From the NCBI GenBank assembly GCA_001247695.2, contig LGRX02035088.1, positions 38,342 to 102,341 on the forward strand: a stretch of 64,000 nt of DNA, in the 5' to 3' direction. Position numbers and translations under genes: made by a program. Source of the stretch: Cymbomonas tetramitiformis. Lineage: Eukaryota > Chlorophyta > Pyramimonadophyceae > Pyramimonadales > Pyramimonadaceae. The notes under the pieces were generated by a model. It was not told the origin of the DNA. It did no database searches and saw only the letters and a program-made list of their open reading frames with translations. Positions 1-64,000 of this stretch are shown here, in pieces. How positions within the stretch are numbered: the first letter of the stretch is position 1; each line of letters starts with the position of its first letter.

Positions 1-837
1 CTGAGCGCCTGAACCGAGACTAAGGATAAGATGCTTCTGGTTGCCACGTGTCGTAGTGCGCGCAGCGTTCAGATTACGAGGGGCGTGACTGATGGCGCAG
101 GGGAGCTCAATATGTGGGAGTGGCAACAGCTCAAAGCGTACCTTGAGGTAGGGAGAGCCACTTACTCGTGCTTTCAGCTCACACTTTGTGCCACTGCCCC
201 TTGACGCCCGTACTTTTGTTGGGATCGGTACCATCCGGGGCGGGCTCTGCGGGGCTCCCTGTGGCCCCCTTGCAAGCCCCGACAAGTGCACATCACCGCT
301 TGGTGCTCCACCCTCTAGCATCGACTTCTCAGTGCTCCCCCGCGCGAGTGCAAGCGTGTCCCCGTCCACGGTGCACTGCTGAGGCTGCATTACGCTGGCG
401 CCGGGAGAATGCCGTCGCCACCGGGAATGTGTGACATTCACGAGGCATTTCGCAGGGAGTGTCATCGAGCACCCCTGGAGGGTATCTCGTGAGCCGAGAG
501 GGGTCTCCTGCAGAGTACTGGATCAATTATTGATCATCCGACGAGTCGTGATGCGCATGTATTCCCCTGTGTGCTCCTGTACACCTTTGGATCTGCGGGC
601 GCTGCTCGCCAATGCAGCAAGGAAACTTGGTCTATGCTGGGATCCCCCCAGGGCAAGAAGGTCTGCCACGTGGCTAGAGCACGTGCAGGCGATGGCACCG
701 CAACAGCGACGAACGGCGCCGGTTGAAATTGCGTGGAGGATTGGCGGCGCTGGGTACGCCTAGCAGACGGTTCCAGCGGAGGCAAGGAGGTTTGTTGGCG
801 CGAGGGGGATGTGGGGATGGAGGGGGCTTGGGCGCAG
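1..837. other. Upstream/intronic sequence of the TTL-family gene; no exon recognised
   Basis: This GC-rich stretch precedes the last TTL exon and ends in its splice acceptor (GGGCGCAG at about 830-837). Several frames are open on both strands, as expected from base composition, but none shows a family motif. The earlier TTL exons, which carry the ATP-grasp nucleotide-binding residues, are not visible here and must lie to the left of the window. Confidence 0.5.
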
Positions 838-1119
838 GAGCAAGGGCACGAGAATGCGTGGGAGGAGCGCATCGCGCCCGCCATGCGTAATATCGTGCTG
901 AGCGTCATGCAGACGGTGCAGGACACAGTCGAGCCTAGACGCAACAGCTTCGAGCTGTATGGCTTCGACTTTCTCCTGGATGAGCGGCTGGGCACGTGGC
1001 TGCTGGAGGTGAACAGCAGCCCCTGCCTGGAGCACAGCACCGCCATCACGGCCAAGCTCTGCTCTCAGATGGCAGACGACCTGATCAAGGTGGGCCTAAT
1101 GCCCGCCCCCGCCCAATGA
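838..1119 (+). CDS. Tubulin-tyrosine ligase (TTL/TTLL) family protein, C-terminal exon
   Basis: This is the last coding exon (93 codons plus stop) of a TTL-domain enzyme, which ligates tyrosine, glutamate or glycine to tubulin tails using ATP. The exon starts after GCGCAG with EQGHENAWEER. It contains the family's C-terminal catalytic core: the 'FELYGFDFLLDE' strand, where the Asp and Glu side chains coordinate Mg-ATP, followed by 'TWLLEVNSSPCLE', where the ExN motif and the NSSP loop are diagnostic. The end 'MADDLIKVGLMPAPAQ' matches the short tail after the domain. In TTLL proteins a Trp-containing helix and an 'I.P.M..IVL' segment precede this block, and both are present. Which amino acid is added (tyrosination, glutamylation or glycylation) cannot be decided from this exon. 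In algae such enzymes usually modify axonemal tubulin. The gene is truncated by the window edge, not by mutation. Confidence 0.85.
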   Translation, partial: EQGHENAWEERIAPAMRNIVLSVMQTVQDTVEPRRNSFELYGFDFLLDERLGTWLLEVNSSPCLEHSTAITAKLCSQMADDLIKVGLMPAPAQ

Positions 1120-2020
1120 GGCGCCCGAGGTGGTAGATGTCCAATCAGATGCCCGATGCAGTTGCCTTTCAATGGGATCTGTGCGCCCTAAGCCTAAACG
1201 AGTTGATTGGAGGTCATTGGGAGGGTTCGAGGCTGGATGTGGGGGTGAGCGCCCGCAGGTGGTGGTAGATCAAGCAGGGCATCGTTGCGGTCAGCCGGAA
1301 GCTGCAGATAACGGCGGCTGGGAGCTCATATATAGAGGCAACCCCGAGCCATTCAGGTTGGCCATCCACCGAGGGCCTCTATGAGATTGGCAGTCGCCGA
1401 TCCGCGGGCTACATCCTGTGGTACACACGTGCATTGCCGATGTGATTTCATCTGGTGTGAGTTCGGTCCAATGGGATCGGACGTTGTGACAGGGAACCAG
1501 CTGTCGTAGAGGACCCACGGAGCCGTGGAATGCTGTCCGTGACCGGGAAGGCACTGCAGCTGCAAGATGCAGAGGCAGAGGCTGCGCACGTTGCTGCACG
1601 GGTTCGTATACCGCGGAAACCAACCGGAAAAGTGTCAGGCGTGCCTGATGTGTCCGTGGAGGACCATCATATGCAAGTTCTAAACCAGTTCTCATTTGCA
1701 ATGAACATGGGGGTTTAGTAAATTAGAAGTCGGTGCTCATGTGCATCCGATGGGTATGGGGAATGCTTGGCACAGCTAAAGAAGGTGGAGCAGCTTAAGC
1801 TGCAAGAGGAAATGACGTATAAGAATGCAAATCAGTGGAAAATCATGGAAGATATAAACGATTCAGACCAGCCCCTCACTAAAAGCAAACCCGCGCCAAA
1901 TGGTGGGTCCTGGACCCGAATCACATGTTGCATATGTGATGAAATCTTAAACGTGAGAGGGTGCAGTTATTATGCAGTGCAAAGAGGGGCTTTGATGAGC
2001 AGCAACAATGCGAATACAAC
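1120..2020. other. No gene seen; 3' flank of the TTL gene
   Basis: No coding signature is seen on either strand. Base composition falls from GC-rich to mixed by about 1.7 kb, which marks entry into the repeat-rich domain. Confidence 0.4.
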
Positions 2021-2150
2021 GTGGCTTCGCTTTGAAATGCCCGTATTCATGTGGCTTCCCTTTGAAGTGCCGTATTCATGTGGCTTCGCTTTGAAGTGAC
2101 CGTATTCATGTGGCTTCGCTTTGAAGTGACCGTATTCATGTGGCTTCGCA
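2021..2150. repeat. 30-bp tandem repeat, about 4.3 copies
   Basis: The unit GTGGCTTCGCTTTGAAGTGA plus CCGTATTCAT begins at 2021, 2051, 2080, 2110 and 2140. The copies are nearly identical; the first differs by AAATG for AAGTG, the second copy has CTTCCC, and one copy is a base short. The array sits in non-coding DNA. Confidence 0.9.
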
Positions 2151-2986
2151 GGTTTTCGTGTTAGAAGTCGGTCCAGGTGCCAAACCACTGCACATGTGGG
2201 TTTCAAGCACCTAGAGGCAGCGCTTGCATCCAGCCATGCAATGAGAAACGTGGATTCCGTTTTAAATATATGCTCAGGTGGCAAGCAGGTGACCTCGTCA
2301 CCTTACCGCCGAATGAGACCACTGGCTGTTTGACATGTGCTGCCAAATGAGTTCAGCAGATACACATATGCACGAGATATTGAAGCTTCAAAGATAGTAC
2401 ATGCATGTGTTGGATATACTGAGTGTTAGGCGATTGAGGCCCTATGAGAGGCAAGGCAGTCAAAACCCTACAAGATGCATGCTTTATTTCTAGGGTGCGG
2501 CGCGCCTCTGACCCCATGGTGCACCGATGGTGCCTCGGTGATACATCCACGATGCTCCCGACGTGTGCCTTCGACTCTCCCAAGGAAGGTGACCGTAGGG
2601 GCGTCTACTTGGTGGTCGCTGGGGCCAAGATGGGCCCACGATGGGCGAAAGAACCAATGACGACCCATGCATCCTAAGATCTTTCTCATAGCGCAATAAA
2701 ATCAGATATTCCAATTGATCTAGCGACTTGAGTAAAACTGTAGTCAGAATCTATTGAATCTTACGTACTAATTTACCCAGGGCTCCAAACGGATGGGCAT
2801 GTGGTGGGGATATCATACAAATATTTCAAAATCCATCATGAAAGTATCATGAACAGTGAAATCAAGGACGCATTCTCATCAAAGACCCAATCTCGTGTGT
2901 TTAAAAGCACGCGCGACAGACATACTCTCGTCTGACAACACGACAACCCTCTCCTGCATTCTTGTGTTTCTCCTTCGATCGAAGTT
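2151..2986. other. No gene seen
   Basis: Only short overlapping open frames are found, for example around 2440-2680 where all frames on both strands are briefly open. No motif, splice pattern or repeat is recognised. Confidence 0.4.
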
Positions 2987-3226
2987 ATGCAGAATATGAA
3001 TGTGAATACCGCTTGGTTAGACGTAGAGCCAGCTCCATACGTGCCTCAAGCACAAAGTGTTCCGCCCAACCAAACGTACACGAAACTCAACGACTACAAT
3101 TTTGAAAGCGCGTCAGGTGTGCGTGTGGGCCAAAGGATGAACGGGCACTCCAATTGTAGCAGTTTCAATAGTTATAATAAATCCCCGTCGACGCCGTTCT
3201 CGAATCGAGTTGGGAGTGCGCCATAA
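2987..3226 (+). CDS. Possible small protein of 79 residues, family unknown
   Basis: An ATG-initiated frame encodes a Asn/Ser/Pro/Tyr-rich 79-residue product beginning MQNMNVNTAWLDVEPAPYVP. It has no hydrophobic segment, no Cys motif and no recognised domain. It could be a real short gene, a single exon of a larger one, or chance. In its favour are varied, non-repetitive residue use and an upstream pyrimidine-rich stretch resembling a leader. Against it is the lack of any neighbour or homologue I can name. Confidence 0.22.
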   Translation: MQNMNVNTAWLDVEPAPYVPQAQSVPPNQTYTKLNDYNFESASGVRVGQRMNGHSNCSSFNSYNKSPSTPFSNRVGSAP

Positions 3227-3447
3227 TTTGGCTTGCCTAGTAGGAGTTCCAATGTCGTTGGGGATAAAACAAATATGTGTGGCACTCGTGCGATGCAGTA
3301 TCTCATTGACGTTCTTTATAATTTATAATATATAAACACGCTTAAGCGTGTACAAAAACCGAATAGTGTCGTAGGCCAAAACAAAAGAACTTCCAAGTCT
3401 ACCAACCGACATCTTTCGCAAGCTTCACGAGTTCGTCAAGGTTAAGT

Positions 3448-4357
3448 TTCTGAGCATGTCACGGCGAAATTGGCTATGTCCTGGGCGCACGGAGGAGCCA
3501 AGGCTGTGTTGCCGCGAACAATTACACGGGAGACTGGTGTCAAGTTCAAAGACGGCAAAGTGACTTTCGTTTGGGGCGTGATAGTATAATGACGACTTCC
3601 TCCATGCTGAAGACACTCACTTCCGGTTCCACCTCAACGACTGGGATCTCGCCTCGCAAGATATGATCAACGTGAAAAAGGCGTCCAAGCTGGAAGACCC
3701 CGAAGACTTCAGCATATCACTTGAAGAGCTTCAGAATTTCAACTCCTTGGTGTGCCAATTTTGTTTCCAGTGTCTGTTCAACCGAGTACAGCTGTGAAAA
3801 ATTCCCACATAACCTTGAAACATTGTAGTGTTGCATTAAACACCACGAGTTCCGAGTTTCGGTCTGAACAAGCGTTTATGTTTGTTGGCTTTCAGGAAAT
3901 CGATACTGAAGATGCAACGAAAAAAATTGTCGGTACGTCTATTTGAAGCGGGTTGGTCAAGAGCCCCCGGAGATTCACCGGTTCGTAAAACGCCCGATGC
4001 TAGACGCTTCGGAGGGGATCAGTTTTCAAGTTTTGCGAATCGACACCGCTACGAAAGGCAACGAATGCATGGATGTGCTGTTTGGAACACTCCCCATCAT
4101 GGACAACCCAGATGGAATAAAGGTTTCATCACTTCTCGACACGTACCGCACAACACAGATTGGAACGTCTGTCGTTCGCAGCGTCGTACCGTGTTCAGTG
4201 CACGAGTCTTGACTCAATTTTCACGATTGGCAACAAACACTACTGTCGGAAGGATTTGGCGAAACCACCTCGCGTGCGGCCTGGTTACACTACGGATCCT
4301 TCTGGTCTCAGTCCACCAATTTGTGACGATGTATCAAAGGAGTTTCGTAACATATAG
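3448..4357 (+). pseudogene. Decayed coding region with several frameshifts, family unknown
   Basis: Protein-like translation runs through this stretch but jumps frame. About 3448-3589 gives MSWAHGGAKAVLPRT and continues to FKDGKVTFVWG before a stop. From 3591 another frame gives HFRFHLNDWDLASQDMINVK and an acidic continuation. Then 3943-4212 gives a 90-residue frame (PPEIHRFVKRPMLDA, then FGTLPIMDNPDGIKV), and 4232-4357 gives GNKHYCRKDLAKPPRVRPGY. The pieces share strand and look amino-acid-like, but no GT-AG pairs join them convincingly, so I read them as one broken gene. I cannot name the family. It could instead be an intron-rich gene with unusual splice sites. Confidence 0.4.
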
Positions 4358-5429
4358 GCATCCGAAAAATCGCGAAGACGAGGAACGCGATTATATGCAC
4401 ACGCCAACTAGATTCGGCAGTTTGAGGGGAAAAGGTCTCCTTTAGAAAATGCTCATAGGGAGTAAAAGACACTATAGGTGTCCGCTCTTCAGAGCTTCGC
4501 CAAACAGTCATCGCGTTGCGAGATGTGCGAGTCACATCTCCGCTCCAAACGTGCGGCGCCTTGCTCTTCAAGCAGGCCGTCTTTTGGTAGATTTCCCCAT
4601 TGGAAGGTATAGCGGGGATACCTAGATAAAGTCACATCCTTAACAAAAAATTGCACCTTCGCTTGTCCACGCAATCGGTCAGTCCAAGGAACTTTATGTT
4701 TCATCATGGTATCGCTGCTCGTACCCACCTTGCTCGAGCGTTTCTTTTTCTAGGTTTTAGAAGATATTTACTGCGTTCACTCAGATCTAGCAAAGATTCG
4801 GTTCGGATCAGCTTTTCGGATTCGGATATTTGCAGCTCGCGTGGTCGATCTTTGGTGGAACCTCGTAAACTCTTCGATAGACGCATCGAGAGCCAATGAA
4901 AGTGGCAACTCCGGGCTTGCGTTGGGCCTAGGCTGGGCCAACTTTGGGCTTATAGCTTGGCCTGAGCGTGGGCTGAGCGTGGGCTAGTCATCGCCCTGAC
5001 ATGGTCCGAAGTGGCCCTCGCGTTGGGCAGGTGCTGCCTCACCCTATAAATAATGTGCATGCAAATTCAGGTTGTACTTTTGGGCTACACATGGCGCGTA
5101 CATCTTGGCTTGCTGTGGACTTTAGGCTTTCGCACACGTAGCTTTGGGAGTCCTGGTATAAGGTTCGGGTTTGATGGACACATATCGCATACACGACAGT
5201 AAGTAATCCATAACAACTAAATGGGATCCATACTTTTAACCCGCTCAACGCGTTCCATGTCCCGCTGGTACTATGCCGGCAACCTGTGACAATTCATGCT
5301 CCGATTAAGTCGGTAACATACACAATATGCAACCTCCGGCAAACTCTGTTGACGCTGATCCTGGTAATCGTTTTTTTATTGATGCGTGATCTTCGTTGCT
5401 TCAAGCACAGGTAAACGAAGTATTAAATT
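4358..5429. other. No gene seen
   Basis: Mixed-composition DNA with a short degenerate repeat at 4925-4990 built on GGGCTGAGCGTG/GGGCTTATAGCTTGG-like words. No coding signature. Confidence 0.4.
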
Positions 5430-5603
5430 CATTTGCTTACGCGCATTCCACCATTTAAATCATTTGCCTACGCGCATTCCGCCAGTAAACTCATTTGCCT
5501 ACGCGCATTCCACATTAAAATAATTTGCCTACGCGCATTCCACCATTAAATTTATTTGCCTACGCGCATTCTACCATATATGGCATTTGCCTACGCGCAC
5601 TGC
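5430..5603. repeat. 31-bp tandem repeat, about 5.6 copies
   Basis: The conserved core CATTTGCCTACGCGCATTCC is followed by a variable A/T-rich spacer. Copies start at 5430, 5461, 5492, 5522, 5553 and 5583. The last is truncated (CACTGC). Confidence 0.9.
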
Positions 5604-6280
5604 AAATATATTCCTACAAATAACCCACGTCCATGCTCATGCACGATGCGCATTTGATTCAGCACGTTCGGCATTGGAGAGGTACCGATGTTTGTTAAGG
5701 ATTACACGTCAACACCATTATCGTCGTTGTGACGTTAATCGTATGTATCGTAAGCCGGAATGACCTTAGCTCGGAGTGGACGTGGCATGCACGATCGATT
5801 ATACCGTGGTCCGGATTACGCGCGTCGAAGTGCAGCATAGCCGTTGCGTTGAGGCGCAGCCGCCTAGCCGTTGCCTAACCGTGATTGCTGTCGTTTTTTT
5901 TACATTTCTGTCGTTTTTCGCAGATTTTGCATATATTTAGTAGATATGTACCTTGAGCCGGATCACAAATCGCTTATGAAGATATGCGAGAAGCCAGCGG
6001 CGTTGTCATGCCGAAGAGGCGCATAGTTGTAAAAGGTAAATCGGGCGTATTTGAACAGGACCCTTGGATAATAAGGATCTGACTAAATCTACGATTTTGA
6101 AGCCGTAATGGACCTGTGTGTGTAGCCCTAACTGGAGACAGCGATGTAACCGTGTAAGAATTAATAGTGTTGCCCCGAGTTCATGAATGTAGTGATACTT
6201 TCCCAGATTACGATTTAACGTCGTCGACGGCATGCGATCATAGAAAATCAATCTTCAGTTTGACGAAAACGCTTACCGTA
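5604..6280. other. No gene seen; host target region of the 948-bp element
   Basis: No coding signature in either strand. The element at 6289-7236 is inserted at its right edge. Confidence 0.35.
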
Positions 6281-6288
6281 CTCCGTAA

Positions 6289-7236
6289 CAAGGAGCGGTA
6301 TCGAGTTTTGAAATCAATATCGACGAGTATAAGAAAGCTATCGATCGATAACGATAACTAAGAATACTGATGACTACCGATGCCCTATCGTCCGATACCG
6401 ATAACTGCAAAAATGTTATCGATCGATATAAATACCTGCAAAAATGTTATCGACCGATATGAATATCAAAATTCCAATTTTCAACTATCGATATATCGAT
6501 ATTGGAAGAGACACCACTGCAAGAAATGAATATCAACCTCTATTAAATACAAATACAAATCATAAAATCTATCAGCTTTGAGCTATTGCGAGCTCCAAGC
6601 GCAGGTGTCATTGCAGCTGTGGGAGGTGTGCTCTTGGGCTTCCAGTCAGCCGCACATGCGTCACGCGCCCAAGTGATAACCAGGTGATAACGGCAGGTCC
6701 GTGCGATGGGGTTTAAAGGGCCCATGTTAGCCCGTAATGTTGTTTGAGAACACACCTAAATCCAATGAAAATAATACATGCAACTAGCCTAAGATATATA
6801 TCAATCGATCGTTCCTGGTATGAATCGATCCTGGGATTGATTCATGAGAGGTTTTCACTGGACGATGCAAGACGATTCAGTGCAAGATCGCAGTGATAGT
6901 GACAGCGACGATAGTGATAGTCGCTTCGCCGTTCTCGCCGCAATACGCTCGGAATGGCCCAATATGTCGATATCGACCTTGACCCTTCTCGATATGTCGA
7001 TAACCTTTTTAGCAAAAATAATATCGACCGATACCAATAACTACGAAAATCCTATCGACCGATACCGATAACTGCAAAGTTGTTATCGCCCGATACCGTC
7101 ATTCTCAAAAATGTTATCGATATACGATATGGTATCCGCGTTATTGCGATGTTTTTATCGATATATACGATATATACGACATTCCCGATATATCGAGTTA
7201 TTTATCGAGTTGTCGAGTTATCGATACCGCTCCTTG
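6289..7236. mobile_element. Non-autonomous hAT-like DNA transposon, 948 bp, with 8-bp target duplication
   Basis: The ends are inverted: CAAGGAGCGGTATCGA at 6289-6304 and its exact complement ending at 7236. The octamer CTCCGTAA lies immediately outside both ends (6281-6288 and 7237-7244). A perfect 8-bp target duplication is the hallmark of hAT (also P and a few other) transposases, and the CAAGG start fits the loose hAT terminal pattern. The interior is unusual: both flanks (about 6300-6500 and 6960-7235) consist of degenerate TATCGATA/ACCGATAACTGCAAAA words repeated many times, around a unique core at 6500-6960. No transposase frame is present, so it must have been mobilised in trans. Confidence 0.85.
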
Positions 7237-7261
7237 CTCCGTAACCCGGAATCACAAATCG

Positions 7262-7375
7262 GAATATATCCATGTATCTATGTATCTACGTATCTACGTA
7301 TCTATGTATCTATGTATCTACACACACGCACACACACACAAACGCGCGCGCACGCACACACGCACACACGCATAT
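7262..7375. repeat. Compound microsatellite (GTATCTAY)n then (CA)n/(CGCA)n
   Basis: Seven to eight copies of the octamer GTATCTAC/T are followed by CA- and CGCACA-rich dinucleotide repeats. It begins 18 bp right of the hAT-like element's target duplication. Confidence 0.85.
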
Positions 7376-8435
7376 ATATAATTAATTCATTGATTGGTCC
7401 GCACATTTATAGAAAGCGTGTTTTCATCTTCCTGCTGATAAGCTATTTCATTTACGGTACGGGATTCGCTGTGGTGGAAATTAATTATCTTGCTGGTCAC
7501 ATATTCCATCTGGAAGGTTTACAGTAGTATACATAAACCAGTAAAAGTATCCAATGAAAGGAAGGTGAAACCACTCAGCGTCGGAAATTTTTCAATGTAT
7601 AGGAAGGCGTGACAATGCTATGTAGGAGGCGTAAAGTAGGGGGCATGGATGCAGTATTTAGTGTTTTGTGCGCTGCTGATAGATCGCGAAAGAGTCATCC
7701 TTTCTCGATCCACGGCTCGTTTGAACGAACACTCCGGTTATTTTGCTTGATGCGTTGGTAATGTTTTCGCTCCTCCGGCGCTCTCCTCGCGTTATTATTA
7801 AGTGTGCGGATTTGCGTGGGTATGGTATAGTTGCGAATGCACTGCTGCAAAATTCATAGATTCGTTATTTCTTTGCACGAAGGACAAAGGCAACGGAAGG
7901 GGTAGTCCTACTCACGAGCCCAGTAGCAGTTACCATATTCGCGAAACTCGCTGATACTGACCCTGTCCAAAAAGGAAGGAATGCATAAACGGTGCCAGCA
8001 TCTCTTACTCGATCCGTAGACCAATGTAAAGACCGGGCACTTACTGCATGTTGACTGGTGTAGATTCAAGGCCTTCACTGTTCGAGTGAAATCAACATGG
8101 TGGTTCACTCGTTCTCATCATTCTTACTACATCTATATAAAACTGACTTGTGGATATCTTTCTTGTGGCACACAGATTCCATTAATCCGCCAGCAAAGTT
8201 AAAATCATCATCAGAACAATCAAGAGATCGACCTTACACCTTACACGTAGACCGAACTCGTCAGTACCAAAAGCGAGTTGGGAATTTGTCACTAAATAGG
8301 ATATCAGTTATCAAGTTCATTAATAGTTTTGTCAAATGGAATTTTATACAATGGGCATCACACGCAACCACACACGGCGTGTGCAATGTATGCAATGAGA
8401 GGTATTCTAAAAGCAGGCACAATATGGCAGACAAA
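7376..8435. other. No gene seen; 3' flank of the Mpv17-family gene
   Basis: Open frames here (for example 8097-8597 plus) overlap the last exon of the minus-strand gene in antisense and have no family signature. Confidence 0.4.
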
Positions 8436-10376
8436 TTAGGCCGCCTCCGCTGCTTCCTCCTTGCCCTTGCCCTGGAGAACAGATCAACCCCCATACCAGG
8501 GCAGTGTCATCCATCCGTCACTTCCACGGCTTTCATTAGCTCTTCACGGCGTGCACCGTTATGTTGTGACGAGAGCAAGACAAGGGTAGAAAAATAACGA
8601 ACAGCTGAGCGTCTTCCTCATCCGCAAATGTGATAAGTGCAGCTTCGAGAGGCTGTGGCACCCTATTGAGGGGGAGTTTGGAGTTGCTTCTCTCTACATT
8701 TCAGGATAGAAAACAAAGTGGAACAATACTGCATCATCTAGCATTTGCTATTTATTGCACAATACGGCCAAATAGGAAGCTTGAAAAGTGTTGAAAACGT
8801 ACTTGCTGCAGAGAAAGCCACACCACCCAGCAAGCGCCAACCAAGTTGATGAAAGGGATCACCATATAAGGGGGCATGAAGTAGAAGTTAATGAGCTGTG
8901 ACCCCAACCACAGTACCCCTCTCAGTCATTCACAAAAGTAACACGAACACCCTGGGCCCTTGATGTACAGAACAGGTAGAAAATCACGCCTGCGCGATGA
9001 ATAAGCCGTATCATATTGGCAGCGTCATATTGCACAAAAGAGGCCAGCCCTCAAAAAGTTAGAAGGGAAAATTAGCAACAAGGCAGGTACGACAGATGTA
9101 AAGTCGAGTTTGCCTGCCACATAATATGGTAACAGAGGCGCTGAGGAAAGACAACGCACTTGAGCTGGGAACCACAGAGCCATGGATGCTTGTACTACGC
9201 CGACCACCTCATTGCTCCACTTCGTGTACGTGTCACCGAGGATGTTGCTTCCGCCTTCCATGATCTTCATCATCAAGCAGAAGCTGGGGAAGTACAGAAA
9301 AGGAGAGCTGCGCGGCCAAGCACCGATCTATAATAAGTAGTGCTGTGGCGACTGTTATGCAACTTGTGGGGCGTCTACACGGAGTGGATATGCAGAGATC
9401 AGGCAAACTGCGTGACCGGGTGGGATTCGGGTCTTACTGCATGATTTGGTCGAGGAGGGCGATGGAAGCGGCGACGGGAAATTTGCCAGTGATACCGAAC
9501 ATATTGATGAGTGAAGCGTTAAGGAGGTGTTTGTAGAACTGCATTGCATTTCCTCACACGCCAGGAAATTAGTGAACCCACCCACCTTTTCGCAGGTGAC
9601 TGTGTAGGGGCGGTTCCCAACCCATTCTCAACATCTTCGTGACCTTCACAGTAAGTGGTCTTTTAAGCTGTGCGAGCAAGTGACACCATGGAACAGCAAG
9701 CGCCTACTTCCAGTCGTACGCTTGCTTTGCATGCTTCGGGAGAACGACGCTCTCAAGCTCTCGGACGGACGCTGTCTAGAGCTTGGGAACTTACATAGTA
9801 CTGGAACCAACCGACGTAGATAGCTCCAAACAAGTTGAATGCCATAAACCGGCGCCAGTCAAGTTCACTTTTTCCTTCAAAATAGAATTGCGCCAGAAGG
9901 TCGCACGGCGCCGTACGGACCTGCGGATGTCGCACATTCAACGTTAAAAAGTAAAAGCCCAGTCGAACCGAGAAGTTTAATGCCAGAATCCTCCGTGGAA
10001 AAAGACCGGAGATGAATGGAAGGCTTACCACAGTGGCAATGATGGCGGATAACACCGGGTTTTCCTGCATCCATTTGCCAATCCCACCAAGAAGACCAGT
10101 GCTTTCTGCAGCAGAGGCGCAGTAGCGACGAGCAGATTGCACGTTTTGAGAAGCTTGAGCGGCGAAGGATGACACCTTCTCGCGCGAGTAAGTCAGCACC
10201 GTTCTGGTTGTGTCTGTTTGTGCGGTACGAAAGCTACGGGCGGCTTTGAGTGCGTATTGTGTGGCGACGGCAGGCTTGAAGCTTGCCACACTTTGAGGAA
10301 CTGCCTGTCGGGCAGCACCATTGTGCAGAATGCTAGAGCTTACGAGACGACCCGCAGAGCGGAGTGCCGAAAACAT
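8436..10376 (-). CDS. Mpv17/PMP22-family mitochondrial (or peroxisomal) membrane protein
   Basis: Six exons (10029-10376, 9795-9920, 9438-9538, 9160-9307, 8803-8895, 8436-8471) join in phase to 852 bp, 283 residues; every junction is GT-AG. The start MFSALRSAGRLVSSSILHNG is Arg/Ser-rich without acids, a typical mitochondrial presequence, so I chose this ATG (10374-10376) over upstream in-frame sequence. The family core follows: 'WMQENPVLSAIIATVV', 'DLLAQFYFEGKSELDWRRF', 'GAIYVGWFQYYFYKHLLN', 'HSPFLYFPSFCLMMKIMEGG', 'SMALWFPAQLINFYFMPPY' and 'FINLVGACWVVWLSL'. These are the four hydrophobic segments and the W-x-P-x-Q / NF-F-P signature of Mpv17, Sym1 and PMP22. The end, GKGKEEAAEAA, is a charged tail encoded by a 36-bp exon. 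Family members act as small channels in the inner mitochondrial membrane affecting mtDNA and redox balance. The substrate is unknown here. The gene looks intact. Confidence 0.93.
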
Positions 10377-11549
10377 GTTTATTGTTCCTACACGCAAGGG
10401 TGTTTTTTTGCACCAAGACTTGATGCTATTGCACAAGAAAAGACAAACGTACGTTAAACACCCAAGGAAAAATCGGATAGAGAAAAGTGCACTCTGAATG
10501 TTTCTTGGTGAATTGTATAATCCGATCTTGCCAACATGGACGCCACGTGGTAAATCATTTCCGACTAATTGCAATCTTCGTGGCAAAGCACATGCAACGT
10601 GGCAGGTGATAAATGAATATGAATGTGGGGAAAAACAATATGTGCCAGTCATCCAATAGATTGTCATGGTTGAACCTTTATTTATGCTGTTTCGTAATGG
10701 AACTGCTGGGTTCTCAGCCAATGGCACTCGAAGCCAAAGGTTGCAGGGCTCTCCACCAACTGAATTCCACTTGTATCGATTATAAGAAAAGTAAAGAAGT
10801 CATACAGAAGGGGGAAATATGGATGCTTTTGCGACCCAGATGAAAGGCGAACAATCTGACTGGTTAAATTTGTCCAATGTGGCCATAGAGCCTAATGCGA
10901 ATTTTTACGAAGCTCTGCAGGTCTCGAGCTTTTGATCTTCGAAGCTGACGCTGCAGATCCAGTCATGTTAGATGCTGCAGAGGAGTCCGGATTTGAGACG
11001 ATCCATCGCGGCAATGTGAATGTCAGTCTTGTCTCTTGAGTCTTCCAGTCCATCGGACGAGATCGGACGAGAGACGACTTTTGACCGCTGTAGCGACGTG
11101 ACACCCCTTCGCTCGGTATTGAGTACCTCGTCATTTGCCAATTAGGCCACCCCTTTAGAACCCCTGTAGAAGTACGTGCGGACCCGCCCGCCCCGGATGT
11201 ACGGTACAAAATTGCCCCGCAAAGAAGCCTTAAAACTGCATAAATAGCCAAAATATGAAATTCCTTAAGTATGAGGGAATATCATTTCCACCACTATTAA
11301 GGGAAATAAATAATCCCGCCCGCCCGCGCCACATGTACACCTAAAATGTCACGACCGGCGTACTTCTCGTACACAATTAAAAGGGCTGACCTTGTCAACA
11401 GAACGAAATACAAATAGAAATACGAAATAGGAAACATGGTCATCGCTCCGTGTGAAGTGATCGGAATGGGGCAACCAAGCGAAGGTATCGAAGCGCATGA
11501 GGAAGACCCAACCAATAAGCAATATCGCCATCGTAACGCATAACGAGAG
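10377..11549. other. No gene seen; upstream region of the Mpv17-family gene
   Basis: A 119-codon minus-strand frame at 10892-11251 is rich in Ser/Arg and has no motif, and I do not treat it as a gene. The promoter of the Mpv17-family gene should lie in 10380-10700, but no box can be assigned. Confidence 0.4.
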
Positions 11550-12120
11550 TCATGGAGAGAGAGACTTTCACCCCCCCATAAGGTGGGGGAGAGTGTCTCC
11601 TGTTTCACCCCTCGCCCTGAGGTGCCACATCAGCATTTGTCATTCTGCAGTTTCCGACCCGCTAATAAAACAACCAAGTTATTTTATTATCTCATCTAAG
11701 CTGATGGAAACACCGAAATGCTTCCAGTATAATTATATTGATGATCAGACAATATAATTATATCGGGCAACAACCTCCCGACGAGATCCAGACGGGACTT
11801 GAACCTGCGCGCTCAAGGTGCAAGTCCAACACATAGCGCCCTACGCCTTAGCGCCATGACATCAGATCTGATGACATAGCGCTAAGGCGTAGGGCGCTAT
11901 GTGGTGGACTTTGCACCTTGAGCATGCAGGTTCGAGTCCCGTCTGGATCTCGTCGGGAGGTTGTTGCCCGATATAATTATATTGTCTGATCATCAATATA
12001 ATTATACTGGAAGCATTTCGGTGTTTCCATCATTTGCACCCGCCTCGTTTCGACCGCCTCCGGACGCTTCGTTTTCGCCTTCGGTTTGTGTGATATATAA
12101 TATGCATTATATATATATAT
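11550..12120 (+). repeat. Dispersed repeat family R2, copy split by a palindromic insertion
   Basis: 11550-11698 matches 17167-17317 almost base for base (GGAGAGAGAGACTTTCACCC, the CCCCCATAAGGTGGGGG hairpin, the CACCCCTCGCCCTGAGGTGC segment, then AATAAA). The match resumes at 12034 (TTTGCACCCGCC), continuing to the TATATAT tail at about 12120, so the family is continuous across the insertion at 11703-12031. The family is marked by short G/C hairpins and an AT-microsatellite end. Coding content is not evident. Confidence 0.8.
11703..12031. mobile_element. 329-bp near-perfect palindrome with tRNA-like B-box sequences, inserted in an R2 repeat
   Basis: Two arms of about 164 bp pair around a centre at 11866/11867 (CAGATCTG). 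The ends are GATGGAAACACCGAAATGC and its complement. The paralogous R2 copy at 17310-17325 runs straight through (CTCATCTCAGAGTTTGCACC), so it preserves the empty site. Within each arm, read outward from the centre, is TGGCGCTAAGGCG (A-box-like) followed about 40 bp later by GGTTCAAGTCC or GGTTCGAGTCC, a perfect RNA polymerase III B box/T-arm. The anticodon arm is degenerate and lacks U33, so I do not call a tRNA gene. No clear target duplication can be assigned. Confidence 0.8.
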
Positions 12121-12395
12121 GTTGTGGCGAGTATGTCCCTCTGGCGAGTATGTCCCTGTGGTAACACCCTAGAAGATAACAGTCAAGGACAGACTAATTT
12201 GAAGTATTTGAATGCCAAATTTTGAATACGATGTTATAGACAAGGATCTAGTCAGGCTAAGGAAAGGCAGGTAATAAAATATTTGGTATTGTACGAAGCT
12301 ACTGCTGTCGAAATCAAGCTAATGCATTCGTTAAGCAGGTGCATTCCCCTTCTTTCGATAATAGGCATGCTTTTGATAACAAGGCTGGCACATTC

Positions 12396-13739
12396 TCAAG
12401 GCATGCCACTTGTGCGTTGGCTTCTTGCAACTGGTACAAATAGGCGCTCCAGCTCTTCACCATGGCAGCAGCAACGACAAAGAGCTGCGGGATGACGGGG
12501 ATATTTAGTGCAATATAAATGAAGCTGAGGAGAAAATTTCATTTAATGCAGGTGTTGCGTGGGCGGAAGTTGAGGATGGAATAGAGAATATAAAGGAACA
12601 CACCTTCTCAGTGTCGATAGCATAGACTTCGTTAAATCCTCCAGGCTTATCGACAGTGTGAATGACGGCGTCCGTACCTTCACCAAGCGTTGTGACATCC
12701 CAAGCTTGGATGCGATCTTCGCTTTGCTTGGGACGAATCGCGGTGCATTCGCGAACAGGAGGAGGGTTTTTGGTGACAAGGCAGGTAGGGCAAGACTGTA
12801 GAATCGGGTCGACTACGGAATCGGGGACGTTGGCGATATTATGACCCCTGATGGTTTTGCGAACCGCATTACGACCGGCGCACGCTTGAATCGCGTGAAC
12901 TGAAGTAGCACAGTGGTCTTGCAGGTGGGGAGGACACAAAAGAATCCACTGAGGACCAGTGGTGGCATGAAATTTGCGGGCGATCGGCTTGTCCTGGAAA
13001 ATATTGAGGAGGACGGAAAGAGTTAGTGGTGTAAGCAAGTTTCATTACGAAATTCGGAACAACGAAATAAGGTTTCTGTAATCTGTATCCCTTTGAAATT
13101 GGAAGTTGAACGTACCTGCAGCAGGAACTTGTACAGGAGCTCCATGGAGGTCGCAGAATCGGCAAGAGAAACTTGCGCTGCATCCTCAGGTGGGAGCAAG
13201 ATGCAGTAGTCGGAGCGTAACAGCTTCCGACCTCCGCACACCTTACGCGGGAAAAAACGCCCAGGAACGCGAGAGCCCGCTGAACGTGATGCGAGCGCAG
13301 GAGCGTGGGCGGTAGGAGACTGCTGAGGTTGCAGCTCAGCACGGAGGCTTTTGTAAATCACCTCGTCAAGGCAATGCCATCCCAGCCCTTCATATTGTTC
13401 CAGCATTCTGCGTGAATGCGGAGGGGTCAAAACTGGGAAAAAAAAGAATATGAAGCCGCCTGTTTACTTGCGAGGGCGTTTGCTGCGACGGACGGCAGGA
13501 GTCGGAGGAGAGGTGATGGACGGATTTGTTGCTGTTTGCGGGGTTTGAAGGACAGGCACGTCCCAAGAAGGAGGTCCCTGGGGAAGCAGATGTCTGTCTG
13601 GCGCAGAGGTTTCAGGGAGGGGGAAGTACTTTGTTTGAAGGCAGTCGGGACACACACAAATTTTATCCGAGAGGCGCAAAAAGAGTGTGGCAACGTCGCT
13701 CTGCCAAGGCAAGGGCTGAAGCTTCTGTTTACGAGACAT
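12396..13739 (-). CDS. Conserved-looking 360-residue protein, family unknown
   Basis: Four exons (13468-13739, 13116-13407, 12604-12993, 12396-12524) join in phase to 1083 bp, with GT-AG at every border (donors GTAAAC, GTACGT, GTGTGT). The start MSRKQKLQPLPWQSD is basic and followed by a 'CVCPDC' cysteine cluster near residue 30. A Pro/Thr-rich linker ends in the basic patch RRSKRPRK, a plausible nuclear localisation signal that spans the first intron. The third exon carries 'LLCPPHLQDHC', 'CAGRNAVRK' and 'CPTCLV', and the last exon 'YCTKYPRHPAALCRCCC'. The spacing of Cys and His suggests metal binding, but it mat­ches no finger I can name. No membrane segment. Nuclear function is an inference from the basic patch alone. 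The gene appears intact; confidence is in its reality, not its role. Confidence 0.7.
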
Positions 13740-14307
13740 AGAGGTTTCGAATATTATTTGGAATTGGGTGAACGGATACATCATGACTTGGGAAGCGGAA
13801 CTGCTGAAGCTGACGGACTGCTCGTTTCGTTTTTTGCTCAATTGGGGGACTGCTGGTTTCTACTTTCTCCAGTTTCTCTAGTTTCAATAAGGGCACGCAG
13901 CTGTTTAAACTATCCACGTCAGCCGTGTCACAGATTTCAGATGAACAGACGCGATGTCAATATCATAGCATGACGATGATGGTCGCGCTCGACTTTTGAA
14001 TTGTGTTCGAAGTGTTCCATTCCAAACTCGAAAGTGCAATCGTCAACATTTCACGAATACAGTACAGTCGAGTACTACTACTCTACTGAAATGAGAAAAA
14101 TAACGGCCAAAATATTTAATGGGTTACAGCCTACAATATGGAACGGTGTAAGGAAAATAACTAGGGGAGGGACATACTCGCCACAACATATATATATATA
14201 TATATCACACTCTCCATCAGGTTATGGGCTATCACCGATTTTCTGTGGTTGGTGATTGTGTGCGTGTTTTCCTTAGATCCCGCAGCCTTTGCGGTATACC
14301 GCGACAC
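13740..14307. other. No gene seen; flank holding a TA-microsatellite end of a dispersed repeat
   Basis: 13980-14260 includes GACATACTCGCCACAACATA followed by an AT microsatellite. It is the inverse of the tail at 12105-12150, so an inverted fragment of the R2 family end lies here. Confidence 0.5.
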
Positions 14308-14636
14308 ACCGTCGCTTGGCCTAAACAATCATTTTGAAAAAATTTATTCAAAATTTAGGTCAAAATTTAGCAAAAAAAAATTCAAAATTTTGAAATATAT
14401 AGGGGGTCCGTAGGAAAAATATCCACCCCCGTCTGCAATTTTTAAAGTTGGACCCCCATCGATCGATATTTTTCGAAAATTTGTCGAAAAATCTGACAGA
14501 GACGGTCGAGACGGTGTCGGCTGTCGATGTCGATGTCGCCGCCCTTCCTTTCGTTCAGATTTACAATACAGTATTCTTTGTCGACAGTGAGACGCAAGAA
14601 CAGCCAACAACGAACAGGGGGGGAATCATCATCACC

Positions 14637-15236
14637 ATGCTCGTCGAAGACTATTCTTCAGCTTCAGAATCCGATATATCTGATCTCGACGTCGAGGACA
14701 CCACCAACAAGACAACTCTCCGCCCAGTACACCTAGACCTGGGACGTGACGATGGCGACTCATCGGAGGACAGCGACGACCGCGAACCGAGTCGCTTGGA
14801 GGCAGCGTATGCACGCACGCGAGCACAACCCCTAAAAAACGCCTTCGACCAGTTGAAGCGGAAAAGGAGCTCCCAGCAGCATGCGGATAGCGAGCTGCCG
14901 CAGCAGCCGGCTTTAGCAGCGCACGAGCGAGAAAGGGCACCTTCTCTGAAACCTCCCTCTGGAAAGAAGCGTGCAGGAGGGGGTGTACGCATCACGAAGG
15001 AGCCGAAGATCGAGCCCTCCAAGCGCATCACCGAATTTTCCGACCAATGTTTGCGTATCTCAGCAGGGAGGCTCTTTTGCGGTTGTTGCAAAGAGACCTT
15101 ATCACTCTTGAAACAATCCGTCAAAACCCACGTGCTCAGCGCCAAGCATCTTGGAGCTAAGGAGAAGTTTGTCCGACGAATAACCGAAAATACCAAAATG
15201 GGCATAACTTTTGAAATACTTGGCCGTTTTCGGTGA
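14637..15236 (+). CDS. CGGBP1-like / hAT-transposase-type C2H2 zinc-finger protein, element-borne
   Basis: The first ATG in this frame is at 14637 and gives 199 residues. The N-terminal half is acidic and Ser-rich (LVEDYSSASESDISDLDVED), the middle is basic and Pro-rich with KKRAGGG, and the C-terminal third is a zinc finger. The finger reads RITEFSDQCLRISAGRLFC, then 'GCCKETL', then 'VKTHVLSAKHLGAKEKF': Cys-x2-Cys, about 13-14 residues, His-x5-His, with the hydrophobic spacing of CGGBP1 and of the N-terminal finger in hAT transposases. CGGBP1 itself is a known domesticated hAT fragment. The frame stops shortly after the finger, before any catalytic domain would begin. It lies entirely inside the element with 8-bp target duplications, so it may bind the element ends or be a captured host regulator. 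It is not disrupted by stops, which suggests selection or youth. Confidence 0.75.
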   Translation: MLVEDYSSASESDISDLDVEDTTNKTTLRPVHLDLGRDDGDSSEDSDDREPSRLEAAYARTRAQPLKNAFDQLKRKRSSQQHADSELPQQPALAAHERERAPSLKPPSGKKRAGGGVRITKEPKIEPSKRITEFSDQCLRISAGRLFCGCCKETLSLLKQSVKTHVLSAKHLGAKEKFVRRITENTKMGITFEILGRFR

Positions 15237-15258
15237 AAAGAAAACCACAAATAGGTCT

Positions 15259-15576
15259 TGTAAAGACGAACAGAATGATACATCATTTGTTAGCATAGGT
15301 TTTAATTTATATAAATGGGAGCAATATTTGTAATGTGACACTGATTTTGCAGATACAATGCATTTTTTCGAACTTTTGACACAATTATCCTTTCCGGATA
15401 AAATTTGGTGTGTGAATATATCTTGTTTAAACGAACATTTTGATATGTCGTTTGTTATCATAGGCGCAATTTTTCATAAATGGGAGCAATATTTGTAATG
15501 TGACATTGGTTTTGCAGATACAATGCATTTTCCCTAACTTTTGACACACTTATCCTTTCCGGATAAAATTTGGTGT
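15259..15576. repeat. 165-bp direct duplication inside the hAT-like element
   Basis: 15259-15412 and 15426-15576 align throughout (shared AATGGGAGCAATATTTGTAA and TATCCTTTCCGGATAAAATT). It follows the zinc-finger stop codon and may be a 3' untranslated or sub-terminal binding region. Confidence 0.85.
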
Positions 15577-15589
15577 TGCCAACCTTGAT

Positions 15590-15795
15590 AACATTTCACC
15601 GCGACATAACATCTCACCGCAACATAACCGCTCAACGCGGCGACATAACATCTCATTGCGACATAACATCTCACCGCGACATAACATCTCACGGCATTAT
15701 TTCATCTCACCGCATTACCACATCGCAGCGCCTCCGCGCCTGCGCGCCTGCGCGCCTACGCGCCTCCGCACCGCCGCATCGCCGCGCCTCCGCGC
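15590..15795. repeat. Short-period satellites within the hAT-like element
   Basis: Repeats of about 18 bp (GACATAACATCTCACCGC) at 15600-15690 are followed by a GC-rich 8-9 bp pattern (GCGCCTCC/GCGCCTGC) at 15728-15795. Confidence 0.75.
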
Positions 15796-16084
15796 CTCCC
15801 TCAGCGGCTCTACGGCTCCGAAAAAAAGAGGAAAATTTTCATCAAAATTTAGGCATCCTGAAAAAAAAGGGCAAAAAAATATAGGTTCGGCCCCGAAAAA
15901 TGGATCAAAAAAATTAAGGCGATTTTAAGAAAATTCTTGTTTAGGCCAAACCGTCGCGTCACATCTGACTGAGCGCCCACCGCTCTTTTATCACATCTGA
16001 CTTCCACTTGGGACTACACCTGTCCTGTTGGACTTACATATGCTTGGGACTGCATTTGTTCCTTGGGTACGTGCGACATCATCA

Positions 16085-16900
16085 CGTCCAACGACGACAT
16101 CTGACCGCAGCACCTCTGCTGCAACAAAATCGGCTTACCGTGCGACGTTTTTGACGCTACCACCGTTTTCGTCGTCGAATTCTACCTCAATTAGGTATTT
16201 TCATCACTACGGAAATTGTCAATTGCACGAAATTTCACACACCTCGAACCCAAACGTGCTCTCAATATCTGAGCGGCAGCACCTCTGCTGCAGCAAATTT
16301 GGCCTACGGTACGGGGTTTTTGACGTGACCGGAGTTTTCCTGGCGAAAATCTACACGAAATTGACTTTAACATCGCTCGATTTGGTACGTTTTTCGAGAA
16401 GCTGTTCCCTTGCTTGGGAACCCTATCTTTGAGTGTGCAGCATTTTGCAGTTTGCAGTTTGTGACCATGTCCACTGCACGCCGGCGTGCGCGTGTGGCCG
16501 CTGTGCACTCCACGGCGGTGTCCCTCCGTTAACGTCGACAACATCTTACCGTTGACTGTCGTCTGGTGGTGCCTGGTGGTGCTCATGCACCATACGCCAA
16601 CTTCGAGTCCAACATCACCATCGTCGACAACAACTTTGACCTCTGTGAGCTCGACACTCCGCAGTCTACACCTCCACCCGGCGCATCCCTTGGTTGCCAT
16701 CTGGTGGTGTGTGGTGGTGTCTGGTGGTGTGTTCTCTCACCAGTGCTCACGCCCACCTCAACATCTCTCTCGCCACGTTTGCAAAGTGCGAGGCGTTCGT
16801 CGCGCGCACTCACCGCATTTTAACCTTCGCCCCCCCTATTGCGAGTCATTCGTTTTGGTGGTCTGACGGCTTTGGTCTTTGGCCCCGCTTGGGCATTGGT
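16085..16900 (+). repeat. Dispersed repeat family R1, copy with remnant of an ORF beginning MSTAR
   Basis: Two tandem sub-copies of CAGCACCTCTGCTGCA...GTTTTTGACG...TTTTC(C/G) occur at 16102-16205 and 16275-16365, and they match 23791-23895. An ORF remnant then starts at 16467 (MSTARRRARVAAVHSTAVSLR, ending at a stop) with downstream PGGAHAPY in another frame and FVARTHRIL near 16795. The same order recurs at 23.8-24.2 kb and partly at 26.1-26.5 kb. The coding potential is broken by stops and frameshifts in each copy, so I read R1 as a decayed element. Confidence 0.65.
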
Positions 16901-17139
16901 TGAACAATTGTTCACGGGGCCGGCACTTCCTTTTTTCATCGAGAGCGCCGCCGCCGCCTTGCCCCGCTTGGCAATTTAAAGGGGCTCTACCCTGTGGGAG
17001 AGTGATCCCCCACGCATATGTAAGCCCTAGAGCCGCACAGGGAGCGCGCGGCGAGCCGTACTACCGGGGAAAAAGGCCCCTTGAATGGTGCACGTGTTCG
17101 ATTAGGGTTTCCCCGCTTTGTGATTGCCGATCACGTGGC

Positions 17140-17416
17140 ACCTCACACCTTCGGGGTGAGGTGGTGTCATGGAGAGAGAGACTTTCACCCCCCCATAAGG
17201 CGGGGGAGAGTGTCTCCTGTTTCACCCCTCGCCCTGAGGTGCCCCATCAGCATTTGTCATTCTGCAGTTTCCGACCCGCTAATAAATTAACCAAGTTATT
17301 TTATTATCTCATCTCAGAGTTTGCACCCGCCTTTCGACCGCCTCCGGACGCTTAGTTTTCCTTCGGTCTGTGTGATATATAATAATATGCATTATATATA
17401 TATATCACTCTCCATC
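17140..17416 (+). repeat. Dispersed repeat family R2, copy without the palindrome (empty site)
   Basis: It contains GGCACCTCACACCTTCGGGG (hairpin with GTGAGGTGG), the CCCCCATAAGGCGGGGG hairpin, the CACCCCTCGCCCTGAGGTGC block, an AATAAA word and an AT-microsatellite end. At 17311-17322 the sequence passes straight through the point where the copy at 11.7 kb is interrupted. Confidence 0.8.
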
Positions 17417-17437
17417 AAAGAGATGGGATGGAACCTA

Positions 17438-17608
17438 CAGTGCGTGCTCGAGTTGTAAGAATAATATCGTATAAGAATATCGGACCGGAATTCTTAGACG
17501 AGTGTTATGTGCTTATATATGGGCGTGGTGTGCTTAAGTATGGAAATTTGCTAAGAATATTCGGTCCAACCCCGATTTTCCGATATTCTTATATATGAGC
17601 ACGCTTAT
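17438..17608. mobile_element. TA-flanked MITE (family M1), older copy
   Basis: The left end is TA|CAGTGCGTGCTC at 17436. The right end retains GAGCACGC but has lost its last bases (followed by TTATAGG). The internal sequence (ATCGGACCGG ... ATTCGGTCCAACCCCGATTT) matches the intact copy at 19756-19925. Confidence 0.75.
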
Positions 17609-17981
17609 AGGAAAGCAAATATATAGTAGACGTGACGCCTTCCTTAATGGTCATGCTAGGGTCGAGATCCATGACCCTTTCAGAACCACTCTTAGCCGAA
17701 TTACGGGTATCACTGAAGAAGAAGCTGTTGAAAGAGCAAAACATGTTTTTCCCCTGACCTCCCTTGAATGACTATCATTTCCACCCTTTCTCTTCTCTTC
17801 ATTCGGTGAACACTTTATTGACACTTCCCCCTCCCCCTCTTAGGTAGAGGGGTCCCCCCCTCCTACCTTAGCCCTCCACCCCCACACTCCGCTCCCTCCG
17901 CCCCCGCCTTCCCGACCCCCACCACCGCCCTTCCTCCGCCTCGCTTCCGCCCTCTTTTTCCACCACAGATGCAGCCTCGCT
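17609..17981. other. No gene seen
   Basis: A pyrimidine-rich strand (17.82-17.98 kb) that is open in several frames only because of composition. Confidence 0.35.
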
Positions 17982-18216
17982 CCACTTCCACCTCCTCTGC
18001 TGCTTCTCCGCCGGCACGACCTTTTTAGCGCTCTGCGTAGTTTTGCCATGCCGCGGTTTCCTAGGTTGATCCGACCTAGATGAGCCCTTCGGGGCGCGCT
18101 ATGAGGATGATTTCAGCTCCCTCTGTTCTACAGTTGCCTGCTTGCAGGATTACAGCGGACTCATGACATTGTCATTATTCTCAGCGTAAATGTTATATTA
18201 TTATATTATTATATAG
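17982..18216 (+). repeat. Dispersed 235-bp repeat (family R3) with (TTA)n tail
   Basis: It matches the complement of 44392-44628 from CCACTTCCACCTCCTCTGCT to the tail AATGTTATATTATTATATTA, with scattered substitutions. A variable-length (TTA)n end on an otherwise conserved segment is typical of the 3' end of a non-LTR retrotransposon or SINE. Confidence 0.8.
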
Positions 18217-18454
18217 TAATATATTTACTCTTCTGAAGAGTGTCAAACCACAGTGAGGCAGGGTTTTCGGTTCGTCTAAAGTCAGATTATACTGTAAGAT
18301 GATCGGGCTTTACGTTGGCGGACCGGGACCCACGAGCTGAGCAGACAGCAGGCACTGCAAGTGACATCCGAGCAGGCGAGGGGTGACACAGGGCACCACA
18401 GACCTCCCCCCTTATGGGGGGGTGAAAGTCAGTGTTCCCATGACACGCACTGTA

Positions 18455-18598
18455 CTCTTGTTCCCAGAGTTTCTCCGAGCGCGGCCAGGCAGGCGAGGGT
18501 CGACGTTACAGTTGATCGAAGAGGCTCGGAGAAAATATGGACCCCGTAACGTTACAAACCCTAAGTCTAATTTAGTCCATAAGCTCTGGGAACAAGAG
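18455..18598. mobile_element. TA-flanked MITE (family M2), 144 bp
   Basis: Perfect 15-bp inverted ends CTCTTGTTCCCAGAG are flanked by TA at 18453-18454 and 18599-18600. The interior has no coding capacity. The TA target matches Tc1/mariner-type elements. It lies beside an inverted R2 fragment (18395-18430, complement of the CCCCCATAAGG hairpin). Confidence 0.75.
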
Positions 18599-18599
18599 T

Positions 18600-19755
18600 A
18601 GGATGGGACCCATTCGGGGGAAATCTCGTGGCAGCGGTGGCCAAGGAGGAGGGGGTAAAAGGCTGCTGGAAATCCCAGTTTGGTAACGTTATCGACAAGA
18701 GGAAAAAAGTGAATATCTCTTCGACTAGTGATCGGAATCTTGCACACAAGGGGGCTGTGGACATCTACAAGAGTCTCCGGATGGGAATGTATGGTGTTAA
18801 CCCCAAATATAAACCCTAAACATGTCGAGATCCATCACTGGAAAGGTCTGGAACCATATACCATATGCGGCCAACGAATATCGCGATATATGATATATAT
18901 TATATGAAGATATATAACTTAGCCGGGTAAATATTCAGCTATACATAGTAACCTAGACACCATCTAGATTATAGTAGATACCATTATCGTCGTGTACCTT
19001 AGTATATGTTAGCATACACGCAAGTGGAACGGATGAGACAATCATTTCATATCACTGCCAGACAACAGTTCATCATACACTGACTAAAGTTTGCAGAATA
19101 CCACAAGTGAATGTACGCACGTCATTCCAGGTTCCCGATTCCACATCGTTCCGGGACAGTCACGGTGGGCGCTGGGAGGCTTAAGTATGGGGGGGCTTAA
19201 GTTGGGGGTGGTTTTAACGCGCGTTTTAACGCCAAAAGGGATGCACGTTTGAACGCGTTATGCGTTATTACCAACCTAGACACCAAGTTTTTCGACTAGC
19301 ACACACTCTATCTGATATTGGATGATATTCATCATCCAATATCATCCCACCATGGCCCAACGTGCGCGGGGTAGAGATAAATAAAGAATTGAGGGTTTAG
19401 GGTTTAGGGTTTCACAACCACAGATTCCCATTGAGATAGTCTTGTAGATGTCCATAGCATCCGTATTTGCATCAAATTGGCAAACTCGATCGCAACAAAA
19501 CAAAAACGACCGGGGCCTTCCGTTTCGGATATAGCTTATGAAACTTGATTTTTTACATATATCAAGGCATTCGTAAGTTACATATTCAACGTGCAAGGCC
19601 TGCGGATGAATATCCTTGAAACCCCACGGTCTCGAAGGGTGCTCAGATTTTGTATTGACAGTCATGTATGAGGGGAACAGACTCGTGCAGATCGTTCCGA
19701 AGGCGTTGCCTTACTCATCGACGTAAATGGTTTATTATTATCAGATTTTGTTCTA
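18600..19755. other. No gene seen; contains a short TTTAGGG telomere-like run
   Basis: Mixed AT-rich sequence. 19393-19412 reads GGGTTTAGGGTTTAGGGTTT, three plant-type telomere units in an interstitial position. Confidence 0.5.
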
Positions 19756-19925
19756 CAGTGCGTGCTCACATATAAGAATATCATGCTATAAGAATATCGG
19801 ACCGGAAATGCTAGACAACTGTTATGTGCTTATATATGGGCGTAATGTGCTTAAGTATGGAAAACTGCTAAGAATATTCGGTCCAACCCCGATTTTCCGA
19901 TATTCTTATATATGAGCACGCACTG
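19756..19925. mobile_element. TA-flanked MITE (family M1), intact 170-bp copy
   Basis: The ends CAGTGCGTGCTCACATATAA and the complement of CAGTGCGTGCTCATATATAA pair over about 27 bp with one mismatch. TA lies outside on both sides (19754-19755, 19926-19927). CAGT-starting termini with TA targets are typical of Tc1/mariner-derived MITEs. Confidence 0.88.
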
Positions 19926-20211
19926 TAATGTTAATATAATACAACCCAGCCCTAAAAATAATTCCGACAAAGGCCTTCCCTTCACTTGCGGCCTATGAAA
20001 CCTTGGGAAATAAATATCAACAATATGGTGAAGTTATCACCGGACGCAGAAGGCTTGCAGATAAGTATCCTCAAAATGCGAAGGTTTCGAATGGTACTCA
20101 CATTTTGGGCGAACCCAAACCCAAACCCAAACTTGATCGGAGCATAATGAAAACAGCAAAGGCCTTCCCTTCACAGAATTGGAAGATACATATTCCAATG
20201 TATTCGCAATA

Positions 20212-20551
20212 CAGTAATCACTCACCTTTAAGAAAACCCGGCGATAAGAAACCATCCAGCTTTTGGGGGGGTAAAGTTGTCGAGAAAAGCTGGCTGGTTT
20301 TTTTGAGCTATGGAATCCTCGAAAATAAGAAATATGGGTGCTGGCGCCGCAGGCGGAAATTTTTGAAAATGTCGCCTTTTTAAGTGTGTATCATTGGACT
20401 TTTAAGAGAATTGCTGGCTGATTGAAAGAAAATACTTGCTAATTCTTACCGATTCCATAGGACGCTGGCGCTGGCGGGGGGGGTACGCAAGTTGGTGGAA
20501 TTAGCTGGCTGACCCCAAATCTCCGGTTTTCTTAAAGGTGAGTGATTACTG
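20212..20551. mobile_element. TA-flanked MITE (family M3), 340 bp
   Basis: There is a perfect 27-bp inverted end, CAGTAATCACTCACCTTTAA plus GAAAACC, with its complement ending at 20551. TA is duplicated at 20210-20211 and 20552-20553. Internal open frames are short. It is a different family from M1 but shares the CAGT terminus, so one Tc1-type transposase could serve both. Confidence 0.9.
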
Positions 20552-20553
20552 TA

Positions 20554-22690
20554 AATTAATAGCCTTAGCACTGTGGAATGAATCAAAATCTCTTGCCTAG
20601 AAAACTTCATAAACAAATATTTGGTTTATATTGATTCAATTTGTATGATGGTATAGATTTGTGTATCATATGCTAGTACCCATTTCAGTTGCAAGTTGTT
20701 TTCTGGGAATTGAAGCATCCGAATACGCGCATTCGTAAACGTGTACCGTGCATGCTGCCCTAAATTGCACATGGATGTACCCATATTTGCATACTCATAT
20801 ATGGCATACTTGCATGTGAACAAAGATGCAACAAAAAAGTCTACCGTGGCTCGCCGAGTACGAAAGCATCACGCATAACTCGAAATGTATGCAATATTCT
20901 GTAATAAAACTTGCGGGACGACTTACGTGTTACGCTTGCGTGGCGCATTTCAGATGACGTGACAATAACTTTTAGACGACGATATTTGTATCGAAATGAA
21001 GGTTTTTAGACGACGATCGATATTCAATTATTCCCAATTTTTGGTTCGTTGGCGTTGGTTTGGCTGACGTCGTGTTCTCTCCATGCCATATAAACTTCGT
21101 CGAAGGAAGCGAGCGGGCGCTATTAACCGCAACCGTTCGTGCAGGCGAACTATTCGCGACGCTCAGTCGCAACCAACCACTGCCTATTTCAAATAAGCCG
21201 AGAACGCGCGTGATGTTGCGTTGCAGATGAGGAACCATACAGTACTATTTCAATGACATATCGATGATACCTGCAATGTGATTTTGCCTCTCGTGCCCGC
21301 CACCAATAATGCTGATAACATGTCCTCAATGCGTCTTAACGCTGCGAATACGCGAATCGACACGCGCTTGCCGCTCAAAAAACAGCGGACCAGACGGTTT
21401 AATTTTTTTCTGAAGCATAATTTGCGGTCGCGAGAGACGTATAAAATCGATAATTGACCAAAATCCAAATATTTTTTAAACGACGATTTTTTTAAAATGA
21501 ATTTTCAAAAATCCGTGCAAAAGGTCAGCTTATCTGAGTCGCGGATGTGGTCATATTATTATTGCTTGGGGCTTGTCGCGGGGCCCTTGGGGCTTGTCGC
21601 TAGGCCCTTTGACTACCTAGCTTGTTTTATCGGATTATCGCGTTTATGGGGGGAAACGATTATTTTGGGACGGAAAGCGATTTGTTTTCTACCGGGGGAT
21701 GGGGTTGGGGATGGGGGATGGGGGGGGTTCGAAATCAAAATCGAGAATAAAACTTTTAGGGAGCTCGCAAAATTTATTATATATTCTGAATCTATGCTAA
21801 AATAACCGCAGTAGGACTACTTCTATTCTAAACTGAACCCATTTATATTCTAAAATTGATAATATTTCGTGTAGAGAGAGACAAATATCATAGGTTTCCT
21901 TGCCAAGTTGGGTACCAAGCAAGGCCGGGTATCGAAGTTCTCCGGCCGCGTCGATAGTTTTCGATAAGTTTCGAATGAAAATATATCGATATGAATAAGT
22001 GCTCATCGTACGGGTCGATCGATGTGAATAGGTTCACTGTCCGACTAAATAAATGACAATACTTTTCAAAGGGAAATATTGATTGTCGATCGTTATGAAT
22101 ACGTATCGTTATAACAATAAGTGACCACTATTTTGCACTTATCAATATATCGACAAATAAATATCAGTACGTATGGCTGGGTCCATATCACAGAAACGCG
22201 GTAGTTCCGGCAGTTGGTGGGAGACTTACGATGAGATGTTCAGGGGGCAGAGGCAGTGTGCAGAAATTATACAACCATCACAAGATTTTCTCTTGAAAAT
22301 TTATAAATTAACTTTATAGTGGAGCGCCCCCTGAATTTTCGAAACACTTCGGACTTGACCGCGCTTCAAGTAAGCGGTGAAATAACCCCTTTGGGGCATT
22401 TTAAAGCAGCTCTAGCGCAGTATTTTATTTTATTTGGTAACAATATTTTGTTTCAGAATGTCCACGCCTTGTTGTGGGCCACTCTAGAAGAGTTTTACGC
22501 TAGCGCTTGGAACGCTCTTTGGCTTTGGGAAGTTTCGACGAGATGGTGCACTACGATCTTCTAACAGTTGATTTGTATTTTATTTCCGTTATATTGTATG
22601 GTAACATGACAATTTTCTAGCTACGCTTAATCATACGCGTTTGCACTCGAAGTTTCTCTTGTTCACAAATTCACAGATCGGCAGACCCTT
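20554..22690. other. No gene seen; AT-rich DNA with ATCGAT-like words
   Basis: 21950-22170 is rich in TATCGATA-type words like the interior of the 948-bp hAT-like element, but no paired ends with an 8-bp duplication were found. The 81-codon frame at 22319-22564 has no motif. Confidence 0.4.
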
Positions 22691-23204
22691 CGATAGCGGT
22701 AAACCTGCTATTCTGACGGCGGTTTGGACTTTACCGGCGTCTTCCTCGCGGAAATCTAGTAATCTACCCCATTTAAGTATTTTCATCACTTCATTTGGTT
22801 AACTTTGGAGGAGATGGGTGATCTCTTCGCAACCCTATCTTTTTGACGACAGTTCTTTTCAGTTTGCATTGCGAACGTGGCATTAGCTCAAACAGAGCGC
22901 CAAACTGCGGTTTGGAGGTCTCGGTTAAAACCCGGGATGCCACACAATAGAAGAGTGTTCAACGACACTCGTTTACTTACCTTTTCCTTTTTGAAAGATT
23001 CGCAGGTTTTCAGACCCTTCGATAGCGGGAAAACCGCTATTTTCACGACTATTTTGACTTCACGAGCGTTTTCCTCGGGGGGACTAAAACCCCGCACGGC
23101 CGACCCTTGGTGCGCGCAGGGCCCGAAAATAAGGGATTCGGCCCGTAGGGTCGATTCTAGGGGGGATGCAGGCCCCGAAAATCAGGGATTCTGCCGATTT
23201 CTCA
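22691..23204 (+). repeat. Degenerate duplicated segment related to R1/R2 surroundings
   Basis: 22690-22755 and 23005-23075 share CAGACCCTTCGATAGCGG and a following GCTATTNTNACG...TTGACTT(T/C)AC pattern, ending in a TTTTCCTCG word also seen in R1. It is a decayed two-copy repeat. Confidence 0.55.
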
Positions 23205-23535
23205 TTTCAGGAATATGGGTGAAAACCCCACGTATTTCGTATGTCCACCCCACGCGTGTGTTTTGCCCCGCACGTGGGGTGTTGTTCATGGGGATACCAA
23301 TTTCACCCCCACACTGGGGGGGAATATTAGATCCTCTTATGTCACCCCTCGCCCTGAGGTGCCACGTCAGCAGTCACCATCTTGCAGTTCTCCTCGATAA
23401 TAAAACACCTAAGGTATTTTACTATCTCACTCATCTTAGTCTTCGTGTGTATCTGCGAGTGTCCGACTGTTTTTGGAGTCCAACCTGGATATATATATAT
23501 ATATATTACATACATATTTCAGGTTCTCCATTAGG
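23205..23535 (+). repeat. Dispersed repeat family R2, divergent copy
   Basis: Matches 28253-28496 (ACCAATTTCACCCCCACAC, CACCCCTCGCCCTGAGGTGC, CATCTTGCAGTTCTCCTCGA, GTCCGACTGTTTTTGGAGTC, AT run, CAGGTTCTCCATTAG). The first 70 bp (GAAAACCCCACGTATTTCGT...) recur inverted at 30588-30655. Confidence 0.8.
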
Positions 23536-23599
23536 TTATGGGACCCTTACACGCTTATTTTTTACCTCGTTGAATCGTTGAAAAGATCGCTTCGCGCCC

Positions 23600-24260
23600 G
23601 GCGATTCTATCCGACGTTTTTCTTTTACCGACATTTTCTTTACCGACACTTCTGCCGACATTCTTACCGACACTTTTACCGACAACGGCCGCCTTGCCTT
23701 CGCACCGGTCACATCCGGCATGTCCGACATTTTTCTTTTACCGACATTTTCTTTACCGACACTTATGCCGGCATTTACCGACACTCTGGCCGGCAGCGCC
23801 TCTGCTGCCGGAAGATTGGCTTATCGCACGGCGTTTTTGACCTGACCGGCGTTTTCCCCGTCGGATTCTACCTCAATTAGACTTTTTCATCGCCCGATTT
23901 GCTTAATTTTACGAAAAGTTCTCTTTTCGTTTGTGGACCCTATCTATCCTTGGGTTTGCAGAATTCTGCACTCAGCGGTCAGCGGCCATGTCCACTGCGC
24001 GCCAGCGTGCGCGTATGGCCGGTGTGCGTTCAGCGTTGGCATCTATTCGACTACATCGACGACATTCTACCCTTGGCTTTGGTCTGGCGGTGTCTGGTGG
24101 TGCTTACGCACCAGACACCAAGCACGACTCCGACAATTTCAACATCAGCGAGAACGAGTGCCTTGATGGCTGCTATCCCATGGTCCTTGTGGGAGGACCA
24201 TAATCGATTATGGTCCTCCCACAAGGACCAATGTTGCAAGAATTTAATTGGGCATTGGTT
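23600..24260 (+). repeat. Dispersed repeat family R1, second copy with MSTAR ORF remnant and 50-bp palindrome
   Basis: 23620-23790 has degenerate CCGACATTTTTCTTTTACCG repeats. 23791-23895 matches 16102-16205. An ATG at 23988 begins MSTARQRARMAGVRSALASI and runs 72 codons to a stop near 24203, passing SGGAYAPDTKHDSDNF and ENECLDG. The corresponding part of the 16.5-kb copy shows PGGAHAPY, supporting a shared ancestral protein. Confidence 0.65.
24181..24230. repeat. Perfect 50-bp palindrome
   Basis: TGGTCCTTGTGGGAGGACCA followed by TAATC and then the exact complement with no spacer. Each 25-bp arm itself contains the smaller inverted repeat TGGTCC...GGACCA. Confidence 0.95.
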
Positions 24261-25011
24261 CGGATCTAGAAGGCGCGCCCAATGATTTTTAGTATCAATG
24301 GGACATATATTAATTACTTCGATGCTTGGTCCGGCCTGGATCCACCCAAGATATCCATGGCGTTCGCATTTGCGACAAGCACCCTCAACTTTTTCAGATT
24401 GCATTTTTTGAAAATTCAAAAAGGCACAAAAAGATACGATATCTTCAATATTTTTTGGGGAATAGTATGTGCAGGCTACACCTGCGTCCATGCGATCATA
24501 TCGATCGTATACAGTAAGTCGCGGTCTATAAGAAAAAGTAAAAATTTCGCTAGCGCTGGTCGCTTAATCTGACGGTCCCAGATTCTCGTCTCTAGCGTCG
24601 TGAATTTCTTATTGGAGGATGCCATATTTGTCACGCATAGCGTCGAGTTTTTCTTAATTTCGACATGAGATGACAGGTAGATTGGATCTCAGCGTTGATT
24701 TCTTATCTGCCGAGCCGGGTTGATACTTTATTCTCCACATTTGTAATTCGGCCACCCGTGGCATGCATGGTATGGCGGACGATTACTGCGGTGGATGAAC
24801 ACTGTTAAATGTCAAATAAGCCCTATATGATTGATAAATAAACCCTATATGTTTGGACTATATATACTAATTAGGTTGACGAATCCGTCTAGCGTCAGTT
24901 TTTTCTTAATCGGAGGATTTTCAAGACCTCTCCCATGGAAAATCTAGCGGGTGGTTTCTTACCTTTTTCTAACTTTTGGAGAGAAAACTAGCGGCTGGTT
25001 TCTTGTCACAG
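24261..25011. other. No gene seen
   Basis: An open 96-codon frame at 24282-24572 has no family signature. 24560-24950 contains loosely repeated TAGCGTC(G/A)...TTTTTCTTAAT words. Confidence 0.4.
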
Positions 25012-25695
25012 ATCAAAGGATATGTGCACACACACAATGTGCTAAAGATTATTATGAATTCAAACCCTAAGTTATTTACGCGTTATACCTAGGAAATATG
25101 GTTTGCCCCTCCGACATATGCACGCACACTCACATGCGTGTAAACTGCAATTTTGAATGTTGAGGTGTGCACCGTTGTCTACACATTGACGTTAGGTCAT
25201 ACTTTAGCTATATAACACTTCAGTTTGGTCGAGATAGCCCACTGCATGGTGTATAAGGGTGCTCAAAGTCGATGTACCCAAGCGATGTACCCAAGATTTT
25301 GCCCTTTAAAAAAATCGGAAAATCTGAAAATGGGCATCCAAACACGGTCCGCCTAACCTCACTATTAACCAAAGGGCGTCAGATGAGTGGTTAGGCACCT
25401 CACGGGAGGTGTTATGGACAACACATATTATGCATATGGTCATCGGATTGGTATTGAGACTCCGCGAGACGTATATGCGCAAGGCCTCTTGGGTACATCC
25501 CGATGTACCCAAGAGAGGGTAATGGACACCTAGAGCACGCATTACTGGATCAGCGCAGGCGGAGCCGTACTAGCTGGGTTGCAAAAGACCCCTTGAATCA
25601 TGTAGGTGTGTTCAATTAGGGTTTGCTGTGCTTGTGGTTTGGGATGCTGTTGTGGCACCTCACACCTTCGGGACGAGGTGGTGTCATGGGGATTT
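25012..25695 (+). repeat. Segmental duplication, copy 1 (uninterrupted)
   Basis: About 680 bp, near-identical to 27117-28258 except that the latter carries a 458-bp insertion plus the 3-bp duplication. The shared start is GATATGTGCACACACACAAT (copy 1 reads GGATATG) and the shared end is the R2 hairpin GGCACCTCACACCTTCGGGA. A few substitutions and small indels separate the copies. Confidence 0.9.
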
Positions 25696-25870
25696 ACCCC
25701 ATTTTACCCCTGTGTTACCATGAATCCGTGACTACCATACCAGGTCACCAGCCGCCATCCATGGGTAGTGGTTCCGTGAATTCGTCTCATCGAAACTTTA
25801 CTCAACATTTTCGTTGACGGGCCTGCGTGGCGGTGCCATACCCATTTAAAAATGTCGGAATCGGACATTT

Positions 25871-25999
25871 GGGGCAGTGCGCAAAAGTGTGTGTATAGAT
25901 AATGTCCTCGTGGGGGCAGTGCGCAAAAGTGTGTGTAGAGAGAATGGCCTCGTGGGGGCAGTGTGCAAAAGTGTGTGTAGAGAGAATGGCCTCGTGGGC
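25871..25999. repeat. 42-bp tandem repeat, three copies
   Basis: Copies begin at 25872, 25914 and 25956 with GGGCAGTGCGCAAAAGTGTG. The second and third are almost identical. Confidence 0.9.
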
Positions 26000-26109
26000 A
26001 AGGTTTTGAGAGTCCCTCGCACGTCGGTATTACCACGGTATTACCCAGTAAAGTATTACCGGTAATTTTACCGGTATTACCAAGGCAGAAAATCCTTTAC
26101 CCGGTAAAA

Positions 26110-26540
26110 TGCCAGCCTTACGAGAACGAGTGCCTTGACTCCGACGGTCTCGCCTATCCGCATTTTCCGCTTTCGCCCGGAGCATCTCGTGGCTTTCGTC
26201 TGGTGGCATCTGGTGGTGCTATCGACGTTGCTCACAACCGCCTCGGCCCCATCCATCGTCGCTTTTTCAGAGAGCAGACAGTTCATCGCGCGCACTCCCC
26301 GCATTTTTCGCCTTCGGCCTTCTCGCCCTCCCCACACCGACGTATCCTCTTCGGTGGTGCTAGGCCGCTTCCAGTTTTGCCCTCGCGAGGGCATTGGATG
26401 ACCGTTTCTCCTTTTGAGTGGTGCTTGACCTCTTTTGTCATCAAGGACACCGCCGCCACCTGCAGCCTGCTCGTGAAAATTAGCAGCCTACCCCGCGGGA
26501 TGGAGTAGTTGATCCCCGCGGCACACGCATGGGCATAAGC
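26110..26540 (+). repeat. Dispersed repeat family R1, partial decayed copy
   Basis: It starts with GAGAACGAGTGCCTTGA, as at 24150. It includes FIARTPRIF (about 26279-26305), parallel to FVARTHRIL near 16795, and a downstream segment paralleling the GGGCATTGG(T/A)TGA word at 16890. Frames are interrupted. Confidence 0.5.
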
Positions 26541-27116
26541 CCCTATGTCCATTACCCTTCGGTACACAGGGATGTACCCAAGGGGTCTTGGGTACATCGC
26601 GATGTGCCCAAGGTTTTTTTTTGCATATTTAAGACACTAGATTAGAATAATCACGTTTGAGCTGGGACCGTTATATATCGATCCCGACTTGAGGCTGGAC
26701 ACGGCGATATGTCACATGCATGGTGAAGATACCGCAATATATCACTATAAGCGCGGGAAAACATCTTACAAGCCAGCTTAAAAAAAAAAGACATCTGATT
26801 TTCAAAGTGTTTTAACCCGTGTTGTTGAAGTTGGGTTTTCGGTGCATCTTGAGTCTCCCGGACGTCTCCAACAGGGCGTATCTTTTGCTGTTGGTCACTT
26901 ATCGGTGTTTTCTTGGACGGAGGCCCCCCGACTTCGCCCCCGCCCGACTGGCCAAGTCGGAAATAATATTCGCCTCTCGGGTTCGTATGCCCGTAGACAC
27001 TTCCGCGAGGGCCATGTCGTCAGCTCGTGAACAAGTCGGCGCTCTCCTCGTAAAGTAGCATGCATTTCCATAGCGATGAATGGAAATTTACCTTTAAAAG
27101 ACATTTTGATAGACTA
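26541..27116. other. No gene seen
   Basis: Contains repeated GGGTACATC(G/C)CGATGT(A/G)CCCAAG words, as at 25490 and 28060. The 79-codon frame at 26819-27058 has no motif. Confidence 0.35.
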
Positions 27117-28258
27117 TCAAAAGATATGTGCACACACACAATGTGCTAAAGATTATTATGAATTCAAATCCTAAGTTATTTACGCGTTATACCTAGGAAA
27201 TATGGTTTGCCCCTCCGACATATGCACGCACACTCACATGCGTGTAAACTGCAATTTTGAATGTTGAGGTGTGCACCGTTGTCTACACATTGACGTTAGG
27301 TCATACTTTAGCTATATAACACTTCAGTTTGGTCGAGATAGCCCACTGCATGGTGTATAAGGGTGCTCAAAGTCGATGTACCCAAACGATGTAGCCAAGA
27401 TTTTGCCCTTTAAAAAAATCGGAAAATCTGAAAATGGGCATCCAAACACGGTCCGCCTAACCTCACTATTAACCAAAGGGCGTCAGATGAGTGGTTAGGC
27501 ACCTCACGGGAGGTGTTATGGACAACACATATTATCTCTATGACGGTTAGCCCCCACACGGGTGTGGGCAGGTCGGTACCACCGAGTTCACTGCTTGTGG
27601 CGGGCTCTAGCGCGACGTAGATGGCAAGGGGCAGGTGCCCACTTGCGAAGGACATAAGGTGGGAGGTGTGGAGTGAATTTGGGAGCAAGGGCTTGCCCTG
27701 TGCCGCCCTAATTTTAGTGCAAAATGGTGTTATATAAGGTTGTCGAAAGTGGTCCCGTAGGGGGGGGCTGGGGCTGATTGGTTGAGGTGACTAATCTGGC
27801 CGCATAGGCCGAATCACTTCGATTCAAGCGGCGTGTAAAGCATCCCAAGATGATAGAGGGTTGCCGAAATAAAGTATTTGGGGTGGTTGTTGAGGGGGGG
27901 CAAGGTGAGAGCTTAAATTCGAGGGCACATCTGAGGGCCTCGGTGTCACGCGTGAATGGTACCAAGGCTGCCAAAAACCCGAACGTCGTAGAGTATGCAT
28001 ATGGTCATCGGATTGGTATTGAGACTCCACGAGACGTATATGCGCAAGGTCCTCTTGCTTGGGTACATCCCGATGTACCCAAGAGAGGGTAATGGACACC
28101 TAGAGCACGCATTACCGGATCAGCGCAGGCGGAGCCGTACTTCGGGTGCAAAAGATCCCTTGAATCATGTAGGTGTGTTCAATTAGGGTTTGCCGTGCTT
28201 GTGGTTTGGGATGCGTTGTGGCACCTCACACCTTCGGGATGAGGTGGTGTCATGGGGA
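27117..28258 (+). repeat. Segmental duplication, copy 2 (interrupted by a 458-bp insertion)
   Basis: 27117-27535 matches 25012-25434 and 27994-28258 matches 25432-25695. Continuity of the other copy shows the duplication came before the insertion. Confidence 0.9.
27536..27993. mobile_element. 458-bp insertion with short inverted ends and 3-bp (TAT) target duplication
   Basis: The ends are CTCTATGACG and the complement of CTCTACGACG (9 of 10 bases). TAT lies on both sides (27533-27535, 27994-27996), while the empty site in copy 1 has a single TAT (CACATATTATGCATATGG). A 3-bp target is used by PIF/Harbinger and CACTA elements; the terminal bases match neither well. No transposase is encoded, so it is non-autonomous. 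Confidence 0.82.
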
Positions 28259-28496
28259 TACCAATTTCACCCCCACACCGGGGGGTATTGGATCCTCTTA
28301 TGTCACCCCTCGCCCTAAGGTGCCACGTCAGCAGTCACCATCTTGCAGTTCTCCTCGATAATAAAACACCTACGTTATTTTATTATCTCATCTTAGTCTT
28401 CGTGTGTATCTGCGAGTGTCCGACTGTTTTTGGAGTCCAACCTGGATATATATATTACATACATATTTCAGGTTCCCCATTAGTTGTAGCGTACTG
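28140..28496 (+). repeat. Dispersed repeat family R2, copy ending in AT microsatellite
   Basis: Contains the GGCACCTCACACCTTCGGGA hairpin, the CACCCCCACACCGGGGGG hairpin and the same downstream blocks as 23290-23535, ending in CATACATATTTCAGGTTCCC. Confidence 0.85.
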
Positions 28497-28651
28497 TGAT
28501 ACAAATCACATCCGATGCGCATCGATCGGTTCATGACTGGTCGATTGGTACATTGCACGATGACTTGACACAACCATTCTACTTATAATCAGAAACGAAT
28601 TATTTTAGCCGTGTTCATTTTTGAACAATTTATTTGTAACCATGCGGATTC

Positions 28652-29030
28652 GGAAAACATTTTTTCAACGTTCGTAACGCACATAGATATCTTTTTTAGA
28701 CTCCTAGGAATTGTTTGAGCTCTTGATTGAGCCGATCCGTGGCCGCATCAGCTCAGTTTGCAGTCGCGACTGCGAGCTAAGCTGATATGCCCTTATCACT
28801 TTCATGCACAACGGATGAAAACTCAAACAGCGGAGGGGTTCTCGTGCGTTCTAGCGCACGAGACTTGGCACAAATATTGCTAACCGCAAGATTGGTGCAC
28901 CCTCAAACGCACAACCTCTGATGTAAGCTATGCGCAAAACGCGCGTGCTGCACATCAAGAGCACAAACAATTCCTAGGAGTCTAAAAATATATATCTATG
29001 TGCGTTACGGACGTTGAAAAAATGTTTCCC
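28652..29030. mobile_element. 379-bp element with about 77-bp inverted ends
   Basis: The left arm GGAAAACATTTTTTCAACGT...GCTCTTGAT (28652-28728) pairs with the complement of the right arm ending TTTCCC at 29030, with a few mismatches and one indel. Two smaller hairpins lie inside (GCAGTCGCGACTGC near 28762 and CTCGTGCG...CGCACGAG near 28842). Long terminal arms resemble Mutator-like or foldback elements. No convincing target duplication was found. Confidence 0.75.
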
Positions 29031-30004
29031 TACTCTTATTTACTCGCAAACAGTGTGGGATATACGTGCAGTGAAGCCTTAAGCGGGTTTCACATACTTA
29101 AAGGCGCTTCCTAAAGCACACTGCGTCCGCCGGATCGAAAAACGGACGGCGCTAGGCGATTTGCTCGCTCCTGCGGCATTCGTCGTGCACAGATTGTGCA
29201 TCATCTTCGCTCGGACAGAAGCCCGTCGAAGATGAAGTGTCACAGTCGCACCGAACCGAATGGAACTGACTGCTTCGCCCCGGATTGTTCATATTTGATC
29301 GTTGATCGTAAGGAATATGCCTCCCAGCAAGATACATGCTGCAATCGGTGGTGCAGATGCATCAGTAATACAGGCTGACCCACTAAAACTACTACATCGG
29401 AAATCGGGTATTATCTCATCATGGCGTTAAGCCACCATGAAATTTGCCCATAAGCTGCATGCGCAGCTCGAGTAGATATATCGACATGAAATGGTTCCCG
29501 ACAGGGAACCGACTTTGGGAGCGCGACGGAGCGATGGGGCGAGGGGTAGAAATTATTTTCCCCAAAATCGCCCCCTCCGACACCATACATATAATGGACA
29601 GCCCCGTCTGCCACCCTTAATTTCTTTGTTGGATTGTCGGTGCCCGATTTGGGTGCCACTAGTGACTAGGGATACAACGTAATTATGTCTGATTTAATGC
29701 ATGCTCCCCGAATTAATGATGAATTAATGCAGGTTTGCGTTACACGTGTTGACGTGTGCGTGGGGGTGACACTTTTACAAAATTGTGTGTGGGCTAGACC
29801 GCGCGCTTCTAGGCATATTTCAGGGTTGCGTGTGCAATGTCTTTGGGTGTTGTCAACATGCATGCAACAAACTTTCGATAAAGTCCTATGGGCAGCAGAA
29901 TACGCGCCGTGACCCTAGTACGCGTAACACGACTCGTGCGTGAAATACATAAAAAGTTTCGCGTTTCCGTGTGGTGATGCACGTTTGTGTGTGTGTGTGG
30001 GGGT
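29031..30004. other. No gene seen
   Basis: Short open frames without motifs. Confidence 0.4.
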
Positions 30005-30571
30005 GGGGGGCTTGATCGGAATTATGGTGGGGAAATTATAACTATGGTTGGGCCCTGTACCCTTCCACAAAGTGTCATTAGCATCACACCCTGCAGCTTG
30101 ATGCAATGCTAAAGTGACTCGCGTACACCGAAAACGTGCAGTAGTTTTAACGGGCCAACCTGTATGGGGCGGATCGAGTTTGGCGGTAATTCCTTGTGCC
30201 AACTCAAAGAATTTTCAAGAAATAATGAACCAGCGAGATGTCATAACGGTATTTCAAATACAAACACGAAATGATCGATCACAGATGGGGGGCTTGATCG
30301 GAATTATGGTGGGGCAATTATAACGATGGCTGGGCCCCGTGTACCCTTCCACAAAGTGCCATTAGCATCACACCCTGCAGCTTGATGCAATGCTAAAGTG
30401 ACTCGCGTACACCGAAAACGTGCAGTAGTTTTAATGGGCCAACCTGTATGGGGCGGATCGAGTTTGGCGGTAATTCCTTGTGCCAACTCAAAGAATTTTC
30501 AAGAAACAATGAACCAGCGAGATGTCATAACGGTATTTCAAATACAAACACGAAATGATCGATCACAGATG
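30005..30571. repeat. 282-bp tandem duplication, two copies
   Basis: 30005-30286 and 30287-30571 are nearly identical (GGGGGCTTGATCGGAATTAT to CGATCACAGATG), with only a few substitutions and small indels. The high identity suggests a recent event. Confidence 0.93.
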
Positions 30572-30587
30572 CGATATTACATAGTAC

Positions 30588-30655
30588 GGTACCCCACGTG
30601 TGGGGCAAAACACACGCGTGGGGTGGACACACAAAATACGTGGGGTTTTCACGGT
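30588..30655 (-). repeat. Inverted fragment of the R2-flanking sequence at 23215-23285
   Basis: The complement of this stretch reads GAAAACCCCACGTATTTTGT and continues with CCACCCCACGCGTGTGTTTT, as at 23220. It lies 17 bp after the tandem duplication. Confidence 0.8.
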
Positions 30656-31760
30656 GACACCCCATTCTTTTTAGAATGTCTTTATTGTAAACACACACCC
30701 GACTCGGTCGAAAATCCGACAGGAAACCTGTCGGTTGTGAGTTCAATCCCCAACGTCCTGACTTAATTTGTGTTTCTTGTGCTTCAGGAATTTGGCGATT
30801 GCGTCAGGAATATGGCGAACGCGTTGCGAAACTCGCCCTTCGTTGGGTTCGGCAGTTAACCTTGTACACTGCAAGTTTAGTAGTTTAGATTTTCGGTTCG
30901 TGATTCCTTGGATAGAAAGCTATAAGCTTGCCATAGAAAATAACATTATTCTTGTGTCACGATTTTTAAGTGTGCGTTATTTGTTACGCATGCCTTTTCG
31001 AATTGCTCGATTGTTGTTTCCTGTGGGCTTGGTGTAAGTGCCAAGCAGTGGAATTACATAGCTTAGCATCCTGCAAGTCGAACCGTCTTACATGTTTGTA
31101 CTTTTTTATTGCATACGTGCGGTACTATTAGTGTTTGTATATTATGTACAATATTTGTATATTATGTCGCTTTCGCGGTACTATTCGTGTGTGTTCCTCT
31201 AGATGTCGGAATTTCCTGTAAACATTTGCGACAAATCTGAGTGAGAATATCGTGGTTGTTGCAGCTGCGACAACCATGCCAATCTCACTCATTTCTGTCG
31301 AACACCAAAAGATGAGTTTTGTCGCGCGATGTGGCATGAAACAAATCCTTGCAACAAATATTTTGCGCTACCTCATATTGCTTTGGCCTCAAACTGTGCT
31401 AAGATAATATTCCATCTTGATAGCGTATGGTTTAATCCCCTGTAAGGATTCGATGGAATTTCAAACAGGAATATTTACACTTCTTTAAAAGTCTTGCCTC
31501 GCATTTAAACAATAAGGGATTTCATTGTGGGCATGCGCCCACATTGGCAATTTCCACAACTAGGTATCAACCTACTCCCATGTCCGAGTCCCTCACTCTG
31601 AGCTCGTCGGCGAGGCGAGCAAGGACCCATCTGTCTTCAACAGAATATCCTGGATGCTCGGGTTACAAGTCGAGGCCTTTGGCTTGTCACACTGCGCTTA
31701 CAGAGACCGATCATTTTGTGCACGCGCACGGCGGCGGGCGGAGAGGGGAGTTTCGTTTAT
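30656..31760. other. No gene seen; contains a hairpin at 31215-31292
   Basis: 31222-31275 folds as GAGTGAGAATATC...GCAGCTGC...CTCACTC with interior mismatches. 30730-30760 has a GAGTTCAATCCCC word resembling a tRNA T-arm, but no tRNA fold surrounds it. Confidence 0.45.
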
Positions 31761-32533
31761 ACTGAATGGCATGAGATCAGTCGACAAAAGCCAGCCCACC
31801 ATTATCCCAGTGGATGTGAGAAGCAATTTAGGAGGAGGGCGGGGCCGCGATAAGATGCTACCGACTCATACATATTCCAAACCCAGATGCAACGCAGCAT
31901 GACAATATGATACGATGTGACCGATCATCGCCCAACAATAGTTGGCCCCTGAGTTACGGTGTAAGCGGACTCTGCTGGCAGGCCTCCCAGTGGCTCACGG
32001 TCGATGGATGGCACCCGCTGGTCCGTGGTTATGCCATGAATGCAGTCACACCACACGGCATGCTCACCATATGGTACAAACTAAAAACATGCTCCGAGTC
32101 CCCTGGCACGTGTAATGACCATGAAGCACTGGCGGACACGCAGAGGGAACAAACGCCAGGCGAACCCATACGTATACATACATACATACATACATGCATA
32201 CTGAACGGCATGAGATCGGCCAACAAAGGCCAACCCACCATCATCCCAGTGGATGTGAGAAGCAAATCAACAGCAGGCCGGGGCCGTGATAAGATACCAC
32301 AAACGCATACATATTCCCAACCCAAATGCAAAGCAACATGGAAAGATGAAACGATGTGACCGATCGTCGCCAAACAACTGTTGGTCTATGGGTTACGGAG
32401 TAAGCGGACCCTGCTGGCATGCCCCCCAGTGGCTCCCGGTCGATGGATGGGACCTGTTGGTCCATGGTTATGCCATGAATGCAGTCACAACACCCAGCAT
32501 GGACACCCCATGTAAAAAAAACGGAAACATGCG
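31761..32533. repeat. 439-bp-period direct duplication, two diverged copies
   Basis: 31761-32100 and 32200-32533 align throughout (both begin ACTGAA(T/C)GGCATGAGATC and include CATCCCAGTGGATGTGAGAA-like and GGTTATGCCATGAATGCAGT segments), with roughly one difference in seven bases. The spacer holds a (CATA)n run. Confidence 0.88.
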
Positions 32534-32555
32534 GGCACCTAAGTGCTAAATATGG

Positions 32556-32605
32556 TGTACATACATACATACATACATACATACATACATACATACATAC
32601 ATACA
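32556..32605. repeat. (TACA)n microsatellite
   Basis: About 12 uninterrupted TACA units. Confidence 0.97.
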
Positions 32606-33541
32606 CTGTTTGACCCATCCACAAATATGTACAAGTATATCTTCGAACGTACTTAGATGGACACTTTTCTTTTGCTCTCCCGTTGATTCATCTAGTCCCA
32701 TGCCCTTGCGAGCTTCAAATTATTATAATACTACGTTTCCATTGTCTGTTCTAGTCAGCATTCATCATCGAGCTTCCTCTGCTATTATGTCCTTGAAACC
32801 GCTTCGCCACCTAACAGCCGATACTCATTCACGAGTTTCATTGTATACACTACTATCTATTTTTATTGTGCTTCATTGGTTCCGTCATCTTTGTGGATTG
32901 TGAAGGCACTTCCTGATGTAAAAGCAATGCCTTATCGTACACTCTTTGCAATTCCTGCAGCAGTAATAGCAACATTTATTTGCACTCCCACATATCATAC
33001 AACATACGTATGTGGAGTAGCATGTGCATAATTTACCACATACATGTGTCAGAGCAGCGTATGGGCGCTTCACATGGAGGCAAACAGGCATCATATGATT
33101 GCCTCCCATACAGAAACGTTCGAGAATAACCATCATGGGTTAACAGGTAATCCGACAGTTCATTAGGTATCCAGTACAAACGAGATGAAGCAAGTTGCAG
33201 TATCCGTGACGATTGTCATAGCGATCATCGGGATGCATACCTGGATGACATTTGGCTCCCTGATACCCGTAAAGAGTCCTCCAGGAACAAAGATCGGTCT
33301 GTTGGGTACAATCTGGATGCACAGTTGGTTCCAAAGGGACTGGATTGAAAATCCACAGCCACCACCACAATGACAATTTCTCATCCTCCAAAATATTAAA
33401 TGCGAAAAGTATTCGATTGTGTTACCAGCAGCTATAGCTCCACAGTGCTGAATACGCAAGGCGGCATGATGGCACCAAGGAGGCATTGACCACATGATGC
33501 GTAGGGCGTGGGCCCGCCAAAAAGAGGAAGCATGATGTGTT
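32606..33541. other. No gene seen; 3' flank of gene Y
   Basis: A minus-strand frame to 33163 remains open past the gene Y stop but lacks any supported exon. Base composition rises towards the GC-rich domain. Confidence 0.4.
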
Positions 33542-36500
33542 TTAGGAATGGGAAATCCATTGGTGATCATCGTAAGCCTCATTAAGGATGCGATCGCATT
33601 GAAACTGGGTTGAAAAGCGCAAGTGAAATCGCAGAAAAGGGGGTCAAATAAAGATGGCTGGATACCTGGGGACCGAGATCGTCGCCAGAAGGCGCCACAG
33701 CAGCTCGAGCAAGGAGATGGCTGCTGGAGGCCACTTGAAGTGGGAAGTGGCAGGCCTTGCAGGCCATCCACACAAGCATCCCTTCGTCGTTCCCGGCGCC
33801 CTCCTCCACCCAGATCATGATATTCAATGGCTTGGTGCCTGGGAAGCTGAACTTGCACAGCTCACACCGATATCCAAGATTGATGGGCACCCCGAGCGGG
33901 GTCACCTTTTCCGCAGTCATTTCTGGCATCCATCGCCTGTGGGGCATCCCCCTAACGCACACGTCAATACGCTTGCTTAGCCCGCGGACCAACAGCGCAC
34001 CCGAGAGATTCGACGGGAAACATTGTGCTGCGCCGATTTGTCTGAATGCGTTTTGCCAGCTGCGTCAACCTCAGCGTCGGCTCTCTGGCCTCGGCGCCAG
34101 CAAACAGCCAGATGGTTTGAGGATGCCTCAGTGGGGGGACGTTTCGCCATCCTTTGAGAGGTCGAGTGTCGCATCACGCACGATAGCATGTGGCTCAAGA
34201 AACCTCGAAGAGCAATGTGACCAGCCGTTGATCATGTGGCCCTGGGAAGGAATGGAATCTCACCAACCACTGACAGGTGTCCCCATATCGTGGATGACAA
34301 CCTTGCCCCGTAGCCTCCCGGCAGCGAAATTCACGGTATGCGGAAGCTGCAGTCTGCCCCGAGTATCCTGAACTATTGTCTCCGCCCACGTGAACTCCTC
34401 GTTCATGTTACGACTCGATATGGTGTCCAATTCGTAGTGGAACAAATCTGGCGTCGTAAGCCCGGAGTCACCCCCCACACCCGCCACCCGTAAAGCACTG
34501 TTTCCGTACCCTCATCGATCGCATGTCATTGGATGCACATTTCATCGGTCACATGCCAATGGACGCATATTCCATCGGTCACATGCCATTGGACGCATAT
34601 TTCATCGGTTACATGTCACTTGTCACATATCGCATCCAGCGCATCAGAGGGCACATCACAGGCCTCGGAGGGCCACGCTAACATGTCCACGCACCGGGCA
34701 CCTCCTGCCAGGAAGTGGTCCCCGTCGGCTGATGCTGGGAAGTGACCTCCTCCATCATCAGTTGCGCCTCTCCCTCGAGGTTTTCGTGGCCTGCGCGTGC
34801 GCTGTGAGCAGGGGACGCGGGGCTCGGGAGATCAGACTCAACGGGGGACGGCTCCTCGGAGAGCGGCGCCCCCTGAAGGGCTCCCAGGATGTCCAGAATC
34901 TGAGCACTTCGCATCCTCTGGGCACCCGGGTCTTCAGCGGAGTTCAGAGAGTCCTCTGGTGGCAACATCCACTGCCTTAGCCACTGCTCGCAGACCTCAT
35001 CTGGGTACTCCTCCTGCAGCCTCTCGAGGGTGTCGGAGGCCAAGGCTGCCAGCTGATCGTGTAGCAGTTGCCGCCAAAACTGCGATGCGCACAAAGATAT
35101 ACCCGCCCCGTGTACGCAACCACAGAGCGATCCAAAAGCACCGCAGGGGACCGAACAACCGCTTGTCCGACCCATCCCCAATTCCAGTGCGCGCGCTCAG
35201 TGGTGCTAATTGCTATGGGCAGATGACGCCTCACTCGCCTCCTGCCTTGCTGACGCTCCTGTCAATCAGAAGAGCCCACGCGAAGATCTCTCGGAGAAGC
35301 GCAATGCACATACGCACCGAAAACCGAAAACCTTTTTGAGAGTGCACGCACCTTTACGTCACCCTCCGCAAGCGCTTCCTTCAACATGGGCTCCAGCTGC
35401 GTCTCGCGCTGCAAGTGCCGCATCCACTGGCTGCGCCACAGCACTGGCAGCTGTTCATGCCGCTTCTGCTGAAGGCAGTGCCGGCTACTTGGCCCGGGCA
35501 CAGGAATCTGAATCAGCATATCTGCCAGCTCCTGCTGCTGCTGCCAGAACTTCTCCTGCCGCGCCAGGATAGCCCGGACATGCTGCTGCCACTGCCAGGT
35601 GCGCGCCTCATGCATCTAGTTAAATCGCCCCCCAACCGCCCCAAGAATGAGTGCATCGGGCCTTGCACTTGTTTTTGCCGCCTGCCAAATCCGAGCGCAT
35701 CTGGCCGCTCGCCTTGCGCACACCCTTGCGCATCCACGCTCTCCCCCCTTTGCGTGCATCAACCGCACCCAATCCCTGCACATCTCTCAGGCGTTGACTA
35801 TCTCTCTCGAGTGACGAGCGCTGCATCCATCGGCAAAACCTCTAGCGTCTGCAAGCACCATCGCCACGGGCGATAGACAGCCCTAGGGCTCACCTCGGGC
35901 GCCTCCTCAGAGCTTGGAACCGGGAGCAGCGACAGACAGGATGCCAGCTGGCACCGCTGCTGCGCCTGCTGAGCGTCCAACAGCGCGGAGATATCTTTGA
36001 GCCACTGCACCTTCCCGTTAACTATTGCGGGGTCGTCGGTGGTGGCCGTGCCCTCGGTCCACTCATGGTCAGGTCCCGGCGCCAGCTGTCTCATAGTCTC
36101 CTGCAGGTCCTCAGGCGTAACGCCTCACTTCGGGACCTTCCTCCTTCCCACGATTTCCCACGTCCCTAGACAAAGGATCTCCCATTCAGTGCTGAAAGCG
36201 CGCCCTCCCCGTGATTGGCCCTCCCCGTGATTGGCCCTCCCGTGACTGGCCCTCCCCGTGATTGGCTCTCCCCGTGATTGGCCTCCCCGTGATTGGCCCT
36301 CCCCGTGATTGGCCATCCCCGTGATTGATTGGCCTGAGCCGTGATTGGCCTGAGCCGTGATGTCGGTGCCCTTCGCCGTACGCGGCCAAACCATTTGCTG
36401 AGAGGCCAAACCATTTGCTGAGAAGTTTGCGCCCCAATCTTCCCCCCTGGTATCTTGTACTATACCTCTCCCGGGCCCCCTCCTCGCATCTTGAAATGTG

Positions 36501-39500
36501 CACCGCTCCACTAGCCTAAGGGTGGGCGACTGAGGCAGGGAGAGGGGTTTGGGAGGGGGTTTGTGTGTCAAACCTCATGCAAGCACCATTTCACTTGTAG
36601 GTCCTGCGCAGACCAAGATGCCCCCCCCTCCTGCCCTCCATGTCAAGCTGCTTCACCGCTGTTCTAAATTCACCGGGCGAAGTTTCCGAGATAAAATCGC
36701 GAAAAGGGCGGCATGCAGGCACGTGGTCCTCCGAGAGGCGCGCTCTGGCCACAGCACCAAAGCAACATTGCTCGACGCATACTACGTCACAGCCCCACCC
36801 ATGCGAGGCCATCCCAATCACTTGCATCAGGACGCACCTGCACCTGTGCCCACTGCTCCCTCCACACCAAGTGCAGCTGCAGTTCCTGCACGGGCTGGCG
36901 GTCACCGCGTCTCCCCCCGCACTCCACCTTGAGTCCCCCACAGGCACTACGAAGGACGCCTGCCTACGCCAGCGCGGATAAGAGCAGCCAGATCCACTTG
37001 TCCTCCCCTCCCACTTGCGCCTGTGCGTGGCTTATCCTTGGACCATTTCCTGTGCGCGTGGCTTATCCTTGGACCAATTCCTGTGCGCGTGGCTTATCCT
37101 TGGACCGATTCCTGTGCGCGTGGCTTATCCTTGGACCGATTCCTGTGCGCGTGGCTTATCCTTGGACGGATTGCTGAGCGCGTGGCTTATCCTTGGACGG
37201 ATTGCTGAGCGCGTGGCTTATCCTTGGACCGATTCCCCTATGCGCGTGGCTTATCCTTGGACCGATTCCTGTGTGCGTGGCTTATCCTTGGACCGATTGC
37301 TGTGCGCGTGGCTTATCTGGACCGATTCCTGTGCGTGTGGCTTATCCTTGGACCGATTCCTGTGCGCGTGGCTTATCCTTGGACCGATTCCTGTGCGCGT
37401 GGCTTATCCTGGACCGATTGCTGTGTGCGTGGCTTATCCTTGGACCGATTCCTGTGCGCGTGGCTTATCCTTGGACCGATTGCTGTGTGCGTGGCTTATC
37501 CTTGGACCGATTCCTGTGCGCGTGGCTTATCCTTGGACCGACTCCTTTGGCACCACGTAGCCACAGAAGACCGGCTGCACTATGTACCCTCACCAGGGAT
37601 CAAAGGATTCAGCGCACACTTCGGGACACTCGTCCAGATTCTCCGGAGCTCACTCGTGAAGAATGGGACCCCTTAAGCCTCACTGGGACACCTGAGCGCC
37701 TCTGCAACTACACAACCGGCGCACTGCTGCTGTTTATCTGAAGCCAATTCACCTCCACGCACCCAACCTTCCGGAGCCGTCTCCCCACCACAAAGCCTGC
37801 GCTCAGGACCACCACCCTGCTCCCTGCCTGCCCCAAAGCCTGGTCTCAACAGAGCTTGTCCACCCACAACACGTCCGCTGTCTCACAGGGCTGTCAACGG
37901 GCTGAGAATGGCAGACTTCCTTCTGACCTTACGCGCCCACCACCAAACTGGCTTGCAACCCCCTTCCACCACCTCCAACTCTATGGCAACGAAGCCCTTG
38001 CGCTGGACACCCTGCGAGTAAGCTGCGAACTTGAGCAATGCGCTCCACCCTTGCACTGCAACTGCTGTTCTGCACTGTTCCTACTTGGGGTCTCATCCGC
38101 ACATATGCCTACGTGTCCCAAGCCCTCCCGGTGGCCGAGACTATGTGTGTGCTTATCCTTGGACCGATTCCTTTGGCACTAATCAGCCATAGAAAATTGG
38201 TCGCACTATGTACCTACACCGGGGATCAAAGGATGTGTGCCGGTGAAGCTGATCCTTATTTTCATTGGCTGATGGGGAATATGGTGGGATGCCGAGCTAT
38301 GGTCGAAGGGCAGAGACCATTCATCTGGGGTGTGGCTTCATCCTATGTATTGCATCGAAAGCACGGAGTACCTTAACGTGCAGTTATGAGCTGTAACAAG
38401 CTGTGGCTGGCTGTGTGCTGTGGCTTCGGCCAGGTCGCTCTCCCGGCGGCAGGATTGCAGAGCGCCGTGCGTCATCCCTATTTGAGCATACTGAGGACAT
38501 GCACAAAACCCCGCAAGGGGCAGGTCGAGCGATGGGTGGCGCTATGGCGCCAAAGAGCGCGCACCTCAAGCCCCGCGAGGGGTAGCTCGATGGGAGGCTC
38601 CAGCTCCGTGCCGATGCAATGGTGCTCGAGGTGCTCTACTAAGAGCATCTGCCACTGCTCAGGGGTGCTGCCAGCTGGCGACTCCCTGTGCGCTGCCAGC
38701 CTGGCATCCGGGCTAGGGCCAGGCAGCTCCCGGCCTGCGACTGGGCTCCCCAGCGTCTCGCTGCCATCATCTGATGCCGACTCTTGGTCTTGGGACGATG
38801 CGAGGACGTCGGGAGATTTTGAGAGTGGCCGCCTTGCAGCTACCGCAGATCCTGCACACCCTCCAGCAAGGGCGTACTCCTGACCTCCTCGGCCCCACGC
38901 TGCTCCCTTCACATCCCTGAAAAGTATATCCCCTCCTGACAACGCCACGCCCCTGTGGTACCAAGCCACGGCGCACGTTAACTGACACTAAGAACGCCCC
39001 CCTGCCCAGATCTATACAGGATCGCCGCCCGTGACAAGCGTGCCGCACTCCGCCTGGGACTACATCGCAACACTTTCATGACTGAGCCAACAGACATCCG
39101 ATTGGGTGGTCTCAGTGTCAATTTTGGTATTAACAGGAGTACTGCCTCATGCTTCGTGACTTCAAATGCAAGCTTGGTCATCTGTACCGCAGTCAGATAC
39201 CACGGAAGTCAGTGGCCGGTGTGCACACCCCGTCCCCAGCAGCCCGCTCAAATGTGCAGCTGACACCTACCAGGCCGCGGTGTCGTCTTGGTGGATGACT
39301 CGGTGGCGGCGGAGTGCGGACGAGAGTTGAAGGGGGGCATCACAAAGCCGATGGAGCGGAAGCTCTTCGCGTAGTTGTTGAAGGGGGTGCTGAGCTCTGA
39401 GAGCCACGTGCCCGAAGTGACCTGCGAATAACAAGGGCCAATCTCTTAGGCCAGGGCCGTGTCATTGGGAAAAAAAGAAAAAGGCGGAGGTCACTTCAGG

Positions 39501-42500
39501 CACGTGCAATGTTACAGGGCCATTCGAAAAGCGTGTGTGTCACAGGGTCGTTCGAATGGTATGCGCGTCACACGTCTGTTAAAATGGCATGTCCATTACA
39601 GGGCTGTTGAATGGCATGTGCAGTTCAGAGCCTTTTGCATGAAATGTGCGCTACAGAGCTAATGGAATAGTTTGCACACTACAGGGAAGTTCAGATGACA
39701 TGTGCGGTACAGGGCTGTTTCCATGGCATGTGCGTTACAGGGTTGTTTCCATGGCATGTGCGTTACAGGATAGTTTTAATGGCATGTGCGTTACAGGATA
39801 GTTTTAATTGCATGCTGGATGTGAAGGGGAGCGAGAGAAGTGTGTGGACTAAGCAGGATGATTGCAGCTCCTGCGCACCTGCTGCTCAGCGAGATATGAA
39901 GAAGTCAACTGGCCGAGCTCGTCCCCGAGGGGGGTTCGTCCCCTGTTGCGCCCCATCGGACTTGGCGAGCTCGAGCGCAGACTGTTGAACGAGTTCCTGA
40001 ACGAGCTCCTGCCCCTTCGCGGCGAGATGGAACGTTCCCCGGAGCCGGCTCTCCTTTCCGGCTTCGGCGAACTGTGCCTCGCATGTGCGCCTGGCGAGAT
40101 TGAACGACTGATACTTGAGGTCGTTCCAAAAGTCACGAGTTCTGAATCCTCTGTTGGGAGAGGCACGTGGATTGCATGCTCCATTAAATGGACAACGCCA
40201 TTTGCTGGAGATCCCCTGAAGGCACGAGCGTTATCCCAGACCCATCGGACGGCGTGTATTCACAGATTTTTTCTATCATCTGCGTCTTTTAAACCCCGAA
40301 ACCACGGATGCAGTTGAAAGGTTTTGGTACCCGCAAATTCATCATCATAAATTGATTATTCGATGTCCATTTTAACGGGAAGCTTCGGAAAGGTTTTTTT
40401 CAAGACAGACCACGTCACCACATTTACAGCAGAAGGTGTCGGACTAATCGGCATAGGCCGCAAAAGAGGCTGTATCCACCAGAAAGTTATGACAGAAACA
40501 GGTACATCTCATCACCCCTTACTACAACGCAGCATTCCCTGTTCACAACGAGGTCCCAGTACCGAACAGAAAGCCTCCACACGCCTGCCCCGTATAAACA
40601 CTCGAGCACAAATGGAAAGCGAACGTACAGAAAGGCGTGGGGCACATCAACCCAAGCCCTAGTGGAGGCAAAAGCAATGAAGAGCAGGGCAGGGCCGTGA
40701 CAGGGGACCTAACACTGAGGACAGTTAGGAGCACGACGTGGCACCACACACTAAGAGATGTGACATGGCATGACACACTGAGAGATGTTACGTGGCACCA
40801 CACACTGAGAGATGTGAGGAGGGCGTGAAGACTCATCCACCACAAAAGTAGAATATAATAATAGCTTGGTGTCCATTACTCATACCATGCAACACATTTA
40901 AGACCGTGACTCGAAAGTCAAACATACAGGCAGGTGCAGACTCTCCGGGCGAGGGCCCCACAGCCCATGAGGCACACACAGCTGACGTGGTGCTACCAGC
41001 ATCAGCCAGAAGGGAAAGAATAGCCCCACCGCCACAAACGGCATGGGCTGCTAGGATCAACAGCGAGGAAAGAAGAGCCTACGGCTTGCCCTTAGAACAT
41101 CTGGCTGACTGGCTGCTGCAGCATTGTGTGCTAGTCGTAGAAGGCAGACGGAGGGTGAGCTTCAGAATTCGGGGCTCGTGAGTTGGGCTTACTGGTTGTC
41201 TTCCGAGGGCGATTCTAGCTCGTCCTCATCATTGTCTTCCTCGTCAGACGACGAGTTGAGGTGGTCCAAACTGCAAATGCGAAGCATGCATATTCCCTGG
41301 TGGTGAGCCTCCACCACGTGTCCACCATGACAGCATGATTCATGGAACTCGGCCCCTAAGGTGCCACACCGCCTCGAAGGTGCTTAAAAGCAGTCTCTGC
41401 TCTAGACGCACAGCGTAGTTAGAGTAACGGGTGCGCTTCTCCAGCCGCATGCTGCAGGAGGAGGTCAGCCTCGCCATGAATGGCAGCTCCAATTTCTCTG
41501 GAGTTTGATGCAGTTCCTTCTCTCCCGGACTGCTCGCTGCACTGGGCCTATTGCTGTACTGCAGACGGCACGAGGATGAGGCAGTGGATCGTTCAGCTTG
41601 ATACTGGCATCCCCAAACTTTTCAAGTTTGACGGTTAAGTTTGATAACGGTTAAGTTTGATAACGGCCCGAGTCGAGACGGGTTGCACCGTCTTCAGTGC
41701 ACCGTCTCAGCTGCGCACCGGGAAGGGTCTCTCTTGCATGCTGGCGGTGAGGGCCCGCAGGCAGAATCCTGTTAACGCGCCGACGTGCCGCGCAGATGGA
41801 AGATATCGCGCGCCTGCGGGAACAGTCGGCTCGCCAGGTGCTCACCTCGTGATGATGATTGGCATGCTCGTATTTGGATCCATTCTAGTCACGTCCGAGG
41901 CCGTTGAGCGCGTGCTAAGCGCGCGTTTGACAAAGCTAAATACCCCCCAGTCGTGCCAAGATCTTGCCGAGGAGTTTTGTGGCTCGCCGGCGGTTGACAT
42001 CCAAGAGCCGACCTTGGGCTGCACCACACACATTGTTGGAAGATTCAGCATGGCGACGTCAGCGCTGCCACTTTCTAAACCGCCCAACGAGTGATGGGCG
42101 CAGCTAAGGGCACTTGCTCTTCCTATCTGTATTCTGCACATTTGCAGTTATCGAGAGTCGTTCGGCAGCAGAGGTACTTCAAGGCATCGCCAACCGTCAC
42201 GTGCAGATTGGAGTCATGACGTGAGTGTCGCGTGCAGACTGTGGATTCCTGTTGTGATCATGCGTGCACTTTACGTCCGCGGTAGATGTGTTTGCGTCGA
42301 ATTTTCACTCAAGTCCCGTATTCCAACTTGCAAGCTGCGGCAACCGCGGTCCTCCGCTCGGAATGCTCGCCACGCTTGGACCTTGCGACGCTTCTTGCAT
42401 TATGTGACTGTTCATGCCTTGATACTAGGTGTATTATGAAAGACGCAAACTCGAGACACAAACTCGTGCGCTGCTCCGCCATTCGGGCCCGCGCGGGGCA

Positions 42501-42750
42501 CTGCAGCTGGCTGGACGTTGCTCGACCACAGTGGGGCACACCTCGCGCGAAGCCCTTGGAGCTGAGGTTGCGGCGTCGTCTCCCGGAACCTGGTCGAGGC
42601 GCTCAGATTGCAGGCCGATGGCTTCGACAAGACACGTGTCATCTCGCGTGCACACGTCGAGGTGGGGAGCGGCGCCGGTTTCCGACAGTGCCGTCTGAGC
42701 TTCGACAGCCAAGTCTTCGCCAGGAGCGGCGGGCCGGCTAGACTTTCCAC
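33542..42750 (-). CDS. Gene Y: large multi-exon protein of unknown family (at least 12 exons, about 864 residues)
   Basis: Exons, 5' to 3': 42542-42750, 41846-42126, 41193-41270, 39910-40150, 39271-39421, 38565-38851, 35894-36100, 35352-35591, 34695-35079, 34264-34447, 33666-33936, 33542-33604. All have AG acceptors and GT donors and all eleven junction phases agree; the last reads FQCDRILNEAYDDHQWISHS and stop. The order of regions is a Ser/Thr-rich part, an acidic patch (SSSDEEDNDEDELESPSED), a helical 'TRDFWNDLKYQSFNLARR' region, a Trp/Gln-rich helical region (EKFWQQQQELADML; RQLLHDQLAALASDTLERLQ), then 'VPDLFHYELDTISSRNMNEE' and a C-terminal paired-cysteine segment (RCELCKFSFPG ... MACKACHFPLQ) that could bind zinc. 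No signal peptide or membrane helix is seen, so it is probably cytoplasmic or nuclear. The 5' end is missing: the first exon needs a preceding exon ending one base into a codon (42852-42921 is one candidate). The weakest donor is GTTGAC after 39910. I recognise no family. Confidence 0.72.
34514..34650. repeat. 30-bp degenerate tandem repeat in a gene Y intron
   Basis: About four copies of CATCGGTCACATGCCATTGG plus ACGCATATTT lie between the exons at 34447 and 34695. Confidence 0.85.
36207..36362. repeat. 16-bp tandem repeat rich in ATTGG (CCAAT) words, about 10 copies
   Basis: The unit CCGTGATTGGCCCTCC lies in the gene Y intron 36101-38564. Copies vary by single bases and one carries a duplicated GATT. 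Each unit contains the CCAAT-box complement ATTGG. Confidence 0.88.
36363..38564. other. Large gene Y intron without recognised genes
   Basis: Holds the 31-bp minisatellite and duplicated GGACCGATTCCTTTGGCAC-like segments near 37540 and 38160, followed by parallel GATCAAAGGAT text, which suggests an old duplication of the array's right flank. Confidence 0.5.
37017..37553. repeat. 31-bp minisatellite, about 17 copies, in a gene Y intron
   Basis: The unit GTGCGCGTGGCTTATCCTTG plus GACCGATTCCT has occasional C/G changes and two copies short by one or two bases. A solitary copy recurs at 38150-38175. Because 31 is one more than a multiple of three and the plus strand lacks stops, all three plus frames are open. 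This is a by-product, not evidence for a protein. Confidence 0.93.
39490..39820. repeat. Degenerate minisatellite of about 28-32 bp in a gene Y intron
   Basis: Roughly 11 diverged copies of GGCATGTGCGTTACAGGGNT with variable spacers. The last two are nearly identical (GGCATGTGCGTTACAGGATA). Confidence 0.85.
40731..40816. repeat. 27-bp tandem repeat, three copies
   Basis: The unit GTGGCACCACACACTGAGAG plus ATGTKAC lies in the gene Y intron 40151-41192. Confidence 0.88.
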
Positions 42751-43140
42751 CTGCACAATCCAAATAAGCCTCTGGGAACCCTAAATCTGGAGCCTGCGGT
42801 ATATTTTGCTTGCTCCACCCCAAACAGTGCTATCAGCGCTTCTGTCGAAACCCAGGCGCACTTTGGGAGAAGCGCATGGCAGACGTGACAACTCTGGCAA
42901 CCTGACATTTTCCCGCCATGCCTGCAAGAATGTGGAAAAGGCATTTGGGAAAGCACGCGGGCGTGCATGCTGTACCACATGTCCACACATTTGTATGCAT
43001 ATAGAAAAGATGTTTCGGTTACTACGCAGAACTTGAGGCAAGATTCTTGACATGGACCTCGGGCTTGGCTATCGAGGAACGACAAATTAATGGATATCGG
43101 TGTGTAGTGGGGCAGAAATCGAAAGAGTTTTCCTTACCCA

Positions 43141-43461
43141 TCACGCGAAGGAAGCTTCCCGCTGGGTTCCCGCGGCCTCGAACGTGTTATTGCAAATGCT
43201 GATAATTTTGTTTTCTAACACTTCAGGATCATTAACCCTTAATACACCTTCACAATACCGCACTAAGAACTTCGTAGCGAGAGTCTGCCCTGGCAGGTGA
43301 CATTTCCACAGTATCTTTGGCGTGAGCTCGCTTTTCACATGTTTGCATATGATATGAAGCGTAGGTCTTTCATATAGTCTACATTGTAGAGGAATATCTA
43401 ATTGGGAATTCAAATCCGCTTTGGCTGAACGGGAAAAATATTTAATACCTTTCTCTACCAA
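43141..43461 (-). CDS. Possible terminal exon of an unidentified protein (about 106 codons)
   Basis: The frame VEKGIKYFSRSAKADLNSQL continues to LECRL-like text without a repeat (read exactly: PLQCRLYERPTLHIICKHVK, then LWKCHLPGQTLATKFLVRYC and LRVNDPEVLENKIISICNNT) and ends in TGA. Residue use is varied and protein-like, unlike the neighbouring frames, and TTTTGGTAG upstream could be an acceptor. No partner exon or family is recognised. It could belong to a separate small gene or to a decayed one. Confidence 0.35.
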   Translation of the reverse strand: MVEKGIKYFSRSAKADLNSQLDIPLQCRLYERPTLHIICKHVKSELTPKILWKCHLPGQTLATKFLVRYCEGVLRVNDPEVLENKIISICNNTFEAAGTQREASFA

Positions 43462-44102
43462 AACGCCGCAGTATCACATCGTGCATGGACAAAAACGCGG
43501 TATATCAACTTTTGCAGATGACTACCGCGTGTTTGGGCAGGAGAAATACAGGTATGCATCTCTCGACTGAAACACGCTGAGATACTATCTTAATATCATA
43601 CTTGATCTCGGGCGAAAGGGAATAGAAATTATCATCGCGAATGTCAGTATTACATTTTACTGAGCAGATGAGCACAACAACAACAACGACCGCTAAAAGT
43701 CTAAAGTGAGAATAAAATAGATTATCTGTCGTGTCTTTTGTGTCGAGCTCTCTCTGTTCACTCTTCTAACCAGAACTGTAACGTTACAAGCTAACGCGGA
43801 TATAAACGTAAGCTGTTCCTCTTGAATAAGCAATAACGAACAAAAAACGTTGAAGAATTCACCTTTTCGCTTTTTGGAGGGTTAAGATTTGATCATTAAG
43901 ATTTGCAGATCACTCAACGGTAGAGAGCTAGAGACGCCTCTCGAAAAATCGAAGTCGTCCGATCGTGACTTTAAAGGGTATCGAAGTGACCGTTAATCTG
44001 TTATATTTATGACACATCAGGTTTGGACCAATGAAATAGTGCCACGCAGGCAGCAATTCTGAGCTACATTTGTGATGAAATGCTGATGTGGAAGTGAGGC
44101 GG

Positions 44103-44292
44103 CCACGTGTTCAGAACTGGATTGGTCACAGTGCATTGACGTGTTCCCAATGTTCGGAAGATTCCATTGAATATTGGTGCATGTGCCCGATATTCAAATT
44201 TTGGGGCCATACAGCCCCAATATTCAATGGAATCTTCCGAACTTGGGAAAATGTCAATGCCCTGTGACCCAGCCGCAGCCCCGAACACGTGG
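44103..44292. mobile_element. 190-bp foldback (hairpin) element
   Basis: The arms CCACGTGTTC ... GTTCGGAAGATTCCATTGAA and its complement pair over about 75 bp with mismatches in the outer part. The inner 26 bp are perfect. The loop is about 30 bp. No target duplication is clear. Confidence 0.75.
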
Positions 44293-44391
44293 CATTGACG
44301 ACTTTGACCCGAAATTAGGTCAAAGCCGACAACGCCTGCGAAATGGTGTGTTGTGCTCTGCCTAACGAAAATGTTCGAATGCGTGTCAGAC

Positions 44392-44628
44392 AAATAACAA
44401 TAATAATATAACATTTACGCTGAGAATAATGACAATGTCACGTAAGTCCGTTGTAATCATGCAAGCAGGCAAAAGAAGAACAGAGGGAGCTGGAACGCAC
44501 ATTCTCATAGCGCGTCCCGAAAGGCTCATCTAGGTCAAATCAACCTAGGGAACCGCTGCAGAGCAAAACTACGCAGAGCGCTAAAAGGTCGTGCCGCGCG
44601 GAGAAGCAGCAGAGGAGGTGGAAGTGGA
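44392..44628 (-). repeat. Dispersed repeat family R3, second copy (inverted)
   Basis: Complement of 17982-18216, including the (TTA)n tail at its left end. It ties the AT-rich spacer to the left-hand repeat domain. Confidence 0.8.
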
Positions 44629-45593
44629 AACAAATACATTATGCAAACATAACATACAGGGCAAAAGCATGGCCGGAATCTCCGGTGCGCGGTGATGGGC
44701 GAGAAAAACCCTACCCCCCCGGATCCCACACAAGACGTCGGAACGAAAACATACAAGATGAAAACAAACGAATGCGATATACACACGTGAGCGAGTGCAT
44801 GCAAAATGCGGCACACGCAACCAGTTGAGCAACAAACACATTGGGCGCGTGTGTCACAAGGGGGCATACGCGGATGGCACATGGGGCATATGGCGGGGGG
44901 GGGATCGGGGAATTAGGGAAAACACACTAGTCATCTGAAAACGTACATCGACATGAGGGGCACACACACGAAAGTGCATATGAAACTAAAATGATATGCG
45001 AGGATGCAGCGAGGATCTCGTAGGTGCATATCGAACTTCAAACAGCTACATTGACCTGTCACGACATCGCCCGCAAGTTCTTTTACAGTGTCATCTTGCC
45101 CCTTTTCGAGTCCGCCGTGCGCCGCGTTTTTATGTGTACGTTTTGCTGTCTCCAGCAGTCTGGCATTAAATCACCACGTAAAACGGGGGCTTCGCTACAT
45201 AGTCTCGCTCGCCATGGAAGTGGACGCAGGGTGGGCCCATACGCTACTAAGATATCACGAACATATGTATACGAAGTGTGTGGTGAATTCTTCGATCCCG
45301 TTACGGATTATATGGCGCCGCCGATCTTCTCTAGCTGCATGGTACCAACGGAAACGGTCCAACGAAGGACACGTTACACAACCTGCTGATATATACATAT
45401 GCATGCAAAGCGTTGTACAGATAACTATCGGTATTTGTATTGGCCGCATCTTGTGTGTTGCAACGAATCTGTCGGGATTGGCTTTACGCTACAGGTATAA
45501 TGATACGCCCAGGAGGGTCCTAGCTATATGATTGATATAGATATGGACTTAAGTGTCCCACTGGATGGCTATGTCACGCACAGGGCATCGATG

Positions 45594-46105
45594 CTATCTA
45601 AGTGGTGGCTTGGCTGAAGGAAGCTTCCCACCAGACTGAGTGGCTGACGGATCAAGCGGAGGAAGCTTCGGTTTAGTTTCAGGAGAGGATGCAGAATTGA
45701 GTGGTGGAAGCTTCACATTGGTCTGAGAAGGCGTTGCTTTAGGTATTCCTAAGGCCTCTGGTGTTTCGTCGGCTTTCGGCGTTTCCCCGCCTTTTGGTGA
45801 CTCTTCAGCCTCTGGTGTTTTTACGCCTTCCGGCGCTTTGGAGATCATTTCAGTGGGGGGTTTCGGAGACTTGAGCAAGCTTGGGGAACTTCCGGTCTGA
45901 TCCTTTTTACCTGCGGCTGCATTTTCCTCGTTACCCTGCTCCTCTTCGTCGCTTTCGTCACTCTCATGTCCTGGAGGCACAGCCGGGGTCTGCCCTGTAT
46001 AATCAATCAATCGATGGTCCATTGAGTGCACAGTCGATTTTGCCCGTCGGCGATGGCAAGCGATGATCAACGTGCTGAGGATGACTCCCGCGCCCAAGCC
46101 GGCAC
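45594..46105 (-). CDS. Gene X last exon: transmembrane helix and cytoplasmic tail
   Basis: The exon begins two bases into a codon and reads GAGLGAGVILSTLIIACHRR: a Gly-rich hydrophobic helix, then HRRRAK as the stop-transfer signal. The remaining 145 residues are hydrophilic: an acidic stretch (ESDESDEEEQGNEENAAAGK), then Lys/Glu/Pro/Thr repeats (TPEAEESPKGGETPKADETP) and PPLNSASSPETKPKLPPLD. The tail has no kinase or phosphatase domain; PxxP-like and Ser/Thr-Pro motifs could recruit SH3 proteins or proline-directed kinases. Confidence 0.8.
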
Positions 46106-49100
46106 CTGCATGCGCCACTATTCAGCTTAGTGCAGCGCTTCATGAAGTGCGCGATGACTTTGATCCGGCTGCAGTTCGGGGTTTTACTGAATCCCTCTTT
46201 TCCCATCCCACTTGGGGCAACGCCTCGCAAGTCCCCACGGACATGGGCCGTTCTGGATATCAATAAACGATTAACGGCTTCTCCCGTCCATTGGATTCGG
46301 GGAGGAATCCAGTGACCCAGAGAAATCCGGCCTTCTGAGTGCAGAGGAAGCATGCGCATCAATGAATTAACAACCAGAAGTACAATCAGGGCACATCGAA
46401 GTCAACAATAACGCCTCACCCAAGCGTGCACTGTGACGCACCAAGCACAACAACGATGTCCATGATGCTCTGCGAGTCACTGCTGTCGGAATCCTCGGTG
46501 AGAATTTCAATCGGCGGTGGCGGCAACGGGATTGACGGAGAGGTCGGAGGCAGAGGTGGTGGAGACGGAGGAGGTGGTAAGCATGGAGGAGGCGGTGGAA
46601 GGGGGGGAGGTGGTGGAGATGGAGCAGGTGGATATGGGAAAGGAGGCGGAGGTGGGGAGACCAGGACAGTGGTGGTAGCACTTGCAATTGTGACAGTGCC
46701 GTACGAATCCACGAAGTCTCCCGAGAAAATGCTGGCAGACTCGTCCACCAGGCTCTGCTCAAACTCTACGGCGTCCTCAACACTGCTCTGATATGCCACA
46801 GTGGACTCCACCTGGCAGCACCCGGGAGGCAATGGGCCAGATTGAATGCGCATTTCTCGGAGATGACGACGGACTTCGCCTGCTGGGAGCTAATTGGGCC
46901 GTGCGAGGCTCCGGGAAAGCCGGCTCGAAAGCCGTAGAGCTATTCAGAAATTGGCTTATCCTGCTAGGAATGATCCGATTGTCACCGCTTGAAGAGATTT
47001 TTTTCGATGGAAATCAACCGCCTGGCCTCGGATGCCATGCTCAAGCGTTGGCACGTGCCACGCGCTTGCTATTGCCCCAGTTGCACGCCCGGCAGTGATG
47101 CCATTGGCATATACATCCCTGGGAGCTGTCCATGGCCCTTTCCCTTCACCAAGCCACTATTGATCCAGGCCTCTGGCCGGGGATGCCTCCTCTGTAATCA
47201 TCTGGCTCGGAGGGCCCCACGGCAGGCCAGCAGCTGGGGGACGATGACACTGGCGGATTGGTGACGGAGCGCGCATGGATGCTGCGGTGCGTGCTGATTT
47301 TTGGACAACCCCAGATCCACGGAAACTTGGGAAAGCCAGCAGGTGTGCACCATATACCCAAGCCAGAGCTTAGAGCCGAGTGGTCGGCACTGCGGGATCC
47401 GAAGCGCGCTCGTGTCGGGCACTGAGGTGTGGCAGTGAATCTGGGGCGGGGATGTGGGATACAGGGGGGGAGGGCGGACCACTACGCTCCCGGCAGTGAT
47501 ATCCACGATCTGCACAAACTCGGAGTCAACCCCCGCGGCACTTGCCAGGTCTGCGATGTACTGTGCCTCGAAGCTGGCCTGCATGGCAGCGCGCCGCCCC
47601 CCATGGTTGAGGAACTCCCCAGGCAGGAATGGGCGTGCATGTGGTGGGTAGGCATGCTTCTAGCCACCCAGTATGCTTAGGGGCGCATTTGCCTGCTACC
47701 CACCCTGAAGGTGCATCGCTGGGCGCCACTAGCCCTGAAGGTGCATCGCTGGGCGCCGCCCACCCTGAAGGTGCATCACTGGGCGCCGTCCACCCTGAAG
47801 GTGCATCACTGGGTACCACCCACCCTGAAGGTGCATCACTGGGTACCATCCACCCTGAAGGTGCATCATTGGGCGCCGCCCACCCTGAAGGTGCATCATT
47901 GGGCGCCGCCCATCCTGAAGGTGCATCACTGGGCGCCGCCCACCCTGAAGGTGCATCACTGGGCGCCGCCCACCCTGAAGGTGCATCACTGGGCGCCGCC
48001 CACCCTGAAGGTGCATCACTGGGCGCCACCCACCCTGAAGGTGCATCACTGGGCGCCGCCCACCCTGAAGGTGCATCACTGGGTGCCGCCCACCCTGAAG
48101 GTGCATTACTGGGCGCCACCCACCCTGAAGGTGCATCACTGGGCGCCGCCCACCCTGAAGGTGCATCACTTGGCGCCGCCCACCCTGAAGGTGCATCACT
48201 GGGCACCACCCACCCTGAACACGTCGTCATCGAAGGCCGTAATATCCTGGTCAACACGAGTTGCGACTGCCACCTCAGCAAGGACTGTCGGAGGTGGAGG
48301 AGGTGTTAGGAGGCGTGGCGGAGATGATGTATCGGGGGGTGGCATCGGAGGTGGAGGGGGCATCGGGGGTGGTGGGTGGAGACGGCGACATAGGTGGCGG
48401 CGGAGGGCGCGGTGGAGGTGGCAATGGAGGTGGAGGTGGGTGCGACGGCGATGGCGGGGGTGATGGGAGAGATGGCGAGACGGGCGGACTGAGGTTTGGT
48501 GGTGAGCATGGAGGCGGTGGAGGAGAAGTGAAGTAATCCCCAGGGACGCCCATGTCGACCTGCATGACGACTTGCCCCTGATACTGCATCGCCATCAGCA
48601 TCTTAAGATCCGTGTCGGCGTTGAGCAGGTCGTGCGTTTGCACCTCCATGATCATCTGCGACCGCACCGAAGAGCTCATCTCTAGCATGGACATGCAAAC
48701 GAGTTCCCGGCCAGTCTGGAAGCTTCATGCCTCTCGACCACCATAAAAACGTATTCTAAGGAAATGCGCCACCGCATTGAGCCAGCCGCATTGAGCGAGC
48801 CGCATTGAGCGAGCCGCATTGAGCCATCGCTGAATGTGACACAGAACTGAATTTGGCTGCAGGAATAACCCAGGCTCTGTCCAGCGTTGACATACGACTC
48901 TCGCCGTGGCATGCAAACGAACGTGCGTAATAAAAGCGTGACTTAGCGATGACGCGCACCTCGCGCGCGGGGAATTTCACGTCATCCGCCGGAATTATGC
49001 CAGCTAGGAGGAGTGCTGCCAAATGTGGTTCCGCGACGAGGCCTCACATTCAAATGCTGCGGTTGATACGTGGCCTCAGCCAATCACCGATTTGGTTGCG

Positions 49101-52100
49101 TCATCGCATCGGAGGCCGGCCCAGGGGGATCCTGCAGAGGGCGCTTCCCCCGCAGAAGAGAGGGACAGCAGAGAGAGACACACAGCGGGGAACTGACCGA
49201 GACTTCGTCCTTCTGATCAAACACCATCTGCATGGCCGCGCCCACAGCGTCCATCTCCTCCGAGGGGAGGTTGTATGCATCGAGTCCCAGGAGCATCATC
49301 TCATCGCCGCGCCACGTCATCCGCGCCTCCATCTTGTGCCAGTCCTCTGTGCGGTGCCCACCGCCCTCCTCTCAATGCGCGCCGTCGGGCATCAGCCCCC
49401 CCGCTCCTTCCTCCCCTCACTGCAACCGACCATGCCGTGCCACCCCTCCCCCCTCTACTTCACTCCCTGCGCATACATGGTCTTCCGCGTCGCCCTCCGC
49501 TCATCCTTGCCTCCAAGTGACGGCGATGCCCGTGTCCCCCCCTTTCATGCTTTAAACACCTCCGAGCGACTGCCCGTGCCCCCTCCCCTCCCCTGCCCTC
49601 TGTGCTGCCCCCTTTGTCCGGAGACGATGAGTCGGTTGGGGAACCAGACTTGTGCCCTTCAATTATTGGGAGCACTTTCTCTGTAAGAAAATGCTTGGCT
49701 GGTTCTTTCTCCCCATCTCCCCCTCCGCCCGATTTCCCCTGGGTACACTTTCGACGTCTCCGGAACTGCTTGACTGCCCCCCTATCGCCCTCCCCCCCTT
49801 CCCCCCATCTGGTCGCCCAGGAGTATCGGTGCAACACATTCTGCCGGTGGCGGTGCTGTGAGCAGCGCAGGGGCACCTGGCCGCTCTGAAGTGACAGCCG
49901 CCGGGACCTCCTGCGCCCTGCAGCGGGATTGCCTGCGTGCACACCCGCGGGTGCGGCAGCGCCATGTACGTTGCAAGGCTTGATCTTTGTGGCTTAGAGA
50001 CAAGCATCGAAGCACGGAGGTGCGTGGCTGCAATTCCGACACTCGGCGTGCCACTGCGCTGTCCAGACCTCCAGTGATTGACGAGGCTCATGAGGGCAGG
50101 AGACAATGAGGGAGGCTGCGGAGAAGTTGCAGAGACGGTGAGGGAGGAGGAGATGTACAGGGAGGTTAGATTGGGGAGAGGCTAAGGACAAAAAAAGAGT
50201 TGCTCGCGTTTGTTGGGCAGCGGAGGTGTTGGCGCACTTGATGCATGGACGGCGAGAAAGTACTCTGCTCCGCCGCAGGTGGTGGTGCCCGCTTCGCAGC
50301 CGCCACCGCACGCTGCATCGGGTGCTTGCCAGTGCTCTGCCGCGCTCACAGCATGCCCACCGCAAAAGCACCGTCCACTCAGGAGGGAGAAGTGTCCACT
50401 GGCGCTACACAGGCTGTGACAGCTGGCGGGGGTGTGATTGTCCTCAGTGGTGTCCACCCACAGAGCCTCGTCCGCCTCGTACTCCGTGCAACCTAGGTAC
50501 TGGAAGTCTGTTCCCCAGTCTCCACCCTCCCACTCCCATCCCGATCCCTTCAGCACACCTGCTCTGCTACTCACATCACACCCCCACATGGGTAACGCCC
50601 GATGCGTTGACGAGGGGCGGCCGGCATGTGCAAGCACTGCGAAGTGACCTCGACTCGCAGTCCAGCTCAGTGTCTCTACTCCCACGCGCCCAGCGCCCGC
50701 TCCGTGCATGATTGTGATGTGATTGAAGGGGCGCCCGGAGCAGAGGTACCGCCAACATCTCTAAAGTGGATCGCTGCACATGCGTGGTCGCTCACGTTTC
50801 CATTCATGGGTATCCATTCATTTCAAAGAATGGATACCCCGACGGCGGCACATGTCCCACACTCCCGATTGCACTGAGCCGTCCAACCCTAAAACCCTAA
50901 AACCCTAAAACCCTAAACTCTAACCGCGGAGAGGATTAGCAGTTTCAGCATCCGCTTTGTGGCACCCGCTTTGGGGCACCCAGTCTGAGCTGGCCTGAGC
51001 TGGTGGAGGTGCAGCCTGGATCCCGCGCGAGCCGGCATTGCAGCACGCGCTTGCCAGAGCCGAATCGGTGTTGCGGAGCAAGCGCCCTCGTTGGCAATTC
51101 ATATTCGCCGCTCATGCCAGGTCCACGGGGCGGGGGACCGAGTACCCGAGGCAGCAGTCTGGAGTGCTCGCCCCGCATGGCAGCGCCAGGCGAGCCGCGC
51201 GGGCGACAACCTGAATTCTGGCGGATGGACCCCGTCCAGTTCAGCTCCATCACACTCTCCTGCTCGATGATCAGGCACATTTTCAAGATGGCCTCCTGGT
51301 GGACGTCATCCACGAGCGCGAGGCTGACGTTGTGATTCAGCCACGGAGCCGCCTCATAGTCCACTAATAGCAGATGCAACGCACCATCCCCGCTGTAACG
51401 TCCGAGCCACTGCCGACGGCCACAACCATCTCCAACCCCCCTCCCCTCTCCTCCTCTATCGCGGTGGGAAGTGCATTCCGTCACCTGGACGTTCACACTA
51501 CGCCTGGAACAACACCCGCAGGGCCCTCCACGCCATAGATCCCCGATCCCCGATCACTCTAGGCTGGGGTTACAAGGGTCGGGCCTGACTGACCTGGGCG
51601 TGCATGAGGGGTGATTTTTCACGTGTCAGGATCATCTCTGCATCCGCCACCTCGCCACTTCCGTACGGCATCGTGTAAGCGAAGCTGTTCAGATCTATCC
51701 ATTCCTGCTCAGGCACGTTGCAGGACCGGACCCCTCCAAGTTCTTTATCACACATCCCATGCGACCAATGCTCTAAGCCTCCTTTTGGATCTTGTATGCG
51801 GACCCTGCATGGGATGGAGGGACTCCCGTCCAAAAACCACCTCCTGCCCGTGCAGCGCAATCTCCGATGTGCGCAGGTCTACTTTACCGCGGTGCCGCGT
51901 GCTCCCGCAGGACAACCTTTATCTGCACACCGCGGCTGTGTTCGGGAGGTGCAGCAAGGACATGCTGTGTTCACCCTTTATCTGCACACCGCGGCTGTGT
52001 TCGGGAGGTGCAGCAAGGACATGCTGTGTTCACCCTTTTTATCTGCGGCTGTGTTCGGGAGGTGCAGCAAGGACATGCTGTGTTCACCCTTTATCTGCAC

Positions 52101-55100
52101 ACCGCGGCTGTGTTCGGGAGGTGCAGCAAGGACATGCTGTGTTCACCCTTTATCTGCACACCGCGGCTGTGTTCGGGAGGTGCAGCAAGGACATGCTGTG
52201 TTCACCCTTTATCTGCACACCGCGGCTGTGTTCGGGAGGTGCAGCAAGGACATGCTGTGTTCGCCCAAGTGTGGTGAAGATATCTTGTCGTTGCCCGACC
52301 TTCAGGAGGTGCGGCAAGCACATGCTGAAGTTGCCCAGATTTGGGCACGTGCGGCTAGCACACGTTTCGATTCCCTGACCTTGGGCGAATTGCGGCGAGG
52401 ACATGCTGTGGATGCCGAGGCTTAGAGATGTGCGATTGGGATGCATCCGGGGATGTGAAAATGTGAGCATGAATGCAATGGGCGCAGGAGCGGATGCCAC
52501 GGAGCATTTTCCAATATGAGGATGCACAGGGACCTGTTTAGGAAGACACCCATCCGCTACTCCCTCCGGTGCAACTCGCGCAGCATGTGGTGGGGCCACG
52601 GCAGCCGCACCTCCCCGTCTCTCCACATGGTCGTGAGCAGGCCTGCGTCGTGCCCGGAGATGAAGGCACTTCCATTCATGGTCAACGAGGTGTCGCTCCG
52701 AAACCTGCACAGCTCACGGTCGCCCCCAGCGATCACCCATCGACGCATTTCGCCAGTGAGGGCGACTGGGCGGCCAGGATGTGGCAGCGGAAACAGAGCG
52801 TGGACAGGTCGGCGACAAGCACTCACAAAGCTCGCCCGGTCATGTTGAGCAGATCGTGGTCAATGGTGGAGCTGGCAACCAGCGCCCCGCTGGCATCGAG
52901 CCAGGGGTCCTCCCTCCAGTCGAGCTCCACAGTGCCCTGGAATTGCGCCCCGATTCCCCAACGCCTCTCCCGCTCATCTCGCCATGTTCCAATGTCCGAC
53001 TCGTGGCCGTGCTCGATGTTTGTGCAATAAGGGTCATTGGATGGTGTGAGACCAAAGCTGCGCGGTGTGATGTGGAGTCGATATGCCTTACAGTGATCCA
53101 TCCTCCTCGCATCGCCAGATGCACTCGTGGGGCGGAGTCATCAAAGGCCTACACGGGCCCGCTCCCAGTGAAGGTGGTGGTGCAACCATGCTTTTCCTCG
53201 CATGCGCTCACCATCTGAGCTAGGCACTGCGGGTGCACCATGGCAGCGTCCCTCATTCACTACTGCAACCAGGCGGAAAAAGCTGGAAGGGGAGGGGGGG
53301 GGGGACACTTGGGTACGAGGAGGGTACATCGGGTGAAGCAGGCAAAAGGGAGGCTGTACTGTGATCGTGCTGTTATCTGACTCCGACCACGATGCCGTCC
53401 CCGAGCCACCGAGCAGCGCGCTGTAAGATTTGATCAGACCCGAAACCTCGGAGTCTGATAGATTGCCTCGTCCACTCACGGCATCGTCCCTGCGTCCGCC
53501 CCGCCATCCTCCCATCTCCTTAAGACACCCCATACCGGCCCACATCACACTCTCCGATCAAGACACCCCAGCCTACCTGTTGCGACTACTGCTGTGACTA
53601 CTAGGACTCTCAGGCGGCTAGGTATGCTTTAGTATCCGCCTCAAGCTCGACGATTACTGTGCACAACCCTGTAAGGGCACGGCGGTGTAAGGGCAAGGGT
53701 CGCGCACAGTGACCGCCGAGTGTGAGGCGGATACTAAAGCATACCTAAGCCCCTGAGAGTCCTAGTAGTCACAGCAGTAGTCGCAGTAGTCTGGCACGTG
53801 TGCACCTCTGCTGAAGCGGTACTCGCACTAGCGCGGCCATTGATTATCCAAGGCAGCGTAGAGAGGGTCTATCCCTCCCTCCTAACCCCACATCACTCCA
53901 CGCATGCCTCCGCACATAGCAGTCGCGAGTATAAGCCTCATCACAAAAAGAAGCGGGCTGATCCGAGGGCCCGCGGGCCCCGGCGAGCCAGCCACGTGTC
54001 ACAGAGAGGGCGCGCTCACCAGATGGCCGTCTCAAAGGAACCCCACAGGCCGAGGTCAGCGAGTTCCCCGAGGGCGGAGATGTTGACCCGCAGGTGCCCG
54101 TCACCTGCGCCATCCACCCTTACCCACACCGGTGAGAGCCCTGTGCCCCCGTGCTCTATGCACAGCAGCAGCACCAGAGAGCTGTGCGGCCGGAAGGACG
54201 CTGGCAGAAGATGATGCAAGCATCATGCGCATCGTCCAATCAAAGCGCGCCACTCAAAACAAGCGCTCTAGGTGTGATACCACCGGCACACACGGATCTG
54301 CAGCTCCTGCCGACCCCCCACCGCTTCTCCGCACGGTCCGATGCACCTGCTCTTTTCAGCATCCTGTGGTCTGCTCTCTCTCTCTCCTGTGTATTCACTA
54401 CTTCCGCTGGATGCACGGGTGGCTACTACAGCTCGATGCAGAGGGGGGGGGTCCGTTCATTTAAAACTTTTCCCTTGTAGGACCTGAGCGCCCCCCTTGT
54501 GGGGCCTCAAAGGGTCTGCGGTGAGGCCTTCAGGCGCCGAACATGATGCCTCGCGCACGGTGAGGCCGGGAGACACCCTGGAGATGCCAGGAGGGACCCT
54601 GGATGCGGGTTGGAGGAGTCCAGGCTGGAGGTAAGCGCTGCCAGCTTGACGCAGAAAGCGGCGGCGGTACCTGATCCATTTGGGTGTGCCAGGCCAGCAT
54701 CCGGCTCTGCATCCACCTCCACGATGAGAGTGCCCTCGCCGCCAACCAGAAGCGCTGTGCGGCTCTCCTCCAGCATCTGCCCAAACGCGTTGCCTGCAAA
54801 GTCGTACCCGGAGTTCTCGGGGGGGCGCCACGCATCTTGTGGCGCCCCCGCGCAGTCGTAGTACAGGCAGCCGCTTTGAGCCAAGTCCGAGTCAAGAACT
54901 TGGGAGCCGAGGTCAGTGTCAGTGTCGGAGTCGGAGTCGGAGTCGGAGTCAGAGTCGGAGTCGGAGTCGGAGTCGGAGTCTATTGCAGCACACACCAAAC
55001 AGCACGCACTGATCACCGTGGTGGATTCCAGACATCAAACCAGGATGGCTTCCTTTGGGGCCGCGGGGAACCTCCTAGGGCCGTCCGATATTCCCGATTC

Positions 55101-58100
55101 AGAAACATCGGAAGGCTCCGCTGGACATTCGGGTCAGAGACATTCGGGTGAGGATGCAAACGCAAGAAGACGGAAACAGGGCCACGGATGCGCACCCGGT
55201 ATGTTGTATTTGACCCCTGCGAGCAGCGTGAGCGCCTCCTTGCCGGAGCTGTCAATATGGTGCAAGGAGCCGTACACCGCCTCGTCCAGATCCGCCCTCC
55301 CTGACACCGCTAGGTGGAGGTCGTCGCCGCCATCGTCCATGCCCAAGTCCATGTACGCTTGCAACGTGTCGTAGCCACCGTCGCGGCCGGTGAGGCCTCG
55401 GATGCTGCCCTTCAGCCACGGGTCCTCCGTCACATTCCACGAAGTGTGGCCCCAGAATTCCTTGTCCTCACTCTCGCCGACCAGCAGCATCCCAAGCTGA
55501 GGGCGCTGGTTGTACGCAAGGTCCCCAGACACCTCTATGCGGGAGTCTCCAAGGTGTGCTGCTCCCTCCCCGGAAATGCGGTGCACGTCCTCTCCGTCCA
55601 GCTCCTCGTCCAGCACCAAGTCCATGCGCACCCTCCCCACCTCCACGTCATCCTGTGCCGTGAAGCTCCAGGCGTGCAGGGCGTGATCCAGGAACTGCTT
55701 TTCCATGAAGCTGATGTTGGACGTTGCGGTGAGATAGTTGTCGCCCGCCACCCATCGTTCCTGCCATGCCAGTTGCTCGGCGCCGTCGTACCGTAAATAA
55801 ACGTCACCGTGCAGATGGGTGCCGTCCCCATCCTCGGGGGACTCGTGCGTGGTGGCGGAGGCGAAAGCATGCATCCACTCCCGGGACCCCTCAGTCACGT
55901 TCAGCACTGCCCCATCGACGCTCACCGCCAAGGTCACACTCATGCCGTGCGTCTCCTCGCCGCCCTCTTCCATCGTCATATCCGCCACCATGGCAAACTC
56001 CTCCTGCAGTTGGTTTCCAATGGTCAACAGTGAGATGCTCTCCTTCGTCCGATCGATGCGGCGGCACATCCACCACAAATCGCAAAGAACCTCTAAGGAA
56101 ATGCAGAGCGCAGCGACCGCTGCGCAAAAGTCAACGACTGCGCCCTGTGACGCCTGGTGCTACTAGTGGTCACCACACCACGGGGTTCATTTATGGCGAT
56201 TGTCGTCCGGCACTGCCTCCTATTCTTTCACACTTGCCGGCCATTTAGCTGGTCATGAGTTGCCCTATGACTCGCGTAATGACTCGCCTCTGCCATTGTC
56301 TAAAACCAAGAAAGCGCCTCTGACACTGTCTAAAATCAAGGAAGCGCCTGTGCCATTGCTCCACGTCTGAGTGAGGCGCATCTCGCACAACATGACCACA
56401 GGCCTGCGCACTGCGCCGCCTCGGAAACACCTATGTTGGGATCTCGATTCTAAAAACAGGGCACCCGAGCAACCACCTGTGTGGAGTCCCACAGGCCGTC
56501 GGACACCATCTGCATCCCCAGCTGCTCCCCAGGCTCCAGGGTGGTCTCGACCTCGAGCACCCCGAGCATCTCCTCATCCACTACCATCGAGAGCTTCATC
56601 CCCATCGACATGTCATCTGAAGTGGCGTCCTCCCCGGCTCCCATGCCCACTCCGGTGCTCAGGTTGAGGGCAACCATCGCGTGGCTGGAGTCAGAGAGTC
56701 TTGTGCCGAGCTCCAACAAGTATCTGCTCTCCACCTTCGCAGGCGCCGCTGCAGTCACGCAGATGTAGAAGCCCCCTGCGCCGCTCTCCCGGGTGTAAGC
56801 GGTGGCCTCAAAGCGCAGCGCGGTGCTCGGGTCGACCTGCGCCCAGCACCCCTCCTCGCTGTGACGGGGCGCAGGCAGGGGCGTGGAGGGTGGGCAGGTG
56901 GTGCAAACGCGGGCAAGCCTCGGTCTGATGCGACGCCCCTGGAATGATGGCGTGGAATATGTCGAGCTGGGTAAGGGAGGCCATGTTCAAAATAGCCCCC
57001 CCGCGCCTCCCCCGCGCCCCAGACAGATGTGCGAGCCAGGGAGCACGCAGGCGCTCCGCGTGTGCTTCGATGGGCGGAAGATAGTGCACAGAGAGTTCCC
57101 ACGGTCACCAGCAGACCCCACCCGCACGATCCCGACCCCTCGACGCAAGATCTCGTCAGATGATGCCATCTAGCATCTTTTGACCGGGTCAGACGTAGGC
57201 CCTTCGACCTATCACATTGCATCATCATGCACTACACGCTGCACTGCGCACTATGGACGTGGCGAGTAGCAGCGTTTTCCGACAACAGCCTACACCCGCT
57301 TGAACACGGAGCGGCGATGCTATTGCCGCAAGGCTGTGTGGGTCACACACCACCCTCATTGCCTCTGCTACGCCAGGGTCACCGTACTCAAGACCTGAGG
57401 GAGGAAGTTTGGCTCTAAACAAAGTATCTCAGGGAGGAGGCGCGACTCCGAAGGTAGGATTGCAGAGAGGAGGCTTGGCTCTAGTTCATGAGCGCTGGAA
57501 CACGCAGCGCTGCGCTTGTATCTACCGCGCCGCCTCCTGAGGGGCCGTCAACGGGAGTGATGGAGCGGAGGGGTCGGGAAGTTCAGTGCTCACTAATAAA
57601 GAGAAAGGGATTGCATCAATATTCAACTCTAAGGGGTTGTACGCAGCCTGAGGAAGCTGACATGGTAGAGAGTTGCAAGTGTTGAAAAGTGCTAAATACG
57701 GCCACTTGGAGTCGAATAACAATGCAATCTCTTTCTCTTTATTTTTGCTCAGGCCAGCGATTGAGGATAGCTCACTGGCGGTTCTCACCTGCGCGACGAA
57801 ACCTTCAGTTCCCGAGTGCGCCACGTCGCCCACATAGAAGTAGTCCTCCGCCAGCAGGTGGAAATAGTGCACGTCGAGGTAGCCAGACCCGCTCACTTGG
57901 AGCTCACACCCCGCCCCGGGGTTGTAATGTGCCGGGTAATTTGGGCTCTTGACGCACTGTCCGCCTGCGTACCTCCCACACACGGAGTCGAGTCACTATC
58001 GAGAGTGTATCGCTCTATGGGCGATCTACGCTTTGACGGTCGGGCTTCTTCGACAATCCGACGGTGGAATGCCCAGAGTTGCAGGGGGAGCTCTACCGTA

Positions 58101-59416
58101 TTCAGAGCCGCAGTCCACACAGGAGCATTATGTGTCTCCGTCCACCGTTTGCATCCGCACCATCAGGCTGTGAGCTATTGCAGAGGAAGCTTAAGGCCAC
58201 AAGAAACCCTAAACCCAAAACCTCGTGGCTGCTTCACCGGCACATAGAGGGAGCGAATCACAGCATCGCGCTGCGGGGGCATCGCCGCCGGCCCCCGGGT
58301 GAGCGCAGCAAGAAGCAGCCGCTCGTCGTGGAGGGGAGGAGCCCCCGCACTGCACATGACTGCTGGCGGGCAAGCATATCGCAGCAGGCAGCAGGGCGCC
58401 CCGTGGGACAACGGGGGAGTGCTCCTTCGAGTTGGGAACTGCCGTTGTGCCACTTACGCAATTCAACGGAGGAAGTACGCACATCTGCTGAACGGCGCTC
58501 ACTGGCCGCAAGCTCCTCACCTGACGTGATCGTACAACTGCTGTCATCCATGAGTTGGAACGCAATGGGGGGGGAGGAGGAGGAGGCGTCTGATGGAGGA
58601 GAGGGCGTGGCTGACTGCTGTGCGATATCTGCATCAGCAGACGAAAACTGCACCTCCACGACCTCCATGAGGGTGTGAAACTCGAATAGGCGGGGTTCGG
58701 TGGCGGTGAGCCAATGATTATCGCCGTCACTGTCAACTCCAGGCCTCGCAAAGCCTATGACCTCGATATCCATGCGGCCTTCTCCCTCGCCGCCTTCGTC
58801 CTCGAAGTTCAAGGATGCGGTGCAATTCGCTAGCTCCAGGAGCTCCGACCCCTGCGACGCACTCTCCAGTCGCATCTCCCGGCCGGCATCAGGCAAACGC
58901 CGGACACACCTGATCGCCCCCGTGCCGTCGGGCACATCCCTGCTAACCCACCCTACTCACCCCTACCAAGCAGAGCCCGTGCGTCTCCGGTTGGACCAGG
59001 TGGACATGGATGCAAGTTGCAAACACACTCCGCAGCTCTTCGTCCGTCCGATCTCTGATTCGAGCGAACTTGACCGCACATTGCAAGGCATCTGAAAAGT
59101 CCGCGCCAACCAGAGGCTCCGTGAGCGCATAGCCCTCGCGCCGTCCTGCGGAGTCAGGCCAGCTCGCGCGGTGTCTGGGGACGGGCGTCTGTCGGTCCTG
59201 CGGCATGCGAGATGATCGTTGTGAGGAGGGACCTGATAAAGGATGGCACCCTCCACGTAACCGAGGAGATCCCAGTACGAGTCCACGTCCACCGCACCCC
59301 CGAGGGTGACGTCCACGTCCAGAACGTCCTCCCCTGATTGGTCAATACGCAGAAGCATGCGGATATTGTCGTCCGTGAAGCGCCAGTCGGACACTGTCCA
59401 GTCTACACCGGAGGTC
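45594..59416 (-). CDS. Gene X: giant modular type I membrane protein (CUB-like, WSC, SEA-like, polyproline), 5' end incomplete
   Basis: Exons with agreeing phases, 5' to 3': 57789-57964, 56477-56836, 55196-56090, 54671-54979, 54020-54104, 53360-53420, 52827-52936, 52611-52704, 51594-51704, 51211-51409, 50238-50507, 49198-49346, then a proline-rich exon from 48715, 48214-48273, 47486-47578, 46420-46811, a probable 46276-46334, and 45594-46105 (stop). The first twelve alone give 939 codons. Upstream exons 58521-58939, 58961-59197 and 59233-59416 belong to the same protein by content, although the junction into 58939 is one base out of phase in my model. The ectodomain repeats a beta-rich module recognisable by 'GDN(H)WLTAT'/'GDNYLTAT' and by 'EDPWL(K/D)(G/A)S'. 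N-glycosylation sequons are frequent. The protein probably sits in the plasma or flagellar membrane and takes part in adhesion or wall contact; that role is inference. Confidence 0.8.
46420..46811 (-). CDS. Gene X exon: SEA-like end and polyproline linker
   Basis: VESTVAYQSSVEDAVEFEQS is followed by VDSYGTVTIASATTTVLV, then a run of Pro blocks (FPYPPAPSPPPPPLPPPPP and on) and an acidic end EILTEDSDSSDSQSIMDIVV. SEA-like segments joined to PPSPP linkers are typical of pherophorin-like and other algal surface proteins. Confidence 0.75.
47486..48273 (-). CDS. Gene X exons encoding a SEA-like domain split by a minisatellite-filled intron
   Basis: Exon 48214-48273 gives VAVATRVDQDITAFDDDVFR and exon 47486-47578 gives ASFEAQYIADLASAAGVDSE then FVQIVDITAGS. 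Joined in phase 0 they form one domain of the form 'di..Fd...F...f...la...gv......v..itaGSv', which then runs into VESTVAYQ of the next exon. The 635-bp intron between them is mostly the 30-bp array. Confidence 0.78.
47701..48213. repeat. 30-bp minisatellite, about 17 copies, in a gene X intron
   Basis: The unit CACCCTGAAGGTGCATCACT plus GGGCGCCGCC is very regular and starts at 47701. The unit is a multiple of three, so long decapeptide ORFs exist on both strands, but splice sites show the array is intronic. Confidence 0.93.
48310..48715 (-). CDS. Gene X exon: Met/Gln-rich segment and second polyproline linker
   Basis: It begins TGRELVCMSMLEMSSSVRSQ and continues with LLNADTDLKMLMAMQYQGQV and DMGVPGDYFTSPPPPP, then Pro/Ser blocks. 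The acceptor at 48716 is in phase with the exon at 49198-49346. The donor is unresolved: no good GT lies in phase before the stop near 48275. It could use GTCTCG within the Pro-rich part or GTCCCT just before it, which would make the Pro run intronic. Confidence 0.6.
48775..48826. repeat. 14-bp tandem repeat, four copies
   Basis: The unit GCCGCATTGAGCGA lies in a gene X intron. Confidence 0.85.
50238..50507 (-). CDS. Gene X exon: WSC domain
   Basis: One exon carries a full WSC (cysteine-rich, carbohydrate-binding) domain: DFQYLGCTEYEADEALWVDT, then ASCHSLCSASGHFSLLSGRC, FCGGHAVS and ACGGGCEAGTTTCGGAEYFL. The spacing YLGC...C...C....F.....CFCG...C...C....CGG is the family signature, with all eight cysteines present. 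WSC domains occur in yeast wall-stress sensors and polycystin-1 and bind glycans; here it sits close to the membrane-proximal part. The start uses AG at 50508-50509, which keeps phase with the preceding exon. Confidence 0.9.
50887..50917. repeat. Interstitial CCCTAAAA telomere-like run
   Basis: Three and a half copies of CCCTAAAA (complement TTTTAGGG, the Chlamydomonas-type unit) lie in a gene X intron. Confidence 0.9.
51211..51704 (-). CDS. Gene X exons: beta-rich module with PWL motif
   Basis: Exon 51594-51704 (EWIDLNSFAYTMPYGSGEVA) joins 51211-51409 (WLGRYSGDGALHLLLVDYEA, then APWLNHNVSLALVDD and VMELNWTGSIRQNS). 'APWL' followed by an alternating strand matches the 'EDPWL' motif in the exons at 52.9 and 55.4 kb, so this is another copy of the repeated ectodomain module. 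Confidence 0.72.
51916..52266. repeat. 59-bp minisatellite, six copies, with diverged copies to 52.4 kb
   Basis: The unit TTTATCTGCACACCGCGGCT continues through GTGCAGCAAGGACATGCTGT. The third copy lacks 7 bp. Diverged GTGCGGCAAGCACATGCTG-type copies follow. Intronic to gene X. Confidence 0.92.
52611..52936 (-). CDS. Gene X exons: repeated module with EDPWL motif
   Basis: 52827-52936 reads GTVELDWREDPWLDASGALV then STIDHDLLNMTG, and 52611-52704 reads FRSDTSLTMNGSAFISGHDA then GLLTTMWRDGE. Phases match each other and both neighbours. NMTG is a glycosylation sequon. Confidence 0.75.
53360..53420 (-). CDS. Gene X small exon (Ser-rich)
   Basis: ALLGGSGTASWSESDNSTIT. It was found because the exons at 54020 and 52936 are out of phase without it; with it both junctions close. 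The donor is GTACAG and the acceptor TTACAG. Confidence 0.6.
53582..53782. mobile_element. 201-bp foldback element in a gene X intron
   Basis: Arms of about 62 bp (GCGACTACTGCTGTGACTAC to GGCGGATACT complement) pair with few mismatches. Inner CTGTGCACAACCCT/AGGGTCGCGCACAG also pairs, so almost the whole element folds on itself. Confidence 0.85.
54671..54979 (-). CDS. Gene X exon: (Asp-Ser)n linker and Cys-containing module
   Basis: The exon starts with eight or nine Asp-Ser pairs followed by DTDTDLGSQVLDSDLAQSG, then CLYYDCAGAPQDAWRPPENS, GYDFAGNAFGQMLEESRTAL and a beta-rich end LIVEVDAEPDAGLAHPNGS. The SD run comes from a (GTCGGA)n hexamer microsatellite at 54925-54979 and is coding, since splice phases on both sides agree. 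Confidence 0.75.
55196..56090 (-). CDS. Gene X large exon: tandem beta-rich ectodomain modules
   Basis: An uninterrupted 298-codon exon beginning VLCDLWWMCRRIDRTKESIS. Module features include MSVTLAVSVDGAVLNVTEGS, AWQERWVAGDNYLTATSNIS, GRVRMDLVLDEELDGEDVHR, DSRIEVSGDLAYNQRPQLGM and TSWNVTEDPWLKGSIRGLTG. Alternating hydrophobic strands, many Asp/Glu turns and NVT/NIS sequons point to an extracellular repeat sheet. There are no cysteines in the later modules. Confidence 0.82.
56477..57964 (-). CDS. Gene X exons: CUB-like domain and following module
   Basis: Exon 57789-57964 gives GGQCVKSPNYPAHYNPGAGC, then ELQVSGSGYLDVHYFHLLAE and DYFYVGD. Exon 56477-56836 continues with VDPSTALRFEATAYTRESGA and GGFYICV. 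Joined in phase 0 they give a complete CUB-type fold: C.SPNYP..Y....C, a hydrophobic core, 'D.F.VGD', 'LRF.......GGF'. The gene's AG choice at 57965-57966 adds GGQ and keeps phase with the 58521 donor. CUB domains mediate extracellular protein contacts. Confidence 0.85.
57595..57743. mobile_element. 149-bp MITE-like inverted repeat in a gene X intron
   Basis: 35-bp arms AATAAAGAGAAAGGGATTGC... and complement have three to four mismatches and a loop of about 80 bp. No target duplication was recognised. Confidence 0.65.
58521..59416 (-). CDS. Gene X upstream exons (LTAT module and neighbours)
   Basis: 58521-58939 contains LLELANCTASLNFEDEGGEG, GVDSDGDNHWLTATEPRLFE and VVEVQFSSADADIAQQSATP, and ends in a strong GTGAGG donor. 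58961-59197 reads REGYALTEPLVGADFSDALQ then EELRSVFATCIHVHLVQPET. 59233-59416 reads TSGVDWTVSDWRFTDDNIRM then GEDVLDVDVTLGGAVDVDSY. The last two join in phase; the link between 58961 and 58939 is out of phase in my model, so a small exon or another acceptor is missing. Confidence 0.65.
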
Positions 59417-59535
59417 CTGCATATCCAATTCCCCTCACTGCAATGAACGGCGACGTGAGCCTCGGCTCCTGGACCGACTCTTCCTTTGAGTCCAGCCGTA
59501 TCTGGCATCCCTCCTCCGCCCGTTAACTGTTACAT

Positions 59536-62500
59536 CCGTTTTGCGTGGCACGTGAAATTCCCACTGCATGCGGTCGATGCGAGCGCCCGGGGCAGGCGGC
59601 GCCCCCGGGCGCCACCCACGGCCTGGCAGCATGCGTTGCCATGACAGGAGTGGGGCAGTACCCGGTGAAATGTAGCAGGAGGTACGGATCAAAGTCGGTG
59701 CTGTCTGCTGCTAGGTGAGTCTCATCCCTGGTCCAGCGTGGGCTCAACCCCGACTGTCAGTGAGCAGGCCGTGGGGGCCTCCGGAGGGGGCACCAAGGGG
59801 GGAGGGGCACACAAAATCCCCGTCCTCCTCCTGGACTGACCATCACTGTCGTTGTTCGACGCGCATGCTCCTCACGGCGAGGAAGCTAGCGCCACGCCAG
59901 TGGGCTTGAGTGCTCCGAGGGAGTACTCGTGCCCTGGGGGGCGCGCTCGGCAGCCCGTGCAGGAGCCACCCGACGGTGGCATCAGAGGCACCCACGCCAC
60001 CAACATCTGCGCAGAAGGAGGCACTGGGTGGTGAAACCGGGCATGACTGATGCGGTCGGATATGAGGCAGCGGCAACTCCTCCTCGGGTTTCACTCCCGC
60101 AGCATTCCATCCTCCGATTTTGGTCACATTTCGGGGGAAGCTGTGCGTGCATGCAGCATGGCGAACTTGCGGAGCCGGCGTGGAGCACCAGTATGCCACT
60201 TCCGCCACCAAGGTGCTGTTCAACTCGGAGAGCACCATCTTCGATTCCAGTTTACTAATGTCGCTGTCTTCGAGCGTCATATCCCACAGCAGGTACAGAT
60301 AACTGGACATCTCCGAGGATTCCTCCGAGGCCTCTGCGCGACGCCCGCCCTCCCCGCACCTCCACACCACCACGATGAGGGCTGATGGCAGCAGCCTCGG
60401 GGCTGAGACGGCGCTTAGCGGATGCCCGTGTTCGTACAGCGTCTGGGTCTCCAGCGAATATGGGCGACGTCCCGATCAGAGCGGAGCGAGCTCGGGGCCG
60501 AAGCACACAACCCAATTGCCGGTAGCTAGCTTTAGAAAATCTCAGCCGTGAGAATAGGAAATTATGCGAATCGCGGAAGAAGCGTAATGAGACAAGGTGC
60601 TCGTGGCGCGCCGCCATTGGCTACGTTGGCGACGGCGGCACCAACAGATGCGCGCCGCACACAGTGATTCTGCCAGGTTGGTAATCTAGAGTGTTTTGAA
60701 GGAGCTCCGAGAGTTTTGCAGGATCATATATTCATGGGCAGATCCTGAGGTCTAGGTAGAGCCCAGGGTTGTTTGAAGGGTGTGATGAGGGCCTTGGCGA
60801 TAGCTGCGGGCTTCGCACCGTCTTTTTCACCTAAGACTCCTCGCAATGTTGTATTCAAGTAGCTGCCTGCACCGGACAAAACCGAGTGCACTCCTCAACC
60901 CGAACCACACCCTTGCCACACTGGAGGACAGGACCGAGTGCACTCCTCAACCCGAACCACACCCTTGCCACACTGGAGGACAGGACCGAGTGCACTCCTC
61001 AACCCGAACCACACCCTTGCCACACTGGAGGACAGGACCGAGTGCACTCCTCAACCCCTCAACCACACCCTTGCCACACTGGAGGACAGGACCTAGTGCA
61101 CTCCTTAACCCCAACCACCCCTTGCCACACTGGAGGACAGGACCGAGTGCACTCCTCAACCCCAACCACACCCTTGCCACACTGGAGGACAGGACCGAGT
61201 GCACTCCTCAACCCCAACCACACCCTTGCCACACTGGAGGACAGGACCAGTGCACTCCTCAACCCCAACCACACCCTTGCCACACTGGAGGACAGGACCG
61301 AGTGCACTTCTCAACCCTAACCACACCCTTGCCACACTGGGAGACAGGACCAAGTGCATTCCACAAGGGTGAAAAAATAACGTTTCCTTAGACATTAATT
61401 GGAACTTCTTACATACCACGCGCATCGGGGACATCGAAGGGGGGGGTCAGGGGGGTCACCGACGGGAGCACGGCTGTGAACACATCACCCATCGAGCAAA
61501 GGGCAAAGGATGGAATTTTGCTTAGACATATTTCTTCGCCCAACACGGCCGCACTTTCAAAACGCTCACCACAGACGCGGATTCATCGTTTAATTAGGGC
61601 ATTTGTACGTATGTAGCAATCTATGAATTTCGCAGGACTTCCCCGATTTTCAGCCAAACCCGTAAGACCAGCAGCCCTCATCGTACGGTCACTGCCCGAA
61701 TCATCCAAGGGCCGGTTTGTTCCCTAAAATGGGCGAGCGCTTTCGCCCTCTATCTCGGCATATGGCAAAAGGGAGAGGCAGAGGGGAGCCACCCATCTCT
61801 ACGTTGACAACCACGTCGTTCTCCGAAAGATGCAAATTGACCACCGTTTGCGCCACAGCGTTCCCAAGGTCGCACAGCAAGTTGTCACATGCAAGCCTCA
61901 GTTTGAACACACTCTGAACATCGCCCGTCCACCACCCTTCAGAGCCCACATCTGTCACCGCCAGGGCTCAACTCGATGCCACTTAGGGTTGCACAGGCAA
62001 CTGTGGCAGCTGGTCAAGGCGCCGAGACGCGCATGTGGAGCTGTGGCAGCTGGTCAAGGCGCCGAGACGCGCATGTGGAGCTGTGGCAGCTGGTCAACGC
62101 GCCGGGACGCGCATGTGGAGCTGTGGCAGCTGGTCAACGCGCCGAGACGCGCATGCGGAGCTGTGGCAGCTGGTCAACGCGCCGAGACGCGCATGTGGAG
62201 CTGTGGCAGCTGGTCAATGCGCCGAGACGCGCATGCGGAGCTGTGGCAGCTGGTCAAGGCGCCGAGACGCGCATGCGGAGCTGTGGCCGCTGGTCAAGGC
62301 GCCGAGACGCGCATGTGGAGCTGTGGCAGCTGGTCAAGGCGCCGGGACGCGCATGCGGAGCTGTGGCAGCTGGTCAAGGCGCCGAGACGCGCATGCGGAG
62401 CTGTGGCAGCTGGTCAAGGCGCCGAGACGCGCATGTGGAGCTGTGGCAGCTGGTCAACGCGCCGAGAGGCGCATGTGGAGCTGTGGCGGCTGGTCAAGGC

Positions 62501-63820
62501 GCCGAGACGCGCATGCGGAGCTGTGGCAACTGGTCAAGGCGCCGAGACGCGCATGTGGAGCTGTGGCAGCTGGTCAAGGCACCGAGACGCGCATGTGGAG
62601 CTGTGGCAGCTGGTCAACGCGCCGAGACGCGCATGTGGAGCTGTGGCAGCTGGTCTAAGCGCCGAGACGCGCATGTGGCAAAGGCGGGGGAGGGAGAGGG
62701 CTCTAACGGGAGGATGAAGAGGCAGCAGCGAGCAACCTGAGGATCCAGCATGCGCACCAAGGAGTCCACTTCGTCTGCGATGGTCCCTTGCCCCTGCTGT
62801 GTTTCTTGAAGCAGCACACGACGTGCCACGTCAGCCCCAAACAGTTTAGGCATCACGCCTGCTTCATAACAGCCCCACTCGCCCAAACACCCCTCTCCCT
62901 CCCCCTCTCCCTTCACAACTTCTCCACTACAAAGAGAACTGATGCTTGGTCCCTCGAACTCATTGAACAGGACCGCGCTCCTAACGGCCCAGGCATCGCC
63001 CGGCAAGCCATGGCAGCAGTGCAGATATTGGTTGGTAAGCACTGGGGGTCCTCGAGCCCCTGTACTGCAAACGAGGGAGACCTGGAATCTGGCAAACCTG
63101 ACGACCTACCAGTCTAATGGCCTACCAAAGCGAATGCCAAAAATCGTGCAATGGTCACATCAGCCCACACGCAATCCTCGGCAACTGGATGCAGGGAACA
63201 GCCGCGACAGGCAAATGCTCCAACCCCGCGCAAGGAGGCCATGGGGTTCCCCCCTGCCTCACCGGGGGCCCAGCATGTCATTATGCGGCCGCCCCTCACC
63301 ACCTGGCATCGGGGTTAGCTTCCATCGCCCTGCCAATCAAGCCGGGCCACACATCAAGTTCGCCGGGAACCCTGACGAAGTCCACGGCCGCTCGCCGGTG
63401 CCGCACCTGCCAGAACGTTCCATCCTGCCTTGGGCGATCCATCAAGGAGTTGGCGCGAAGCTGCAAGGGAGCTTCGCCGTCGATCCTTCAGAGCCGCTGC
63501 AGCTGCCGCGGCGCCTGCGACCGCGTTACCACCGAAGCTCCACGCAGAGTCACGTTGCTGAGAGAGACGCGTTGCTGAGAGAAAGTCGCGTTGCTGAGAG
63601 AGAGTCGCGTTGCTGAGAGAAAGTCGCGTTGCTGAAAAGAAAACGTTACTGAGAAAGTCGTTGCTGAGAGAGTCGCGTTGACACAATCAGCGCCTCTGTT
63701 ACATCCCACCAGTGGTGCCGCCCCTTCCTGCCTCACGGGCCGCACCCTCCTCGCATCACGTAAGTATGCTGCCTCACCTGCTGCCATGCAGCTCACGTTA
63801 CGGCCGTCCGATTGAAGCAC
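59536..63820 (-). CDS. Gene X provisional 5' exons
   Basis: Protein-like pieces with plausible splice sites: 59536-59565 (WEFHVPRKTD), 59662-59707 (DSTDFDPYLLLHFTG), 60189-60302 (SYLYLLWDMTLEDSDISKLE ... STLVAEVAYW), 61793-61951 (DVGSEGWWTGDVQSVFKLRL ... NDVVVNVEMG), 62737-62858 (VMPKLFGADVARRVLLQETQ ... LVRMLDPQ), 62931-62980 and 63778-63820. Their acidic, beta-rich style matches gene X, and all lie on its strand. Phases between them were not all reconciled, so order and borders are tentative. The start codon and signal peptide were not found and probably lie right of the window. Confidence 0.45.
60883..61365. repeat. 52-bp minisatellite, about nine copies
   Basis: The unit ACCGAGTGCACTCCTCAACC plus CCAACCACACCCTTGCCACA and CTGGAGGACAGG. 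Small indels occur among copies. Intronic to gene X. Confidence 0.93.
62001..62680. repeat. 40-bp minisatellite, 17 copies
   Basis: The unit CTGTGGCAGCTGGTCAAGGC plus GCCGAGACGCGCATGTGGAG is exact in length throughout, with C/T and G/C variation at a few fixed positions. The plus strand is open in all three frames; the gene-sense minus strand contains a TGA in each unit, consistent with an intron. Confidence 0.96.
63550..63682. repeat. About 20-bp tandem repeat, seven copies
   Basis: The unit GCGTTGCTGAGAGAAAGTC has variants GTTACTGAGAAAGTC and GTTGCTGAAAAGAAAAC. Confidence 0.88.
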
Positions 63821-64000
63821 CTGCGGATGCAACCCCAGATCTCGCCTCCCGCCCACATCACAGCGAGGTGCGCTCCAGGTTTCCACCCGCTCCGAGACAA
63901 TCTTCAGACCCGAGCGAGGCAGAGGGAGGGGGTAATGCAACATCCCCCATGGGCAAGGCTTGTATGGATCCAGATTTATATCCTTACATTTTCGGCGGCA
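63821..64000. other. Window end; possible extension of a gene X exon
   Basis: The minus frame from about 63896 to 63778 stays open (IVSERVETWSAPRCDVGGRR), so the exon at 63778 may begin further right. Nothing else is recognised. Confidence 0.3.

What the first reader, a model, noticed from the sequence alone, without database searches (positions are those of the whole stretch)
45594..59416. Gene X: one surface protein combining CUB, WSC, SEA-like, polyproline and novel beta modules
The combination of a CUB fold (animal-type), an all-cysteine WSC domain (fungal wall sensor type), SEA-like plus Pro linkers (algal type) and a repeated 'GDN..LTAT ... EDPWL' module on a single-pass anchor is an architecture I do not recognise. 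WSC and a charged tail suggest a glycan or wall-stress sensor.
Basis: partly seen in the sequence, partly recalled or inferred. Interest (0 to 1): 0.85.

Follow-up and report, generated by a model that had tools for sequence, protein, structure and literature searches.

The report
Mosaic algal-type cell-surface receptor gene
A split gene, probably from a green alga, appears to encode a large sugar-coated cell-surface protein that joins a wall-sensor-type knot, half of an animal-type adhesion domain, unknown acidic sheets and a domain resembling one that cuts itself beside the membrane; it would matter as a possible force-sensing receptor, but no messenger RNA or relative has confirmed it.

Summary
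The minus strand of 60.4-45.6 kb reads best as one exon-rich gene for a type-I membrane glycoprotein. Supported: held-out codon bias (positive in 10 of 12 segments); 13 of 25 ectodomain Asn in N-x-S/T sequons (shuffle mean 3.6); an eight-cysteine WSC signature spaced like Kremen1 and yeast Wsc1; an in-frame C-terminal chain giving a SEA-like domain with the self-cleavage motif GSVVV, a Pro stretch, one membrane helix and a 153-residue tail. Weak: CUB is only a first half (Pfam E 0.13); Pfam sees neither WSC nor SEA; the 'GDN..LTAT/EDPWL' module is at best a faint repeat. Between the WSC part and the SEA/membrane part the Pro stretch changes frame; read straight on it stops at 48275, and a second gene could start at 47584. 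One gene is likely, not proven. No relative was found. WSC plus CUB on one membrane span is known from animal Kremen. Best reading: a ligand- or glycan-binding adhesion receptor with a SEA-type mechanical fuse.

The parts
60189..60340 (-). Possible upstream exon E0 (beta-rich); the true start of the gene was not found and may lie further up, even beyond 64000
   Evidence: open frame chosen by the exon model; weak
59662..59727 (-). Possible exon E1
   Evidence: exon model; weak
59243..59416 (-). Exon E2, acidic beta-strand module; 3' edge chosen by hand
   Evidence: held-out codon score +12.8, best of six frames; recovered first of 1364 ORFs by a profile of the other modules, E 0.03
58961..59092 (-). 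Possible exon E3, open in more than one frame
   Evidence: frame chosen by hand to fit the splice phase of E2
58521..58851 (-). Exon E4, beta module with GDNHWLTAT and one N-glycosylation sequon
   Evidence: held-out codon score +12.2 for 58815-58610; sequon
57789..57962 (-). Exon E5, N-terminal half of a CUB-like domain (SPNYPAHY...C)
   Evidence: Pfam CUB E 0.13, below cut-off; the three PDB matches listed are complement C1s at E 0.67-0.75; codon score +10.2 against -4.4 for the read-through behind it
57595..57743 (.). Foldback (inverted-repeat) element in the intron after the CUB half
   Evidence: arms of 47 nt, 81% complementary, 55 nt apart
56477..56857 (-). Exon E6, beta module, one sequon
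   Evidence: exon model; no Pfam family above cut-off; sequon
55196..56003 (-). Exon E7, the long module exon (GDNYLTAT, EDPWL; three sequons)
   Evidence: held-out codon score +63.5, the five other frames negative; no Pfam; no homologue; AlphaFold2 mean pLDDT 33.9, mostly strands
54669..54911 (-). Exon E8, one sequon
   Evidence: held-out codon score +16.5 for 54912-54655; sequon
54020..54180 (-). Exon E9, one sequon
   Evidence: exon model; sequon
53564..53802 (.). Foldback element in the intron between E9 and E10
   Evidence: arms of 107 nt, 83% complementary
53360..53488 (-). Exon E10, two sequons
   Evidence: exon model; sequons
52827..52936 (-). Exon E11, module with EDPWL, one sequon
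   Evidence: held-out codon score +8.8; sequon
52611..52703 (-). Exon E12, one sequon
   Evidence: exon model; sequon
51623..51704 (-). Exon E13
   Evidence: held-out codon score +3.6 for 51700-51600
51231..51361 (-). Exon E14, module with APWL, two sequons
   Evidence: exon model; sequons
50238..50562 (-). Exon E15, WSC-type domain; eight-cysteine core at 50490-50269; one sequon
   Evidence: cysteine spacing 22,3,12,1,17,3,6 then GG; Kremen1 24,3,15,1,16,3,7; Wsc1 21,3,15,1,14,3,7; held-out codon score only +0.9 but best of six frames; no Pfam match at E 10
49198..49344 (-). Exon E16, beta module
   Evidence: held-out codon score +15.0
48370..48679 (-). Exon E17a, beta module followed by a Pro-rich linker (frame 0); lower edge approximate. 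Read straight on, frame 0 stops at 48275
   Evidence: held-out codon score +9.0 for 48680-48540; three-frame reading; stop
48214..48390 (-). E17b: Pro-rich linker in the next frame, then strand 1 of the SEA-like domain (from 48285). Frame jump against E17a near 48370, unexplained; upper edge approximate
   Evidence: three-frame reading and in-phase chain to the stop
47699..48219 (.). 30-bp minisatellite, 17.4 copies, in the intron inside the SEA-like domain
   Evidence: TRF; exons on either side join in phase without it
47480..47578 (-). Exon E18, helix 1 and strand 2 of the SEA-like domain, ending in GSVV of the GSVVV motif. An ATG at 47584 is the possible start of a second gene
   Evidence: in-phase chain; codon score +8.4 for 47600-47480; GSVVV occurs once in six frames of the window; ATG
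46442..46811 (-). Exon E19, strand 3, helix 2 and strand 4 of the SEA-like domain, Pro-rich linker, first half of the membrane helix
   Evidence: in-phase chain; codon score -4.0, not the best frame
45594..46105 (-). Exon E20, second half of the membrane helix, HRRRAK, 153-residue Pro/charged cytosolic tail, stop
   Evidence: join gives IVVVLGAGLGAGVILSTLIIACHRRR and one stop at the end; tail counts; codon score -29.7; the exon model itself preferred a shorter version of this exon without the helix

Best explanation
The locus is one split gene for a large type-I plasma-membrane glycoprotein. Its acidic, N-glycosylated ectodomain of beta-rich modules carries half of a CUB-like unit and a WSC domain as binding heads; Pro-rich linkers flank a juxtamembrane SEA-like domain; one helix crosses the membrane; and a Pro/charged tail faces the cytosol. 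Proposed working: the WSC (and perhaps the module) part binds a glycan or protein partner outside; the SEA-like domain cuts itself at G|SVVV during folding and stays together by its sheet; pulling on the ectodomain separates the halves, shedding the ectodomain and/or signalling through the PxxP tail to the cortex. Shown by sequence: the exon chain apart from the frame jump, WSC cysteines, sequon enrichment, GSVVV, membrane join. Inferred: one transcript, self-cleavage, force sensing, ligand, tail partners.
For: Coding: exon model score 294.5 on this strand, 54.5 on the other, 5.6 +- 4.4 in 12 shuffles (trained on the same region); leave-one-out codon score positive in 10 of 12 segments and best of six frames in 11 of 12. 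Secreted part: 13 of 25 Asn of E1-E14 in sequons, shuffle mean 3.6, 1 of 20,000 shuffles as high, 0 of 4 in the tail, each sequon inside a single exon; 174 D+E against 45 K+R in those 997 residues. WSC: eight cysteines, both CxxxC pairs, CxCG and CGG in order (references). SEA and anchor: E17b-E18-E19-E20 in frame to a single final stop, GSVVV in the order expected between strands 2 and 3, the loop where SEA domains are cut (PMC6954182 passages).
Against: No transcript; the Pro stretch changes frame near 48370, frame 0 stops at 48275 and an ATG stands at 47584 before the SEA-like exon, so a two-gene parse loses only 1.9 units; at the 15 other break points tried the loss was 5.4-35.0, of which 9 are the fixed start and stop penalties. 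Pfam finds no WSC or SEA at E 10, no PDB sequence matches either; AlphaFold2 models of E7 and the WSC exon are low-confidence and the WSC model's 16 Foldseek rows hold no WSC structure. No start codon or signal peptide was found. The tail exon scores as non-coding by codon use. GSVVV is one of 8 looser GS[VIL][VIL][VILA] matches in the window.
Confidence: 0.42

Rival explanations
1. Two neighbouring genes on one strand: a secreted module/CUB/WSC protein ending in the Pro stretch at 48275, and a short Pro-SEA-membrane-tail protein starting near 47584.
For: Frame 0 of the Pro stretch runs to a stop at 48275 and an ATG at 47584 opens the SEA-like exon in frame; this parse costs only 1.9 units. 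Codon use of the last exons differs.
Against: It leaves out the stretch that reads PPPPPTVLAEVAVATRV in frame with the SEA-like exons and supplies that domain's first strand; the second protein would begin MQASFEAQY, with no signal peptide by eye.
Confidence: 0.25
2. A structural adhesion or coat glycoprotein: the acidic beta modules bind calcium or coat polysaccharide, the WSC domain helps to anchor it in the matrix, and the SEA-like domain only sheds it; no signalling.
For: Very acidic, lysine-poor ectodomain, many sequons, Pro spacers; WSC domains also occur in a lectin and an exoglucanase (PMC9024836 passages).
Against: A 153-residue tail with four PxxP matches is more than an anchor needs.
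Confidence: 0.23
3. A decaying copy: a once intact receptor gene now carrying a frameshift and intron insertions.
For: Frame jump, half a CUB, foldback elements and minisatellites in introns.
Against: Open exons with held-out codon bias and dense sequons; the insertions sit in introns of the model; a single-base error in a C-rich Pro-coding run would be an ordinary assembly fault.
Confidence: 0.1

Closest known systems
Kremen1/2 (animal Dickkopf receptors; kringle-WSC-CUB-membrane span)
   Same: WSC and CUB on one single-pass type-I protein with a linker and a cytosolic tail (PMC5014086 passages); WSC cysteine spacing nearly the same
   Different: No kringle matched; here the CUB half comes before WSC; long acidic beta modules, Pro linkers and a SEA-like domain are not among the Kremen domains named in the passages; tail 153 against 60-75 residues
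Fungal Wsc1-type wall sensors
   Same: WSC domain on a plasma-membrane-spanning sensor (PMC9024836 passages)
   Different: Here WSC is deep in the chain, not N-terminal; SEA-like domain and beta modules added; no Ser/Thr-rich rod noticed (feature recalled)
SEA-domain receptors (MUC1; Gpr126, which has CUB and SEA; GPR110/GPR116 with GSVVV or GSIVA)
   Same: GSVVV between strands 2 and 3 of a beta-alpha-beta-beta-alpha-beta pattern (strands judged by eye) close to the membrane (PMC6954182 passages)
   Different: No match to Pfam SEA or to any PDB chain by sequence; Pro-rich linkers; no seven-helix part
FAZ1_cons (Pfam PF23398, trypanosome flagellum attachment protein)
   Same: The only Pfam family listed for the SEA-like domain, E 0.047, 14 bits (cut-off 27.5)
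   Different: Far below cut-off; may be chance

Membership tests
WSC domain (PF01822) | eight cysteines with two CxxxC pairs, CxC and CGG, in order and spacing | tested here: met
   spacing 22,3,12,1,17,3,6 + GG against Kremen1 and Wsc1; 0 of 400,000 shuffles
WSC domain (PF01822) | match to the Pfam profile above cut-off | tested here: not met
   no family at E 10 for 50520-50240
WSC domain (PF01822) | PAN/Apple-type fold | tested here: inconclusive
   single-sequence AlphaFold2 model mean pLDDT 46; Foldseek and VIA lists uninformative
CUB domain (PF00431) | match to the Pfam profile above cut-off over the domain | tested here: not met
   E 0.13, 13.1 bits (cut-off 21.4), positions 12-34 of 110
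CUB domain (PF00431) | second half with an F-x-S-D ... G-F strand pattern (pattern recalled) | tested here: not met
   no pattern match in three minus frames of 64000-45300; read-through behind E5 scores as non-coding
SEA domain (PF01390) | match to the Pfam profile | tested here: not met
   no SEA at E 10 for the spliced domain
SEA domain (PF01390) | GSVVV-type cleavage motif between strands 2 and 3 | tested here: met
   motif present across E18/E19, once in the six frames of the window, 8 looser matches; strand placement judged by eye
SEA domain (PF01390) | ferredoxin-like fold and self-cleavage | not testable with these tools
Kremen receptor | kringle-WSC-CUB triplet | tested here: not met
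   the CUB half lies before WSC, and no kringle was matched in any exon piece scanned
Type-I single-pass membrane protein | one membrane helix with basic cytosolic flank | tested here: met
   in-phase hydrophobic stretch followed by HRRRAK; judged by eye, no helix predictor run
Type-I single-pass membrane protein | N-terminal signal peptide | tested here: inconclusive
   gene start not found in 59.5-64 kb

The most novel reading that the evidence does not exclude
A unicellular green alga carries its own force-sensing receptor: a WSC head and a previously undescribed acidic beta-module ectodomain coupled to a self-cleaving juxtamembrane SEA-type fuse and a proline-motif tail, an arrangement built apart from animal Kremen and fungal Wsc sensors.
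Probability: 0.18. Interest if true: 0.75.

Novelty: new variant of a known kind. Interest (0 to 1): 0.45.

Why it matters
If the gene is as modelled, an animal-style mosaic receptor with a wall-sensor domain and a possibly self-cleaving membrane-proximal domain exists outside animals and fungi, which makes the question of when such mechanical receptors arose directly testable by one cDNA and one cleavage assay. It also shows how profile libraries can miss: an exon with the full WSC cysteine pattern has no Pfam match.

Tried and rejected
Homologue searches of the long module exon (875 candidates, none at E 0.001), of the joined chain, residues 100-1000 of 1609 (the 7987 candidates sharing most words scored, none), and of the WSC stretch (34 candidates, none at E 10) gave nothing; so did scans of viral contigs with E7 and WSC and of prokaryote genomes with E7. 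Those contig collections are viral and prokaryotic and I do not know how many algae the protein library holds, so this is not evidence of novelty.

Repeat module: leave-one-out profiles recover E2 first, but E17, E16, E14, E11, E4, E6, E0 rank 67th, 11th, 34th, 51st, 114th, 59th, 328th among the non-training ORFs; E7b and E7d are not fair tests as each shares an ORF with the other. So I do not claim a proven repeat. I first took the 30-bp minisatellite as possibly coding and rejected it: it is open in several frames and the exons around it join in phase without it. The read-through behind the CUB half is rejected as coding (foldback element). I guessed from memory that the 9753-10799 ORF was an Mpv17-type protein; Pfam gave nothing at E 0.01.

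Paper searches for WSC, SEA or CUB with algae (1, 1, 2, 0 and 6 papers) showed nothing on such a protein in titles and abstract starts; I read none of those papers. Papers of which I saw passages: PMC10675990, PMC5741210, PMC9024836, PMC5014086, PMC6954182, PMC4456727.

Full report
What is there. The minus strand between 60.4 and 45.6 kb is a series of short open frames with shared codon use, cut by introns that hold minisatellites and two foldback elements. A simple exon model trained on 12 segments of this region scores 294.5 on this strand, 54.5 on the other, 67.9 and 6.0 on the two strands of 26.3-45.0 kb, and 5.6 +- 4.4 (maximum 14.8) on 12 Markov shuffles. Because it was trained here, I also scored each segment with a model that had not seen it: 10 of 12 are positive in frame and 11 of 12 are best of six frames; the WSC segment is barely positive (+0.9), and the two that are not positive are the Pro-rich exon (-4.0) and the tail exon (-29.7). 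The segments were picked as open frames, which favours them.

An independent sign of real protein is glycosylation. In the 997 joined residues of E1-E14, 13 of 25 Asn lie in N-x-S/T; shuffling gives 3.6 on average and reached 13 once in 20,000. Read exon by exon, so that no join can make one, the same 13 stand, and 19 pieces from E1 to E19 hold 14 in 28 Asn. The tail has 4 Asn and no sequon. E1-E14 is acidic, 174 D+E against 45 K+R. Both fit a secreted, membrane-anchored protein.

WSC. Exon E15 has eight cysteines spaced 22, 3, 12, 1, 17, 3, 6 and then GG. The cysteines named in the two structure papers (passages read: PMC5014086; PMC9024836) give 24, 3, 15, 1, 16, 3, 7 for Kremen1 and 21, 3, 15, 1, 14, 3, 7 for Wsc1. 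No Pfam family matches it at E 10, no PDB sequence, and the fold test was inconclusive. I regard it as a divergent WSC domain, at about 0.85.

CUB. Exon E5 shows SPNYPAHY and a following cysteine, Pfam CUB E 0.13 over positions 12-34 of 110, and the three PDB rows listed are complement C1s at E 0.67-0.75. Behind it the frame is open but scores as non-coding (-4.4 against +10.2) and lies over a foldback element. No second half was found. A CUB-like half at best.

SEA-like domain and anchor. From 48285 the stretches 48285-48214, 47578-47480, 46811-46442 and 46105-45594 join in frame, length divisible by three, with one stop at the end. By eye they spell strand, helix, strand, GSVVV, strand, helix, strand, then Pro stretch, then a membrane helix made across the last intron, HRRRAK and a 153-residue tail. 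The loop between strands 2 and 3 is where SEA domains are cut, GSVVV is the self-cutting motif, and cleaved SEA domains are thought to part under force (PMC6954182 passages); the MUC16 paper (PMC4456727 passages) shows that a predicted site need not be the one used. Pfam SEA does not match at E 10; the only row is FAZ1_cons, E 0.047, below cut-off. GSVVV occurs once in the six frames of the window, looser forms 8 times.

The weak link. Just upstream of the SEA-like domain the Pro-rich reading changes frame near 48370. Read straight on, frame 0 stops at 48275, and an ATG at 47584 opens the SEA-like exon, so the exon model loses only 1.9 by splitting the gene there; at the 15 other points tried it loses 5.4-35.0, of which 9 are fixed penalties. 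Against the split, Pro-coding runs on across the jump in the other frame and passes straight into PPPPPTVLAEVAVATRV, the missing first strand of the SEA-like domain. A single-base error in a C-rich run is the easiest account, but I could not tell it from a missed splice or a real mutation, and I left it alone.

The module. Long exon E7 has no known relative in the searches made. The commonest recurring shape, seen by eye in E2, E6, E7 and E17, is a hairpin with a Met-rich strand, an acidic turn and a Val-rich strand.

How it most likely works, and what is known. WSC domains bind carbohydrate or protein partners in the cases cited by PMC9024836. A binding head on a long acidic glycoprotein, with a SEA-type site next to the membrane and Pro motifs inside, fits a receptor that can be pulled apart. 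Steps beyond the sequence are inference. WSC plus CUB on one membrane span is known in Kremen; what differs is the order, the half CUB, the modules, the Pro linkers and the SEA-like part. The organism is not known; TTTTAGGG-type repeats at 50885-50917 (label recalled), GC-rich coding and repeat-rich introns suggest a green alga, perhaps a prasinophyte like Cymbomonas (passages of PMC10675990 and PMC5741210 read), but no call identified it.

Noticed in passing
window 50885-50917: Four tandem AACCCTAA units (TTTTAGGG on the other strand), a Chlamydomonas-type telomere-like repeat (label recalled), in an intron of the model.
   Followed up: no
window 2001-34000 against 34001-64000: G+C is 0.42-0.52 in 2-34 kb and 0.49-0.63 in 34-64 kb; in Cymbomonas integrated viral DNA is on average about 10 points lower in G+C than its flanks (PMC10675990 passage). 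Four ORFs of 2-34 kb were tried with Pfam and none matched at E 0.01; no wider search for viral genes was made.
   Followed up: partly
window 727-1119 +: C-terminal part of a tubulin-tyrosine ligase family protein, Pfam TTL E 1.8e-22.
   Followed up: partly
window 34694-41287 -: Another chain of exon-like frames with similar codon use; no Pfam match at E 0.01 for the two of its pieces scanned.
   Followed up: partly
window 61704-61967 -: Open frame ranked second by the module profile that left out E2, E 0.36; perhaps a further upstream exon.
   Followed up: no
window 37025-37546, 51916-52266, 60874-61366, 62001-62678: Large minisatellites of 31, 59, 52 and 40 bp.
   Followed up: no
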